Shown piece after piece: positions 1-45,554 of a DNA stretch of 45,554 nt. A program made the position numbers and the translations under genes. Location of the stretch: the IMG/VR virus record IMGVR_UViG_3300021418_000001, positions 1 through 45,554 of that record; one strand, 5' to 3'. The notes under the pieces are model-generated. The model had not been told where the DNA came from and searched no databases. It saw only the letters and a list, made by a program, of their open reading frames with translations. The stretch comes from a virus. Positions within the stretch are counted from its first letter, which is position 1, and every line of letters starts with the position of its first letter.

Positions 1-127
1 GTGACGAGGATAAGAACGTCGTTATTGGTCCGGGTGGCGAACTGACCAGTAAAAAGACGGGGGAGGTTATTCACAAGAACAAGCCTGAATCCAGCATGTC
101 ACCAGAGACGACTCGTTACATTGCTGA
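1..127. repeat. Left copy of 127-bp terminal direct repeat
   Basis: Bases 1-127 are identical to 45428-45554, read by eye from GTGACGAGGATAAGAACG to CGTTACATTGCTGA. An open reading frame crosses the join in phase. This fits a circular or circularly permuted genome whose contig ends overlap by one assembly k-mer (127 is a common maximum k-mer) better than a biological terminal repeat. The true genome is then 45,427 bp. Confidence 0.95.
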
Positions 128-857
128 GCAGCTTGTGCTTGGTAACAAAGGCGTTCTTACTGGCTTGAATCGCGGGGCTCAGGGCGGTGCGACGATTGCA
201 GCGATTCAGGACGAAGCTAGAAAGATTGCTGAGGAGCGAGGTATCGATCCGCAAGGTGTTGTAGATAATATTTCAGCAACGCTGGCTCAGCAGAGTGGGG
301 CACGGACGGCTGGTCAATACAGAACAAAGCTTGATATTTTTGGTGACAGCGCATCTCGTGCTGCTACTCAGGCTATCGAACTATCCAATCTGGTACCACG
401 CAGTAAATGGGTGCCAATCAACAAGCTGCTGTTGATGGGCAAGGATGTGATGAGCGATCCTGACCTGCGCGATTTCAATGCAGGTAATGAGACGCTGGTC
501 AATGAGTATGTCCGAGCGACTACGATGTCAGGCATGAACAGTGATCAGCAAAGAACTCATGCTTATGACATGCTAAGGAAAGCAGACTCCCCAGAGGCTT
601 ATGAAAGAGTCGCCCACCGACTTCAATGGGAAGTTGGCAATATCGCCAACGCCACTGAGCGGGCAGTAGAGAAATTGAGGAAAGGGACTGGCGGTCCTTC
701 CATGCCTGAACAGTATCCACTCTCGACACCAAGTGGGAAAGGGGCGCCTGCAGCTGATCCATTAGCAGAGGAGCGTGATGCTATTAAAAGGGGAGCGCCG
801 AGAGACAAGGTGATTGAGAGGGCAATAAAGAGAGGAAAGGATACGTCTGGACTCTGA
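1..857 (+). CDS. C-terminal part of 1042-aa tail-lysozyme ejection protein (gene continues from 43156)
   Basis: This is the continuation of the gene that starts at 43156. The reading phase at position 3 equals the phase at 45430 in the right copy of the repeat, so joining the ends gives one 1042-aa protein. This C-terminal part is helical, charged and hydrophilic, with no recognised domain. It contains a segment around NLVPRSKWVPINKLL and ends in a basic lysine/arginine tail. The stop at 855-857 overlaps the ATG of the next gene in a TGATG junction, so the two ejection-type proteins are probably translationally coupled. An ATG at 96 exists, but it lies inside the longer frame and needs no separate start. 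Confidence 0.85.
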   Translation, partial: DEDKNVVIGPGGELTSKKTGEVIHKNKPESSMSPETTRYIAEQLVLGNKGVLTGLNRGAQGGATIAAIQDEARKIAEERGIDPQGVVDNISATLAQQSGARTAGQYRTKLDIFGDSASRAATQAIELSNLVPRSKWVPINKLLLMGKDVMSDPDLRDFNAGNETLVNEYVRATTMSGMNSDQQRTHAYDMLRKADSPEAYERVAHRLQWEVGNIANATERAVEKLRKGTGGPSMPEQYPLSTPSGKGAPAADPLAEERDAIKRGAPRDKVIERAIKRGKDTSGL

Positions 858-2431
858 TGGGCGCGTATGATGATCTGATTCCTGAAGCGAAGAAGGGTCC
901 CTACGAGGACCTGATCCCGCCTGAGCCAGGCCTGCTAGCCAATCTTGCCAGTGCTGCCAATGCGGCCGTCATTGGCGGTCCGCAGATGACGGCTGCGGCT
1001 CAGACATACATTCCAGGCATGTCAGGCTATGGCAAGACATTTGCCGAGAACCTGCAATCCCAGCAAGCTGCCAATCGGCAAGTTGTCAGTGGCCATCCTG
1101 TACTCTCGACATTGATGCAGGGTGCCGAAGCTATCCCTGAGGCTGTTGCAACAGCTGGCATGGGTCCGGTTGGACGCGCTGGCCTCCTTGCCAACAGCCT
1201 GATAGAAGCGGTTGCCAAGAATGCTATCCTTGGCGGTATCAGTGGCGGACTTCATGGTGCCACCAATGTACCAGGTTGGCGTGAGGCAATATCTGAAGGA
1301 CTGAAGGGTGGCTATGAAGGAGCGGCTGTTGGTGGCGGAGTCACACTTGCTGGTAAATTAGCTGGCAAGGTTCTTCCAGATATTACGTCTGCCAAGGACA
1401 TCTGGCGTGGTGTAAAGAAGGCAGGGAGTTGGATTGATAACAAGCTTGCTGGCACACCACCACCGCCTCCTGTTGCCATTGATCCAATGGCTCCTATTCG
1501 CACGCCTTCTGGCCATACAATGGATAGTCCGCTAGCTCAGAAGAACGAGGCGTATCAGCGTGCCTATGATCTTGGAGCGGCGTACCGTCCGAGCGCCTTC
1601 AATGAACTGGTTGACAGCATGGTTTCGGATGCAAAGAAAGCTCATATCAATCCTGTTGAACAACAGGGATCAGCAGCTTTTCTTGACACGATTCAACAGG
1701 ATGCTGCCAGAGTGCAGCAGACTGGACAGCCAATCACACTTGAAGAGCTGGATAGGTGGCGGAAGGCAATTCCGAGTAGCGGCAATAATGCGGCATTCGG
1801 GCGTCAATTCAGGGACAGGATTGACGAATTTGTACAGAAACCTGGAGTTCTGGCAACTCCAACTCCTGAAGCTGCAGAGGCGATTCAATCAGCACGCCAA
1901 GCTAATCAGGTCTATGAGAAATCAAATGCCTTGAATGATATTCTGAAAGACAAGACCAATATTCAGCTCAGAAATAGCCGCAAGAACTTTGACAGTTCAA
2001 ACCGCTTGGCTGCTGATGTGTTCCAGAAGAATCAATATGGTCTTACGCCGCTTGAGCAGCAGCAAGCCCAGCATGTCGTAGCTGGTGGTGGCGTGCAGAA
2101 TGCTTTGCAGGACGTTGGAAAGATATTTGCTCCACGTAGCAATCCGTGGATGGGCGGGGCCGAATTGCTTGGAACTGTTGGCATGGGGGCACTTGGACAT
2201 GGAGCAACGTCATTTGCTCCTATTGGTCTAGGTCTTGGTGGAGAGCTTGCCAAGGCTGGTGCCGCCAGAATGAGCAAGGCGAATATGGACAGGTTGCTGA
2301 GCACGGTCCTGCGTGGCGGCAAGCAGGCAATCCCGTTGCCTTCACAATCAAGAACGCTCTGGGAGCAGCGGCTTTACAATCCATTGATGCAACAGCGGCA
2401 GAACATAGAGGATCAGTACAATGCCCCGTGA
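857..2431 (+). CDS. Putative internal virion / DNA-ejection protein, 524 aa
   Basis: The start ATG overlaps the stop of the lysozyme protein (TGATG). The protein is alanine/glycine-rich. Hydrophobic glycine-rich stretches lie near residues 30-190 (for example GAAVGGGVTLAGKLAGKVL), and a second set near residues 425-470 could insert into membranes. The middle is a predicted helical, polar region containing EELDRWRKAIPS. A proline run PPPPPVAI lies near residue 200. Size, composition and position directly after a tail-lysozyme virion protein match the ejection proteins of podoviruses, which leave the capsid and form the channel through the cell envelope. That assignment is inference from context; no specific family was recognised. 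It overlaps the fibre gene by 11 bases. Confidence 0.65.
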   Translation: MGAYDDLIPEAKKGPYEDLIPPEPGLLANLASAANAAVIGGPQMTAAAQTYIPGMSGYGKTFAENLQSQQAANRQVVSGHPVLSTLMQGAEAIPEAVATAGMGPVGRAGLLANSLIEAVAKNAILGGISGGLHGATNVPGWREAISEGLKGGYEGAAVGGGVTLAGKLAGKVLPDITSAKDIWRGVKKAGSWIDNKLAGTPPPPPVAIDPMAPIRTPSGHTMDSPLAQKNEAYQRAYDLGAAYRPSAFNELVDSMVSDAKKAHINPVEQQGSAAFLDTIQQDAARVQQTGQPITLEELDRWRKAIPSSGNNAAFGRQFRDRIDEFVQKPGVLATPTPEAAEAIQSARQANQVYEKSNALNDILKDKTNIQLRNSRKNFDSSNRLAADVFQKNQYGLTPLEQQQAQHVVAGGGVQNALQDVGKIFAPRSNPWMGGAELLGTVGMGALGHGATSFAPIGLGLGGELAKAGAARMSKANMDRLLSTVLRGGKQAIPLPSQSRTLWEQRLYNPLMQQRQNIEDQYNAP

Positions 2432-3149
2432 TGGAGCTGGAACATACACGCTGCCTGTCAACAGCGTTGATCCTGCTGTGTTCAACACGACGATCAGCGA
2501 TGTCGATTTCAATGCGACCATGAATGACGTCGCCAGTTCTCTGACAGGTTCATGGAGTCGTAGCGGCAATGGTGCTGCGCTTGCAGACATGTTGATGGGC
2601 GGGTTCAAGCTCAGAAATGTTGGCGCACCTTCTGTCGGCACTGACGCTGCCAGGCTGACTGATCTGACGCTTGGCGGAGATGTAACAGGCGTGCTCGCCA
2701 CCAATACGGTAGCGAATGTGCCTGGCGGTGTCGTGACAGGTCTTGCTGCTGGTGCGTTCCCGGCGGCTGGCAAGGTAGGTCAGGTATTAACCTCGACTAC
2801 CACGGCTGTGTCGATGCTGAACAATACGCCGAAGACCGTCGCTTCAATTGCTGTGACAGCTGGCAACTGGCTGATCACGGCCAATGGCCACGTCAACTTC
2901 GTCTCTCCAGCTGTCCCGAGCCAGTTCTCATGCGCGATCTCGACTGTGGACAATGCGTTCACGGTTGCTGGTGATGCACGCGGTGACAATCCGACATTTG
3001 GAGCGGCGGGCACCGTGTTCCAGCCGGCTGGCAGCGTGGCTGTGTCGAACAGTGGTACGGTAACCTACTATCTGGTCTGTTATGGGCTGTTCACGGCAGG
3101 TGGCAGCGTCAGCGGTGGCGGGACAATCACAGCTGTAAGGTTGGACTGA
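2421..3149 (+). CDS. Tail-fibre-like protein with podoviral fibre N-terminal segment, 242 aa
   Basis: The first 80 residues follow a pattern common at the N-terminus of phage fibres: MPRDGAGTYTLPVNSVDPAV, then a TTISDVDFNATMNDVA segment and MGGFKLRNVGAPSVGTDAA. This part usually attaches a fibre to the tail. The rest (residues about 85-242) is threonine/valine/glycine-rich with alternating hydrophobic residues, consistent with a compact beta-sandwich tip. It lacks a visible chaperone or enzymatic domain. AGAGGA lies 9 bases before ATG 2421, and the start lies inside the end of the preceding gene. The short length suggests an adaptor or short fibre that may carry the next proteins. Confidence 0.75.
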   Translation: MPRDGAGTYTLPVNSVDPAVFNTTISDVDFNATMNDVASSLTGSWSRSGNGAALADMLMGGFKLRNVGAPSVGTDAARLTDLTLGGDVTGVLATNTVANVPGGVVTGLAAGAFPAAGKVGQVLTSTTTAVSMLNNTPKTVASIAVTAGNWLITANGHVNFVSPAVPSQFSCAISTVDNAFTVAGDARGDNPTFGAAGTVFQPAGSVAVSNSGTVTYYLVCYGLFTAGGSVSGGGTITAVRLD

Positions 3150-3634
3150 TGCTGTCGACCCTCATTGGCTTTGAAGCCGCTGCGCTCAAGAACAATGGCA
3201 TCAACTATTATTTCATGGTCAACCATGAGATGACCATCAAGGGGCTGCAGATCGACTGTTCGTTTGCCCCGCTGTCACCTGATGTCACTGGCTTTGCGGA
3301 GATATTCGCTTACGGGTTCCTCCTGGAGAAGGAGCCGCAGTTTCCTCCAGGTGGCAAGGAAAGCTTCTTCACCGTCCCCAACGATCCGGCCTTTCTCAAT
3401 GGGAAAGTCTTTCCTCCGAAGGGAATCGCTTTCAAGGGTGGCGGCGTCTACAGGGGCGGCTTGTTTGGAATGATTCTAAAAGAGTGGATGCCGCGAGGCT
3501 GCAACAAGATATGCTGCAACAAGCTTGGTCTGAAGGCATCGATCGGCAATTGGATCGTGTTCCATGCCGACCACATGGGGGCCGGGCCGGTCGATTTCGA
3601 GCTGCAGGCGGTTCTCACCTACAATCCTCACTGA
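3149..3634 (+). CDS. Unknown virion-associated protein, 161 aa
   Basis: The start forms a TGATG junction with the fibre gene. The protein looks beta-rich and compact, with aromatic and glycine turns (NNGINYYFMVNHEMTIKG, FKGGGVYRGGLFG). Two CC-type cysteine positions occur near residues 118-124 (GCNKICCNKLG). No family was recognised. Position between a fibre-like protein and a separately promoted surface-type gene suggests a tail tip or receptor-binding accessory protein. It is the last gene before a likely promoter at 3640-3668. Confidence 0.7.
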   Translation: MLSTLIGFEAAALKNNGINYYFMVNHEMTIKGLQIDCSFAPLSPDVTGFAEIFAYGFLLEKEPQFPPGGKESFFTVPNDPAFLNGKVFPPKGIAFKGGGVYRGGLFGMILKEWMPRGCNKICCNKLGLKASIGNWIVFHADHMGAGPVDFELQAVLTYNPH

Positions 3635-3639
3635 CCCAT

Positions 3640-3668
3640 TTGGACTGGCGCAAGATTTAGTCTATATA
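3640..3668 (+). promoter_or_regulatory. Sigma70-type promoter TTGGAC-17-TATATA
   Basis: TTGGAC (3640-3645) and TATATA (3663-3668) are separated by exactly 17 bases in an AT-rich 84-bp gap, one of few gaps in an otherwise gapless gene array. It would start transcription near 3675, inside the hairpin at 3671-3691, and drive the 159-aa gene at 3719. Seen directly; activity is inferred. Confidence 0.6.
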
Positions 3669-3670
3669 TT

Positions 3671-3691
3671 CTATCAGCTAGCTACTGATAG
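3671..3691 (+). promoter_or_regulatory. Perfect 7-bp hairpin at the predicted transcript 5' end
   Basis: CTATCAG (3671-3677) and CTGATAG (3685-3691) are perfect inverted repeats around the loop CTAGCTA. No T-run follows, so an intrinsic terminator is unlikely. Placed at the predicted start site, it could protect the mRNA 5' end or be an operator. Confidence 0.5.
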
Positions 3692-3718
3692 GCCCGTCCC
3701 GGGGTTGAGGATTTTCAA

Positions 3719-4198
3719 ATGGCCAAGTTCCAGACTAATAATCGTAGTGCTACCACTCCTGCCCAGACCAACCTTACGACGACAATGAAGAGTATGGTTG
3801 AGCTGGCCAGTGCAGCTTCTGGCAGAGGCCAGCTTTATGAGCTGGAAGTTGGTGCGGATGGCGCTCCGAACGCGACTGACTGCCAGATTGTCTATGATGT
3901 GGTCAGAAAGACTGTTGCTGGAACCGGTGGTGTCACTGGCATTATGAATGCCCTCGATTCAGCCAACCCGGCTGCGAGAACCACGTGTACTATCAACACG
4001 ACTTCTGAAGGCACCATTACTGCCAATTCATCCCTTCTTGCCATTGCGCTCAATCAGCGTGCTTCGCAGAGATGGATTGCAGCTCCTGGCTCTGAACTTG
4101 TCTGGCCAAACACTTCGGCGGCAGGCATTTGTTGCAGAGCATTGTCTCCAACCTATGCAGCGCCTGTTCTCATTACGACGTTTTTTGACGACTTGTAA
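3719..4198 (+). CDS. Putative virion surface/tail protein with its own promoter, 159 aa
   Basis: This threonine-, alanine- and asparagine-rich protein has a beta-type pattern (TTCTINTTSEGTITANSSLL) and a conserved-looking ending (YAAPVLITTFFDDL). TGAGGA lies 8 bases before ATG 3719. It is preceded by the best-looking promoter in the late region, so it is probably made in high copy, as expected for a decoration or tail-surface protein. No family was recognised. The weakly similar short structural proteins at 36503 and 36764 show the same composition, but no clear homology was seen. Confidence 0.7.
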   Translation: MAKFQTNNRSATTPAQTNLTTTMKSMVELASAASGRGQLYELEVGADGAPNATDCQIVYDVVRKTVAGTGGVTGIMNALDSANPAARTTCTINTTSEGTITANSSLLAIALNQRASQRWIAAPGSELVWPNTSAAGICCRALSPTYAAPVLITTFFDDL

Positions 4199-4201
4199 TC
4201 G

Positions 4202-4468
4202 ATGTGGCTCAAGCCTGGCGGCTATACGATCATCAATGGCCCACATGGGGTGAAGGAGATGGACTCCTTCACCTGCGGCCATTGTCAATGGGTCACATTT
4301 GTGGACGCAAGGACATCTCCCGAAGACCTTGGGGGGAGATGCACATGCTGCGACAAGCTGATATGCAAGCACTGTGTCGGCAAGGGCTGCCGTCCGATAG
4401 AAAGATGGCTCGAGCAGATGGAATCGCGCCGCCATATTGAAGCGCTGATGCATCCTAGAGACTGGTAA
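4202..4468 (+). CDS. Small zinc-binding-type cysteine-rich protein, 88 aa
   Basis: The sequence has three CxxC-like pairs: CGHC (residues about 25-28), CTCC (about 48-51) and CKHCVGKGC (about 55-63). This is typical of a two-zinc treble-clef or rubredoxin-like fold. The C-terminal 25 residues are a charged helix. It starts 3 bases after the preceding stop, without a strong Shine-Dalgarno, so coupling is likely. Similar small Cys-rich proteins occur among phage tail genes, but their role is unknown. A chaperone or assembly role for the giant protein that follows is a guess. Confidence 0.65.
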   Translation: MWLKPGGYTIINGPHGVKEMDSFTCGHCQWVTFVDARTSPEDLGGRCTCCDKLICKHCVGKGCRPIERWLEQMESRRHIEALMHPRDW

Positions 4469-4496
4469 TCCTCCTGCCTATGGCGGCGACTGAGCC

Positions 4497-7400
4497 ATGA
4501 CCATCGCCGCCTCCAATCTTACCAATGCCGGCGCACTAAATTCCAGTGCTACCAGTTATGTGACGGCATCCATTTCGCCGGCTGCCAATGCTCTTGTCAT
4601 TATCAGCATCTCCAGTCAGGCAGCGGCTACAGCCAATACTCCTACAGTCACCGGTGCTAGTGGAACCTGGGTCCTGATAGGAACCAGGATTGATGCGTCG
4701 AATACTCGGCGTGTCACGATGCTGCGTGATCAGTCGGCGTCGCCTGGTAGTGGAGCTCTTACGATAGATTTTGCTGGTCAGACACAAACCAATTGTGTCT
4801 GGTCGGTCGATAGTTTCACTGGGACAATCGTTGATACTGCAAATCATGGTGCAGCGGCGATAGTTCAGAACGTTGGCAACAGCACCACCAGCGGTGCGAC
4901 TACATCCTTTTTGATTACTCTTGCGGCATTCAAGTCATCGGCAAATATGGCTTATGGCCAAGTGAGGAACAATACGGCTGGTGCAATTACAGTCGGTTCT
5001 GGATTTACTGAGCTCTCTCAATGTACAGGTATCAGGGTTGATACCGAATACAAGCTGAACGACAATACAGTCGACTGGTCATGGAGCAGTCAGACGGTTA
5101 TCAGCGTTGGCCTTGCGATTGAGATCAAGGACAATGTGCCGTCTTATGAAGACGTCAACGGGAGCGATGCCCCGAATACGGCGGCTCTAAGAGCCAGATA
5201 TGACAATGGCAAGACATCGCTTGCAGCCACCACGCAGGCTGTAATGCCGATCTTCATACCCACGGTGCCGGCGGTCACTCCTTCCACCTATTTCTTTCCG
5301 AGGATCAATGAACTACCGCTGGCGCGTGATTATAGAACAGCCTTAGAGTCTACCACGCATCCAACGTTCCCGCTGGCGTTCAGGACGGCGGTAACACCAT
5401 CCACGTATTTCTTCCCGAAGATTCAGCCTAAGCGCATCGATCCTGATGTCATTGGCACGTCCTTGCGGGCGACCACCAGGCCTATCTGGCCACAGGGCCC
5501 TCCGTCAGTACTCTATGATCCTGCCGCAGTTACCTTGTTCGCAGCGATGGCTACACAGCCGTCAGATGCTCGCAAGGCGCTCTACAATGCCATTATTGTT
5601 GCGCTCAAAGCTGCTGGCGTATGGACCAGGATTGATGTCCTGTATCTTGAAGCTGTCGAGACTGCCCAGCAGGCGTCGCTCAACTGGAAATCGCCTGGCA
5701 CTTTCACGACCACGGATACCGGAACTCCGACATTCACGGTCGATCGAGGCATAACCGGTGTAGATTCAACATCCTACAAGAACACCGGATTCGTCCCCTC
5801 CACCAATGCCGTCCAATACACTCTCAATGACCGCTCTGCTTTCGCCTGGAGCCTTACGAATACGAGGGTCAATGGAGAGTTTCTGTTCATTGATCAGGGC
5901 GGGACTAGCGGACGATGCGCCAACGATCCATGGCAGCTTAGCTTTGATCGTTCATCGGCAACTCTCAACACTCCTGGTGGTGGTACCAGCGTAACAAGTC
6001 CTGGCGGGGCTGATGGCCTATTCGTCTGGACAGGTACCAGCTCCACCACGTTCGACTGCTGGAGAAACACGACACTCTTTGGCTCTCCGAGCCAGACTAC
6101 GGCTGCGCTCCCAACCGTTGCGATGACCTTTGGCGGGTGTTCTCGCACCGTTGCCATGTTTGGCATGGGCGCGAGCCTGACCAGTCAGAACATTTCTGAT
6201 CTTCGCGATGCATTCCTCAACTATCTGAACGGAATTGGAGCACTCAGCGGGCCAACACCCTCGGTGATGGGCAAGCTGGTTGTTCAGGAGGACAACCCGA
6301 GACGCCCTGACTACCGGGTGACGCTGGCCGACACGACCGAGCCTGTAGCTCCGATATTCATTCCGGCTGTGACGGTTACGCCTGCCGTAATGGGCAATCT
6401 GGTTATTACTCCAGACCCGCTCCGGGCGGATTACTCGCGTACGCTAGAGGCGACGACACATCCTATCCTGCCACCGAACTTCCCGGCCCCGGCAGCGACG
6501 CCAAGTTTCTTCTTCCAGGCCATCACGCCTGATCCGATCCGGCCCGACTACAGAATTGCTCTCGCTTCAACGACCCAGCCAGTCAGGGATTTCAGCTTCG
6601 TCCAGGCCATTACACCTGCGACCTGGTTCGATCTGTTCGTTGCCGATGACAGGCCAATGCGGCCCGACTACTCGCGGGCGCTGGAGGCGACTACACACCC
6701 ATACACACCGGCTATTCCGCCTGCCCCTGCAGCTACGCCGTCATTCTATTTCGACTTGACGGTCCAAGAGGATAACCCTCGCAGGCCTGATTATTCCAGA
6801 GCGCTATCACCTTCTGTTATCTGGCCAGCCCAGCCACCTGCTCCACCAGCAGCTCCGGCTCTGGGCTGGGACCTCGCTCTCCTGGAGGACCTACCACGCA
6901 GGCGTGACTACAGCCGGGCTTTGATGCCACAGCCGGTCAAGCCGTTGCCGGTCCCGCCTGCTGCGATTGCCCAGAAGCCATTTTTCAAGACGCCTGATCA
7001 GGGTCTGCCTCAGAGGCCGGATTACGGTGTTGTATTGCGGGACAGCACGGAGCCTGTTCTCGGCCGCGGTGATCCATGCGCCAACATGCTCAGGAACCCT
7101 GGCTTCGAGAGCGGTACGCTTGCTCCGTTCTGGACAGCTACTGGCCCGGCAACGACTGGCGTCTCCAACACGCCATCTGACGCTCGTACGGGGACCTGCA
7201 GCGGGTTCATATTCAGCACCACAGGTGCGATGGCGTTCACACGGATACAGCAAAGCGTAACCGTTCAGCCAAACACGGACTACACGGTAAGCTGCTGGAT
7301 CAGCTCCCTCAATACGACTGGCGGTCTGGTTGGTGTCGAGAACACTGATGGCTCGTCGGCATGCACGATTGGTGGGTTCAACAATGCCAATCCTCCGGGC

Positions 7401-8780
7401 CCGGTTGTCAATTCCACCTATCAGCTGATCCGGACATTCTTCAACTCGGGACCGAACTCAACTGTCATCGTCTGGGCAGGCTACACGCCTCCTGCGGGCA
7501 CGTCACGGATTCAGATTGATGATTTCAGTCTGGTACCGATTGGCTGTGACCCGCAGACTCCTAGTCCATGGTCACCCGTGGATGGGCCCCAGATCATCCT
7601 ACCGGTGGCGCCTGATTATTCTAGGGCCTTAGCATCCACTACCCAGCCGGTTGGGCCTACTCTTCAGCCAACTGTCACGCCCCAGTTCGTATTCATGCCG
7701 AGGCCTATTACCGGGCTGGTACCGGGCCGGCCTGACTATTCTACCGCTCTGGAATCCACTACACGGCCTGTAGGACCAAAGCAGCTTCCTGCCGTAACGC
7801 CCAGCATCACGCCTCTTCGTGGCAGGCCGAATGATCTTCCAACATACGCCGATTACCGTGTCGCACTGCATTCGACAACGCGTCCGGTTGGCGGACTTCT
7901 TCCACCAGCAGCCACACCGGTATGCGCCAAATGGGGAGTCGGCCACTGGGGCATTGATCTCTGGTGCGGACCTCAGCCACAGCTGTTCCCGCTTCCAAGG
8001 CTCGAGGCTCAGCCCTCAAGGCCTGATTACAGAGTCGCTCTGACCTCGACGACGGTAGCTGTCCAGCCTGTATTCAGGCCGGCCGTGACCCCCACGATCA
8101 TGTTCGACATGACGCTCATGGAGGAGCGTCCGAGGGCACGCGACTACAATGCAGCATTATCCACCACAACCATTGTTGTCGGTCCTCTGCAGCTACCTGC
8201 TGTCACGCCATCGATCTGGTTCGATCTGACAATTCAGGAGGACAATCCCAGGAGGGCGGATTACCGCGTAGCGCTTGATACTACTTGCAGGCCTGTTACC
8301 GGAATCCTGTCATTCGCGTCATTTGGTACGCCGAGCATATTCTTCGATCCGCCTGATCCGCCGCTGCCGACTGCCAGGGACTATCGCATCACCTTGATGT
8401 CGACTACCCGGCCGGTCGTACCGATGGCATTCAGGGCAGCGAAGACACCTACGACATTCTTCTTCCCGCAATGGCTGCCACAGTACTGGCCGGCAAGATT
8501 CTGGCCTGTTCCTTTGGCTGGTGGCGGCTCCAGATGGACTACGCTTCCTCCAGAGTTCGTGCCACCACCACCGCCGCCAGAGGCATGTATCGTAACATTC
8601 TCGGCCACTGGTGATCCGGCGGCTGTTGTTCTTCAGCCCGGCTCTTCGGTGGCCGTCAGCATGGCTGGGGTGCCGGCAACAGCAGCGGTAGCCCTGGTTC
8701 CGGGGACGGCTACTGTCGTGACGCTCACGAGCGGTCACGAAGTCACTGTGGCTCTGGTGAAGAATCCTGGGTGTCCGTGA
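4497..8780 (+). CDS. Giant 1427-aa repeat protein of the virion surface (DY-TT repeats with ConA-like and CBM-like inserts)
   Basis: This is the largest gene in the genome. Residues 1-215 form a beta-rich N-terminal domain (ITIAASNLTNAGALNSSATS). From about residue 225 the protein is built from some 16-17 units of 40-50 aa. Each has a core like RPDYRVALTSTTRPV followed by a proline-rich linker and a TPSxFFDLTVQEDNPR-type stretch. Two globular domains interrupt the array. Residues about 341-582 resemble the ConA-like lectin domains found in phage structural proteins (NWKSPGTF, FTVDRGITGV, YKNTGFVPS). Residues about 861-1017 resemble a CBM4/9-type galactose-binding sandwich (MLRNPGFESG start, RIQIDDFSL end). 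A WGVGHWGIDLW motif lies near 1145. Likely a long flexible fibre or surface adhesin; role inferred. Its last 38 bases overlap the convergent gene at 8743. Confidence 0.85.
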   Translation: MTIAASNLTNAGALNSSATSYVTASISPAANALVIISISSQAAATANTPTVTGASGTWVLIGTRIDASNTRRVTMLRDQSASPGSGALTIDFAGQTQTNCVWSVDSFTGTIVDTANHGAAAIVQNVGNSTTSGATTSFLITLAAFKSSANMAYGQVRNNTAGAITVGSGFTELSQCTGIRVDTEYKLNDNTVDWSWSSQTVISVGLAIEIKDNVPSYEDVNGSDAPNTAALRARYDNGKTSLAATTQAVMPIFIPTVPAVTPSTYFFPRINELPLARDYRTALESTTHPTFPLAFRTAVTPSTYFFPKIQPKRIDPDVIGTSLRATTRPIWPQGPPSVLYDPAAVTLFAAMATQPSDARKALYNAIIVALKAAGVWTRIDVLYLEAVETAQQASLNWKSPGTFTTTDTGTPTFTVDRGITGVDSTSYKNTGFVPSTNAVQYTLNDRSAFAWSLTNTRVNGEFLFIDQGGTSGRCANDPWQLSFDRSSATLNTPGGGTSVTSPGGADGLFVWTGTSSTTFDCWRNTTLFGSPSQTTAALPTVAMTFGGCSRTVAMFGMGASLTSQNISDLRDAFLNYLNGIGALSGPTPSVMGKLVVQEDNPRRPDYRVTLADTTEPVAPIFIPAVTVTPAVMGNLVITPDPLRADYSRTLEATTHPILPPNFPAPAATPSFFFQAITPDPIRPDYRIALASTTQPVRDFSFVQAITPATWFDLFVADDRPMRPDYSRALEATTHPYTPAIPPAPAATPSFYFDLTVQEDNPRRPDYSRALSPSVIWPAQPPAPPAAPALGWDLALLEDLPRRRDYSRALMPQPVKPLPVPPAAIAQKPFFKTPDQGLPQRPDYGVVLRDSTEPVLGRGDPCANMLRNPGFESGTLAPFWTATGPATTGVSNTPSDARTGTCSGFIFSTTGAMAFTRIQQSVTVQPNTDYTVSCWISSLNTTGGLVGVENTDGSSACTIGGFNNANPPGPVVNSTYQLIRTFFNSGPNSTVIVWAGYTPPAGTSRIQIDDFSLVPIGCDPQTPSPWSPVDGPQIILPVAPDYSRALASTTQPVGPTLQPTVTPQFVFMPRPITGLVPGRPDYSTALESTTRPVGPKQLPAVTPSITPLRGRPNDLPTYADYRVALHSTTRPVGGLLPPAATPVCAKWGVGHWGIDLWCGPQPQLFPLPRLEAQPSRPDYRVALTSTTVAVQPVFRPAVTPTIMFDMTLMEERPRARDYNAALSTTTIVVGPLQLPAVTPSIWFDLTIQEDNPRRADYRVALDTTCRPVTGILSFASFGTPSIFFDPPDPPLPTARDYRITLMSTTRPVVPMAFRAAKTPTTFFFPQWLPQYWPARFWPVPLAGGGSRWTTLPPEFVPPPPPPEACIVTFSATGDPAAVVLQPGSSVAVSMAGVPATAAVALVPGTATVVTLTSGHEVTVALVKNPGCP

Positions 8781-8949
8781 TGGCTCTCTGTTCCATCTGG
8801 GCAGCGACTTTCATTGCGGCGATCATCGACGGAATGTCTGGAGCACCAATCGTTGCCCATTGCTGCAGTTCTGATGGCTGAGAACTCCGAACGATGGCGA
8901 TGGCATCTTCCAGGCCAGCAGCGATTTTATCAAAGGCCTTCTTTGTCAT
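8743..8949 (-). CDS. Small helical protein, 68 aa, end of leftward operon
   Basis: The frame can be extended to 8976, but ATG 8949 starts a typical small-protein N-terminus (MTKKAFDKIAAGLEDAIA) directly after the upstream stop at 8951. The protein is helical with an acidic, disordered tail (TDTQDSSPEPQ). Its first 15 residues resemble the start of small phage and chromosomal HTH-type regulators, but no helix-turn-helix follows. Its 3' end overlaps the convergent 1427-aa gene by 38 bases, so both transcripts cross and no terminator separates them. Function unknown. Confidence 0.6.
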   Translation of the reverse strand: MTKKAFDKIAAGLEDAIAIVRSSQPSELQQWATIGAPDIPSMIAAMKVAAQMEQRAITDTQDSSPEPQ

Positions 8950-8950
8950 G

Positions 8951-9352
8951 TCATTCACCATCGATCTTTGGATCATATGGTCTTAGCGAGCCGTCAGGAT
9001 TGACGCGACTATTTGTGATAGGCACCCAGCCACCATGGCCGTCAGGAATGATTCTTCCTGCCGGCGCAGTGACCTTATTTATCCACAGGAATATTTCCAG
9101 CGCCTTCTCTGCCTGAGCCACAGGAGGGAATAACACCCCGATTTTGTTGAGGATTTCCTCGGTCACTTTTACCTGATCATCGTACTTGCCTTGAGCCAGG
9201 CCTGTTAATAACTTTGACGCAATTGCTGCCAGGGTTTCGGCATGGATATGGAGATCGGCGACTTTGAGATCATGGGCTGTACTGGCTGGCCCCCAGGCTT
9301 TCAGTTCATCGTCACGGAACTTCCGCCAGTCGTCACCTGATATTTTTGGCAT
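8951..9352 (-). CDS. Unknown protein in lysis cluster, 133 aa
   Basis: ATG 9352 overlaps the stop of the holin gene (TGATG). The N-terminal half is helical with histidines (STAHDLKVADLHIHAETLAAIASK). The C-terminal 40 residues are glycine/proline-rich (GRIIPDGHGGWVPITNSR). No signal peptide or membrane segment was seen. Its place directly downstream of holin and endolysin suggests a lysis or late-stage accessory function, but nothing in the sequence proves it. A perfect DnaA-box 9-mer at 9079-9087 lies inside the coding sequence and is probably chance. Confidence 0.65.
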   Translation of the reverse strand: MPKISGDDWRKFRDDELKAWGPASTAHDLKVADLHIHAETLAAIASKLLTGLAQGKYDDQVKVTEEILNKIGVLFPPVAQAEKALEIFLWINKVTAPAGRIIPDGHGGWVPITNSRVNPDGSLRPYDPKIDGE

Positions 9353-9765
9353 CAAGCGAGCCCCTTGGCTTTGATGTCCTCAGCCTGGGCCACGACGGCA
9401 GCTGGGGAGTGGACGAACAATCCCCATACGACCGATGCTATCGGGAGGATGATGCCGATGACAGCCTGTGATGTGCTGTCAGAGATCACACCGCTCGTTA
9501 CGAGTGCCCCGCCTGCATAGTTGGTAACGGCTCTGATTATGGTTGCGTATTGCTGGAATGTGATTGTCATTTTATGTCTCCTATTGAGTGCTTCATTTTC
9601 TTCTTCATGCTCTGTTGCAAACAGAACAAAGGCCCAAAACCCGCGTTCCTCACGATCATTGTGCTGGGGGTGCCGCTCTACGTCTCTGAATCCCCAATAT
9701 CTCCATAATAGTCCATCTCCCGCAGCATCACGATAGTTTAGCATATGCCTGGTCCGATAGTTCAT
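9352..9765 (-). CDS. Holin-type membrane protein with two in-frame starts (137 and 72 aa forms)
   Basis: The C-terminal 72 residues begin MTITFQQYATIIRAVTNYAG and contain two hydrophobic segments (GGALVTSGVIS and AVIGIILPIASVVWGLFV). They match the Pam3-gp28-type family of putative phage holins. Two starts are well supported. ATG 9765 follows GAGGAGG and overlaps the endolysin stop in an ATGA junction. ATG 9570 follows AGGAG at a 7-base spacing and gives the usual family length. The extra 65 N-terminal residues of the long form are hydrophilic and histidine/arginine/glutamate-rich. A long form acting as antiholin, in the manner of dual-start holins such as lambda S, is inference. Confidence 0.75.
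   Translation of the reverse strand: MNYRTRHMLNYRDAAGDGLLWRYWGFRDVERHPQHNDREERGFWAFVLFATEHEEENEALNRRHKMTITFQQYATIIRAVTNYAGGALVTSGVISDSTSQAVIGIILPIASVVWGLFVHSPAAVVAQAEDIKAKGLA
9571..9582 (-). promoter_or_regulatory. Internal ribosome-binding site for the short holin form
   Basis: Reading leftward, AGGAG (9582-9578) precedes ATG 9570 by 7 bases, an ideal arrangement, although the surrounding frame is already open from 9765. It supports independent translation of the 72-aa holin. Confidence 0.7.
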
Positions 9766-10604
9766 CTCTTCCTCCTCAGCTGTTCAAGCTCATTCTTGAG
9801 TGTGTCAATTTCCTTCACATGCATCATGAACACTGCCTCTGCCGCATCGAGGGCTTCATGCGAGGTCTTGCATTCATCGATGGCGTGTCTTAGCTCTTCG
9901 ATCGGCCCCGCTCCATCGGGCACTGCAGGGGCTATGGAGGCGCTAGCGGCTTCGGCGACAGCTCGCGCCTTCATCTTCTGTACAATGATCGTGATTGCCA
10001 GAACTATTGCGGCGATCGTTAGCGTCACGAATATCGCCAGGATAGGCCCTCTGATTCCCTGAGACCACATCCACAGCATTGATCCTGCTGATCCTACTAC
10101 GGCGGTGCCTGCCCCTATGGCCTCTCCGGTACTGACGGGCTTCTCAGTCTGAGGCTGAAATGCCTTAACGCATTTCTCGGCATAAGCTATGCGCTCGTCT
10201 AGATGCTCATATTTCTTGGACGGAGACTCGAAGTACTGTGAGAAGTTGGCCGTGAGGTTGGCAATTGACCTGCCGCCAGGGTTCTTGAGCTGGGCATTCA
10301 GCCAACGCAGGCCATGGCGTGGCAGGTTCTCAAGCTCCCAGAACGCATAGTTGAACTGGACTACGCCGTCTGCCGGGTTGAGACCGCGGGCTTCAGCGAA
10401 CCGTTCCAGGCCGCTCAGTCTGTCGAGGCGCCATTGTCCAATACCCTGGCTTCCATGGTCTGTTGTCATCCTGTACGCGCTCGGCAGATGTGGACTGCCG
10501 CTCTCCCATGAGAAGTTGCCGACTATTGCTCCAGCGCCACGGACAGAATAGCCGTTCGCGACGCATTGCTTCATGCCGGCCATTTGCTCTTTGGTTATGA
10601 TCAC
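9762..10604 (-). CDS. Endolysin with tail-lysozyme domain, two membrane segments and coiled-coil tail, 280 aa
   Basis: Residues 1-130 match the phage tail-lysozyme fold that cleaves peptidoglycan glycan strands. They include AGAIVGNFSWESG with the likely catalytic Glu34, then GSQGIGQWRLDRLSGLERFA and the NAQLKNPGG region. After a linker come two hydrophobic stretches, about 175-198 (glycine/alanine-rich) and about 205-228 (IRGPILAIFVTLTIAAIVLA), and then a charged helix with heptad-like leucines to residue 280 (EIDTLKNELEQLRRKR). It starts with GTG at 10604 in a GTGA overlap, and its stop overlaps the holin start. A membrane-anchored endolysin with a spanin-like coiled coil is unusual. Catalytic assignment is strong; the role of the tail is inferred. 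Confidence 0.88.
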   Translation of the reverse strand: MIITKEQMAGMKQCVANGYSVRGAGAIVGNFSWESGSPHLPSAYRMTTDHGSQGIGQWRLDRLSGLERFAEARGLNPADGVVQFNYAFWELENLPRHGLRWLNAQLKNPGGRSIANLTANFSQYFESPSKKYEHLDERIAYAEKCVKAFQPQTEKPVSTGEAIGAGTAVVGSAGSMLWMWSQGIRGPILAIFVTLTIAAIVLAITIIVQKMKARAVAEAASASIAPAVPDGAGPIEELRHAIDECKTSHEALDAAEAVFMMHVKEIDTLKNELEQLRRKR

Positions 10605-10786
10605 GGACGTATTGGGAGCTGCATCACGAGATTTGTCAGGCGTTCCGTGTGGCCTTTGATTCTGTCCACGATCGCCTGCAGCCGAGGGTCCGTGAGCTTG
10701 GCGTCCGCCACGGCTCCCTCGAGTGTTGTGAGCATCTTTTCGTGAGCTGCTACGACGGCGTCAAGCTCTCCGACAATGTCGGTCAT
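10601..10786 (-). CDS. Small helical protein, 61 aa (71 aa from alternative start)
   Basis: ATG 10786 lies in an ATGA overlap with the upstream gene; an in-frame ATG at 10816 would give 71 aa. The protein is one long amphipathic helix or coiled coil (HEKMLTTLEGAVADAKLT) without membrane segments. Its stop overlaps the GTG of the endolysin gene, so the two are coupled. It could be an oligomeric lysis accessory protein, but this rests only on position. Confidence 0.65.
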   Translation of the reverse strand: MTDIVGELDAVVAAHEKMLTTLEGAVADAKLTDPRLQAIVDRIKGHTERLTNLVMQLPIRP

Positions 10787-11397
10787 GATCTGTATCCATT
10801 GGCGATTGCGAGCCATTCGTCCATATGCGGCCTGATTTGCTCCATTTCGGCTACGGTCAGTGCGTCACGCCATGATCTGAATGATACGATCCCGGCTTTG
10901 GCCATTGAGAGGCCTTCGGCCACAAGTCTTTCTTCTGGTGTTGCTGGTCGTGGATTGGCGTTGTAGCCAGCACCGGTAACCTGGTTTGGTGGGAGTGATG
11001 TATACAGCTGGTTCGTTATGCGGGACGCATTGCCTTTATCATCGAATTTCAAATTGTCTGGGAAATCATCATTGATAATGTCCTTGGGAGACGCCTTGAC
11101 TCTGAGTCCCTGCATCGGCTCTCCCTGGAACTGGGTCATGACCGAATAGAGGATGACTTCCTTGCCTTTCCACTTGTCGGTCTCGTCACCGAATGCGAGG
11201 GCTAGCGTCTTGCCGTTGCCCTTGTTGAGTACCATGCCTTTCTGCCATCCGCGGAAGTACATGACTGGCTGTTGATCGCCTCCCATGCCGACCTGTTCGA
11301 GGACGACATTGGAAATTATGACCTTGATTTCTTCTCCATCCAGGTCATGAGACTTTACATACCTTGACGGGAATGCTGATGAAATTTGCATGATCAT
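10783..11397 (-). CDS. Conserved phage protein with OB-fold-like region, probable nucleic-acid metabolism, 204 aa
   Basis: The start IMQISSAFPSRYVKSHDLDG, then VMYFRGWQKGMVLNKGNGKT, LAFGDETDKWKGKEVILYS and GLRVK form a recognisable pattern in uncharacterised phage proteins. It looks like an OB-fold (ssDNA-binding-like) or recombination-associated protein. The C-terminal 40 residues hold a separate helical motif (SWRDALTVAEMEQIRPHMDEW). ATG 11397 overlaps the preceding stop in an ATGA; an ATG at 11391 is possible. It is one of very few candidates for DNA metabolism in the genome. Function inferred. Confidence 0.7.
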   Translation of the reverse strand: MIMQISSAFPSRYVKSHDLDGEEIKVIISNVVLEQVGMGGDQQPVMYFRGWQKGMVLNKGNGKTLALAFGDETDKWKGKEVILYSVMTQFQGEPMQGLRVKASPKDIINDDFPDNLKFDDKGNASRITNQLYTSLPPNQVTGAGYNANPRPATPEERLVAEGLSMAKAGIVSFRSWRDALTVAEMEQIRPHMDEWLAIANGYRS

Positions 11398-11687
11398 GAT
11401 CCCTTGCGGTAACGGCGTATGATTTTTGCTAGCCGTTCTTGTTGGCTGATTGATGGGCTACCATTATCGACATTGTCAGAAAGGAAAATGCGTTCCCATT
11501 CGTCAATCTTGAATCCATTTCCATCTGCTGCTGCAAGTAGAGTTTGAGCTTCTTCTGCAAATGTTGATGACTCTGACGTTGAAGACGTGGTTTCTGATTG
11601 AAAGTATCGTGTCAAATACGACCTTGTAGCCTTTGCAGTGAGTTCACTTGCTGCAAACTCACGGAGTATTGACATATCAAGTTTCAT
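11394..11687 (-). CDS. Unknown helical protein, 97 aa
   Basis: A strong AGGAGGA Shine-Dalgarno precedes ATG 11687. The protein is helical with a serine/threonine-rich linker (SETTSSTSESSTF) and a basic C-terminus (RLAKIIRRYRKGS). No family recognised. Its stop overlaps the OB-fold-like gene in an ATGA, so the pair is probably co-translated. Confidence 0.65.
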   Translation of the reverse strand: MKLDMSILREFAASELTAKATRSYLTRYFQSETTSSTSESSTFAEEAQTLLAAADGNGFKIDEWERIFLSDNVDNGSPSISQQERLAKIIRRYRKGS

Positions 11688-11697
11688 TTTGCTCCTC

Positions 11698-11850
11698 CTA
11701 GTTGAGTGGTCTTGTCACTGTAAGGTCCCAAAGCCAGTCCCCCACATAATCCTGGGAGACGATCTGCCATCCCATTTCCTGCAAGCGGTTGACGGTCTCC
11801 ATTAGCTGTTCAGTGTGGCATCTCACGAACCTGTATGTTTCCTCCTTCAT
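11698..11850 (-). CDS. DUF1737-like small protein, 50 aa
   Basis: This frame was found by reading the gap. ATG 11850 has AGGAGA just upstream, and the frame ends in TAG at 11698. The pattern is YRFVRCHTEQLMETVNRLQE, then MGWQIVSQDYVGDW and WDLTV. It resembles the small alpha-beta DUF1737/DUF4177 group, which has an N-terminal helix, a conserved GW turn and a final strand. Function unknown. A protein of similar shape is encoded at 21159. The start overlaps the upstream gene by 41 bases. Confidence 0.65.
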   Translation of the reverse strand: MKEETYRFVRCHTEQLMETVNRLQEMGWQIVSQDYVGDWLWDLTVTRPLN

Positions 11851-11992
11851 CGCGGATTCTCCTTGTCCGATCGTTCATAATTTCCTGGACTGTGATGATG
11901 TTGCCAATGATCCTGTTCTGCTCTTCGAGCATGCCCCTCATGACCATGATCATCTTCTCCAGAATGTCGACGCGGTTCTTCAATTCGTTCAT
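11810..11992 (-). CDS. Short coiled-coil protein, 60 aa
   Basis: Residues 1-40 form a continuous heptad-like helix (MNELKNRVDILEKMIMVMRG), followed by a polar tail. GGAGA lies 6 bases before ATG 11992, which overlaps the preceding stop in an ATGA. Probably a small oligomer; function unknown. Confidence 0.6.
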   Translation of the reverse strand: MNELKNRVDILEKMIMVMRGMLEEQNRIIGNIITVQEIMNDRTRRIRDEGGNIQVREMPH

Positions 11993-12165
11993 GTTGCTTC
12001 TCCTTCTTTCTTTCTATTGCGCCATGCTCGCAGATATCCTGCTATATAACCCCTTCTGTATGTCTTTGACTTCTCACGCTCTTCGGGAGTTTGTGGATTA
12101 TAGATGCGCCATTTGTACCGTTTCTTAGCTCTTGCTTCTGCGGCCACTTGGTAATTGCTTTTCAT
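11989..12165 (-). CDS. Small basic protein, 58 aa
   Basis: The protein is strongly basic (EARAKKRYKWRIYN, RRGYIAGYLRAWRNRKKEG), which suggests nucleic-acid binding. ATG 12165 is chosen because GAGG lies upstream and the overlap with the previous gene is shorter; ATG 12186 would add seven residues. The GYIAGYLRAWRNR segment resembles small phage or plasmid proteins of unknown function. Confidence 0.6.
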   Translation of the reverse strand: MKSNYQVAAEARAKKRYKWRIYNPQTPEEREKSKTYRRGYIAGYLRAWRNRKKEGEAT

Positions 12166-12394
12166 TCTTGGTACGCCTCTTTTCATTCCACAACGCTACA
12201 AGAAACTTCTGATTGTCCAGCCAGCTGAGCTTGATGTCATCCTTACCTGAAATTGCATCTGGCAACATCTGGTCTTCTGCATCTCTGGCGATCTCTCTCT
12301 GCAGTTTGTTGCGATGTCGTTTGCATTTGATGCAGCGGCCATCGTCGTATTTACAGACGCTGCCGCATACTTCGCATGGAGTTCCCTTGATCAT
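12125..12394 (-). CDS. Zinc-ribbon-type small protein, 89 aa
   Basis: The N-terminus has two CxxC pairs (CEVC at residues 7-10 and CIKC near 21-24) around GSVCKYDDGR, a typical zinc ribbon. A basic helix (HRNKLQREIARD) and a basic C-terminus follow. AGAAGAAA precedes ATG 12394, which overlaps the stop of the 46-aa gene (ATGA). Likely DNA/RNA binding or regulatory; inferred. Confidence 0.65.
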   Translation of the reverse strand: MIKGTPCEVCGSVCKYDDGRCIKCKRHRNKLQREIARDAEDQMLPDAISGKDDIKLSWLDNQKFLVALWNEKRRTKNEKQLPSGRRSKS

Positions 12395-12531
12395 GGCTGT
12401 TTCTTCTTGAACAATTTCGAGGCCTGAAGCTTCGTGACCTTCCAGCCTTTAAGAGTTGTTGGTTCTACTGCCTTGTAGGCAGCACCTTTTTTTGGCTTGC
12501 CGAGGAGTGCACGGAAAGCCGCTGGTGTCAT
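12391..12531 (-). CDS. Small basic protein, 46 aa
   Basis: This gene is bounded by ATGA overlaps on both sides, with the upstream stop at 12528 and the downstream start at 12394. The product is lysine-rich (FRALLGKPKKGAAYKAVE, ending KLFKKKQP). No family recognised. The precise coupling supports that it is real despite its length. Confidence 0.6.
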   Translation of the reverse strand: MTPAAFRALLGKPKKGAAYKAVEPTTLKGWKVTKLQASKLFKKKQP

Positions 12532-12743
12532 TTTCCCTGCCACCACCACATCCACCAAGGTTTGGGTGGCGGGAATGATTTGAGGCGCTCGATGATCAAA
12601 AGGCCTTCACTTACACGTAGTTCAACCGGGAACCCTGGAGCGACGATGATGTCGAAAGAAGAGTCCCTACCACTGCGACATAGGCGAGCATGATTGCTCA
12701 TGACCTCCATGACGAAGGTGGCCTTTCCTTGATAGATGATCAT
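12528..12743 (-). CDS. Unknown small protein, 71 aa
   Basis: A beta-type pattern (KATFVMEVMSNHARLCRSG, FDIIVAPGFPVELRVSEG) is followed by an aromatic tail with many tryptophans (PKPWWMWWWQGK). The tail could bind a membrane interface or a partner protein. The start follows the preceding stop by 6 bases. Function unknown. Confidence 0.6.
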   Translation of the reverse strand: MIIYQGKATFVMEVMSNHARLCRSGRDSSFDIIVAPGFPVELRVSEGLLIIERLKSFPPPKPWWMWWWQGK

Positions 12744-12749
12744 TCCGAC

Positions 12750-12971
12750 TCAGTAGCCTCCGTTATAGATTCTGCGCTGCTGAGCTTCGAATTGCTCATT
12801 TTGCTGTTGGCGAAGCTGCTGACGCGCAATCTCATTCTGCTGGAACTGCTGATTGAGTTGCTGTTGTTGGTACGCCTCATTTTGAAACTGTTGATAGTAA
12901 TCCTGTGCGCTGGCTTCGCTGATTGCGAGAATGAGCGCGATTGTGAGGACGATTTGAGCTAGAGTTTTCAT
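12750..12971 (-). CDS. Exported glutamine-rich small protein, 73 aa
   Basis: AAAGGAGG lies just upstream of ATG 12971, which decides this start over a longer frame to 13031. Residues 1-22 form a clear Sec signal peptide (MKTLAQIVLTIALILAISEA, then SAQ). The mature 50 residues are about half glutamine, with QQQ runs and a few aromatic and charged residues, and end RRIYNGGY. It would be a short, polar, probably helical periplasmic peptide. One of several exported small proteins in this operon. ATGA overlap with the upstream gene. Confidence 0.75.
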   Translation of the reverse strand: MKTLAQIVLTIALILAISEASAQDYYQQFQNEAYQQQQLNQQFQQNEIARQQLRQQQNEQFEAQQRRIYNGGY

Positions 12972-13186
12972 TTGGTGACCTCCTTTGGGTCTCTGAAGTG
13001 CTGTGCGATTGCTCTTGGTAGCTCGCCCCATGATTTTTCAGTGAACTTGACTGGCTCGGCCAGTCCTACGTTCAAGAAAATCTGAGCAAGTTGCCATGGT
13101 GTTATGTCTGGCAACGGGTCGAACTGTTTCCGAATTGTAAAATCGCTCTCTTTCACGGTGGATGGGATTGTGTATTTCACGTTCAT
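12968..13186 (-). CDS. Unknown small protein, 72 aa
   Basis: CGGAG lies 7 bases before ATG 13186, and both ends overlap neighbours in ATGA junctions. The sequence (FDPLPDITPWQLAQIFLNVG) looks globular, with a helical core and polar ends. No family or localisation signal was seen. Confidence 0.65.
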   Translation of the reverse strand: MNVKYTIPSTVKESDFTIRKQFDPLPDITPWQLAQIFLNVGLAEPVKFTEKSWGELPRAIAQHFRDPKEVTK

Positions 13187-13578
13187 TGGATTGCTCCGAG
13201 ACAGTGGTAATAGGTCCGTACTGACATTGTTCCTCCTGTAAAATAGACAGCGGCATTGATGTAGTAGGTTGTCTGTGCGGCGACCTCGACGCGGATTGGT
13301 GCTGTCTGGGTTGTCATACTGTATGAGATGCCGCCTGATGGTCCTGTTGTTGCGCGTGCAGGGAACTCAGCGAGAATGTCCTTGATGGTTCCGAGAGAAA
13401 CCTGCAGCGCCTGAATCGTTGCTCCGTTTGCATTGGCTGTAGCGGATACAGAGCAGTCCCAGCTGCCCTTTTCGAGAGTGAACGACTGGCTTGTGACTGG
13501 TCTGCCTGAGACGGGATATTGCTGCCACGGGCTTGTAGCGGTGCAGAGCATGAGCGCTGCGAGCAATTGTTTCAGCAT
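13183..13578 (-). CDS. Exported small beta protein, 131 aa
   Basis: Residues 1-16 look like a short signal peptide (MLKQLLAALMLCTATS). The mature part is serine/threonine-rich with alternating hydrophobic residues (QTAPIRVEVAAQTTYYINAA, GTMSVRTYYHCLG) and two cysteines that could form one disulfide. It suggests a periplasmic or outer-surface beta-sandwich. ATG 13578 lies inside the end of the upstream gene. Role unknown; inhibition of superinfection or envelope interaction is speculation. Confidence 0.65.
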   Translation of the reverse strand: MLKQLLAALMLCTATSPWQQYPVSGRPVTSQSFTLEKGSWDCSVSATANANGATIQALQVSLGTIKDILAEFPARATTGPSGGISYSMTTQTAPIRVEVAAQTTYYINAAVYFTGGTMSVRTYYHCLGAIQ

Positions 13579-13745
13579 TTCTTTTTCAGTTCCATGATTT
13601 CACGTGCAAGTGTGTTGTGGTTTTTTTCAAGCTGATTGATTTTGGACAGAAGAATACGGTTTTCAAACTCAACCAGGCTTTCAATCTCTTTTCGAAAGAG
13701 ATTTTTAAATTCTCTTTCTGTGACTTGAAGTTTTACTGTTCTCAT
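13572..13745 (-). CDS. Small coiled-coil DNA-binding-type protein, 57 aa
   Basis: GGAGGA precedes ATG 13745 at a short spacing, favouring this start over 13772. The first 20 residues (MRTVKLQVTEREFKNLFRKE) resemble a ribbon-helix type start, and a leucine-heptad helix follows (LSKINQLEKNHNTLAREIME). It is the first gene downstream of the predicted structured RNA at 13758-13854, which ends next to its ribosome-binding site. Confidence 0.6.
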   Translation of the reverse strand: MRTVKLQVTEREFKNLFRKEIESLVEFENRILLSKINQLEKNHNTLAREIMELKKKC

Positions 13746-13757
13746 GATTCCTCCAAG

Positions 13758-13854
13758 GTGAAGTGCCAGCAAGGAATCAACCGCACATTGGAGTGAATGT
13801 GCAGGGACTCTTGCCAGCGGCTTGCGAGCACTGGTCGACCTACTGGCACTTCAC
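13758..13854 (-). ncRNA. Predicted three-way-junction structured RNA / leader element
   Basis: A perfect 12-bp outer stem is formed by 13758-13769 and 13843-13854. Inside it, hairpin A pairs 13783-13789 with 13796-13802 (7 bp, 6-base loop), extended by two pairs across one bulged base and by a CAAG/CTTG base. Hairpin B pairs CCAG 13814-13817 with CTGG 13831-13834, and GCT 13820-13822 with AGC 13827-13829. In the leftward transcript the outer stem closes one base before the GGAGGA of the 57-aa gene. A 40-codon open frame (13742-13864, ATGA-coupled) also crosses it, but the nested pairing is better explained by RNA structure. Confidence 0.55.
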
Positions 13855-13884
13855 AATGAGGCATGCGTGCTTCATGCTGAAGAG

Positions 13885-14541
13885 TCAGGCTTGTTCGAGC
13901 ACTTTTTTCATTGCTCGTGCCATTTGGCCTGCGGCTGGCCGTCCGAGGATACCGGCTTTCACGGCCCGCCCCATTGCTCCCTTGAATGCAGCTGCGTGTT
14001 TTGGAGAGGATGACGGGGTAAATACTTCAACTGAATGTTCGGTAATTTCATCAGCTTTTGAAGCCTTTGATGGTTTCAGTGCCGAGAATGGGATTTCAAC
14101 GGCAAATTCGTTCGCTGCTTGTGGTTTTTGTACTGGAACTTTTTTCCTTTGAGACGGAGCCCTCAAGACAAAGCTTCTGTCTTTATATACAGGTTCCAAA
14201 TTGCTCACGTCGTTCAGGTCGACAAAATTCCCATATTCGTGTTCATAGACTACAGCATGGCAAGGCGTACCGTTTTTTGCCAGTTTGTCGACGATTAGAG
14301 CTGTAGTCTTGTAGAACGCGGCTATATGGACGGGATGTGGAAATGCAGATTGATTTTCGACATCGATCGCACAATTCGACAACCGGCATCCGATCGAGCT
14401 TCCGGCGATGCCCTCTATGGCATGTTCCAACGTACCGTTGATTTTGACGGTTTTCTTTGCATTTTCCCATTCCACGTCCCACCAGAAGGCGCACGGATTT
14501 TCATCTGGCCCATAATAGATGCGCTTAGTTTTCCTACTCAT
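13885..14541 (-). CDS. Unknown 218-aa protein
   Basis: The N-terminal 125 residues look like a mixed alpha-beta domain (IYYGPDENPCAFWWDVEWEN, KINGTLEHAIEGIAGSS). A basic linker (RAPSQRKKVPVQKPQ) and a helical, alanine-rich C-terminal region ending MARAMKKVLEQA follow. No family recognised. AAGGGA is upstream, and the ATG overlaps the stop of the HTH-like gene by 8 bases. The pair may act together early in infection; inferred from order only. Confidence 0.7.
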   Translation of the reverse strand: MSRKTKRIYYGPDENPCAFWWDVEWENAKKTVKINGTLEHAIEGIAGSSIGCRLSNCAIDVENQSAFPHPVHIAAFYKTTALIVDKLAKNGTPCHAVVYEHEYGNFVDLNDVSNLEPVYKDRSFVLRAPSQRKKVPVQKPQAANEFAVEIPFSALKPSKASKADEITEHSVEVFTPSSSPKHAAAFKGAMGRAVKAGILGRPAAGQMARAMKKVLEQA

Positions 14542-15175
14542 GAGGATGTTCCCTTAGGCTGGCAACCATCGACACAAATTCCCTCTTCGCTTCCAGTGCC
14601 AGTTTGAAATGCGATGAAGGCAATGGGTAATTTTTCCAATCTTCCCCGAACAAATGAGTCCAATATGACTGGAACGAGAGGATGTCTCCCAGCATATTGC
14701 TAACGCTGCGCTGCCATTGCTCCACTGCAGTGTTGCAATCGGTGCATGGTTCTTGATAGGGAAATATTTCCTCTTCTTCTCTTTCTTCAATTTTCGTTTG
14801 GAGATTGTTTTTATTATTGCGAGCTATTTTTCGTGCTTCTTCTACAGTTAGCGATGGTGTTTCATCAACAATTTTAAATCTGTCAGGATGAGCTATGAGA
14901 GACTGAGCTATTCCAAACGAAATATTTCGACGTCGAAAAGATTCTGGCCAAGCTCTGGCAACTGCTCTTCTGATTTGGAGAGTTGTGACAGACATGCCAA
15001 TTTCATTGGCAAATTTATGAAGTGTTCGCTCTCCGTATTTTGGCTCTAAACGATTTGCAAGATCGCCAAGCTGCCATTGTTTATCAGAGATATCGAGCAT
15101 AATTTTTTTGGCCTCTACGACCGCTTCATCATAAGGCACTATGTAGTTTTCAAGTGGTTTCATAAGCTGCAGCAT
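14534..15175 (-). CDS. HTH/ParB-like DNA-binding protein, 213 aa
   Basis: The N-terminal half has WQLGDLANRLEPKYGERTLH followed by KFANEIGMSVTTLQIRRAVA. The second segment reads as a helix-turn-helix with a typical turn (GMSVTT), similar to ParB-type or phage regulatory proteins. The next segment (ISFGIAQSLIAHPDRF, SLTVEEARKIARNN) fits the helices that follow the HTH in that group. A CxxC (PCTDCNTA) lies near residue 143. GAGG lies 5 bases before ATG 15175. Likely transcription or replication regulator; inferred. Confidence 0.7.
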   Translation of the reverse strand: MLQLMKPLENYIVPYDEAVVEAKKIMLDISDKQWQLGDLANRLEPKYGERTLHKFANEIGMSVTTLQIRRAVARAWPESFRRRNISFGIAQSLIAHPDRFKIVDETPSLTVEEARKIARNNKNNLQTKIEEREEEEIFPYQEPCTDCNTAVEQWQRSVSNMLGDILSFQSYWTHLFGEDWKNYPLPSSHFKLALEAKREFVSMVASLREHPHE

Positions 15176-15184
15176 GGCATCCTC

Positions 15185-15466
15185 TCATTTCTTTGTTTCT
15201 TCCAAGTTCTTGATCCGCCTGATTGCGGCTTGGCGATGTTCGAGTGATACGAGGTCACGCGAGGCTTGTTGCTTATCCATTTGTTCTTTGCGTTGGAAGG
15301 CCTTTCGTTCCTCACGCCTGGCGTCTGCTACTTCTCGTCTGGCTCTCATTTCGATTTTCAGCTTAATTTGATTATCGACATAATCATCAAGTGGCAGACC
15401 TGCTTTTGCAGCTTTCATCTGCATTTTTTTAAGGCGTCCTATCTGGCAATTTGTCTTATCACTCAT
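15185..15466 (-). CDS. Highly charged coiled-coil protein, 93 aa
   Basis: The sequence is almost all charged and alanine residues (KIEMRARREVADARREERKA), with long predicted helices, consistent with a coiled coil. Its start follows a 17-codon micro-frame. No family recognised. Possibly binds nucleic acid or another small operon protein. Confidence 0.6.
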   Translation of the reverse strand: MSDKTNCQIGRLKKMQMKAAKAGLPLDDYVDNQIKLKIEMRARREVADARREERKAFQRKEQMDKQQASRDLVSLEHRQAAIRRIKNLEETKK

Positions 15467-15478
15467 TTTGCTGCCAAC

Positions 15479-15532
15479 TCAATTCTGGCATTTCGCAATG
15501 GGGCAGTTTCCAGCCCCATGCCGAAAGGTCAT
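15479..15532 (-). CDS. Possible 17-aa coupling micro-ORF
   Basis: ATG 15532 overlaps the stop of the 84-aa gene in an ATGA. The frame encodes 17 residues with two cysteines (GNCPIAKCQN) and stops 12 bases before ATG 15466. It fills an otherwise empty 62-base gap. It may only serve translational coupling. Weak evidence. Confidence 0.3.
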   Translation of the reverse strand: MTFRHGAGNCPIAKCQN

Positions 15533-15783
15533 GTTGCTTTGTTGACTCGTAGCTCTTCAAAATGCTTGTCTCCAAGCTTTCCAAGCTTTTCAACGAAACT
15601 GTGGTCCTCCTTCTTCTGTTCATAAAATCGGTATTGGAGATTTTTGAGTTCTTCGTCGCTTCCATTTGCGAGCTGCTTGGCCCATTCAAAGAAGAATTTT
15701 CTATCCTTTTTCAGCCGTTTTACTTCTCCACTGAAAATGTCCAGGATATCATTGATATGACGTTCCATAAGAGTCATTTGCAT
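15529..15783 (-). CDS. Unknown helical protein, 84 aa
   Basis: This lysine/glutamate-rich all-helical protein (IFSGEVKRLKKDRKFFFEWA, EDHSFVEKLGKLGDKHFEEL) has AAAGAG near the start. ATG 15777 would give better spacing and shorten it by two residues. No membrane or signal segment. Function unknown. Confidence 0.65.
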   Translation of the reverse strand: MQMTLMERHINDILDIFSGEVKRLKKDRKFFFEWAKQLANGSDEELKNLQYRFYEQKKEDHSFVEKLGKLGDKHFEELRVNKAT

Positions 15784-15792
15784 GTCTCTTTT

Positions 15793-16101
15793 TCAATCGA
15801 CGTCATAGTCATTGAGGTATCGAGGCGGCGTATTCCTCATGCCTCTGGGCTGGAACCCTCTGTGCTGTTCGCCTCGCCCCTCTCCAAAATCACTCATTCC
15901 CCTTCGGGTGTGATTTTGTCGAGTAAGGGGCTCGCCATGCCATCGACGCGGTCCACCGTGGTAGCGTGGCGGATGCGGCCTTGCATAATATGGCTCGTAG
16001 GGAGCCTCTGGGCCCAAACGGAACCCGAACGATGGCTGGGCTGTTGCCGGAACTGAGGACATCAGTCCAAGCAGGACGATTGCTGGAATTTGGTATTTCA
16101 T
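15793..16101 (-). CDS. Exported basic proline/arginine-rich protein, 102 aa
   Basis: ATG 16101 starts a clear signal peptide (MKYQIPAIVLLGLMSSVPAT, then AQ), which favours it over a longer frame to 16194. The mature part is rich in proline, arginine, histidine and tyrosine (EPYYARPHPPRYHGGPRRWH). It has no regular hydrophobic core, so it is probably extended and cationic in the periplasm. It overlaps the 36-aa membrane gene in an ATGA. Similar proline/arginine-rich exported proteins occur in Rhizobiales, so host origin is possible. Confidence 0.7.
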   Translation of the reverse strand: MKYQIPAIVLLGLMSSVPATAQPSFGFRLGPEAPYEPYYARPHPPRYHGGPRRWHGEPLTRQNHTRRGMSDFGEGRGEQHRGFQPRGMRNTPPRYLNDYDVD

Positions 16102-16208
16102 GGCCAAGACCCCACTGGACTTACCATCCACGTGATAATCATGATTGGGGTTGCCCATAAAATGGTGAATACTATTGCTCCCCATATGGAGCATGGATCG
16201 TTAATCAT
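16098..16208 (-). CDS. Single-helix membrane microprotein, 36 aa
   Basis: AGGT lies just upstream of ATG 16208, which overlaps the preceding stop by 8 bases. Its own stop overlaps the ATG of the next gene (ATGA). The product has one hydrophobic helix (IWGAIVFTILWATPIMIITW) flanked by short polar ends. Found by junction reading. Role unknown. Confidence 0.65.
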   Translation of the reverse strand: MINDPCSIWGAIVFTILWATPIMIITWMVSPVGSWP

Positions 16209-16449
16209 TGCATACCTCGTTTTCGGTCCAATTGTCGCCAAGCACTTCATCGTGATCGAGTTGTCGTTCATGGTGACAGCGAGGCTCGGCTGGAGCTATG
16301 ATTTGCGGTGGCACGATGATCGTTGGCGGTGGTGTCTGTTCACGATATTCCCGGTCGCGGAACTGGACCCTGAGGTCGGCAGCTTTTGATGCTGCGACCA
16401 CCTGGTACAGGAACACGAACAGGGTCAGTATTGCTGCTATGCCTTTCAT
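16201..16449 (-). CDS. Exported small protein, 82 aa
   Basis: AAGGAGGAGA immediately precedes ATG 16449. Residues 1-23 form a signal peptide or anchor (MKGIAAILTLFVFLYQVVAA). The mature part is polar with a proline hinge (PPPTIIVPPQIIAPAEP) and an acidic end with two cysteines. It overlaps both neighbours. No family recognised. Confidence 0.7.
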   Translation of the reverse strand: MKGIAAILTLFVFLYQVVAASKAADLRVQFRDREYREQTPPPTIIVPPQIIAPAEPRCHHERQLDHDEVLGDNWTENEVCND

Positions 16450-16655
16450 TTCTCCTCCTTGTTCATATGGATTCGGCCGATTGCCTGATAGAGGTCATGG
16501 AGAGCGTCACAGGCTTTTTCGGCGAGCAGCCAAAGTTCTGGTCTGTGTTCTACGGCTTCGTGCTGCAAAATCTCTTCGTCCACGCTTCTAGCGAGGAACG
16601 ATGTCATATGCAGGACCTCGTGCAGGTTGTAATCGTCATTTGTCAGATTTGACAT
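16446..16655 (-). CDS. Unknown acidic helical protein, 69 aa
   Basis: GGAAG upstream of ATG 16655 favours this start over 16715. The product is helical and histidine/glutamate-rich (DYNLHEVLHMTSFLARSVDE, ELWLLAEKACDALHDLYQAI). It resembles small phage proteins with an EH..E metal-binding look, but no family can be named. Confidence 0.65.
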   Translation of the reverse strand: MSNLTNDDYNLHEVLHMTSFLARSVDEEILQHEAVEHRPELWLLAEKACDALHDLYQAIGRIHMNKEEK

Positions 16656-16839
16656 TTGGGGCTTCCATTGCACGTTGATTCCAGGCCCCGATAAGCTTGT
16701 GGCGCTGTTCAGCATTGAACTGTAATGCCGAGTCCCAAGGATTGCATGTTCTTGGTGCTCCTTCGAGCCCCCAGATGAACATTCCCATGAGCGAGGCGAA
16801 GATGAAGATTGAGAATGCGGCGAGTTTCAGAATGGTCAT
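16636..16839 (-). CDS. Membrane-anchored small protein, 67 aa
   Basis: ATG 16839 lies in an ATGA overlap with the upstream gene, which favours it over the longer frame to 16974. Residues 1-26 form a transmembrane helix or uncleaved signal (LKLAAFSIFIFASLMGMFIW). The remaining 40 residues are polar and outside, with one cysteine (APRTCNPWDSAL) and an amphipathic helix. Function unknown. Confidence 0.65.
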   Translation of the reverse strand: MTILKLAAFSIFIFASLMGMFIWGLEGAPRTCNPWDSALQFNAEQRHKLIGAWNQRAMEAPNVKSDK

Positions 16840-16991
16840 CGGCTGCTCTCCCATGTCTTTCGCAATTCCGAGTAGCGTTTCTGAGTGATCACGATATCGT
16901 ATTTTTGGAGCAGTTTTTGAGTTGTTCTTGCGGCTACGCACCATTTGCGCGTGCCCAGTTCCGACGCGATCCATTCACAAAAATCATTCAT
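16836..16991 (-). CDS. Small DNA-binding-type protein, 51 aa (in-frame extension to 17144 gives 102 aa)
   Basis: GGGAGG lies 6 bases before ATG 16991, a strong internal start. The 51-aa product (MNDFCEWIASELGTRKWCVA, then TTQKLLQKYDIVITQKRYSE) looks helical and may contain a helix-turn-helix-like element. The same frame is open back to ATG 17144; that segment also looks protein-like (IVEIGDDLIVSLQPG), so a 102-aa form is possible. Another overlapping frame ends at 16993. Being first in the leftward operon, it is probably the earliest expressed. Confidence 0.5.
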   Translation of the reverse strand: MNDFCEWIASELGTRKWCVAARTTQKLLQKYDIVITQKRYSELRKTWESSR

Positions 16992-17161
16992 ATCATTCCT
17001 CCCATTCCATTCCGCGGACAATCCACTGAATGTCCATTCCGTTTTGGGCTCCCGCAACTCCGATTGGAGCATCCTCGGCCGATCCCTTGTGCCCGGCTGG
17101 AGGGAGACTATGAGGTCGTCTCCAATTTCTACAATATGACACATGACCAACCAGATAGCAA

Positions 17162-17210
17162 TTGACAAAGTCGTCTGTCTCGATCAATTCTTTTGTAACA
17201 ATCCGTAACA
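17162..17210 (+). promoter_or_regulatory. Divergent control site: TTGACA box and two GTAACA repeats one helical turn apart
   Basis: TTGACA (17162-17167) is a perfect -35 box for the rightward HTH gene; the best -10 (TCAATT, 17184-17189) is weak. GTAACA occurs at 17195-17200 and 17205-17210, exactly 10 bp apart, as expected for a dimeric or cooperative regulator. The site lies between the leftward operon and the HTH gene. Confidence 0.45.
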
Positions 17211-17214
17211 AAGA

Positions 17215-17478
17215 GTGATTAAAGCCAAGCTCATGCAGAAACTGAAGCCTTACAGACTGTCGACCGATGCCATACCTGAGCGACATGCTTCACAGCAAGC
17301 CGAGGATCTGCTCCGCCGTATCGAGAGATATCTGGTCAAACACAATATGGCAGACAGCTCATTCGGCATGTTCTCATGCCATAACTCTCATGTTGTCAGT
17401 CGCTTACGAGAAGGTGGAGACATCAAGACAGGAACTGCCGTCAAGATTGAGCTATTCCTGAAACAGGACAGGCAATAG
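17215..17478 (+). CDS. Helix-turn-helix transcriptional regulator, 87 aa
   Basis: Residues about 35-85 (RRIERYLVKHNMADSSFGMF, then HNSHVVSRLREGGDIKTGTA) match the small phage and alphaproteobacterial HTH proteins. In these, a first helix and an SSFG turn are followed by a recognition helix with RLREG. The GTG start at 17215 is the longest; ATG 17233 would remove six residues, and neither has a strong Shine-Dalgarno. It is divergent from the leftward operon and downstream of paired GTAACA repeats, so it probably autoregulates and controls the leftward genes. Confidence 0.7.
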   Translation: MIKAKLMQKLKPYRLSTDAIPERHASQQAEDLLRRIERYLVKHNMADSSFGMFSCHNSHVVSRLREGGDIKTGTAVKIELFLKQDRQ

Positions 17479-17498
17479 TCCACTAAAAAGGTAGACTA

Positions 17499-17624
17499 AT
17501 GGAAACCGACAGGGAACGAATTAGAACAGGTTGGGAACATTGGGACTTCAGGCCTGAGGGTGATTGCTGGAGAAGAGACCATGATGGAGTGACGCTGAGA
17601 AAGGCCAATCGGTTGATCAAGTGA
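17499..17624 (+). CDS. Small polar protein, 41 aa
   Basis: AGGT lies 6 bases before ATG 17499. The product is charged and tryptophan-rich (ERIRTGWEHWDFRPEGDCWR). No family recognised. It lies 20 bases upstream of a membrane microprotein. Real status is likely but not proven. Confidence 0.5.
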   Translation: METDRERIRTGWEHWDFRPEGDCWRRDHDGVTLRKANRLIK

Positions 17625-17644
17625 AGAGCTGGAGTGATCAAGTG

Positions 17645-17737
17645 ATGACAAGTGAGGCGAAACAGGCCCTCGAGCTGTTGCTCGTAATCTGGCCGTTGGT
17701 GCTGACGATTCTGGCACTGACGATGTGTTCGGCATAA
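17645..17737 (+). CDS. Single-helix membrane microprotein, 30 aa
   Basis: GGAG lies 10 bases before ATG 17645. After a polar start (MTSEAKQAL) comes one hydrophobic helix (LLLVIWPLVLTILALTMC). Its TAA overlaps the next ATG (TAATG). Part of the wider set of tiny membrane proteins in this genome. Confidence 0.55.
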   Translation: MTSEAKQALELLLVIWPLVLTILALTMCSA

Positions 17738-17850
17738 TGGCCATCGTGGCCGATTTGGCTGTGGAAGAAGCTGGGTTTGGCTATAGAAAGAGCTGGGCTA
17801 AAGAGCTGGGGTTGGGCTCTCACTTCCCGTACGCATCCGCCCCTCTATGA
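17737..17850 (+). CDS. Small protein, 37 aa
   Basis: Starts in a TAATG overlap with the membrane microprotein and ends at 17850. The product has an acidic, alanine-rich start and an aromatic middle (EEAGFGYRKSWAKELGLG). No family recognised. Supported only by coupling. Confidence 0.4.
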   Translation: MAIVADLAVEEAGFGYRKSWAKELGLGSHFPYASAPL

Positions 17851-17916
17851 ACCGCACAGCATAAGCCTGCCACCTAAGCATGGGGGATAGGTGCAAGGGT
17901 GCGTACTAGGATGTGA

Positions 17917-17925
17917 TGTGGATAA
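17917..17925 (-). promoter_or_regulatory. Perfect DnaA box
   Basis: TGTGGATAA is the complement of TTATCCACA, the consensus DnaA-binding 9-mer. It lies in the largest non-coding gap, near a hairpin. Alone it is weak evidence for an origin, but the phage lacks its own replisome genes. Confidence 0.45.
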
Positions 17926-18008
17926 CATATGAGTAGTTCAATGAATTCAATATGATACAGCACGACATTGGCAGACCACCTCTCTGCCAGGCAGCACATC
18001 GATCGCTC

Positions 18009-18037
18009 AAAAAACGAAAACGCGATTCACTTTCGCG
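18009..18037 (-). terminator. Leftward intrinsic terminator
   Basis: Read leftward, CGCGA (18037-18033) and TCGCG (18025-18021) form a GC-rich 5-bp stem with a 7-base loop, followed by TTTTCGTTTTTT (18020-18009). This is a good Rho-independent terminator. Since no leftward gene is known immediately upstream, it implies a leftward transcript starting within 18.05-18.45 kb. Confidence 0.6.
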
Positions 18038-18133
18038 AGTGGGACTCCAAGAACCTCGATCTGCACCAATTTTAGTTTTGGATTTTCTCTATAGCAGAGC
18101 TACAGTCTTAGTTATCCCCGTAATTCACAGGTA

Positions 18134-18193
18134 ATGAATATTTACGAAAAGACGCGCTTATGGAAGTTTCTCTCTAGGGAGCAGCACCGGTAG
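18134..18193 (+). CDS. Possible 19-aa peptide ORF (shares repeat with 18465)
   Basis: The frame MNIYEKTRLWKFLSREQHR begins over the 12-base direct repeat ATATTTACGAAA (18138-18149). The same repeat starts the IYE segment of another 19-aa frame at 18465. The ribosome-binding site (AGG) is too close. May be a leader peptide or chance. Confidence 0.25.
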   Translation: MNIYEKTRLWKFLSREQHR

Positions 18194-18229
18194 GGAGTTC
18201 TTGGGAGGTTTGGGAGTTGAGGTTGGTTG

Positions 18230-18304
18230 ATGTTCAGCTTCTTCTTCAGCACCGACCCTGAAGAAAACAGAACGGCAGATGACAAGTCCCCCAGAAGCCC
18301 ATGA
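18230..18304 (+). CDS. Possible 24-aa microprotein
   Basis: GAGG lies 7 bases before ATG 18230. The product has a hydrophobic start (MFSFFFST) and an acidic, polar tail. Its stop overlaps the next ATG (ATGA). Only coupling supports it. Confidence 0.4.
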   Translation: MFSFFFSTDPEENRTADDKSPRSP

Positions 18305-18390
18305 GCCAAGAAAAAGAAGGCGCCGAGAGTACTCCGGAGAGGGCTTGGCCTGTGCTGATGGCTGCAAAAATAGTTGCACTTATCCACTGA
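18301..18390 (+). CDS. Possible 29-aa microprotein
   Basis: Begins in an ATGA overlap. A polar, acidic start (SQEKEGAESTPERA) is followed by a short hydrophobic helix (WPVLMAAKIVALIH) that ends exactly where the symmetrical promoter element begins. The TTATCCACT in its last codons is one base from a DnaA box. Confidence 0.4.
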   Translation: MSQEKEGAESTPERAWPVLMAAKIVALIH

Positions 18391-18438
18391 AATCTTGTCA
18401 AGAAATTTACAAGCCTTTGTAAAGAAATTTACAAGATT
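18391..18438 (+). promoter_or_regulatory. Symmetrical promoter/operator element upstream of rightward operon
   Basis: Direct repeats AAGAAATTTACAAG lie at 18400-18413 and 18422-18435 (22-bp period). AATCTTGT (18391-18398) is the inverted copy of ACAAGATT (18431-18438), and TTTACAA/TTGTAAA form a central dyad. TTGTCA (18395-18400) and TGTAAA (18418-18423) are 17 bp apart and make a good rightward promoter covered by these repeats. On the other strand TTGACA (18401-18396) is a perfect -35 box with a weak -10. Likely the main early operator. Confidence 0.6.
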
Positions 18439-18464
18439 TACTGGGGTAACAGTCCATTTGGGTC

Positions 18465-18524
18465 ATGCCAGAGGCAGATATTTACGAAATATTCAGGAAA
18501 AGGAGGGATCGGCATGTTGTTTAG
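18465..18524 (+). CDS. Possible 19-aa leader peptide
   Basis: The frame MPEADIYEIFRKRRDRHVV is basic at its end and overlaps the start of the 98-aa gene by 11 bases. It contains the second copy of ATATTTACGAAA (18478-18489), here part of the dyad ATATTT-ACG-AAATAT. Could be a leader peptide or chance. Confidence 0.3.
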   Translation: MPEADIYEIFRKRRDRHVV

Positions 18525-18810
18525 AAGGTGGAAGGAGCTTTTGGAGGCTCAGAAGGATGCCGTATCGGCAATTGACAGGCTCATGAAGCAGGTTGCTAGA
18601 GCGAGGCTTTATGACAGGATCATGGAGACGCATCAGACCTTGGATGCGCTGTATTCTCAGAAGAAATGGTGTCCAAAGGACAAGCTGGAGGCTGCCAGGA
18701 AGGATAGAGATCAGGCATATGCCGATCTGATCGAATTTGACCTGGAATCCCGGCATGTTCCAAAGCTCATAGGTCCTCCCAGTCCGACGAATGATTGGAG
18801 GAGCAGTTGA
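18514..18810 (+). CDS. Unknown helical protein, 98 aa, first full gene of rightward operon
   Basis: AAAAGGAGGGATCGGC directly precedes ATG 18514, one of the strongest ribosome-binding sites in the window. The protein is helical and charged (RRWKELLEAQKDAVSAIDRL, KLEAARKDRDQAYADLIEFD), with no recognised family. Being first after the 18391-18438 promoter it is likely made early and in quantity. Its stop overlaps a TTG start. Confidence 0.7.
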   Translation: MLFRRWKELLEAQKDAVSAIDRLMKQVARARLYDRIMETHQTLDALYSQKKWCPKDKLEAARKDRDQAYADLIEFDLESRHVPKLIGPPSPTNDWRSS

Positions 18811-19133
18811 GTGCCCGTGACGAGCGTGACAAGGGAATTGACAGGGTCCTACGGCGGGAATTCCAGCAGCGCTATATCGCCTGGGTCGAAAGCCATATCC
18901 AGCCTGGTTGGGAGGGGACCGGGGCCGACATCCGGCTGAGAATGGAGATCGGTGGCGCGTTCATTCCTCCGCATCATCACAATGCCTGGGGGGCGAATTT
19001 CGGGACGTTGATCGGGTACAAATGGTTCGCAGATACCGGCCGTACCGAGAACAACATCGCCAGGGCGAGTCATGCCCGTCGCAATCCTGTGTGGAGAAAG
19101 ACCCATGAGTACAGGAGGGGGAAGCAGAAATGA
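18807..19133 (+). CDS. Unknown protein, 108 aa, TTG start
   Basis: TTG 18807 overlaps the upstream stop (TTGA) and follows GGAGGA by 4 bases; no in-frame ATG fits. The protein has a charged N-terminal helix (RDERDKGIDRVLRREFQQRY). A more globular region rich in tryptophan and histidine follows (GGAFIPPHHHNAWGANFG, IGYKWFADTGRTENNIARAS). The HHH cluster could bind metal. No family recognised. Confidence 0.65.
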   Translation: MSARDERDKGIDRVLRREFQQRYIAWVESHIQPGWEGTGADIRLRMEIGGAFIPPHHHNAWGANFGTLIGYKWFADTGRTENNIARASHARRNPVWRKTHEYRRGKQK

Positions 19134-19309
19134 AGAAGGTTGACAGCCAGGTTCGGATTCAGCTGGCTGATCTCAAGGACTTGATAAGAGATGAGATTTA
19201 TGGGGCCAGCATTGAAATCGGAGCCGATTGCTCGTTGATTGCAATCGCAAAGAAGGACATTAAAAAACTGGTCAGGCGCATCGCAAACAGAGCAATTGTG
19301 GGACATTGA
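19130..19309 (+). CDS. Small protein, 59 aa
   Basis: Starts in an ATGA overlap and ends one base before the next gene. The product is an alpha-beta mix (VRIQLADLKDLIRDEIYGAS, then IAIAKKDIKKLVRRIAN) with a basic C-terminal helix. No family recognised. Confidence 0.6.
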   Translation: MKKVDSQVRIQLADLKDLIRDEIYGASIEIGADCSLIAIAKKDIKKLVRRIANRAIVGH

Positions 19310-19310
19310 T

Positions 19311-19919
19311 ATGCATTGGAGCAAAGAGACGTTTGATCTTATGACAAGCTTTGGCTTGAACATCAGGCAGGTTGCACAGCTGGCAGCGTCGATTGAGACT
19401 GATCAGCACATTGACAGTCCGCAGGATCTTCAGAAGGAAGTCATTGAAGCTCATGGGAATCTGACGCCAGGGTTCAAGGAATGGTGGCAGATGTATCCAC
19501 ACAAGATTGGAAAAGCGGCGGCTGCAGGCGCCTACAAGGCTGCTTTTACACGGTCTTCGCGGGAACAGTTGATTGAAGGGCTTAAGCGTTACATCAAGCA
19601 GAAGCCGAAAGACCATCCGTGGTGCAATCCAGCAACCTGGCTTCAGCAGGATAGATGGCTTGACCAGCCAGCTCCAGCTCATGTCTATAATGGCAAGGTT
19701 GTAGGCTTTTGTGGGCCAAAGATGGCCGAAACTCCTGAAGGAACAGCAGCCTTGCTGCAGTGGAAGGCCAAGCAGCTGGAAAAGGAGGCTGCGCACCCGA
19801 ATCCTCTGACAAGAGATGAAGGCAAGGACAAATTCTACTCTCTGGCAGATGTCTTGAAGGTGCGCGACAAGGTGTTCAGTGAGATTGCCAAAAAGCCCGA
19901 ACCTGACGATGCCGCATGA
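19311..19919 (+). CDS. Replication-type protein (helicase-loader/DnaT-like region), 202 aa
   Basis: ATG 19311 follows GGGA and starts one base after the previous stop; the frame is open upstream, but without support. The core, FKEWWQMYPHKIGKAAAAGA, then AFTRSSREQLIEGLKRYI and HPWCNPATWLQQDRWLDQ, is the pattern seen in the C-terminal part of phage replication proteins. These bind or load the host helicase (YP..gK..A, hP.TWLnq.rW). It lacks an obvious N-terminal winged helix. In a genome without polymerase or helicase genes it is the best candidate for recruiting the host replisome; inferred. Confidence 0.7.
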   Translation: MHWSKETFDLMTSFGLNIRQVAQLAASIETDQHIDSPQDLQKEVIEAHGNLTPGFKEWWQMYPHKIGKAAAAGAYKAAFTRSSREQLIEGLKRYIKQKPKDHPWCNPATWLQQDRWLDQPAPAHVYNGKVVGFCGPKMAETPEGTAALLQWKAKQLEKEAAHPNPLTRDEGKDKFYSLADVLKVRDKVFSEIAKKPEPDDAA

Positions 19920-20275
19920 AGATTGCCGAACTTGAACTGAACAAGCGCAAGACGGTACGTTGGGGGACACATTACGACACGTCGGGGAATGTGATCAGGA
20001 CTGTTTTCTATGAGGGAGGTCCGATGTTCGAGTCTACCTATAGCTGCACCAAGCGCCATCTTACTCGCAAGGAGGCGCTGGCTGTCGACGGCGTGATCAC
20101 AAAGTCGTACAATCCAAAGCTTGTCATTATTGTCTGGGATTCGAAGGATCAGCAGGTAGGCACGCTCGATCCGAACCGGAAATGGGTGAAGGCGCTCGTG
20201 CGGATGAATGAAGGACCGCCAAGTTCTTCAGAATATTACGATTCACATGATGAGATTGATCGAATCGATGACTGA
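19916..20275 (+). CDS. Unknown beta-type protein, 119 aa
   Basis: Starts in an ATGA overlap with the replication-type gene. The pattern is beta-rich (KRKTVRWGTHYDTSGNVIRT, KSYNPKLVIIVWDSKDQQVG), with an acidic tail (SHDEIDRIDD). No family recognised. May act with its coupled neighbour. Confidence 0.65.
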   Translation: MKIAELELNKRKTVRWGTHYDTSGNVIRTVFYEGGPMFESTYSCTKRHLTRKEALAVDGVITKSYNPKLVIIVWDSKDQQVGTLDPNRKWVKALVRMNEGPPSSSEYYDSHDEIDRIDD

Positions 20276-20301
20276 TTGGCTTTTGAGGATGCAAGAAGAA
20301 C

Positions 20302-20763
20302 ATGCCGACTAGTGCTGCACAATACAGAGCGAAAGTCGCCAACGGCAAGAAGGGCGGCCGTCCTCGCATCCTTCCTGAAGGTGAAAGGCGTCCTCCTGGA
20401 GTCAAGCCAGGCTTCATGTACAAAGAGAACGTGACGCTTAAGCAGAAGGCCCTCAAATACTCGGAGGAGGCTCTGCGGACGCTCGTGTGGCTCATGCGCT
20501 ATTCCGAGAATCCTACCGTCAAGCTGGCAGCTACTGACAAGATTCTCGACCGTGCTCATGGCCGTGTGCCGCTGTCGCTTGAACATGACGGTAAAGGAGG
20601 TGGAGCAATTACGCTCCTGGTTGTCACCGGGGTTCCAGAGCCGGACGAACCTGACGTTCCAATCGAGCACGACGAGCTGGAGTTTCAGCGGGGCACACTG
20701 TCACGCTCACCAGAACTTCCAGATATGGCACAAGGCAGTCTTTCATTGGAGGAGATCGAATGA
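20302..20763 (+). CDS. Putative terminase small subunit, 153 aa
   Basis: A basic N-terminus with GGRPRILPEGERRPPGVK precedes the helical core ALRTLVWLMRYSENPTVKLA, then ATDKILDRAHGRVPLSLEHD. This is the pattern of small phage DNA-packaging proteins (AA..ILDRAyGkp). The C-terminal 50 residues are acidic and proline-rich. It lies about 550 bases upstream of the large terminase, separated only by four small genes. Its role would be recognition of concatemeric DNA before cutting. Function is inferred from pattern and position. Confidence 0.65.
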   Translation: MPTSAAQYRAKVANGKKGGRPRILPEGERRPPGVKPGFMYKENVTLKQKALKYSEEALRTLVWLMRYSENPTVKLAATDKILDRAHGRVPLSLEHDGKGGGAITLLVVTGVPEPDEPDVPIEHDELEFQRGTLSRSPELPDMAQGSLSLEEIE

Positions 20764-20999
20764 GACCTGAATCCAAAGAGCAGTTGCGAGAAGAGCTGCT
20801 TGTTCTTCTGGACAAGCTGAGACTTATATTCCTGGACTGGGATTGGGAAATCGATGGTATCAAGAACGATATTGAGACTCTATCCGAAGCACAGGACAAG
20901 ATATGGTGTGACGTGGAGGCTCTCAAGAACCCTGATGGAGACATAGCGAGGGCAATGGCACATGATGGAGAGGATACAGCTGTCACACACGATGAGTGA
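20760..20999 (+). CDS. Small acidic coiled-coil protein, 79 aa
   Basis: Begins in an ATGA overlap. Predicted long helices with heptad-like leucines (QLREELLVLLDKLRLIFLDW, IKNDIETLSEAQDKIWCDVE) and an acidic tail. No family recognised. It overlaps the next membrane microprotein by 8 bases. Confidence 0.65.
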   Translation: MRPESKEQLREELLVLLDKLRLIFLDWDWEIDGIKNDIETLSEAQDKIWCDVEALKNPDGDIARAMAHDGEDTAVTHDE

Positions 21000-21087
21000 C
21001 ACTCTAGTGTCAGTGTTCCTGATGGACAGTCCTGCTCTGGTGGGAGCTTGTGTGTTCGTACTGTTGTGGGGCAGATATGTACGATGA
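20992..21087 (+). CDS. Single-helix membrane microprotein, 31 aa
   Basis: ATG 20992 lies inside the end of the previous gene, in another frame. One hydrophobic helix (SPALVGACVFVLLWGRYVR) follows a short polar start (MSDTLVSVFLMD). It overlaps the next microprotein by 11 bases. Confidence 0.6.
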   Translation: MSDTLVSVFLMDSPALVGACVFVLLWGRYVR

Positions 21088-21145
21088 GCCACTGTACTGG
21101 TTCTTGCTGCTTGTGGCACTGATAGTGTTCATAAACAGTACATGA
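21077..21145 (+). CDS. Single-helix membrane microprotein, 22 aa
   Basis: GGGG lies 6 bases before ATG 21077, inside the preceding microgene. The product is an acidic start (MYDEP) plus one helix (LYWFLLLVALIVFIN) and a polar end. Its TGA lies just before GGAGG of the next gene. Confidence 0.55.
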   Translation: MYDEPLYWFLLLVALIVFINST

Positions 21146-21158
21146 GGAGGAGATGGTC

Positions 21159-21341
21159 ATGTGGAAGACGAAGTGTGTTCATATTCATACCGATCTGACG
21201 GATTTGGATCTCAAACGCAAGATCGATCAGCACTGCATTGATGGCTGGGAGCCATGGTCTGCAACAAGTGGCGGAAACACATGGATCGTGCTGTTCAAGC
21301 GGAGGGAATACCCAGGAATTGAGCCAACCGATAGTACTTGA
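21159..21341 (+). CDS. DUF4177/DUF1737-like small protein, 60 aa
   Basis: GGAGG is 8 bases before ATG 21159, favouring it over ATG 21153. The pattern is strand (WKTKCVHIHTDL), helix (LDLKRKIDQHCIDGWEPW) and strand (GNTWIVLFKRRE), with the conserved GWE turn of the small alpha-beta family DUF4177. Function unknown. It overlaps the terminase start by 23 bases. The 50-aa protein at 11698 has the same shape. Confidence 0.65.
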   Translation: MWKTKCVHIHTDLTDLDLKRKIDQHCIDGWEPWSATSGGNTWIVLFKRREYPGIEPTDST

Positions 21342-22638
21342 TTACACTCCACGCCCGCAGTTCATCCCGTTCCACAAGAGACGGCAACGCTGGTCCTGCA
21401 TGATCTGTCACCGCCGTGCCGGCAAGACTACGGCATGTCTGATGGACATGCTGCGCAGCGCCACGAAGATCTCAGGAGGAAGATTTGCTTATATCGCACC
21501 CCTTCGAAATCAGGCTAAGACAGTCGCTTGGGACATGCTCAAGGGATTTGCCCGTCCGGTACTTAAAGGCGGACCAAACGAGGCGGAACTACGTGTTGAC
21601 CTTCTCAACGGAAGCAGGATTACGCTGTTCGGAGCTGATAATCCTGACGCCCTCAGAGGCCAGGCATTTGATGGAGTCGTGCTCGACGAATACGCAGATA
21701 TGCCGCCTTCCCTTTTCTCCGTCATTATTCGTCCGGCGCTTACCGACCGACGTGGCTTCTGTGTCGTTGTCGGAACTGTGAAAGGACGTAACCAGCTCTG
21801 GCAGACTTATGAGGTAGCAAAGAGCGATCCTCAAAATTGGCACACAGCCTACCTGAGAGCCTCGGAAACACACCTCATTGACGAACAGGAACTGTCAGAT
21901 GCACGAAGACAAATGGCGCCAGAGCAGTACGATTCCGAATTTGAGTGTGACCCCTATGCCGCCATCCTCGGAGCCTACTACGGCAAGGATATGTCGGACG
22001 CCGAACGGGAATGTCGTGTTGGTATCGTGCCATACCAGTCCGGTGTTCCCGTCCATACTGCCTGGGATCTTGGAATGGGTGATTCAACAGCCATCTGGTG
22101 CTGGCAACCAGTAGGGAAGGAAATCCATGTCATCGATTATTACGAGAGCCATGGCAACCGTCTTGCTCACTATGTTTCTGAGCTTGGAACGCGCAGCTAT
22201 GCTTGGGGTACGGATTTTGTACCGCATGATGCGCACGTCCGAGAGCTCGACACAGGAAAGACACGTGTCGAGACGCTGGCGGCGCTTGGTAGAAAGCCTC
22301 ACACGATACCGCAGCACAAGGTGATCGACGGAATCAACGCCGCACGGCTGATATTTCCGAACTGCTGGTTTGACGAGGTGCGCTGCAAGGATGGCCTCGA
22401 GGCTCTGCGCCAGTACCGTACCGAATACGACGAGAAGCTCAGAGTGTTCAAGGAGACGCCCAAGCACGACTGGGCCAGCCACCCGGCAGATGCGTTCCGC
22501 TACATGGCCATGGCCTACCGTGAGATGAGAGCCGAGGAACCCAGGCCTGAACCGCAGGGGATATTCATTCCTCTGGAGGATATGGATTACGACGAGTACG
22601 AGAAATACGGCAGAGGCAGCAAAAAGGAGCGGGCATGA
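21319..22638 (+). CDS. Terminase large subunit, 439 aa
   Basis: Motor and nuclease that packages DNA into the procapsid. The start is TTG 21319 (MSQPIVLDYTPRPQFIPFHK), matching the usual N-terminus of this family; the frame is open further upstream, but that part is antisense-like. Walker A is HRRAGKT (residues 31-37). Walker B ends VVLDEYADM (Asp123-Glu124). The coupling motif VVVGTVKGRNQLWQTY follows. The nuclease domain begins TAWDLGMGDSTAIW (Asp250), with a second acidic site near VPHDAHVRELDTG. Length is normal. It is most similar in style to P22/Sf6-type podoviral terminases, implying headful packaging; that inference fits the circular assembly. Confidence 0.93.
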   Translation: MSQPIVLDYTPRPQFIPFHKRRQRWSCMICHRRAGKTTACLMDMLRSATKISGGRFAYIAPLRNQAKTVAWDMLKGFARPVLKGGPNEAELRVDLLNGSRITLFGADNPDALRGQAFDGVVLDEYADMPPSLFSVIIRPALTDRRGFCVVVGTVKGRNQLWQTYEVAKSDPQNWHTAYLRASETHLIDEQELSDARRQMAPEQYDSEFECDPYAAILGAYYGKDMSDAERECRVGIVPYQSGVPVHTAWDLGMGDSTAIWCWQPVGKEIHVIDYYESHGNRLAHYVSELGTRSYAWGTDFVPHDAHVRELDTGKTRVETLAALGRKPHTIPQHKVIDGINAARLIFPNCWFDEVRCKDGLEALRQYRTEYDEKLRVFKETPKHDWASHPADAFRYMAMAYREMRAEEPRPEPQGIFIPLEDMDYDEYEKYGRGSKKERA

Positions 22639-22820
22639 CTGTGGCAGAACGGGAAGAGAAGATTCAATTCGTTACGAAGCGGCTTGAGGAAGCAGCAAGG
22701 GATTGCAATGACCTGGTGAAGACTCGTCCTGATGTATGGTGGCGGACTGATTTTCTTCGGCAGCTGGCTTGTGCTGCAATCCTGGCTGTCATGGATTTTG
22801 AGAACAAGGAGCGGGTATGA
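22635..22820 (+). CDS. Small protein, 61 aa
   Basis: Starts in an ATGA overlap with the terminase. A charged N-terminal helix (VAEREEKIQFVTKRLEEAAR) and a more hydrophobic helix (FLRQLACAAILAVMDFENKE) are visible. No family recognised. ATGA overlap downstream as well. Confidence 0.65.
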   Translation: MTVAEREEKIQFVTKRLEEAARDCNDLVKTRPDVWWRTDFLRQLACAAILAVMDFENKERV

Positions 22821-23023
22821 AGTGGCAGCCAGTTGGAACAGTACTAAACTGTGATAAATATGTGCTGATATGTACGGCAGCAAATCAGATTCATGTGGCA
22901 TTCTTTGATAAGGATGTCGGGAGATGGCAACCAGAGTTCTTCGAGGGGAATTCAGACGATCTTCCACGAGACGTAACGCACTGGATGCCGCTTCCTGATC
23001 CTCCAGAGAAGGAATCGAAGTGA
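22817..23023 (+). CDS. DUF551-type small protein, 68 aa
   Basis: The pattern KWQPVGTVLNCDKYVLICTA at the start and THWMPLPDPPEKE at the end is that of DUF551. These short phage and bacterial proteins have a WxP start and an HWMPLP.PP ending; their function is unknown. ATGA overlaps join it to both neighbours. Confidence 0.8.
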   Translation: MKWQPVGTVLNCDKYVLICTAANQIHVAFFDKDVGRWQPEFFEGNSDDLPRDVTHWMPLPDPPEKESK

Positions 23024-23115
23024 TCATAGGCCATGACCTGATATTCTACGCAGCGATTTGTTCGGTAATCGCGCTTGTCATATTTTTCATATCAGGGAAT
23101 GGCCCGAATGACTGA
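23020..23115 (+). CDS. Single-helix membrane microprotein, 31 aa
   Basis: GTG 23020 lies in a GTGA overlap with the DUF551 gene. One hydrophobic helix (LIFYAAICSVIALVIFFISG) with a short polar end (NGPND). First of four tiny membrane genes before the portal. Confidence 0.65.
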   Translation: MIIGHDLIFYAAICSVIALVIFFISGNGPND

Positions 23116-23185
23116 CGCCCATGCCATAGCCATCGTGTTCGGGTTCATGATGACCCTGTTTCTTCTCGCGGCAACACATAAATAG
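23108..23185 (+). CDS. Single-helix membrane microprotein, 25 aa
   Basis: Overlaps the previous gene by 8 bases. GGGA lies 9 bases before ATG 23108; ATG 23099 is an in-frame alternative. One helix (AIAIVFGFMMTLFLLAAT) with a lysine end. Confidence 0.55.
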   Translation: MTDAHAIAIVFGFMMTLFLLAATHK

Positions 23186-23188
23186 GCC

Positions 23189-23314
23189 ATGAAATACTCC
23201 GAATGGACATGGTACGAGATTGCAATCGGCATTGCCCTATCCATTTGGATTTTCTACGTCTTGTGGTACCGTCCTGAACTTTCACCATGCGTTGATGCGG
23301 CAAGTTGCGCGTGA
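23189..23314 (+). CDS. Single-helix membrane microprotein, 41 aa
   Basis: Starts 3 bases after the previous stop. A tryptophan-rich helix (WYEIAIGIALSIWIFYVLWY) is followed by a polar tail with two cysteines (SPCVDAASCA) that could be disulfide-bonded outside the membrane. GTGA overlap with the next gene. Confidence 0.6.
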   Translation: MKYSEWTWYEIAIGIALSIWIFYVLWYRPELSPCVDAASCA

Positions 23315-23331
23315 TCAGGAAGGCGGCAGGG

Positions 23332-23844
23332 GTGAGCAACGTGGACAATAGGAATGGCGGCAGCACGCCACGTCCTGACCCGACAATTCTCACGACGACA
23401 CAGCTGCTCAGGGAGGTTGATGCCCTGCGTACTCTTGTACGAGGCTGGGTGGATGCGCTCCAGGTTCTGATGGAATCTCAAATCAAAGGGGCGGTCGAGA
23501 ATATCGTAACCAGGCTTAATGGTAACGACACAGCCTTGGTCGCTGCCCTGCAGGCCCAGAAAGAAGCTGCTGCCAAGCAGACCGAGAACTTCACGGCCAT
23601 CCTGAACGAGAGCAAGCTGGGCGTCGCCAAACAGGTCGATGCCATGAACGAGAAGATCGATGACCTCAAGGAGCGCTTGTCAGAGCAGGGAGGTAAATCA
23701 TCAGGAATAAGCTCTACTGTGACAATGGTAATAGCGATCACTGCTGCCATGGCTTCGGTCATCGCTGTCGTATTGAGCTTTTCAAGGGAGACTCCGGTGG
23801 TCAGAAGCCTGACATCAATGGCTTCCTACCTGTTCAATCAATGA
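23332..23844 (+). CDS. Coiled-coil protein with C-terminal membrane anchor, 170 aa
   Basis: GTG 23332 has GGAAGG 9 bases upstream; GTG 23311 in a GTGA overlap is an alternative adding seven residues. Residues about 30-125 form a long helix (LLREVDALRTLVRGWVDALQ, VDAMNEKIDDLKERLSEQGG). One transmembrane segment follows (VTMVIAITAAMASVIAVVLS) and a short tail. This shape, a soluble coiled coil anchored by a C-terminal helix, resembles phage membrane proteins of unknown role placed near terminase and portal. A spanin- or docking-type role is only a possibility. Confidence 0.65.
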   Translation: MSNVDNRNGGSTPRPDPTILTTTQLLREVDALRTLVRGWVDALQVLMESQIKGAVENIVTRLNGNDTALVAALQAQKEAAAKQTENFTAILNESKLGVAKQVDAMNEKIDDLKERLSEQGGKSSGISSTVTMVIAITAAMASVIAVVLSFSRETPVVRSLTSMASYLFNQ

Positions 23845-23933
23845 CTTTGGCAATTCAGACAGCCATGATATTGTTCGCGGTCCTTGTGGCAATGCTTGTG
23901 CCTCTTATCATCACATATGTGCAGCTCCAATGA
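23841..23933 (+). CDS. Single-helix membrane microprotein, 30 aa
   Basis: ATGA overlaps on both sides, the second with the portal gene. The product is nearly all one helix (TAMILFAVLVAMLVPLIITY) with short polar ends (MTLAIQ and VQLQ). Confidence 0.65.
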   Translation: MTLAIQTAMILFAVLVAMLVPLIITYVQLQ

Positions 23934-26395
23934 AGACCACCGTCCAGAAATGGCTCGACCGCCTCGAACAGGCCGAAAAAGCCAAAGGCATGGAGGAATG
24001 GAACCAGCGGTGCAAGGTCATCAAGAGAAAGTATCTGTATGAAGGCTCGCAAAGCGTCCGCACGCGCAAATACCAGCTCCTCTGGTCGAACCAGGAGCAG
24101 CTCAGGAGTGCGATCTATTCCAAATCCCCAAAAGGCGTCGTCAACCGCCGCTACTACGACCCTGACCCCGTGGCAAGAACGGCTAGCCAGATTCTTGAGC
24201 GATCCATTAATTTTTCCCTCGATACTGGAGATTACCACACGACCTTCAAGCGGGTACGTGACGATTTCCTTCTCTACGGGAGGGGAATTGCCCGCGTCTA
24301 CTACGAGCCGACCTACAACACGTCGAACGACGAAACGGAAGACATAGCCAATGCAGAAAATGTCCCGGGAGACAAAGCTGAGGGTGATGGACATTCTGTT
24401 GAAGTCGGCAGCGGGGGAGGGTCTGAGTACTCAGGAAGTCCAGGACCTGCAGCGGGAGCGCGACTGCTTGGCAATAGACCAGATGACGATCACATCGGAG
24501 CCCAGCCAGACCTCGAGTTCGAAAACGTCAGAATCAGATTTGTTCACAGGCAGGACTTCCTCCACGAGCCTTCCAGAATCTGGGAGGAAGTAGGCTGGGT
24601 CGCCTTCCGGGCGTTCATGACGAAGAAGGAGCTTGCCAAGCGGTTCAAGGATGCTGGAGAGGATGTCATTGAACAGCTCCAACCAGGCAATGAAAGGGAT
24701 GAAGCGTCGTCGGAAGATTCAGCGGAGTATTCAGACAGGGAGCTTTCTGACGAGAAGGTGGCCATCTGGGAATGCTGGGACAAGAAGGAGAACAAGGTTT
24801 GCTGGATCGCCAAGGGGTGCAGTGATGTGCTGGAAGAGGGGCCGGCTTATCTTGAACTTGACGGATTTTTCCCTTGTCCAGCTCCGGCGTTCGGAACGCT
24901 TACGAATGACAGTCTTATCCCGGTCCCAGACTATGTATTTTACCAGGATCAGGCTGACGAGATTGATCAGCTCACTGCTCGTATCGGGGCTCTTGGCGAT
25001 GCGCTGAAGCTTGTCGGGTTCTATCCAGGTGGCCCGTCAGGAGAAGGCACTCCTGAGATCGAGCGGGCGTTCACGTCTGGGTTCGAGAACCGCATGATCG
25101 CCGTCCAGTCCTGGGCGGCATTCAAGGATTCAGGGGGCGGCTCTGCGCCGGTCATTTTCCTGCCTGTCGATCAGGTCGCCAAGATCATCGAGGCATGCGT
25201 CAAGCTCCGTCAGCAAATTGTTGAAGACGTCTACCAGATTGTCGGCATCTCTGACATTATGCGGGGAGCAACGGATCCAAACGAGACGGCGCAAGCGCAA
25301 CAGATGAAGGCGCAGTTCGGTGGCGTGCGCATGAGAGACAGGCAGGCAGAACTCGCTCGTTTTTGCGCTGATGTCTGCAAGCTCACTGGCCAGATCATTG
25401 CGGTTCATTGCTCTTCCCAGACAATTCAGAAGATGACCAATATCGACCTGCCGTCAAAGGCGCAGATCCAGCAGATCATCATGCAGCAGATGATGCAATA
25501 CCGCCAGCAGATAGCGCCGATGGTGCAGCAGTACCAGCAGCAGGTGACGTCAGCTCAGCAGAACCAGGGCCAGCAGCAGCAAGGTCAGCCCCAGATTAAC
25601 AGCAACCAGCCGCCACAGCCAGGTGCTGGCATCCCAGCTCCTCCACAAATTCCGCCTCCTCCACAGTTCAAGCCGCCTCCGACAGAGGAGGATGTGTTCG
25701 GTCTGCTGAAGGATAACGTCCTGCGCCTGTTCAGGATAGATGTCGAGGCTGAAAGCACGGTATCTGCAGATGAATCCAAGGAGAAACAGGATCGTACCAG
25801 CCTTATTGAAGCGGCTACGAAGTTCATGCAGGGCTGGGGCCCGATGGTCCAGCAGCAGCCAATGCTCGCACCGCTTGCCGGGAAGCTGCTGGAGTTCGGC
25901 GTACGTGCGTTCCGTGTCGGCCGCGAACTTGAAGAGATCATCGAAGAGACTGTCGAGAAGTTCAATGATCAGGCCCAGCAGGGCGGCGCTCAGAAGCCTG
26001 ATCCGAAGGCTCAGGCGGAAATGATCAAGCTCCAGGGCTTGCAGGTAAAGGCGGCTGCAGAAATCCAGAAGGCGCAGATTGAAGCTCAGAAGGCGCAGTT
26101 CGACGCTCAGGCCAAGATGATGCAGATTCAGGCCAAAGCTCAGGCCGACGAGCGCAAGACCATGATGGACGTCCAGAAGAGCCAGACCGACCATCAGAAC
26201 AAGGTTGTGCAGATCGGTGCCCAGGCTCTTGCGGATCATCACGCACGCCAGCATGAGGTTGGAATGCAGCAGGCCCAGGCTGGCCACCAGGCAGCTCTCG
26301 ACCATCACGCAAGAGCACATCAGGCATCGATTGATGAGCAGCAGTCGAAGCAGCAAATGAAGCAGCAGGCAGCTCAGGGGGACGACAATGGCTAG
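23930..26395 (+). CDS. Portal protein, 821 aa
   Basis: The dodecameric ring through which DNA enters and leaves the head. The N-terminus (WLDRLEQAEKAKGMEEWNQR, then YLYEGSQSVRTRKYQLLWSN) and the central core (VGISDIMRGATDPNETAQAQ) match the large podoviral P22/BPP-1-type portals. An acidic, glycine-rich insert lies near residues 130-185. The C-terminal third is glutamine/alanine-rich: QQ runs near 540-570, a proline-rich loop (PAPPQIPPPPQFKPPP), then a very long helix of KAQ/QAQ repeats ending in histidine-rich HHARQHE segments. That fits the barrel of P22-type portals. Starts in an ATGA overlap. A 295-codon antisense frame over its end is a composition artefact. Confidence 0.9.
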   Translation: MKTTVQKWLDRLEQAEKAKGMEEWNQRCKVIKRKYLYEGSQSVRTRKYQLLWSNQEQLRSAIYSKSPKGVVNRRYYDPDPVARTASQILERSINFSLDTGDYHTTFKRVRDDFLLYGRGIARVYYEPTYNTSNDETEDIANAENVPGDKAEGDGHSVEVGSGGGSEYSGSPGPAAGARLLGNRPDDDHIGAQPDLEFENVRIRFVHRQDFLHEPSRIWEEVGWVAFRAFMTKKELAKRFKDAGEDVIEQLQPGNERDEASSEDSAEYSDRELSDEKVAIWECWDKKENKVCWIAKGCSDVLEEGPAYLELDGFFPCPAPAFGTLTNDSLIPVPDYVFYQDQADEIDQLTARIGALGDALKLVGFYPGGPSGEGTPEIERAFTSGFENRMIAVQSWAAFKDSGGGSAPVIFLPVDQVAKIIEACVKLRQQIVEDVYQIVGISDIMRGATDPNETAQAQQMKAQFGGVRMRDRQAELARFCADVCKLTGQIIAVHCSSQTIQKMTNIDLPSKAQIQQIIMQQMMQYRQQIAPMVQQYQQQVTSAQQNQGQQQQGQPQINSNQPPQPGAGIPAPPQIPPPPQFKPPPTEEDVFGLLKDNVLRLFRIDVEAESTVSADESKEKQDRTSLIEAATKFMQGWGPMVQQQPMLAPLAGKLLEFGVRAFRVGRELEEIIEETVEKFNDQAQQGGAQKPDPKAQAEMIKLQGLQVKAAAEIQKAQIEAQKAQFDAQAKMMQIQAKAQADERKTMMDVQKSQTDHQNKVVQIGAQALADHHARQHEVGMQQAQAGHQAALDHHARAHQASIDEQQSKQQMKQQAAQGDDNG

Positions 26396-26792
26396 TGGAC
26401 CTACGCTCGCAAGCGCATTGGCCGGCACGCAAGCCAATCTGGCTGCACAGCCACAATTGCCAAGACCAACGTCTCAGCCATATCCTGGAGCGATACCATT
26501 GTGGGGCAATTATCAGCCAGGAATGTCAATTGGGGCGATGGCACCGGCCAGCACACCGTATCAGGCACCTGCCTTGACGTCTCAGCCGCACCCTGGTGCC
26601 ACTCCGATGATGGGTGGTAGCTACAATCCTGGTCTGGATGCTGCGTTGAACAGTACAATGGCGAATATTGCTGCTCAGCCAGTGATTCCAAGACCGACAT
26701 CCCAGCCAATTCCTGGTGGTTCTGCCCCGATGCTTGGAAATTATCAGCCATCTTCCGGGCTTGGAGGTCTGTTCGGAATGAACAATCCATGA
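26388..26792 (+). CDS. Low-complexity proline/glutamine protein with three internal repeats, 134 aa
   Basis: The protein is built from three imperfect units around PRPTSQPYPGAIPLWGNYQP, the second reading LTSQPHPGATPMMGGSYNPG and the third PRPTSQPIPGGSAPMLGNYQ. Alanine/asparagine-rich helices (GTQANLAAQP, NSTMANIAAQP) link them. It starts 8 bases inside the portal gene. Disordered, repeat-bearing proteins at this position could bind the portal or scaffold. Function inferred from position only. Confidence 0.65.
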   Translation: MASGPTLASALAGTQANLAAQPQLPRPTSQPYPGAIPLWGNYQPGMSIGAMAPASTPYQAPALTSQPHPGATPMMGGSYNPGLDAALNSTMANIAAQPVIPRPTSQPIPGGSAPMLGNYQPSSGLGGLFGMNNP

Positions 26793-26869
26793 AAATCGCC
26801 TTCGTGGCTACAGCATTGATATGGCTGGCAATCACGCTGGCCGTCATCTGGTGGATCGAGCATGACTGA
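26789..26869 (+). CDS. Single-helix membrane microprotein, 26 aa
   Basis: ATGA overlap with the repeat protein and an 8-base overlap with the next gene. One helix (IAFVATALIWLAITLAVIWW) with an acidic end (IEHD). Confidence 0.65.
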   Translation: MKIAFVATALIWLAITLAVIWWIEHD

Positions 26870-27038
26870 GATTACAATAGCCAATCTGCTGTTCGGTGGA
26901 TTTGCAATGTTGACTCCTTCCGGAATCTCCAATCCTTACAGCTTGGCCAGCATGGAGCCGGCTGTTTTTCATTGGACGCCAGGATATGGCGATTTCCCTG
27001 GTGCGATGTGGAAATCGTATGTGGTGCTGCCACGATGA
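26862..27038 (+). CDS. Small protein, 58 aa
   Basis: Overlaps both neighbours (8 bases, then ATGA). The sequence (ITIANLLFGGFAMLTPSGIS, EPAVFHWTPGYGDFPGAMWK) has a moderately hydrophobic first third and an aromatic second half. No family recognised. Confidence 0.6.
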   Translation: MTEITIANLLFGGFAMLTPSGISNPYSLASMEPAVFHWTPGYGDFPGAMWKSYVVLPR

Positions 27039-29494
27039 CAGACTGGCTGCGCTACTCGATCATTCCGACGTTGATGATTCTCCTGTTCGGGATTTTCATC
27101 ATGGTGCTCACGGCCAGAGCCTGCATCATAGGCGCTCCCTCAGGTGGCCAGGCTCCCGTGATCGACAGCAACAAGATCAGCCATGTCGTTATCGTGATGG
27201 AGGAGAATCAGGCCTACAGCTCTGTCTATCCTCAGCCGTCTCTTCCGTATTTCAACAGTCTTGCAAACACTGGTGGTCTTGCGACGTTCTACTATGGCAA
27301 TGTCCATCCTTCGATGGGCAATTATTTCTGGCTGACGGCAGGCCAGCTGATCAGCAGCAGTGATGCCTACGATCCAGGTGCTGGCGGCAACACATCAGAC
27401 AACGTCGTCCGCCGTCTTCTTCTCAACGGCAAGACCTGGAAGGAATATTGTGAGAATCGCCCCTCAGTCGGGTATATCGGTAACGATGTCTACCCATTCA
27501 TCCAGCATCACTGCCCGCTTGGATACTTTTCGGATGTTCGCGGGAGTGGTGCCCAGCTCAACAATCTTGTTGGTTTCCCACAATTCACGACCGACCTCAA
27601 CGCTAACAATCTACCATCCTATTCCTTCATCGCCCCAAACCAGCTCAACAATGCCCACGATGGCTCATTGGCAACTGCCGACGCCTGGCTGACCACCAAC
27701 ATCAAGCCGCTAGTTGACAACCAGCTCGTGATGCAGAACACGATCCTCATGGTCCTGTTCGACGAGTCCGTCTCTGGCGATACGGTCAATGGTGGCGGTC
27801 ACATCTACTGGTCTGTGACCGGTCCTCAGGTGAACCCAGGCTACCAGTCGATCTTCAACTTCTATCCTCAGCAGAGCACGCTGCGGGAAGCTCTCGAAGC
27901 TCTCGGGATTCCGTTCAATGTAGGCGGGGCCGCTACAGCCCCCAGCATGGCCGAGTTCTTCAACAGCAATTTCGCGGCTACCGGTGCCGAGGGTGTGGCG
28001 TTCAACTACAAGATCACAGGTACGAACACCCCCACCAGCTTCAATGCCACGAGCCTTCCAGGTGGCCTCTCCGTCAATACTTCCAGCGGCCTGATCTCAG
28101 GCACTCCATCAGTAGGCTCGGCTGGCCTGTACAGCGTGCAGATGAGCGCCACCAACGGGTTTGGAACAGGTCTTCAGGCATTGGCTCTGACGATCGGTGG
28201 CGGCAGCCTGGCACCAGGATTCTATGTAGCCACCACCGGGAACGACTCGAATGCAGGCACGCTCAACTCGCCGTTCGCAACCCTCACACGTTGCCAGACA
28301 GCCATGCAGGCAAGCGGAACGAACAAGACCTGCTACGTCCGTAGCGGTTCATACACTCCTGCGGTTATCACCAATTGTGACGGAGGCTCGAACACATGCC
28401 TTCTGGACTTGCAGCATGCAGCAGATGGCGTCACATACCAGTACTATCCTCCTGACGGTTACAACAGTGCCAACATCACAGGTGGTTCCAACGCTGTCGG
28501 CAATGGTGCTTACACTTGCGTAGCAGTACATGCTCACAATGTCACATTCAACGGCATTCATATCCATAATTGCCAATACGCCATCTTTCGAACAACCGGT
28601 GGCTCGATTGATAGTCTTCTAGTAAGAAACAGCGAACTGGACAACACTTTCATAGGCCTTCAGGCATTCAGTTCTGGTGCTGTGTCCTGTTCCGGATGCA
28701 GTAACGCAATGGTATCCCACAATTACATTCACGACATGGGGACTACTGCCGTATCGTTCGCCAATGTGAACGGTACAGTTACCAATATGACTGTGGACGG
28801 AAATTACATTCAGACTACCTGCAAGGCCATTTCTGATTGTGGGGCTGTCTACCTAGTAGAACCTACTAATATGCAGACGTCGACAGGCACAAGATGGACC
28901 AACAATTACATCCGGGACGGTAATGTGACGGCTGGCGTGCACTCCAACTCGGGACAGGCGTTCTACACTGACGATTGCGTTTCTAACGTGGTAATCTCAG
29001 GTAACGTCATCACCGGCCGTAATGGCTCGAATACTATGAACGTCATCCATGGTGGCAAGAATGTCAGTATGGTAAACAACCTGGTTGACATCTCCACGTT
29101 CCAGGAGAAGATTGCTGCATTCCAGACTTCCAGCATCAACATCGTATGTCCTGATGCTTCCATGAGCGGCAACCAGATCGAGAACAACATCATCATCGGA
29201 AGCGGTCCAGGACTTGGCTATGCAGTTCTCAGCGGCACGCCTCCGAACATTCCTACCATCATCAATAACGACTATTTCCCGTACGTGGACGGCGCCATCA
29301 TCTCGACTGGGGCCTACTCCGACCAGAACCGCAGCGCTCAAGACCCTTTACTCACGAACTGGGAATACAACATAGGCGGAACCAGCGCCGTCCTGAGTTC
29401 GCCTGTGAGCTTCGAGGACATCTGTCGGACATGGGGACCGCCAGGATTTGTCGTACCGCATACAGGTACAGTGCCATCAAGTCCGCATCCATAG
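27035..29494 (+). CDS. Exported three-domain protein: phosphoesterase, Ig-like domain, parallel beta-helix, 819 aa
   Basis: ATG 27035 (ATGA overlap) starts an N-terminal signal or anchor helix (IIPTLMILLFGIFIMVLTAR). Residues about 49-310 match the phosphoesterase family of acid phosphatases and phospholipases C. They show VVIVMEENQAYSSVYPQ, VHPSMGNYFWLTAGQ, NNAHDGS (about 205), FDESVSG (about 242) and GGHIYW, which are the metal and active-site regions. Residues about 320-389 form a putative Ig/PIG domain (LPGGLSVNTSSGLISGTPS). From about 396, FYVATTGNDSNAGTLNSPFA opens a right-handed beta-helix with many NN/GN turns, as in polysaccharide lyases. It could act on phosphate esters and surface glycans. 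Fusion and export are unusual in a phage. Confidence 0.85.
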   Translation: MTDWLRYSIIPTLMILLFGIFIMVLTARACIIGAPSGGQAPVIDSNKISHVVIVMEENQAYSSVYPQPSLPYFNSLANTGGLATFYYGNVHPSMGNYFWLTAGQLISSSDAYDPGAGGNTSDNVVRRLLLNGKTWKEYCENRPSVGYIGNDVYPFIQHHCPLGYFSDVRGSGAQLNNLVGFPQFTTDLNANNLPSYSFIAPNQLNNAHDGSLATADAWLTTNIKPLVDNQLVMQNTILMVLFDESVSGDTVNGGGHIYWSVTGPQVNPGYQSIFNFYPQQSTLREALEALGIPFNVGGAATAPSMAEFFNSNFAATGAEGVAFNYKITGTNTPTSFNATSLPGGLSVNTSSGLISGTPSVGSAGLYSVQMSATNGFGTGLQALALTIGGGSLAPGFYVATTGNDSNAGTLNSPFATLTRCQTAMQASGTNKTCYVRSGSYTPAVITNCDGGSNTCLLDLQHAADGVTYQYYPPDGYNSANITGGSNAVGNGAYTCVAVHAHNVTFNGIHIHNCQYAIFRTTGGSIDSLLVRNSELDNTFIGLQAFSSGAVSCSGCSNAMVSHNYIHDMGTTAVSFANVNGTVTNMTVDGNYIQTTCKAISDCGAVYLVEPTNMQTSTGTRWTNNYIRDGNVTAGVHSNSGQAFYTDDCVSNVVISGNVITGRNGSNTMNVIHGGKNVSMVNNLVDISTFQEKIAAFQTSSINIVCPDASMSGNQIENNIIIGSGPGLGYAVLSGTPPNIPTIINNDYFPYVDGAIISTGAYSDQNRSAQDPLLTNWEYNIGGTSAVLSSPVSFEDICRTWGPPGFVVPHTGTVPSSPHP

Positions 29495-29502
29495 GAGGAA
29501 TC

Positions 29503-30600
29503 ATGAAGTCTGCACTTGCAGGAATAGCTCTCAGTGCCATCGCCAGCAGTGCAATGGCCTGTGGCGTTCCTGCGACATTCCCATGCCAGCCTGTCAGCTT
29601 CGATCCAACCGATCCTGCAGCTTCCGGCTACCGTATCGTGTTTGCCGACGACTTTCTGAACTCCTCGACCATTGATATGGCCGACAGTGGAGCTGCAGGA
29701 TTCCACTGGTACAGGCGCTGGTGGTTCCAGGCTGGTGCGCAGCCAGCCGGAGACATCGTGACAGGTGCCGGTGGACTCGTCCTCACTCCCAGTCTCAATG
29801 CCGGTCCAAACCTGGCATTGACCACGGCCGTCCGCATAGGCGGAGCCGGACAGCATTGGGCTGGGACGACGTTTGGCGGAGGCTACTATGCAGAGGTCAG
29901 CATGTCATTCGACGGACCTGCCATCGTAGCGGCAAATTTCCTTGGAAGTGATGGCCAGCCAGGATGGCCTGCGTTCTGGGCTGAAAGCATCAACTTTCTT
30001 GTTCCAGAACGTGCAGTTGATGCGCAGTGGCCGGGGCAGGTAGCCGGCTACACGCATTTTATCGAAGACGACATGTTCGAGTACGACAATACTGGAGACG
30101 TTACCCATAAATGGGGGTCCGGGATATGGGACTGGTCGGGCATTAGCGGTGCTTCATCGTGCTCCGGCTATACGACAAACGGGCCGAACCATTGTGGCAT
30201 TCTCAATCTTAACAATATCGGGACCAATCAAAACACGGCATTCCTGTGTGCGAGTGCTAGCTGCCCGACCATCACATGGAATGTTTCGACGTTCCACACA
30301 CTTGGACATCTCTGGGTAGCCGGAGATGCGAATAATGCCCAGACTGGGTTCATCCAGACGTTCTTCGATGGCAATGAAGCCAGGGCGAACAATGGTGCGC
30401 TCAGCAGCAAGACTACCTGGGTGAACGGAACCATGCCGGCTCCAGCCTCGCTACCCAACAGTCCGCGGGTCTGGAGCATTCATGACACGCCGCCAGGCGA
30501 AAAGGTGGCGGTGATTCTTGGGGCGGGTGCAGGGCAGGCGTTTCACATAAAGTTCGTCAGAATCTGGCAGATACCAGGTTGCGGACAGGTCTATCATTAA
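29503..30600 (+). CDS. Exported GH16-like glycoside hydrolase, 365 aa
   Basis: AGGAGGAATC precedes ATG 29503. Residues 1-20 form a signal peptide (MKSALAGIALSAIASSAMAC), possibly with a lipobox-like end. The body has the ConA-type beta-jelly-roll pattern of GH16: YRIVFADDFLN, GGYYAEVSMSF, GWPAFWAESINF and then EDDMFEY. The last gives Glu188, Asp190 and Glu193 in the GH16 catalytic spacing ExDxxE. A later HTLGHLWVAGD and HIKFVRIWQI fit the closing strands. It probably cleaves beta-glycans of the host surface or exopolysaccharide. It lies 8 bases after the phosphoesterase fusion, in one operon. The family assignment rests on the motif, so it is moderately sure. Confidence 0.78.
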   Translation: MKSALAGIALSAIASSAMACGVPATFPCQPVSFDPTDPAASGYRIVFADDFLNSSTIDMADSGAAGFHWYRRWWFQAGAQPAGDIVTGAGGLVLTPSLNAGPNLALTTAVRIGGAGQHWAGTTFGGGYYAEVSMSFDGPAIVAANFLGSDGQPGWPAFWAESINFLVPERAVDAQWPGQVAGYTHFIEDDMFEYDNTGDVTHKWGSGIWDWSGISGASSCSGYTTNGPNHCGILNLNNIGTNQNTAFLCASASCPTITWNVSTFHTLGHLWVAGDANNAQTGFIQTFFDGNEARANNGALSSKTTWVNGTMPAPASLPNSPRVWSIHDTPPGEKVAVILGAGAGQAFHIKFVRIWQIPGCGQVYH

Positions 30601-30611
30601 GAGGAAAGCAT

Positions 30612-30809
30612 ATGCGTGAGCTTACAGAAGAAGAAGTCGACATGGTATCTGGTGCTCGCTGGCACCATTATCAGGCAAGACCTGTAGCTGCTCAGGCAGC
30701 GTACCCGACTCAGAGAATCGATCCGTCTATTACGGACCCTTATGTGATAGCATATATCGAATTCCATGCCCTCAGAACGGATGGGCTCTCGTCATCATTG
30801 GTGGCTTGA
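30612..30809 (+). CDS. Peptide with double-glycine-type leader, 65 aa
   Basis: GAGGAAAG lies just before ATG 30612. The start MRELTEEEVDMVSGA matches the leader of class II bacteriocins and microcins, which are cut after GG/GA by a C39 peptidase ABC exporter (consensus M-R-E-L-x-x-E-E-(I/V)-x-x-V-S-G-G/A). The mature 50 residues (RWHHYQARPVAAQAAYPTQR and on) are polar and aromatic with no cysteine. No exporter, peptidase or immunity gene was seen nearby, so processing would depend on the host. It directly follows two exported enzymes. Confidence 0.65.
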   Translation: MRELTEEEVDMVSGARWHHYQARPVAAQAAYPTQRIDPSITDPYVIAYIEFHALRTDGLSSSLVA

Positions 30810-30904
30810 TGAAACTCAAGCGGTGGCTGAGAGCCTTCAGGCTCTGGCGCAACAATCGAAGGATAGAAAGATGCCTAGCAAGACTCAATCGCAAGCCAGG
30901 CTGA
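30809..30904 (+). CDS. Possible cationic amphipathic peptide, 31 aa
   Basis: ATG 30809 lies in a TGATG overlap with the leader-peptide gene and ends inside the next gene. The product (KLKRWLRAFRLWRNNRRIER) is strongly basic with tryptophans on one face, like membrane-active peptides. The overlap with the next gene (34 bases) and the arginine richness could also mean a shadow frame. Confidence 0.35.
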   Translation: MKLKRWLRAFRLWRNNRRIERCLARLNRKPG

Positions 30905-31044
30905 TGGCGGCTGCCGCTCATACCAAAGGCGGGTATGGTGGCGTACCTCAGAAGGTCGGGAAGGAATTCAACCAGGCCGACAAGGGCGGCAAGTTGCTCA
31001 GCAAAGCCGCTCACAAGCCACACAAGGCTGGGAGAGGGAAATGA
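30871..31044 (+). CDS. Conserved small phage protein (KVGKEF type), 57 aa
   Basis: AAGGA lies 6 bases before ATG 30871, favouring this start over a longer frame. The pattern MPSKTQSQARLMAAAAHTKG, then VPQKVGKEFNQADKGGK is widespread in phages as a short basic protein of unknown role. ATGA overlap downstream. Confidence 0.8.
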   Translation: MPSKTQSQARLMAAAAHTKGGYGGVPQKVGKEFNQADKGGKLLSKAAHKPHKAGRGK

Positions 31045-31274
31045 TCGGTACGCTCATAGGAATCGTTTTTGCTCTCATAATCCTTGGTGTCGTGTGGTGG
31101 GCAGCTCAGACGCTCATGGGTCTTCTTCCAATAGCTGAGCCATTCAAGACGATTATCTATGTGGTCATGGTCGTGATCCTGGTCATGATTGTTCTGTGGG
31201 TACTATGGACGCTCCTGCAGATGTCAGGGGTGATGTCCATGGGTGGCAGCCTGCCGACACTTGGCCACAGGTGA
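31041..31274 (+). CDS. Two-helix membrane protein, holin-like, 77 aa
   Basis: Two strongly hydrophobic segments, residues about 3-22 (TLIGIVFALIILGVVWWAAQ) and 38-60 (TIIYVVMVVILVMIVLWVLW), are joined by a short loop (LPIAEPFK). This kind of small membrane protein with a conserved PIAEPFKTII loop is common next to head genes in podoviruses and is often called a putative holin. The lysis cassette at 9.3-10.6 kb has its own holin, so the role here is open. Confidence 0.7.
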   Translation: MIGTLIGIVFALIILGVVWWAAQTLMGLLPIAEPFKTIIYVVMVVILVMIVLWVLWTLLQMSGVMSMGGSLPTLGHR

Positions 31275-31399
31275 TCGCTGATTTCGGGGTTGCAGGAATC
31301 ACAATTGCTGCGTTCATGCTTGGCATGATCGTTGGCGCAATCCTTGGGATTCGCGTATTCCTGTGGGCGATCAGCGAGTTCACGACGGTGGAGAAATAG
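31271..31399 (+). CDS. Single-helix membrane protein, 42 aa (or 64 aa from 31205)
   Basis: GTG 31271 overlaps the preceding stop (GTGA), as in neighbouring genes. ATG 31205 gives a longer form overlapping the membrane gene by 70 bases. The product has one helix (AGITIAAFMLGMIVGAILGI) and a polar end (SEFTTVEK). Its stop touches the next ATG. Confidence 0.55.
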   Translation: MIADFGVAGITIAAFMLGMIVGAILGIRVFLWAISEFTTVEK

Positions 31400-31711
31400 A
31401 TGCCATATTATGGGTTCAAGTCGGAAGTCCTGGCCCGCCTTGATACGATCATAGCCAACCAGGTGGCGTTAGCTGGACAGATGGTGATGGAAATGGCTAC
31501 TCTCGACGAAATTGTTTCCAAGGTTGAAGAAGAGAAGACCCTGGTCGGGGGTCTTCAGACGTTCGTGCAGGGGCTCAAGGACCAGATTGCTGCATTGCCG
31601 AGCATGACCCCTGCCATGCAGGCCCAGATCGACCAGGTGTTTACGGCGGTATCTGCTAACAGCAAGGCCATTGCTGATGCGATGGTAGTGAATACGCCTC
31701 CGGTAGCGTGA
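31400..31711 (+). CDS. Coiled-coil protein, 103 aa
   Basis: Starts directly after the previous stop. Helical with heptad-like positions (VLARLDTIIANQVALAGQMV, IVSKVEEEKTLVGGLQTFVQ) and an alanine/serine-rich end. Proteins of this kind often precede scaffold genes in podoviruses. No specific family recognised. Confidence 0.7.
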   Translation: MPYYGFKSEVLARLDTIIANQVALAGQMVMEMATLDEIVSKVEEEKTLVGGLQTFVQGLKDQIAALPSMTPAMQAQIDQVFTAVSANSKAIADAMVVNTPPVA

Positions 31712-32055
31712 TGACCTGGGTATTCAGGAACGGAGAGATGGTGGAGAAGACCGGGCCGGTGATCAATCCTGCCCGCTCCTCTCTCCCGTGTCCGAATGTC
31801 ATCAGGGATGGTCTGTCTGAACCTTTGCAGCATCAGGCCAATGGCCGCTGGTATGAGTCCAAGCGTGCCATGGAGAAGGCGGATAGGGAGGCCGGATGTG
31901 TCTGCATCGGCAATGAGACCCCTCCGCCTTCCAGGCCAGAGCTTCCAGAGATCACGATGGCTGATGTCGAGAAGGCCTATGCCAAGGTCGAGCAGGGCTA
32001 CAAGCCTACAATTCCTGTAGAAAAGGTGGACAATCCAGAGACTGGATGGGTATAA
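31711..32055 (+). CDS. Head-cluster protein, 114 aa
   Basis: ATG 31711 lies in a TGATG overlap. The start MTWVFRNGEMVEKTGPVI and the middle DGLSEPLQHQANGRWYESKR follow a pattern typical of a conserved small protein encoded just before podoviral scaffold genes. CVCIGNE near residue 65 contributes two cysteines. Function unknown. Confidence 0.7.
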   Translation: MTWVFRNGEMVEKTGPVINPARSSLPCPNVIRDGLSEPLQHQANGRWYESKRAMEKADREAGCVCIGNETPPPSRPELPEITMADVEKAYAKVEQGYKPTIPVEKVDNPETGWV

Positions 32056-32061
32056 CATTCA

Positions 32062-33171
32062 ATGCCTGAAGAACAAGCTGCACCTTCTCTGGAAGATACC
32101 GTTTCCAGTGCCATGGAGAAGCAGGAGGCTGCGTTTGAGAAATCGCAGCCTGAGACTGCTCCTGAACAAGCTCCTGAACCTGAAAGGGTTGCCGAGCTTG
32201 AACCTGCCGAGGCTGCCAAGCCTGAGGAGGAAAAGCCGCATGACAAAGAACGGGACGACAAGGGGCGGTTTAAAACTAAAGCAACTGAGAAACAGGCTGA
32301 AGAGCCCGTTGAAGCTAAGCCCGAAGACACGCAAGAAGCTGTACGGCCAGACATCTCCAGGCCGCCAAAGCGTCTACCGCCAAGGCTGAAGCATATGTGG
32401 CTGAGCCTGTCCGAGCAGGCTCGCGAAGACATTCATAATAGAGAGACCGAGGTCGAGAAATCGTTCGAGCCCTACAAGGGGCTTGGCCGCTATGTGCAGC
32501 AGGCAAATTCGAACGGAACCACGCTGCAGGCAGCTGTAAGGGATTATGCGGCACTCGAGGACGCATTCCGCCAGGACCCTCTCAGAGGCGCCATCTATGC
32601 CTGGCAGCGCATCGGGGTTCCTCCTCAGGTCATCAATGGCTGGGTTGGCAGTATCATGGGCGGACAGAATCAGGGCCAACAGGCACAGGCTCCGCCGCCA
32701 CAGCCTGGCATGACCCAGGATCAGATCAGGGCGCTGGCCAGGGAGGAGCTTGAGAGCAGCCGTGTCATGTCCACCATAGAGTCGTTCGTTCGCGATCCGA
32801 AGCATATCCATCTCCAGACGGAGATGCTCAACCCGGATGGCACGATCGATCTTGGCCCGGAAATGGGGCCTCTGCGCAACAACATGCATAAGCTGTTGAA
32901 TGCCGGACTTGCAAATGATCTTGAAGATGCTTATAAACAGTCGTGTATAAGACATGGACTTGATCCAGCAGCCCAGCCAAATGGCAGTGCGGCGAGCGGA
33001 CAGGCCCAGAGGACAGCGGCGGCAGAAAGATCACGCCAGGCTGCAAAGGCGACAGTAGGCGCACCGTCCTCGAACACACCGAGGCAGCAGCGTTCCGACA
33101 ACCAAGCTGACAACAGATCGCTTGAACAAGTTGTTGCGGACGCGATGGCTCGCCAGGAAGGCCGCCAGTAG
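32062..33171 (+). CDS. Putative scaffolding protein, 369 aa
   Basis: Glutamate/proline/alanine-rich N-terminus (residues 1-100, such as EPERVAELEPAEAAKPEEEK), a helical middle with LRGAIYAWQRIGVPPQVING, and a glutamine/alanine-rich C-terminus with a basic end. It has no signal or enzyme motif. Composition, size and position directly before the major capsid gene are those of phage scaffold proteins, which assemble the procapsid and then exit. Its stop codon lies inside a hairpin that also covers the capsid ribosome-binding site. Confidence 0.8.
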   Translation: MPEEQAAPSLEDTVSSAMEKQEAAFEKSQPETAPEQAPEPERVAELEPAEAAKPEEEKPHDKERDDKGRFKTKATEKQAEEPVEAKPEDTQEAVRPDISRPPKRLPPRLKHMWLSLSEQAREDIHNRETEVEKSFEPYKGLGRYVQQANSNGTTLQAAVRDYAALEDAFRQDPLRGAIYAWQRIGVPPQVINGWVGSIMGGQNQGQQAQAPPPQPGMTQDQIRALAREELESSRVMSTIESFVRDPKHIHLQTEMLNPDGTIDLGPEMGPLRNNMHKLLNAGLANDLEDAYKQSCIRHGLDPAAQPNGSAASGQAQRTAAAERSRQAAKATVGAPSSNTPRQQRSDNQADNRSLEQVVADAMARQEGRQ

Positions 33172-33189
33172 GGTCCGCTAAAGGACTCT
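33170..33189 (+). promoter_or_regulatory. mRNA hairpin over scaffold stop and capsid ribosome-binding site
   Basis: AGGGTCC (33170-33176) pairs with GGACTCT (33183-33189) through 7 pairs with one G-U, closing the loop GCTAAA. The stem includes the scaffold TAG, and the loop/stem includes AAAGGA, the ribosome-binding site for ATG 33194. Ribosomes finishing the scaffold would open it, coupling capsid to scaffold synthesis. Confidence 0.5.
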
Positions 33190-33193
33190 GCCA

Positions 33194-34195
33194 ATGGCAT
33201 CCCCCCTTTCATTTACAGTCGACTGGGGTGACCTCGTCACCACCACGATGGAAGACCGCCAGCGTACGCTCGCTGACAACCTTTCCAACAACAATGCATT
33301 TCTCGCCTTCTTGAAAAGACGCGGCAACAGCACGTCCTACACGGGCGGTCGCGAAATTATGGAAGAGCTGGCATATGCCCAGAATCAGACATTTCTCTGG
33401 TATAGCGGCTATGAGCCTCTGAATATTGCCCTCAATGATACGATGACTGCCGCACGCTTCCCAGTGAAGCAGGCTGCAATTGCCGTCGTTATCTCCGGGC
33501 TAGAGCAGATCCAGAACTCTGGACGTGCCGAGGCCATGAACCTCGTGATGCAGCGCCAGAAGATCGCAGAGATGACTTTCTGGAACGCCATGAGTTCAGG
33601 CGTCTACTCGGACGGTACGGCATTTGGCGGCAAGCAGATTGGCGGCCTTGCGCTGCTGGTCTCGAAGGCGCCGCTCACAGGCATCGTCGGCGGCATTGAT
33701 GCTGCAGCCAATGTCTGGTGGAGAAACGTCGCATTCGACCAGACGGTCGACGCGCTCAGCACTGTCTCAGCCACGAACATCCAGGCCTACTTCAACAAGA
33801 TCACGCTTGGCCTGAAGAGGAATTCGGACGGTATCGATCTGATCGTGGCCGACACGAACTTCTATGCCTTCTATCTGGCTTCTCTCCAGACCATTCAGCG
33901 CATCACCAGCGAAGGCGGTTCAAGCGTCGGAGCAGGCTTCACGGCTCTCAAGTACTATGGAGCCGGTAAGGAAGTTGATGTGATCCTGGACGGCGGCAAG
34001 GGTGGACAGATTCCAGTCAACACCGCGTATTTCCTCAACACTGAATACTTCAACTACAGGCCATCCAAGTCCCGCAACTTCACGGTGATCGGCGGCGAGC
34101 GAGCCAATGTGAACCAGGATGCGGTGGTCAAGCTGATGGCTTGGGCAGGCAATATCACGATCTGCAACAGGTCCCTTCAAGGAGTGCTCTTCTGA
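33194..34195 (+). CDS. Major capsid protein, 333 aa
   Basis: Main shell protein, with an HK97-type fold expected. The sequence (VDWGDLVTTTMEDRQRTLAD, then GGREIMEELAYAQNQTFLWY) matches a capsid family seen in podoviruses of proteobacteria. In this family an N-terminal arm is followed by GYEPLNIA, a TFWNAMSSGVYSDGT region and VWWRN. The C-terminal part contains GQIPVNTAYFLNTEYFNYRP. It follows the scaffold by 22 bases and precedes a decoration-type gene in a TGATG junction. Length is normal for the family. Confidence 0.87.
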   Translation: MASPLSFTVDWGDLVTTTMEDRQRTLADNLSNNNAFLAFLKRRGNSTSYTGGREIMEELAYAQNQTFLWYSGYEPLNIALNDTMTAARFPVKQAAIAVVISGLEQIQNSGRAEAMNLVMQRQKIAEMTFWNAMSSGVYSDGTAFGGKQIGGLALLVSKAPLTGIVGGIDAAANVWWRNVAFDQTVDALSTVSATNIQAYFNKITLGLKRNSDGIDLIVADTNFYAFYLASLQTIQRITSEGGSSVGAGFTALKYYGAGKEVDVILDGGKGGQIPVNTAYFLNTEYFNYRPSKSRNFTVIGGERANVNQDAVVKLMAWAGNITICNRSLQGVLF

Positions 34196-35211
34196 TGACC
34201 ATCTCATCCTTCCAGTTCGAGGACGCTGGTCCGCACCTTCCTGTAGAAGGCCCGTACGGTTCAGGCGGCAACTTCCCTCAGCCGAGCTTCAAGCCCGGCA
34301 CTGTGACTGCTGGTGACAACGGGGCAGAGTTTATCTTCCTGCTTCTTGATGTCGTGAATGGTTACACATCGAACCAGGGCGATGCATTTGTCTGGGACAA
34401 CACGATGGTTGGTTCCAGAACAGGCGAGATTGCAACGACCGGCGAATACGATATCGGCCTCAACTGTGGCACGATCTTCCTTGGTGGCAAGACCGGTGAC
34501 AGCACCGGCCTGGTCGGCAACTGGTCATATACGTTCACTCCAGGTCTATATGGTATCTGGGTCCAGCGGGCTGGCGCGTCACTCTGCAACATCAATGCGA
34601 CGACCACCCTTGCGATTCCAGGTACGATTGGCGGCACTCCTTCGCGCATCACCTTCCTGGCCATTACCACGAAGTCCAATGCAATCGCGCCGGGATCGCT
34701 GGCATTCATGCCGACGTCCAAGACCTTTACGGCCGACACTCTTGCCGGTTCCGCAACGCTCCTGAACGTCAACGTCGGCAAGTTCATCCAGAAGGGTATG
34801 CGCCTTACCGGTACCGGCATTCCGACGACCACGGCCTCGGCATCGACCCACATAATCGACATCAATGGCTCGACTGTGACGATGTCGGCTGCGGCTACTG
34901 CATCAGGTACTGGTGTGACCATTACGGCTCTGTCGAACTCGACCTCAGGCACGACGCTGAGCGGTTCTCCAGTTCTGAGCAACATTCAGGCAATCAACGG
35001 GTTCTATCCGAACCAGACGATTGCTGGCACAGGCATTCCGGCATCGACCACGATCCTGTCGATCACCGGCAGCGGAAACCGCTACCAGATAACAATGTCG
35101 GCAAATGCTACAGCTTCAGCCAATAACATCTCGTTCACGACCACGGCCATGCCGAACTACAACGAGGTCTTTCTGAGCTGGCCGTACTACACCGCAGCGA
35201 CGAGTGCGTAA
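34195..35211 (+). CDS. Capsid decoration / head-fibre-like protein, 338 aa
   Basis: ATG 34195 overlaps the capsid stop. Residues 1-180 form a first beta-rich domain (AEFIFLLLDVVNGYTSNQGD, SRTGEIATTGEYDIGLNCG). The second half holds two copies of a beta motif of about 60 aa. One runs from GSATLLNVN with KGMRLTGTGIP, the other from GSPVLSNIQ with PNQTIAGTGIP, each ending in TMSANATASA-like strands. Such glycine/threonine-rich repeats are common in head-decoration and fibre proteins. Direct coupling to the capsid gene supports a high-copy head protein; the role is inferred. Confidence 0.72.
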   Translation: MTISSFQFEDAGPHLPVEGPYGSGGNFPQPSFKPGTVTAGDNGAEFIFLLLDVVNGYTSNQGDAFVWDNTMVGSRTGEIATTGEYDIGLNCGTIFLGGKTGDSTGLVGNWSYTFTPGLYGIWVQRAGASLCNINATTTLAIPGTIGGTPSRITFLAITTKSNAIAPGSLAFMPTSKTFTADTLAGSATLLNVNVGKFIQKGMRLTGTGIPTTTASASTHIIDINGSTVTMSAAATASGTGVTITALSNSTSGTTLSGSPVLSNIQAINGFYPNQTIAGTGIPASTTILSITGSGNRYQITMSANATASANNISFTTTAMPNYNEVFLSWPYYTAATSA

Positions 35212-35212
35212 T

Positions 35213-35500
35213 ATGGAAATCAGTCTGGTCTATGGGCTTGTCAATGCCTCGAACTACAGGGATTTCAAGCTTGTAACCAACGAGCTGTTTTTTGGTGACT
35301 CCGGGCATGTGTTCTACTACATCGCTCCTGCTCAGGTCTCATGGACGATCATGTTCGTGGACAGTACGCTGAAGCATATGGTCCTGACCCGTAGCCACAG
35401 CGATTCTGATCAGTTTCCTACATTGCTGACGGACTTTCCGAATGCGGTTCAGATCGAACAGGAAATGCCGCTGACTGTAGGCGGCTGGCACGAGACCTGA
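35213..35500 (+). CDS. Putative virion protein, 95 aa
   Basis: ATG 35213 is one base after the upstream stop; GTG 35204 is an in-frame alternative. The sequence looks globular and beta-rich (VYGLVNASNYRDFKLVTNEL, GHVFYYIAPAQVSWTIMFVD). No family recognised. Lies between decoration and head-completion-type genes, so it is probably structural. Confidence 0.65.
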   Translation: MEISLVYGLVNASNYRDFKLVTNELFFGDSGHVFYYIAPAQVSWTIMFVDSTLKHMVLTRSHSDSDQFPTLLTDFPNAVQIEQEMPLTVGGWHET

Positions 35501-35502
35501 TC

Positions 35503-35832
35503 ATGGCAGCTCTCTCCGCAGCAAACCATGAAAGCCTTGGACTTCTGCTTCTTCCGTACGCCAACGCATGCGGGATTGATGGCCGTCCTCAGCGGATGAC
35601 CAAGATTGCGGCAAAATGGGTGACAATGCTGGAAGGTATGGGCTGGGTGCTAGCTCCGCCTGATGTCGGAAACACGCCTTTGGCGGCTGGTGACCGTGTT
35701 CTTGCTTCAGCCTTGTGCATAAGCATGGCTCAGCAGGAAGGATATGCTGGACTCAGTGTCGAGTGGAACACTTGCGGAGTAGGATGGGTTGTTGATGCCG
35801 AGACAGCTACTTGGGGATTCACGGTGCCGTGA
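35503..35832 (+). CDS. Putative head-completion or virion protein, 109 aa
   Basis: Starts 2 bases after the previous stop. Helical N-terminus (NHESLGLLLLPYANACGIDG) with WVTMLEGMGWVLAPP and a strand-rich end (GLSVEWNTCGVGWVVDAETA). Cysteines at three positions. No family recognised. GTGA overlap with the next gene. Confidence 0.65.
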   Translation: MAALSAANHESLGLLLLPYANACGIDGRPQRMTKIAAKWVTMLEGMGWVLAPPDVGNTPLAAGDRVLASALCISMAQQEGYAGLSVEWNTCGVGWVVDAETATWGFTVP

Positions 35833-36008
35833 CGATCGATGTGATGAACTTCGCAAGAGAGACAGAGTTGAGAGACGCGATTGTAACGCTTGAGCATGCA
35901 ATCGAGCTTGTAGGCGGTGCCACTGATTCTACGAACAGGATGATGAAGAAGCTCAAGGAAGAGCTTGAGAAGGAAATCAAGAAGAACTCCAGCGTCAAAG
36001 AGGGGTAA
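35829..36008 (+). CDS. Small helical protein, 59 aa
   Basis: GTG 35829 overlaps the previous stop; ATG 35844 is a possible alternative. Two helices with a lysine/glutamate-rich C-terminus (MMKKLKEELEKEIKKN) suggest a coiled coil. It is the last gene before the homing endonuclease. Confidence 0.6.
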   Translation: MTIDVMNFARETELRDAIVTLEHAIELVGGATDSTNRMMKKLKEELEKEIKKNSSVKEG

Positions 36009-36019
36009 GTGGACATCCT

Positions 36020-36502
36020 ATGGCAACAATCGAAAGATTGCGCGAGGTGCTTCATTATGATCAAGTCCCAGGAATCTTTACGTGGCTTGTCAATCCTGGA
36101 AAGAAAAAACTTAACGGCCACGTTGCAGGAACCGTCAAGTCAACGGGCTACAAGGCTATTCAATTTGACGGCCGTTCTTATCTTGCTCATCGTCTTGCAT
36201 GGGCTTGGATGACAGGTAGATGGCCTGGTAGAATTGATCATAGAAATGGCGACTGTCTTGATAATCGCTGGGAGAATTTACGGGAAGCGACATCAGTTCA
36301 GAACTCGGTGAACCGTCGTAGACCAGTGCATAACATGTCTGGATTCAAGGGAGTAAGGAAGCACGGTTCCAGGTATCAAGCCAAAATCAGAGTGGCCGGG
36401 AATATGATCAATCTCGGATATTTTGATGATCCTGCTAAAGCTTCTGCCTGGTATTATGCTTTTGCGCAGCTTGCCTATGGCGAATTTGCCAGGAGTAATT
36501 GA
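36020..36502 (+). CDS. HNH homing endonuclease with AP2 DNA-binding domain, 160 aa
   Basis: A mobile, selfish nuclease that cuts genomes lacking it. Residues 1-30 carry the usual start (LREVLHYDQVPGIFTW), then GYKAIQFDGRSYLAHRLAWA. The HNH core is IDHRNGDCLDNRWENLREAT (residues about 73-92). An AP2-type DNA-binding domain follows (MSGFKGVRKHGSRYQAKIRV, LGYFDDPAKASAWY). It sits between two small structural genes with its own ribosome-binding site (GTGGA). Its codon use is more AT-rich and lysine/arginine-rich than its neighbours, as expected for a recent insertion. Confidence 0.92.
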   Translation: MATIERLREVLHYDQVPGIFTWLVNPGKKKLNGHVAGTVKSTGYKAIQFDGRSYLAHRLAWAWMTGRWPGRIDHRNGDCLDNRWENLREATSVQNSVNRRRPVHNMSGFKGVRKHGSRYQAKIRVAGNMINLGYFDDPAKASAWYYAFAQLAYGEFARSN

Positions 36503-36760
36503 ATGGCCACGACAATCCCAGCTATTCTTGCAGCTCTCCAGACCCCAGCCGCAATCAATAACTGTGCGGCATGGAACGCGTTCCCGCCGTCGCCAGTGAT
36601 GACTGCAGCACAGCGGGCGACTGTTGTTACGGCTTTGCTTGCTGGTACGATTACGACCGAAGCATCAGCTCTAGCGCTGATTGCCACGGCCGCAACTGGC
36701 GGGATCAGTCAGAAATCGGTTTGGGACCTCATGGTTCTAAATCCTGCAACGCTTGGATAA
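36503..36760 (+). CDS. Small virion-type protein, 85 aa
   Basis: Begins immediately after the homing-endonuclease stop. Alanine/threonine-rich and helical (IPAILAALQTPAAINNCAAW, LLAGTITTEASALALIATAA). No family recognised. Composition resembles minor head proteins. Confidence 0.65.
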   Translation: MATTIPAILAALQTPAAINNCAAWNAFPPSPVMTAAQRATVVTALLAGTITTEASALALIATAATGGISQKSVWDLMVLNPATLG

Positions 36761-36763
36761 GTC

Positions 36764-37042
36764 ATGGGCCTTCCAGTCCAGCAAGACAGCATGGCGCCTA
36801 TCTCCGTCTTGAACATCGCGGCGGCTACTGTGGTGAAGAACGGTCCTGGCTTTGTCTTTGCTGTCGGTACGACGACAGGTCCATGCACCCTGAACGACAC
36901 CAATATCGTCGGTGGTGCCGTAGCTGGCAATCTGATTGCAACCACGGCCACCGCTACGGGCGTGACACAGATCAATTTCAAGTTTAATATCGGGCTTCTG
37001 GTTACGCCCGCGGCTGGCGTGGCCTCCGTCAGCTTTGAGTGA
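36764..37042 (+). CDS. Small beta-rich virion-type protein, 92 aa
   Basis: Starts 3 bases after the previous stop. A strand-rich pattern (ISVLNIAAATVVKNGPGFVF, NLIATTATATGVTQINFKFN) ending in VASVSFE suggests a small jelly-roll or Ig-like decoration protein. No family recognised. Confidence 0.65.
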   Translation: MGLPVQQDSMAPISVLNIAAATVVKNGPGFVFAVGTTTGPCTLNDTNIVGGAVAGNLIATTATATGVTQINFKFNIGLLVTPAAGVASVSFE

Positions 37043-37046
37043 TCTC

Positions 37047-37754
37047 ATGAACTATGCAGATGAAGGCGTATTCGCCACATTCGGCGAGAACAATTCCCGT
37101 GATTTCGAGGCAATGAACAAGGGCGTCACGCCCATATTCTTCTATGAGCCTGTCCCTGACGACGCTGCTTCCGAGCGAGAGGGGCGGCTGGTCTGCCGCG
37201 ACATGGAACGTGTCCGCCTCCAGATTGCAGGTGATCCATTTACCGCCGCTGTTCACCCGGTCACGGACTACGACCGTCAGCGGTTTCCGGATGCCTACCG
37301 TCACTGGAAGCAGTCTAACGAGGCCCAGCACATTGTTGGAACTCCGCTGAAAATGTGGCCACCTGCTTCGCCCTCGCTGGTGAAGGAGGCTGAGTCGGTC
37401 AATATCTACTCTGTCGAGAACCTTGCAGCTGTGGCTGACGTCCATATCGGACGGCTATCAAATGGCCGTGAATGGCGTGAGAAGGCTATATCATGGCTGA
37501 ATGTAGCCAAGGACAGTGCGGCTGGTACAGCTTATGCCGCAGAGAATTTGCGTCTAAAGGAACGGCTTGCGGCTCTTGAGACGCTTGTCCAGAATCCCGC
37601 AGCCATCCGTGCTGAGCCTGCCATTGCCGAAACTGTAGGGCATGATATTGCTGGCACGCTTACATCAGGCTACGATCGCTCAGCCATGATGAAGCGTGTA
37701 TGGGCGGAGAGGAAGGCCAGGCAGGAAGCTGCTACTCTTCCTTCCGGCAGCTGA
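37047..37754 (+). CDS. Conserved podoviral head protein, 235 aa
   Basis: ATG 37047 (GAGTG 6 bases upstream) is preferred; TTG 37035 is an alternative overlapping the preceding stop. The pattern HPVTDYDRQRFPDAYRHWKQ, then GTPLKMWPPASPSLVKEAES and YSVENLAAVADVHI matches a conserved protein found near capsid genes in many proteobacterial phages. It has a helix-hairpin-like EEL..L.+..TVE+LA region and a C-terminal coiled coil (NLRLKERLAALETLVQ). Function unknown. Its end overlaps the antisense nuclease gene by 23 bases. Confidence 0.75.
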   Translation: MNYADEGVFATFGENNSRDFEAMNKGVTPIFFYEPVPDDAASEREGRLVCRDMERVRLQIAGDPFTAAVHPVTDYDRQRFPDAYRHWKQSNEAQHIVGTPLKMWPPASPSLVKEAESVNIYSVENLAAVADVHIGRLSNGREWREKAISWLNVAKDSAAGTAYAAENLRLKERLAALETLVQNPAAIRAEPAIAETVGHDIAGTLTSGYDRSAMMKRVWAERKARQEAATLPSGS

Positions 37755-38310
37755 ACGGAATATCCGGCGGCAGCGATTCCCGGCCCCATACTTTAGCGTG
37801 GTACTCAGCCACCTTTCGAGCTGCCGCTCGCGGGTTGGCATTGACCTCGGCACCTGTGAGCCTGATCAGGCCCAGCACGTTTGGAGCTGCACGAAGGATT
37901 TTCTCACGCAGCTTGTCACGCATCTGCTGCTTCGGGTCCTGATGGTAGGCGCCATCGATCTCCACGAGCACGAGTTTGGGCTGTTCGATTACCATCCTGG
38001 AGACTATCGCAATATCAACGCGGTAGCCTTGTATCCAGACTTGGACGACGATTGCAGTCCCGCCAGAATTCAGCCACCTTGGTATCTGCAGACACGGCAT
38101 GGCAACGAGGCGGTCACCGTGTACCCATTGCTGGAAGCAAAGCCATGGCAGGAGAGGCCGCTCTATCGGGCTCTCAGTCTGGTTGATGATATCCAGAAAG
38201 ACGTTCCTGAACCCGCCAGGGATGAACCTGTTGCGGTTCAGAGCGTCTTCCTTGGCGTTGAGGTATTCGATTTCCCAGCGGCCGCTATATTCAAGTCTGG
38301 TGTTAAGCAT
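37732..38310 (-). CDS. PD-(D/E)XK-type (DUF559/Vsr-like) nuclease, 192 aa
   Basis: GGAAGG lies 8 bases before ATG 38310. The core GYRVDIAIVS and KLVLVEIDGAYHQDPKQQMR, followed by DKLREKILRAAPNVLGLIRL, follows the DUF559/Vsr pattern. There D (in VDIA) and E-x-D (VEIDG) are the metal ligands and H/Q residues follow. The N-terminal 90 residues are a separate domain with ESPIERPLLPWLC, including the early glutamate typical of this superfamily. It is transcribed against the head genes in a two-gene unit with an RHH protein. It may be a homing nuclease, a defence effector or a DNA-processing enzyme. Confidence 0.72.
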   Translation of the reverse strand: MLNTRLEYSGRWEIEYLNAKEDALNRNRFIPGGFRNVFLDIINQTESPIERPLLPWLCFQQWVHGDRLVAMPCLQIPRWLNSGGTAIVVQVWIQGYRVDIAIVSRMVIEQPKLVLVEIDGAYHQDPKQQMRDKLREKILRAAPNVLGLIRLTGAEVNANPRAAARKVAEYHAKVWGRESLPPDIPFSCRKEE

Positions 38311-38635
38311 CAAACTGGCCTTCCTCTAGAAGAGCTAGGTGTTTTTTGAGGAGGTCATTGTGTACAAGGAGCAGGTCTCTATGTTCACGGAGTAAGTCTT
38401 CGTATTTACGTTTGATACACTTGTAGTTATTGTCAACCAGCGCAAATAATTCACCTGCATACCATTTATTACAATAAGCAATGCTGCTGGTATATATTTG
38501 AATTGCACAACGGATCATAGTGCTTTGTGTAAGACCTTTCCTGGTTGCCCAATATTCAAGCCAATGATGATCGTCATCACAAAGCCGAGTGCAGCATAGT
38601 TTTCGCTTGACAAATGATTTTGTAGGAATCGGCAT
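38303..38635 (-). CDS. Ribbon-helix-helix-type regulator with coiled-coil tail, 110 aa
   Basis: AGGAG lies 6 bases before ATG 38635. Residues 8-55 (KSFVKRKLCCTRLCDDDHHW, then LEYWATRKGLTQSTMIRCAI) fit a strand followed by the two helices of CopG/Arc-type DNA-binding proteins (KGLTQSTMIRCAI). The C-terminal 40 residues are a leucine-rich coiled coil (YEDLLREHRDLLLVHNDLLK). It overlaps the nuclease start by 8 bases. A repressor or antitoxin-like partner of the nuclease is plausible; the palindrome at 38707-38718 may be its operator. Confidence 0.65.
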   Translation of the reverse strand: MPIPTKSFVKRKLCCTRLCDDDHHWLEYWATRKGLTQSTMIRCAIQIYTSSIAYCNKWYAGELFALVDNNYKCIKRKYEDLLREHRDLLLVHNDLLKKHLALLEEGQFDA

Positions 38636-38691
38636 TTCTTGCTCCTCGCCTGAACACCATGTTAAGCTAGCACATAATTAGCAGAGATAAA

Positions 38692-38769
38692 GTGGCTGAG
38701 ATCAAGGTAAACGTTTACGAGGAAGCCGCCAGTGACCTTGCTAACAATCGTCCAGAAGGCAGCGGCTAG
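38692..38769 (+). CDS. Possible 25-aa leader ORF
   Basis: A GTG-started frame (AEIKVNVYEEAASDLANNRP) crosses the palindrome and the start of the adaptor gene. The ribosome-binding site is weak. Probably a leader or chance. Confidence 0.25.
   Translation: MAEIKVNVYEEAASDLANNRPEGSG
38707..38718. promoter_or_regulatory. Perfect 12-bp palindrome, likely operator
   Basis: GTAAACGTTTAC is a perfect inverted repeat between the antisense RHH gene and the adaptor gene. Read leftward it is directly followed by TTGATC (38705-38700) and, 17 bases on, GCTAAT, a possible promoter for the antisense pair. A dimeric regulator such as the RHH protein could bind here. Confidence 0.45.
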
Positions 38770-39469
38770 GGCTGGCTGGGAGAACATCCCAAGCTCTGCA
38801 ATCAGCAACACCAGCACTGACGCGCTCAGCATTCAGCAAATGATCGCCTTCGCACAGGATGGCGGAGACGATGCCCAGGAGCGTGCTGGCTGGGTAAGGC
38901 TCGACCGTTCCGCCACGTTCACCGGTGATGGAACGACAACTCTGTGGACGCTCCCGGCAGACTGGGTAAGGTTCAGTCCTGGCGACAAGGCTCCATACAG
39001 CCCGCTGGTATCCAGCAAATATCCGCTTCTACCGCTTCTGGGCCCTGTCAACACCGAAGAGTTGAACCAGCTGAAGGCGTTGCCAGCCTCGACCGTTCGT
39101 CCTGTGTGGCGGATTGTCGGCACGTCGATCGAGCTGTGGCCAGCGATCTCGGCTGGCGAGATCATCACGTTCAGCTACTACTCGTCCTACTGGATTCTTG
39201 CCAGTAATGGCACCACTCGGAAGGCCGAGTGGTCTGTCGATACGGACACATCGCTGATCCCTGAGCGGCTCATTCAGAAATACATTCTATGGCGGTGGAT
39301 GGCCAGCAAGGGCTTCGACTATGCCGAGGCGTTCCGTGACTATGAGATGGCGCTTCCAAGAATGGCTGCCCAGCAGATGACCGAGCGCACAATCTCCACA
39401 TCGAGAGACTGGATAACCAGCGGATACGGGTTCTATGGAACGATCACCGACAACACGACGCCAATATGA
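38732..39469 (+). CDS. Head-tail adaptor protein, 245 aa
   Basis: GAGGAAG lies 7 bases before GTG 38732. The start LTIVQKAAARAGWENIPSSA and the pattern AGWVRLDRSATF, LPADWVRF, GTSIELWPAISAGEIITFSY, LIQKYILWRWMASKGFDYAE match the podoviral adaptor proteins. These bind below the portal (P22 gp4-like in role). The FEYA..D+EM pattern near the end is typical. It opens the tail gene block after the antisense nuclease unit. Confidence 0.8.
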   Translation: MTLLTIVQKAAARAGWENIPSSAISNTSTDALSIQQMIAFAQDGGDDAQERAGWVRLDRSATFTGDGTTTLWTLPADWVRFSPGDKAPYSPLVSSKYPLLPLLGPVNTEELNQLKALPASTVRPVWRIVGTSIELWPAISAGEIITFSYYSSYWILASNGTTRKAEWSVDTDTSLIPERLIQKYILWRWMASKGFDYAEAFRDYEMALPRMAAQQMTERTISTSRDWITSGYGFYGTITDNTTPI

Positions 39470-39534
39470 GTTTTGTAGATACGGTCTGGACCGTAATTCT
39501 TGTACTCTGGATATACTGGCTTTTTACTAGATGA
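39466..39534 (+). CDS. Single-helix membrane microprotein, 22 aa
   Basis: ATGA overlaps on both sides. One tryptophan-rich helix (TVWTVILVLWIYWLFTR) after a short start (MSFVD). Part of the membrane microprotein set. Confidence 0.6.
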   Translation: MSFVDTVWTVILVLWIYWLFTR

Positions 39535-39695
39535 ACTGCATGTTCGACCACTACGCGCCTGCAATCGGCTGGTTCTGGTTTCCTGATGGCTGCTATTGTC
39601 AGGAGGACCAGCTTCAGCCACTGTGTGCCTATCATGCCGAGCGGTCTAGATCGCTTCGCTATGACATCAAAGAGTTCATCTATTGGGGAGCGTGA
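39531..39695 (+). CDS. Cysteine-rich small protein, 54 aa
   Basis: Starts in an ATGA overlap. Four cysteines (NCMFDHY, GCYCQEDQLQPLC) with histidines and many aromatics suggest a metal-binding or disulfide-stabilised fold. The end KEFIYWGA is echoed by the next small protein (PYYWGA). No family recognised. Confidence 0.6.
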   Translation: MNCMFDHYAPAIGWFWFPDGCYCQEDQLQPLCAYHAERSRSLRYDIKEFIYWGA

Positions 39696-39696
39696 C

Positions 39697-39792
39697 ATGC
39701 ATGGGCTTGTTCCGAAGGGCCTCCAGAACTGGCAGTGGCGGCACTGGTGGCGGAAGCATATGCACAATGAGCCTTACTACTGGGGTGCGTGA
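39697..39792 (+). CDS. Tryptophan/histidine-rich microprotein, 31 aa
   Basis: Starts one base after the previous stop; its own stop overlaps the next ATG (TGATG). The sequence (LQNWQWRHWWRKHMHNEPYY) is basic and aromatic. Its last residues YYWGA repeat the end of the 54-aa protein, suggesting a partial duplication. Confidence 0.55.
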   Translation: MHGLVPKGLQNWQWRHWWRKHMHNEPYYWGA

Positions 39793-41429
39793 TGCTGAAG
39801 GCTCTTCGTGACAAGACCCAGGGACAGCGGAACAAGGTGTCCGAGTCTAGGTCGCTTGGGGTGCCGGTAAAGGGCTGGTATGTTGGTGCGCCTATGGCAG
39901 AAGCTCCTGCTGGCACAGCATTTCTTCTCGAAAATACTTTTCCTGAATACGACTACATCCGCCTCCGTGGCGGTGCCGTCCAGTTCGCTACCGGCATGAG
40001 CGGAGTCGTCCGCACTCTTCTTCCGTACACCGATGGTACGGCAGGCAAGCTGTTTGCTGTCAATGCTGGGAACATCTTTGACATCTCATTGGGCGGGGCT
40101 GTCGGTGCCCCAGTCGTGACCGGACTGAATGCGACAGCTATCATGTCCTATACCCAGTACTCAGGGACTGGGCCTCAAACCTTGGTGTGCGCCAACGGAG
40201 TTGATCCTCTCCAGTTCTACAATGGGACTTCATGGTCTACTGCACCTGCGTGGACAGGGCTTGGCCCTGCTGCAATTTCGAATGTCTGGCAATACAACAA
40301 CAGGCTTTATGGCATCGCTGCCAACAGTACTGATGTTTACTACGTGGGCGTCAATGCGATTGGAGGACCAGTAACAATCTTTCCAATGGGTCCTCTTCTC
40401 CGGCTCGGTGGGAAGCTGGCAGCAGGGGGCACGTGGACGCAGCTGACTTCCAATGGCATCCAGTACACCTGGTTCGTGATCTCCACTGAAGGCGAGATCA
40501 TCGTGTTCACTGGGTCATTCCCAGGGGATACGACAGGCGATCCGTGGCGGCAGACAGGTTGCTACAAGATGAGCCGTCCGCTTGGACAGAACTGCATCCA
40601 GGCAGGGGGCGGCGATGTGGCCATTCTTACAGAGGAAGGCATCGAGGCGCTGAGCCAGGCCAGATCACTGGACGAGATTGCCATTGCTCCTAGGGCCGTA
40701 TCTGCTGCCATAGGCCCGGCATTCAGAGAAGCTGTCATTGCCCGTTCCGGACTTGTTGGATGGCAGATGATTGTCTGGCCTCTGCGCTATATGGCCATTG
40801 TTAACATGCCGCAGATAGGGCCGCCTCATACACAGTTCATCTCGAATGCGAGAACTGGAGCCTGGTGCCGCTATATAGGCTGGGACGCCAGATGCTTTGC
40901 AATTCATGGGCTCGGCCAGAGCAAGCTGTATTATGGAACTTCGGATGGCCGTGTCATGCAGGCGGAACAGGGCGGTATGGACGATGGCCTATCCTATTGC
41001 GGGACCATCTTCTATTCCTACAGTGCTGTAGGTACGCTTGATGTCGGCACGGCTGGCAGCGGAGCTGTTGTCAGTGCAGGACAGAGTACATCGCGCAAGC
41101 AGGTGAAGATGATAAGGCCGAGGTTCCAGACCAACATTCAGGACATCATACCCAAGATCACGATCAATACCGATTTCAACACGACCATCCCGTCACCACC
41201 ACCGCCATCAGGAACCATTCCGGCTGGAGCACTATGGGGCGTTGCGAAGTGGGGTGTGGACAAGTGGCCAGGTCCCAGCTTCTTCGAGACTCAGCATTGG
41301 CACGAGACCTATGCAATGTCTTCCGTGCTTGCTCCGGTCATTCAGATATCGATCAAGAATGCGACTACGCCAGACCTCAGACTGACCAATATTGATGTGC
41401 TCTTCGAGTCAGGGAACATCTTTGGATGA
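39792..41429 (+). CDS. Tail nozzle / beta-propeller protein, 545 aa
   Basis: ATG 39792 (TGATG) is preferred. Repeated strands with short turns run through residues 60-400 (LFAVNAGNIFDISLGGAVG, NVWQYNNRLYGIAANSTDVY, LYYGTSDGRVMQAEQG). This is the pattern of the beta-propeller nozzle proteins of short-tailed phages (P22 gp10 / T7 gp12 in role). A late motif WGVAKWGVDKW (about 480-490) is shared with the 1427-aa protein. The C-terminal part is beta-rich (TPDLRLTNIDVLFESGN). It follows the adaptor, as expected. Family assignment is by pattern. Confidence 0.75.
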   Translation: MLKALRDKTQGQRNKVSESRSLGVPVKGWYVGAPMAEAPAGTAFLLENTFPEYDYIRLRGGAVQFATGMSGVVRTLLPYTDGTAGKLFAVNAGNIFDISLGGAVGAPVVTGLNATAIMSYTQYSGTGPQTLVCANGVDPLQFYNGTSWSTAPAWTGLGPAAISNVWQYNNRLYGIAANSTDVYYVGVNAIGGPVTIFPMGPLLRLGGKLAAGGTWTQLTSNGIQYTWFVISTEGEIIVFTGSFPGDTTGDPWRQTGCYKMSRPLGQNCIQAGGGDVAILTEEGIEALSQARSLDEIAIAPRAVSAAIGPAFREAVIARSGLVGWQMIVWPLRYMAIVNMPQIGPPHTQFISNARTGAWCRYIGWDARCFAIHGLGQSKLYYGTSDGRVMQAEQGGMDDGLSYCGTIFYSYSAVGTLDVGTAGSGAVVSAGQSTSRKQVKMIRPRFQTNIQDIIPKITINTDFNTTIPSPPPPSGTIPAGALWGVAKWGVDKWPGPSFFETQHWHETYAMSSVLAPVIQISIKNATTPDLRLTNIDVLFESGNIFG

Positions 41430-41692
41430 GTGCGACCATATTTGCATCACAAGTAGGAGTGACATCAACCTCGGCTCAGATCGTCTCTACCAGAGCGAGC
41501 AGAGTCGATCTCAGGATAAGATTGCTGTCAAAGGCAGCTCCGTTAGAGGTCTCATTTGGATCATTTTCTCTTGGTCAGGGCTATGTCGTCCCCTTGGGGA
41601 CTGACTTTGTTCTGACTGGCTATACTGGAGCGGTATGGGGAGCTGTCGGAAGCGGAGTTTCAATAATTGCGACGATTCTGGAAACTGTATGA
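41426..41692 (+). CDS. Small tail-region protein, 88 aa
   Basis: ATGA overlap with the nozzle gene. Beta-rich with polar start (TSAQIVSTRASRVDLRIRLL, LGTDFVLTGYTGAVWGAVGS), resembling small phage surface domains. No family recognised. ATGA overlap with the GNAT gene. Confidence 0.65.
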   Translation: MSATIFASQVGVTSTSAQIVSTRASRVDLRIRLLSKAAPLEVSFGSFSLGQGYVVPLGTDFVLTGYTGAVWGAVGSGVSIIATILETV

Positions 41693-42105
41693 GGGATGTA
41701 GTCCAGGACAATCGGAGAGCGAGGAGGGTCATCGAGGCTAATCTTCCAATCCATGTGTCAGTTCCGTATTCTGGACTTTTGCTCGTGGATGGCAAGAGGC
41801 TGCTAGGGGCTTGCGTATTCGATCGCTGGAATCGTCGGAACGTGGAGTTCACCTGCGTCCTGCTTGAGCATGACATTGGGATGCGGATAGCCAGGCGTGT
41901 AGCCTATTATGTCTTCAGCCCCCACAACATGGGGTGCCACCGCTGTACAGCCACTACTCCTAGGAGTAATACTAGGGCAATCAAGGCTCTCGAAACTCTA
42001 GGATTCAGGTTCGAGGGTATCATGAGGGAGTACTTCCCTGATGACGACGGGATGGTCTATGGGCTGCTGCGCAGCGAGCAGAAGATAATGAAAGGGCTAC
42101 GCTAA
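41689..42105 (+). CDS. GNAT-type acetyltransferase, 138 aa
   Basis: ATG 41689 in an ATGA overlap. The core GLLLVDGKRLLGACVFDRWN, VLLEHDIGMRIARRVAYYVF and CTATTPRSNTRAIKALETLG, then FRFEGIMREYF follows the GNAT fold, whose NxRAIKALExLGF element is the classic C-terminal motif. The usual acetyl-CoA pyrophosphate loop (R/Q-x-x-G-x-G/A) is replaced by EHDIGMRIARR, so acetyl-CoA binding may be altered. GNAT genes between tail genes are common in podoviruses; the substrate is unknown. Confidence 0.82.
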   Translation: MRDVVQDNRRARRVIEANLPIHVSVPYSGLLLVDGKRLLGACVFDRWNRRNVEFTCVLLEHDIGMRIARRVAYYVFSPHNMGCHRCTATTPRSNTRAIKALETLGFRFEGIMREYFPDDDGMVYGLLRSEQKIMKGLR

Positions 42106-43070
42106 TGGGTGGTGACTCGCCGCCTCCGGTTTATCAGCCGCCGCCGCCAACTCCTCCTGATCCATTTGCGACAGCGCAGGCTCAGCAGGGCTACAATATC
42201 AATGCGGCTATTGCTCAGAACCAGCTTAATAATACGAACCAGATTACTCCGTACGGGCAGATTCATTACACGCAGACTGGCGGTGGACTTGTAGGTGCCA
42301 CGCCAGCTCAGGCTGCCACTCCGGCAACAGGCGGATACTGGAATGGACAGGCATGGATTCCGACAGGCGGATCGCCTGGACATCCTGCCACTGAAGGCCA
42401 GTTCGTACCACAATATACAGCAACTACAACGCTTAATCCAAAGCTGCAGGGTATCGTCAATACGACGATGGGCAATGCCCAGACCAATGCAAACCTTGAG
42501 GGAAAGCTTCTTGGCAATGCACAGCAGACGCTCACGCACCCACTTGACCTTAGCTGGGGCGCTCTTCAAAACAATATTTACGGACTGGAGCGGAACACCC
42601 TCGACCCGTACTGGAAGCAGCAGCAGGAGCTTGAAGACCAGAAGCTCGCCAACCAGGGACTCACGCCAGGATCGCAAGGGTGGGGATATGACCAGACGCA
42701 GTTCGGACTGAACAAGTCCAATGCCTATACGGACGCGATGCTGAAGGCACAGGGGCAGGCCGCATCAGACATCACTGCCCAGTACAACAGCCCGCTGAAT
42801 GTCCTTAGCGCTCTTAGATCAGGATCGCAGGTCTCGCAGCCCGGCGTAGGGCAGCCTGCTTCTACTGCGCAGGGACAGATAGGCGCTGCTCCATATGCCT
42901 CGGTTGCTCAGGGCAACTACGCTATCGGCTCGCAGAATTTCAATGCAGCACAGGACGCCACACAGAAACAGTACCAGGCACAGCAGTCCCAGCAGAATCA
43001 GCTGCTAGGAGGCCTGTTCGGACTTGGTGGGCAATTGCTCGGGGCGATCCCTGGTCTGGCTGCGATATGA
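42105..43070 (+). CDS. Ejection/internal virion protein, 321 aa
   Basis: ATG 42105 overlaps the upstream stop (TAATG). A proline-rich start (SPPPVYQPPPPTPPDPFATA), a repeated NQLNNTNQITPYGQIHYTQT pattern, then EQ-rich helices with YWKQQQELEDQKLANQGLTP are characteristic. The last is a pattern of a protein widely encoded before tail-lysozyme proteins in proteobacterial podoviruses. The C-terminus is a hydrophobic glycine-rich segment (LLGGLFGLGGQLLGAIPGLA), as in proteins that insert into membranes during DNA ejection. Role inferred. Confidence 0.72.
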   Translation: MGGDSPPPVYQPPPPTPPDPFATAQAQQGYNINAAIAQNQLNNTNQITPYGQIHYTQTGGGLVGATPAQAATPATGGYWNGQAWIPTGGSPGHPATEGQFVPQYTATTTLNPKLQGIVNTTMGNAQTNANLEGKLLGNAQQTLTHPLDLSWGALQNNIYGLERNTLDPYWKQQQELEDQKLANQGLTPGSQGWGYDQTQFGLNKSNAYTDAMLKAQGQAASDITAQYNSPLNVLSALRSGSQVSQPGVGQPASTAQGQIGAAPYASVAQGNYAIGSQNFNAAQDATQKQYQAQQSQQNQLLGGLFGLGGQLLGAIPGLAAI

Positions 43071-43165
43071 TCGGGGCAACCGTATTCGTAATAAGCACTC
43101 CGATGTCCGAGAAGTTCTGGAGCGCGATCCTTCTTTTTGAATTGGTCATCTGGCTATGGCCCTGA
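43067..43165 (+). CDS. Single-helix membrane microprotein, 32 aa
   Basis: ATGA overlap upstream, 10-base overlap with the lysozyme gene downstream in another frame. A first hydrophobic strand (IGATVFVIST) and one helix (FWSAILLFELVIWLWP). Part of the membrane microprotein set. Confidence 0.6.
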   Translation: MIGATVFVISTPMSEKFWSAILLFELVIWLWP

Positions 43166-45554
43166 CTACATACGACCCGAATGGCCCTCTGATTGATCCT
43201 GATGTCCAGGCGTTGCTTGACCGCTATCGGCAGCAGCAACTTCTCAGGCAGCTTTCTGGTCAGCAGGAGGATGTCGGCAATCCCAAGAATGTAGGCGAAG
43301 GCATCAATGCGCTCGGCAAGGGTGCAGCTAATATGCTTATGGGCTTTGCTGCCCATAAGCAGGCCTCTGATCAGGCTGCATTGCAAAGCAGAATTGCTAG
43401 TACGTTTGGAGGAATGGGCGGTTCAGGAATGCCAATGCCGAGATATACGGAACCTGCTGGAATGGCTGCCCCACTGAGCGGAGCTGGGCCACTAGGTTCT
43501 GTTTCTCCATCAAACATCGATACAGCAGCATTGTTTTCTCCGCATCGCTGGGCCCGTGGACTTGTTCCAGCCTCGGCATTCAACAGTTCTCTTATAGCAA
43601 AGGGGCTTTCTCCTGCAGCAGCTGCAGGGGTAACTGGCAATGCCACATGGGAAAGTGGTGCGCCCAAAGGATATGTCTATCTCGATCCTGCAACTGATGC
43701 CAATGTGAAAAACTGGGGTACAGGAGATGCTGCTGTAGGCTCCATTCAGTGGGAAGGTGCCCGCAAGGCAGGAGTAGGCCCAAGTCTTGAGAGCCAGACG
43801 AAGCACATTGCGGATGAGCTGAGGGCTGGAAATCAAGGCCTCAGTCTGGCTTCTCTCAATGCGATTCAAGACCCGGCACAAGCTGCAGCTGCAGTTAACA
43901 GACTATATGAGCGCCCGAAGGATCCTGCAGCTAGCATGGTTCAGCGGCAGGCTTATGCACGGCATGTCTATGGTAGTGGAGGCGTACAGCAAAATGCCTA
44001 TCAGGGGCAGCCATATACTGCCGCTGCTCCTGGCGGACCTCAGTCTGCTACCGGTTATGGGAAGCGTGTTGAGGCAGACCCTACATCCTATGGTGTTCCT
44101 CCTGGCCAGGAAGCAATGGCCCGCAAGAAGAACGCTGATGAAGGAGCGGGACTTTCAGATGCGCAAAAAGCTACCATGGATTTATGGCTTCGTGGTGGTG
44201 GCTCTCCAGCTGCCAGACGTGTTAAGCCCCCTCCGGTTCTAGACCAGGGCAGACCTGACGACGATACACCTATTCCGCCGAAGGACCCGTTAAATCCGGT
44301 CTCCTATGGCGTACCGCCTGGTCAGGTTGCTGGTGACAATGTAGTTCCTGCCAATCTCCCGCCGCCGATTTCTGAAGGCCGGTCTGTAGCCAGGACCGCT
44401 CCTGACGAAACATCTCCAGATATGATGGGAGCGCCTCCCGTAAGATTTCAACAGACGACTCCTCTTGGAACTCCTGGGCATTATCTACCGCCAGGTCCTG
44501 TTCCTATTGGGCCGCAGCAAGGTCTTGCTCCTGGCGGTCCGATCGCTGGTGGAGGCCCCCAACCTCCGCCTGTCGCGGAGACGCAAGCACGTCCTCCTGC
44601 GCCAACTCCTCCTGTGCAGGCGCCTGCGGCTCCTCCTCCGCCGCCAGCTGCTCCGATCCCTGCTGGCGGCGGTCCTGGCCGTGCTCCTCCTGGCACGCAC
44701 TGGGCACAGCTTCCTGGTCCTCCGCTATTGCTGGCTGACAATCAGGATGCTGCTACTGCAGGGGGTGGTGGACAAGCTACGAGTCCTGGACTGCTTGCGC
44801 AGCTGTTTGGTGGCAGTGCGCAAGCAGCTCCTATCAGAGCGCCTGCCGGGCCTGCCCTGGCTGGTGGGCTAGCTGGACGAACTGCTCAGCCACAGCATGA
44901 TCCAATGCTGGCTGGGGCCCAAGGAGGGCCGCCAGTTCAGCAGAGTCAGGCGGCTCAGTCTGGTGGGCAAGAGTCATCTGGCAATCCGTATTTCGACAAC
45001 CTTGTCCAGCAGCATTCCTATGCGATGGGGCAAGCTGTCAGGTACAAGCAGGGTGCGGCACAGGCTTTTGGCACTCCAATGGCTGCCCAATTCGATGCCG
45101 AGGGAAGGCGATGGGAAGGCATTGCTGACAAGACGAGAGAAGAGGCGAATGCATTCATTCTGAAGCGTCAGGAACAGGCTCATGAACGGCCGATGACGCA
45201 GGAGGAAGCGGATGCGCATGATATAAAAGATCGCAAGTCCTACGCGGTCAATGACAAGACCGGTGAGATCAAAAGAATTCAGGGGCTTGAAGAAGGCGAT
45301 CGCATGCCTACTGCCGAGGACATACAGAAACATCCATGGGTTGGTGATCCAAAGAATGCCGGGATGTGGATGTTCGATAAGAATGACAAACCGATATATG
45401 TAGGCCCCAAGGCAAGCGAGGTTGGGAGTGACGAGGATAAGAACGTCGTTATTGGTCCGGGTGGCGAACTGACCAGTAAAAAGACGGGGGAGGTTATTCA
45501 CAAGAACAAGCCTGAATCCAGCATGTCACCAGAGACGACTCGTTACATTGCTGA
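43156..45554 (+). CDS. N-terminal part of 1042-aa tail-lysozyme ejection protein (continues at 1-857)
   Basis: The frame is open to the contig end and continues in phase at position 3. Residues 146-255 match the phage tail-lysozyme fold: AAAAGVTGNATWESG with the likely catalytic Glu166, AVGSIQWEGARKAG, then ADELRAGNQGLSLASLNAIQ. This domain cuts peptidoglycan locally during infection. A proline/glycine/alanine-rich linker of over 300 residues follows (PPAPTPPVQAPAAPPPPPAA), then a helical C-terminal part. The same fold is used in the endolysin at 9762. It occupies the position of the large ejection protein of podoviruses. Joined length 1042 aa. Confidence 0.87.
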   Translation, partial: MALTTYDPNGPLIDPDVQALLDRYRQQQLLRQLSGQQEDVGNPKNVGEGINALGKGAANMLMGFAAHKQASDQAALQSRIASTFGGMGGSGMPMPRYTEPAGMAAPLSGAGPLGSVSPSNIDTAALFSPHRWARGLVPASAFNSSLIAKGLSPAAAAGVTGNATWESGAPKGYVYLDPATDANVKNWGTGDAAVGSIQWEGARKAGVGPSLESQTKHIADELRAGNQGLSLASLNAIQDPAQAAAAVNRLYERPKDPAASMVQRQAYARHVYGSGGVQQNAYQGQPYTAAAPGGPQSATGYGKRVEADPTSYGVPPGQEAMARKKNADEGAGLSDAQKATMDLWLRGGGSPAARRVKPPPVLDQGRPDDDTPIPPKDPLNPVSYGVPPGQVAGDNVVPANLPPPISEGRSVARTAPDETSPDMMGAPPVRFQQTTPLGTPGHYLPPGPVPIGPQQGLAPGGPIAGGGPQPPPVAETQARPPAPTPPVQAPAAPPPPPAAPIPAGGGPGRAPPGTHWAQLPGPPLLLADNQDAATAGGGGQATSPGLLAQLFGGSAQAAPIRAPAGPALAGGLAGRTAQPQHDPMLAGAQGGPPVQQSQAAQSGGQESSGNPYFDNLVQQHSYAMGQAVRYKQGAAQAFGTPMAAQFDAEGRRWEGIADKTREEANAFILKRQEQAHERPMTQEEADAHDIKDRKSYAVNDKTGEIKRIQGLEEGDRMPTAEDIQKHPWVGDPKNAGMWMFDKNDKPIYVGPKASEVGSDEDKNVVIGPGGELTSKKTGEVIHKNKPESSMSPETTRYIA
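45428..45554. repeat. Right copy of 127-bp terminal direct repeat
   Basis: Identical to 1-127; see the left copy. The last base of the unique genome is 45427. Confidence 0.95.

Follow-up and report, generated by a model that had tools for sequence, protein, structure and literature searches.

Several phages are known to produce more than one small membrane protein with holin-like character. Several dispersed holins have been proven in phage P1 (PMC9025707), and multi-TM lysis cassettes are present in Gordonia phages (PMC9671378) and in the mycobacteriophages Girr and NormanBulbieJr (PMC13056207). A holin-like pair composed of a two-TMD and a one-TMD protein has also been shown genetically in mycobacteriophages (PMC13056207). 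A preliminary description of the viral DNA studied here, a stretch of 45,554 nucleotides that we call the window, reported many single-helix microprotein frames at the junctions of structural genes and knew of no phage system built this way. That statement is too strong, as several small holin-like genes, whether dispersed or side by side, have been described (PMC9025707, PMC9671378, PMC13056207).

The features that bear on the comparison are as follows, wherein single-helix (TM) frames were called by hydropathy.

9352–9765, minus strand: holin, Phage_holin_10 (Pam3 gp28 family), E 3.6e-11, above cut-off
9762–10604, minus strand: endolysin candidate with a Phage_lysozyme2 domain (E 1.5e-20) and a C-terminal hydrophobic stretch
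16098–16208, minus strand: TM microORF, 36 aa, its stop overlapping the ATG of the following gene (16101)
17645–17737, plus strand: TM microORF, 30 aa, with GGAG at spacing 10
20992–21087, plus strand: TM microORF, 31 aa, between gene 20760–20999 and TerL
21077–21145, plus strand: TM microORF, 22 aa, overlapping the preceding microORF
21337–22638, plus strand: TerL (terminase large subunit), by homology and synteny with TerL of relatives
23020–23115, plus strand: TM microORF 1 of the TerL-portal cassette, 31 aa, GTG start
23108–23185, plus strand: TM microORF 2, 25 aa from the ATG at 23108
23189–23314, plus strand: TM microORF 3, 41 aa, positional counterpart of TM25 in L002, L003 and L004
23311–23844, plus strand: predicted coiled-coil protein, 177 aa, with a C-terminal TM helix; homologues in L002, L003, L004 and L118
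23841–23933, plus strand: TM microORF 4, 30 aa, zero charged residues, positional counterpart of TM33 in L002, L003 and L004
23930–26395, plus strand: portal protein, whose start lacks a Shine-Dalgarno sequence and overlaps the stop of microORF 4
26789–26869, plus strand: TM microORF, 26 aa, ATGA overlap with 26388–26792
31041–31274, plus strand: two-helix membrane protein, 77 aa, found in 47 phage loci and under purifying selection
31271–31399, plus strand: TM microORF TM42, 42 aa, GTG start, GTGA overlap, homologue in L003
39466–39534, plus strand: TM microORF, 22 aa, ATGA overlap with tail gene 38732–39469
43067–43165, plus strand: weak TM frame, 32 aa, below threshold, between 42105–43070 and a large ORF from 43156

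These coordinates partly confirm what had been observed earlier. All eleven plus-strand starts are exact, and the frame given as 16098 on the minus strand runs from 16208 to 16098. The strong helix attributed to each frame is present in ten plus-strand frames and in the minus-strand frame, but frame 43067 falls just under the hydropathy threshold and 18301 has no convincing helix. Junction overlaps are as claimed: exact 4-nt ATGA or GTGA overlaps occur at 23020, 23841, 26789, 31271, 39466 and 43067, short out-of-frame overlaps occur at 20992, 21077 and 23108, and frame 23189 begins 3 nt past a stop. The microproteins were correctly judged to differ in sequence rather than to be copies of one duplicated gene. 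The four frames said to lie in a row before the portal are, however, three (23020–23314), followed by the coiled-coil gene and only then by the fourth. Within this cassette, microORF 1 has the Shine-Dalgarno sequence AAGGA and a GTGA overlap with gene 22817–23023, microORF 2 has longer forms from 23099 or 23075 and an 8-nt out-of-frame overlap with microORF 1, and microORF 4 has an ATGA overlap with both of its neighbors. The conserved two-helix gene directly 5′ of 31271 had been overlooked. A sequencing error at the right end of the window was considered and set aside; the large ORF from 43156 simply continues past the end of the window.

We counted frames of 18 to 60 codons with a strong helix (Kyte-Doolittle 17-residue mean of 1.8) in the gaps of the late operon and compared them with 400 dinucleotide shuffles of those gaps. 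The window holds 10 such frames in the sense direction against an expected 0.65 ± 0.77 (shuffle maximum of 4) and none in antisense. Three phages whose TerL is ~70% identical to that of the window (L002, L003 and L004) hold 10 against 0.87 expected, with one in antisense. Thus, the helices are placed at junctions beyond chance, as had been proposed. Across 57 loci the count is 15 against 2.9 expected, with 6 in antisense, which is only a rough sign of enrichment in the wider family because automatic greedy gene calling buries the frames of the window under spurious long ORFs. Synonymous codon use is intermediate between coding and non-coding: pooled frame 0 lies above the base-composition null and below long genes, and is no better than frame +2. 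Judged by their sequences, the frames are probably for the most part real genes for very small proteins that would be expressed late, translated in infected cells and located in the inner membrane.

The best-placed frames are supported as genes by purifying selection in relatives. L001 is the same phage (99.99%) and is therefore useless for selection tests. Among L002, L003 and L004, TM25, which precedes the coiled-coil gene, has a pN/pS of 0.18 to 0.31, and TM33, which precedes the portal, has values of 0.27 to 0.52 among relatives. The coiled-coil protein gives 0.15 (L003/L004), the two-helix protein 0.41 to 0.45, and TM42 0.60. Microproteins of the relatives occupy the same junctions as window frames 23189, 23841 and 31271, and these positions are shared despite diverged sequences. 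Frame 23189 resembles the MKPWTK family (TM25) of each of the three relatives (shuffle p of 0.0015 to 0.012), frame 23841 has weak similarity to their TM33 (p of about 0.04), and TM42 has its L003 homologue in the same place (15139–15288). At 26789, L003 has a TM microORF at the matching place (14514), with sequence similarity that is not significant (p of 0.066). Homologues were searched for, and none was detected, for 17645, 20992, 21077, 23020, 23108, 39466 and 43067. By the preliminary description's own criterion, related phages that keep the junctions but lose the hydrophobic frames would speak against it. Such loss is seen at 39466 and, outside this small clade, between TerL and portal; within the clade the frames persist at 23189, 23841 and 31271. 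Gene callers drop frames this short, though here they are fifteen-fold above chance and, where testable, selected.

The TerL-portal cassette is a changeable accessory confined to one small clade. It occurs in none of 35 other loci, and in 17 of these TerL and portal abut, and thus it is an accessory insertion rather than a packaging platform. Phages with abutting TerL and portal include L084, L093–L095, L108–L112, L114, ppBjS10J-1 and RHph_I3_18. Scans for further members of the cassette (TM25, TM33 and the coiled-coil protein) returned only the same contigs and L118, in which other genes come after the coiled-coil gene. The 38732/39789 junction lacks a TM frame, or is closed altogether, in about 60 other loci. 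Searches of isolate phages by tblastn gave no match to the coiled-coil or two-helix protein and only distant portals for the portal. The AlphaFold model of the coiled-coil protein is all-helical but of low confidence (pLDDT 45). Similarities of this protein to tape measure, spanin or holin PHROGs (E of 0.0003 to 0.03) look like generic coiled-coil similarity and were set aside.

In all four phages (window, L002, L003 and L004) the portal start has no Shine-Dalgarno sequence, and the overlap between the microgene stop and the portal start is 4, 19, 1 and 19 nt, respectively. Because of these two properties, translation of the portal is likely to be coupled to the microgene. A promoter and terminator inside the chain are unlikely, since stops and starts overlap. 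With the cassette lying ahead of a portal gene that has no Shine-Dalgarno sequence, it seems that essential genes may become tied to accessory ones in translation.

What these proteins do can be proposed only tentatively. The account we consider most likely, with confidence somewhat short of even, is that very small coupled membrane-protein genes with fast turnover serve as accessory holin- or antiholin-like lysis tuners. Such genes would enter and leave the late operon singly, at gene junctions, and would be read by translational coupling through ATGA, GTGA or TAATG overlaps, so that promoters of their own would not be needed. The cassette is one such insertion, in which two TM microproteins flank the coiled-coil protein with its C-terminal membrane helix, and the stop of the second overlaps the portal start; the two-helix protein and TM42 (31041–31399) are a second group. 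The microproteins would then tune lysis beside the main holin/lysozyme pair (9352–10604, minus strand). Tuning of membrane permeabilization and lysis time in a holin- or antiholin-like manner, taken alone, is a more doubtful proposition.

Small size with one to three TM helices, as in holins, is seen by hydropathy, and in G009, G010, G013, G015 and G017 the two-helix family has a gene for an endolysin, lysozyme or holin at a distance of 0.4 to 3 kb. This co-location, an indirect link to lysis, was noticed after the fact, and markers were present in just 5 of 14 other phages. The two-helix family is often downstream of tail-fiber genes, and in L243 two chained TM microORFs come after a two-helix gene. 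The holin/lysozyme pair of the window is on the opposite strand, 13 to 20 kb away from the two-helix gene and the cassette, neither of which has an endolysin as neighbor. The frames, at 22 to 43 aa, are shorter than described holins. No microprotein matched a holin family, or any other family significantly, in PHROGs, Pfam or NCBIfam; only the 9352–9765 protein fits one.

Small membrane proteins that act in superinfection exclusion or host takeover are known in phage biology. Our main rival explanation, which we regard as unlikely yet serious, is that the microproteins keep the DNA of a second phage from entering or interfere with a membrane protein of the host. Their single-helix size, quick turnover between close relatives and separate accessory insertions would fit an arms race, but genes placed in the structural operon would come late for exclusion, and searches of PHROGs, Pfam and NCBIfam matched none of the known exclusion or moron families.

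A reading of lower probability is that the seven frames without detected homologues are partly chance or decaying sequences, and that the conserved frames alone are genes. Intermediate codon choice would agree with this, but the excess of 10 over 0.65 with zero in antisense does not, nor does the good Shine-Dalgarno sequence and exact GTGA overlap of 23020. Slightly less probable still is that the frames are coupling spacers, wherein translation feeds ribosomes to the next start, such as that of the portal, and the peptide is incidental. The portal starts of the clade and the exact 4-nt overlaps that start six frames would fit this idea, but purifying selection acts on the amino acid sequence, and a spacer does not require the hydrophobicity that occurs 15-fold above expectation. 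Moreover, a spacer is unnecessary because the TerL end abuts the portal start in phages without the cassette.

It is improbable that these are peptides resembling type I toxins that act on the host membrane with no dedicated partner; small size, Trp-rich helices and the lack of a family suit such peptides, but chained coupled genes are unlike a type I layout. The membrane platform suggested earlier, whether for packaging DNA or for assembling heads or tails, has very little probability. Although the microprotein genes lie next to those for TerL, the portal, heads and tails, relatives whose TerL, portal and capsid are homologous lack them and package without them, and the microproteins differ in number and sequence between clade phages. 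The earlier interpretation is partly supported.

A more far-reaching reading, which we consider improbable as a whole, is that a clade related to alphaproteobacterial prophages carries a modular set of coupled microproteins of 22 to 43 residues around its structural genes. Here the tail-anchored coiled-coil protein and its two flanking microproteins in the TerL-portal junction would act together as a single complex in the membrane, setting lysis time or shutting out other phages, and portal synthesis would be coupled to this complex. As a small and testable model, the clade could show how membrane proteins are acquired by phages junction by junction while the translation of essential genes stays intact.

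Among the closest described systems are the actinobacteriophage cassettes, which also hold several small one- or two-helix TM genes that are poorly conserved and singly gained or lost (PMC9671378, PMC13056207). Those genes, however, adjoin the endolysin, and the tested two-TMD protein has 88 aa, whereas the shorter frames of the window lie at TerL-portal and other structural junctions, with the endolysin elsewhere. P1 LydA, LydC and LydD likewise represent more than one holin-like membrane protein from unlinked operons with gene overlaps (PMC9025707), but they have two helices, 84 to 93 aa (LydD, LydC) and a proven function, whereas that of the microproteins is only proposed.

The small two-helix Thivi_2564 family (NCBIfam NF041949) is comparable to the 31041 protein only, single-helix frames being excluded. 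This protein and its L003 homologue span nearly the whole 51-position model, but their scores of 18.2 and 20.1 bits are below the cut-off of 33, and 31041 is therefore not a member by the cut-off rule.

Phage morons classically have their own promoter and terminator. Like morons, the microprotein genes are inserted among conserved structural genes, and at the same junction some relatives have them and others do not, but they are coupled by stop-start overlap. Finally, catalogs of microbial small proteins (for example, PMC11364881) show that unannotated proteins of such short length, often membrane proteins, are a common class. Those catalogs are lists, whereas the chained arrangement in the window is a specific one that belongs to a single phage clade.

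All of the single-helix membrane frames (microORFs, named by start coordinate) that a preliminary description placed at gene junctions are present in the window, the minus-strand one running 16208..16098 with its stop overlapping the next ATG. A census of the late region on the plus strand covered its 12 gaps, based on a hand-made gene list and allowing ≤30 nt of overlap with neighbors; transmembrane (TM) frames were those of 18 to 60 codons with a 17-residue mean hydropathy ≥1.8. By this measure, 10 of 31 sense frames qualify versus 0 of 23 antisense frames and a mean of 0.65 (maximum 4) in 400 dinucleotide shuffles of the gaps, and a stricter threshold of 2.2 leaves six observed versus 0.17 expected. 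The earlier view that chance would not yield so many junction helices is thus borne out, and its list stands for the 10 plus-strand frames passing 1.8, whereas 43067 falls slightly under threshold and 18301 is unconvincing.

Recurrence of the first bases at 45427, which gives a direct terminal repeat of ~128 bases (1-128 and 45427-45554; first 20 bases exact), makes it probable that the record represents a complete, closed genome of ~45.4 kb. Its landmarks, including the cassette of TM microORFs and a coiled-coil gene between TerL and portal, are as follows.

9352-9765, minus: holin (Phage_holin_10)
9762-10604, minus: Phage_lysozyme2 protein, adjoining the holin gene
21337-22638, plus: TerL
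22635-22820 and 22817-23023: two genes, not membrane proteins; good Shine-Dalgarno, ATGA
23020: microORF, GTGA overlap
23108: microORF, 8-nt overlap
23189: microORF between 23108 and the coiled-coil gene
23311 (start): 177-aa coiled-coil protein with C-terminal helix, GTGA
23841: microORF after the coiled-coil gene, ATGA overlap
23930-26395, plus: portal, ATGA overlap with the 23841 frame
33194-34195: major capsid protein (PHROG major head protein match)
38732-39469 and others: tail genes

The C-terminal half of the minus-strand lysozyme-domain protein (9762-10604) carries a long hydrophobic stretch atypical of a soluble endolysin, and a second Phage_lysozyme2 domain (43576-43971) lies within a large ORF from 43156 that extends past the window end. 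An HNH endonuclease (36020-36502) is inserted amid the tail genes. Cargo between portal and the 31041 gene (26972-30600), missing in the related phage L003, includes an 840-aa protein with phosphoesterase and Ig-like domains and a ~365-aa protein of secreted appearance without a family; a 65-aa protein (30612-30809; N-terminal MRELTEEEVDMVSGARWHH) resembles a double-glycine-type leader peptide. Capsid relatives are prophages or phage contigs, chiefly of Alphaproteobacteria including Rhizobiales, and Bradyrhizobium and Rhizobium phages have portals that match that of the window at 38-39%; we infer a host within this group.

Three related phages (L002, L003 and L004), whose TerL shares 69-72% with that of the window, reproduce the pattern. 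Counted in the same way, their gaps contain 10 sense TM frames and one antisense frame, with shuffles giving 0.87 (at most 4 in 500), and the frames occupy junctions matching those of the window. Before the coiled-coil protein, MKPWTKLELIILAIWCVVLTWVLWK of L003 and two homologues (TM25) correspond to 23189 with fair similarity (shuffle p 0.0015-0.012); before the portal, MSPLIDRAVFVLVWVGIIAFLVLFPVLLTMVSP of L003 and its homologues in L004 and L002 (TM33) correspond to 23841 with weak similarity (p about 0.04); and after a two-helix protein, L003 frame 15139-15288 corresponds to the 42-aa frame 31271 (TM42) with a clear similarity reached by 0 of 2000 shuffles. The resemblance of frame 26789 to its counterpart is weak and not significant (p 0.066). 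The chain in L004 is built in the same style (TerL-ATGA-38 aa-TAATG-23-aa helix-ATGA-26-aa helix, and further on coiled-coil-ATGA-39-aa helix-portal). None of the four phages has a Shine-Dalgarno of >3 nt at its portal start, and in each this start overlaps the stop of the microgene (4, 19, 1 and 19 nt in the window, L002, L003 and L004, respectively). Translational coupling along the cassette would be the natural reading. The leftward arm of L003 (1221-1611, minus) also holds three chained small TM frames of 47, 29 and 60 aa whose ends overlap. At gene junctions of four alphaproteobacterial contigs carrying a related capsid (L158, L176, L178 and L183) there are small TM genes of 24-48 aa, of which one or two show conservation from locus to locus.

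Ratios of pN/pS from Nei-Gojobori counts, which gapped protein alignments bias toward low values, are 0.18-0.31 for TM25 among the three relatives (synonymous sites close to saturation), 0.27, 0.43 and 0.52 for TM33, 0.15 for the coiled-coil protein (L003/L004), 0.41-0.45 for the two-helix protein and 0.60 for TM42 (window/L003). For TM25 and TM33, comparing L003 with L004 requires no internal gap, so that these values are the safest (Fisher p 1.2e-9 and 0.002). Given these low ratios, the frames so compared are, on sequence evidence, genes. For seven frames (17645, 20992, 21077, 23020, 23108, 39466 and 43067), a search with the plus-strand frames through 2.7 Mb of related loci detected no homologue; codon usage at synonymous positions is intermediate between that of coding and non-coding sequence, and it is the group statistic that supports the putative status of these seven as genes.

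The cassette is narrowly distributed. Of 35 other loci in which TerL and portal could both be located, 17 have them abutting at <10 nt (L084, L093-L095, L108-L112, L114, ppBjS10J-1, RHph_I3_18 and others), no locus with a longer gap has a TM-frame chain, single TM-like frames appearing only in L091 and L092, and in more distant TerL relatives (52-61%) different, mainly non-membrane genes fill the spot. In ~60 other loci, the 38732/39789 junction among the tail genes either is closed or has no TM frame (threshold 1.9; 39466 itself scores 1.83), so 39466 is, as far as seen, private to the window. Hydrophobic frames at kept junctions are matched for 23189 and 23841 in L002, L003 and L004 and for 31271 in L003, whereas 39466 has no match at its junction and the cassette is absent from wider relatives; this narrow occurrence marks the cassette as an accessory insertion of one small clade rather than a very general feature.

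We propose that the microproteins are accessory, late-acting inner-membrane proteins that would tune permeabilization and lysis. The gene-level part of this proposal is well supported; the lysis-tuning part, our preferred reading, is tentative and less likely than not to hold. Its main, indirect hint is the neighborhood of the two-helix protein (31041-31274, 77 aa), which is conserved in 47 viral loci with the core GVxWWAxQQLLPLIPxxEPFxT, remotely resembles the Thivi_2564 family (score below the family cut-off) and is single copy in each of 17 records searched whole. A lysis marker (holin, lysozyme or endolysin) was found in 5 of 14 other phages, each ~0.4-3 kb from this gene, a co-location of limited weight because it was found after looking and with few markers. 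The gene often lies downstream of tail-fiber genes, and in locus L243 it is followed by two chained TM microORFs. The main rival is that the microproteins act in superinfection exclusion. The membrane platform for packaging suggested initially is unlikely, since homologous packaging and head modules occur in relatives without the cassette.

For lysis tuning by the microproteins, models would be phage P1, with its multiple dispersed holins (PMC9025707), and the F1 mycobacteriophages, in which efficient lysis requires a two-TMD and a one-TMD protein (PMC13056207). The initial impression that no such phage system had been described goes too far: phages are already known to have small membrane proteins, TM cassettes of several genes and turnover of single genes (PMC9671378). 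The microprotein families, which have no match in PHROG, Pfam or NCBIfam, their very small size, the TerL-portal site and the stop-start overlap chain are new.
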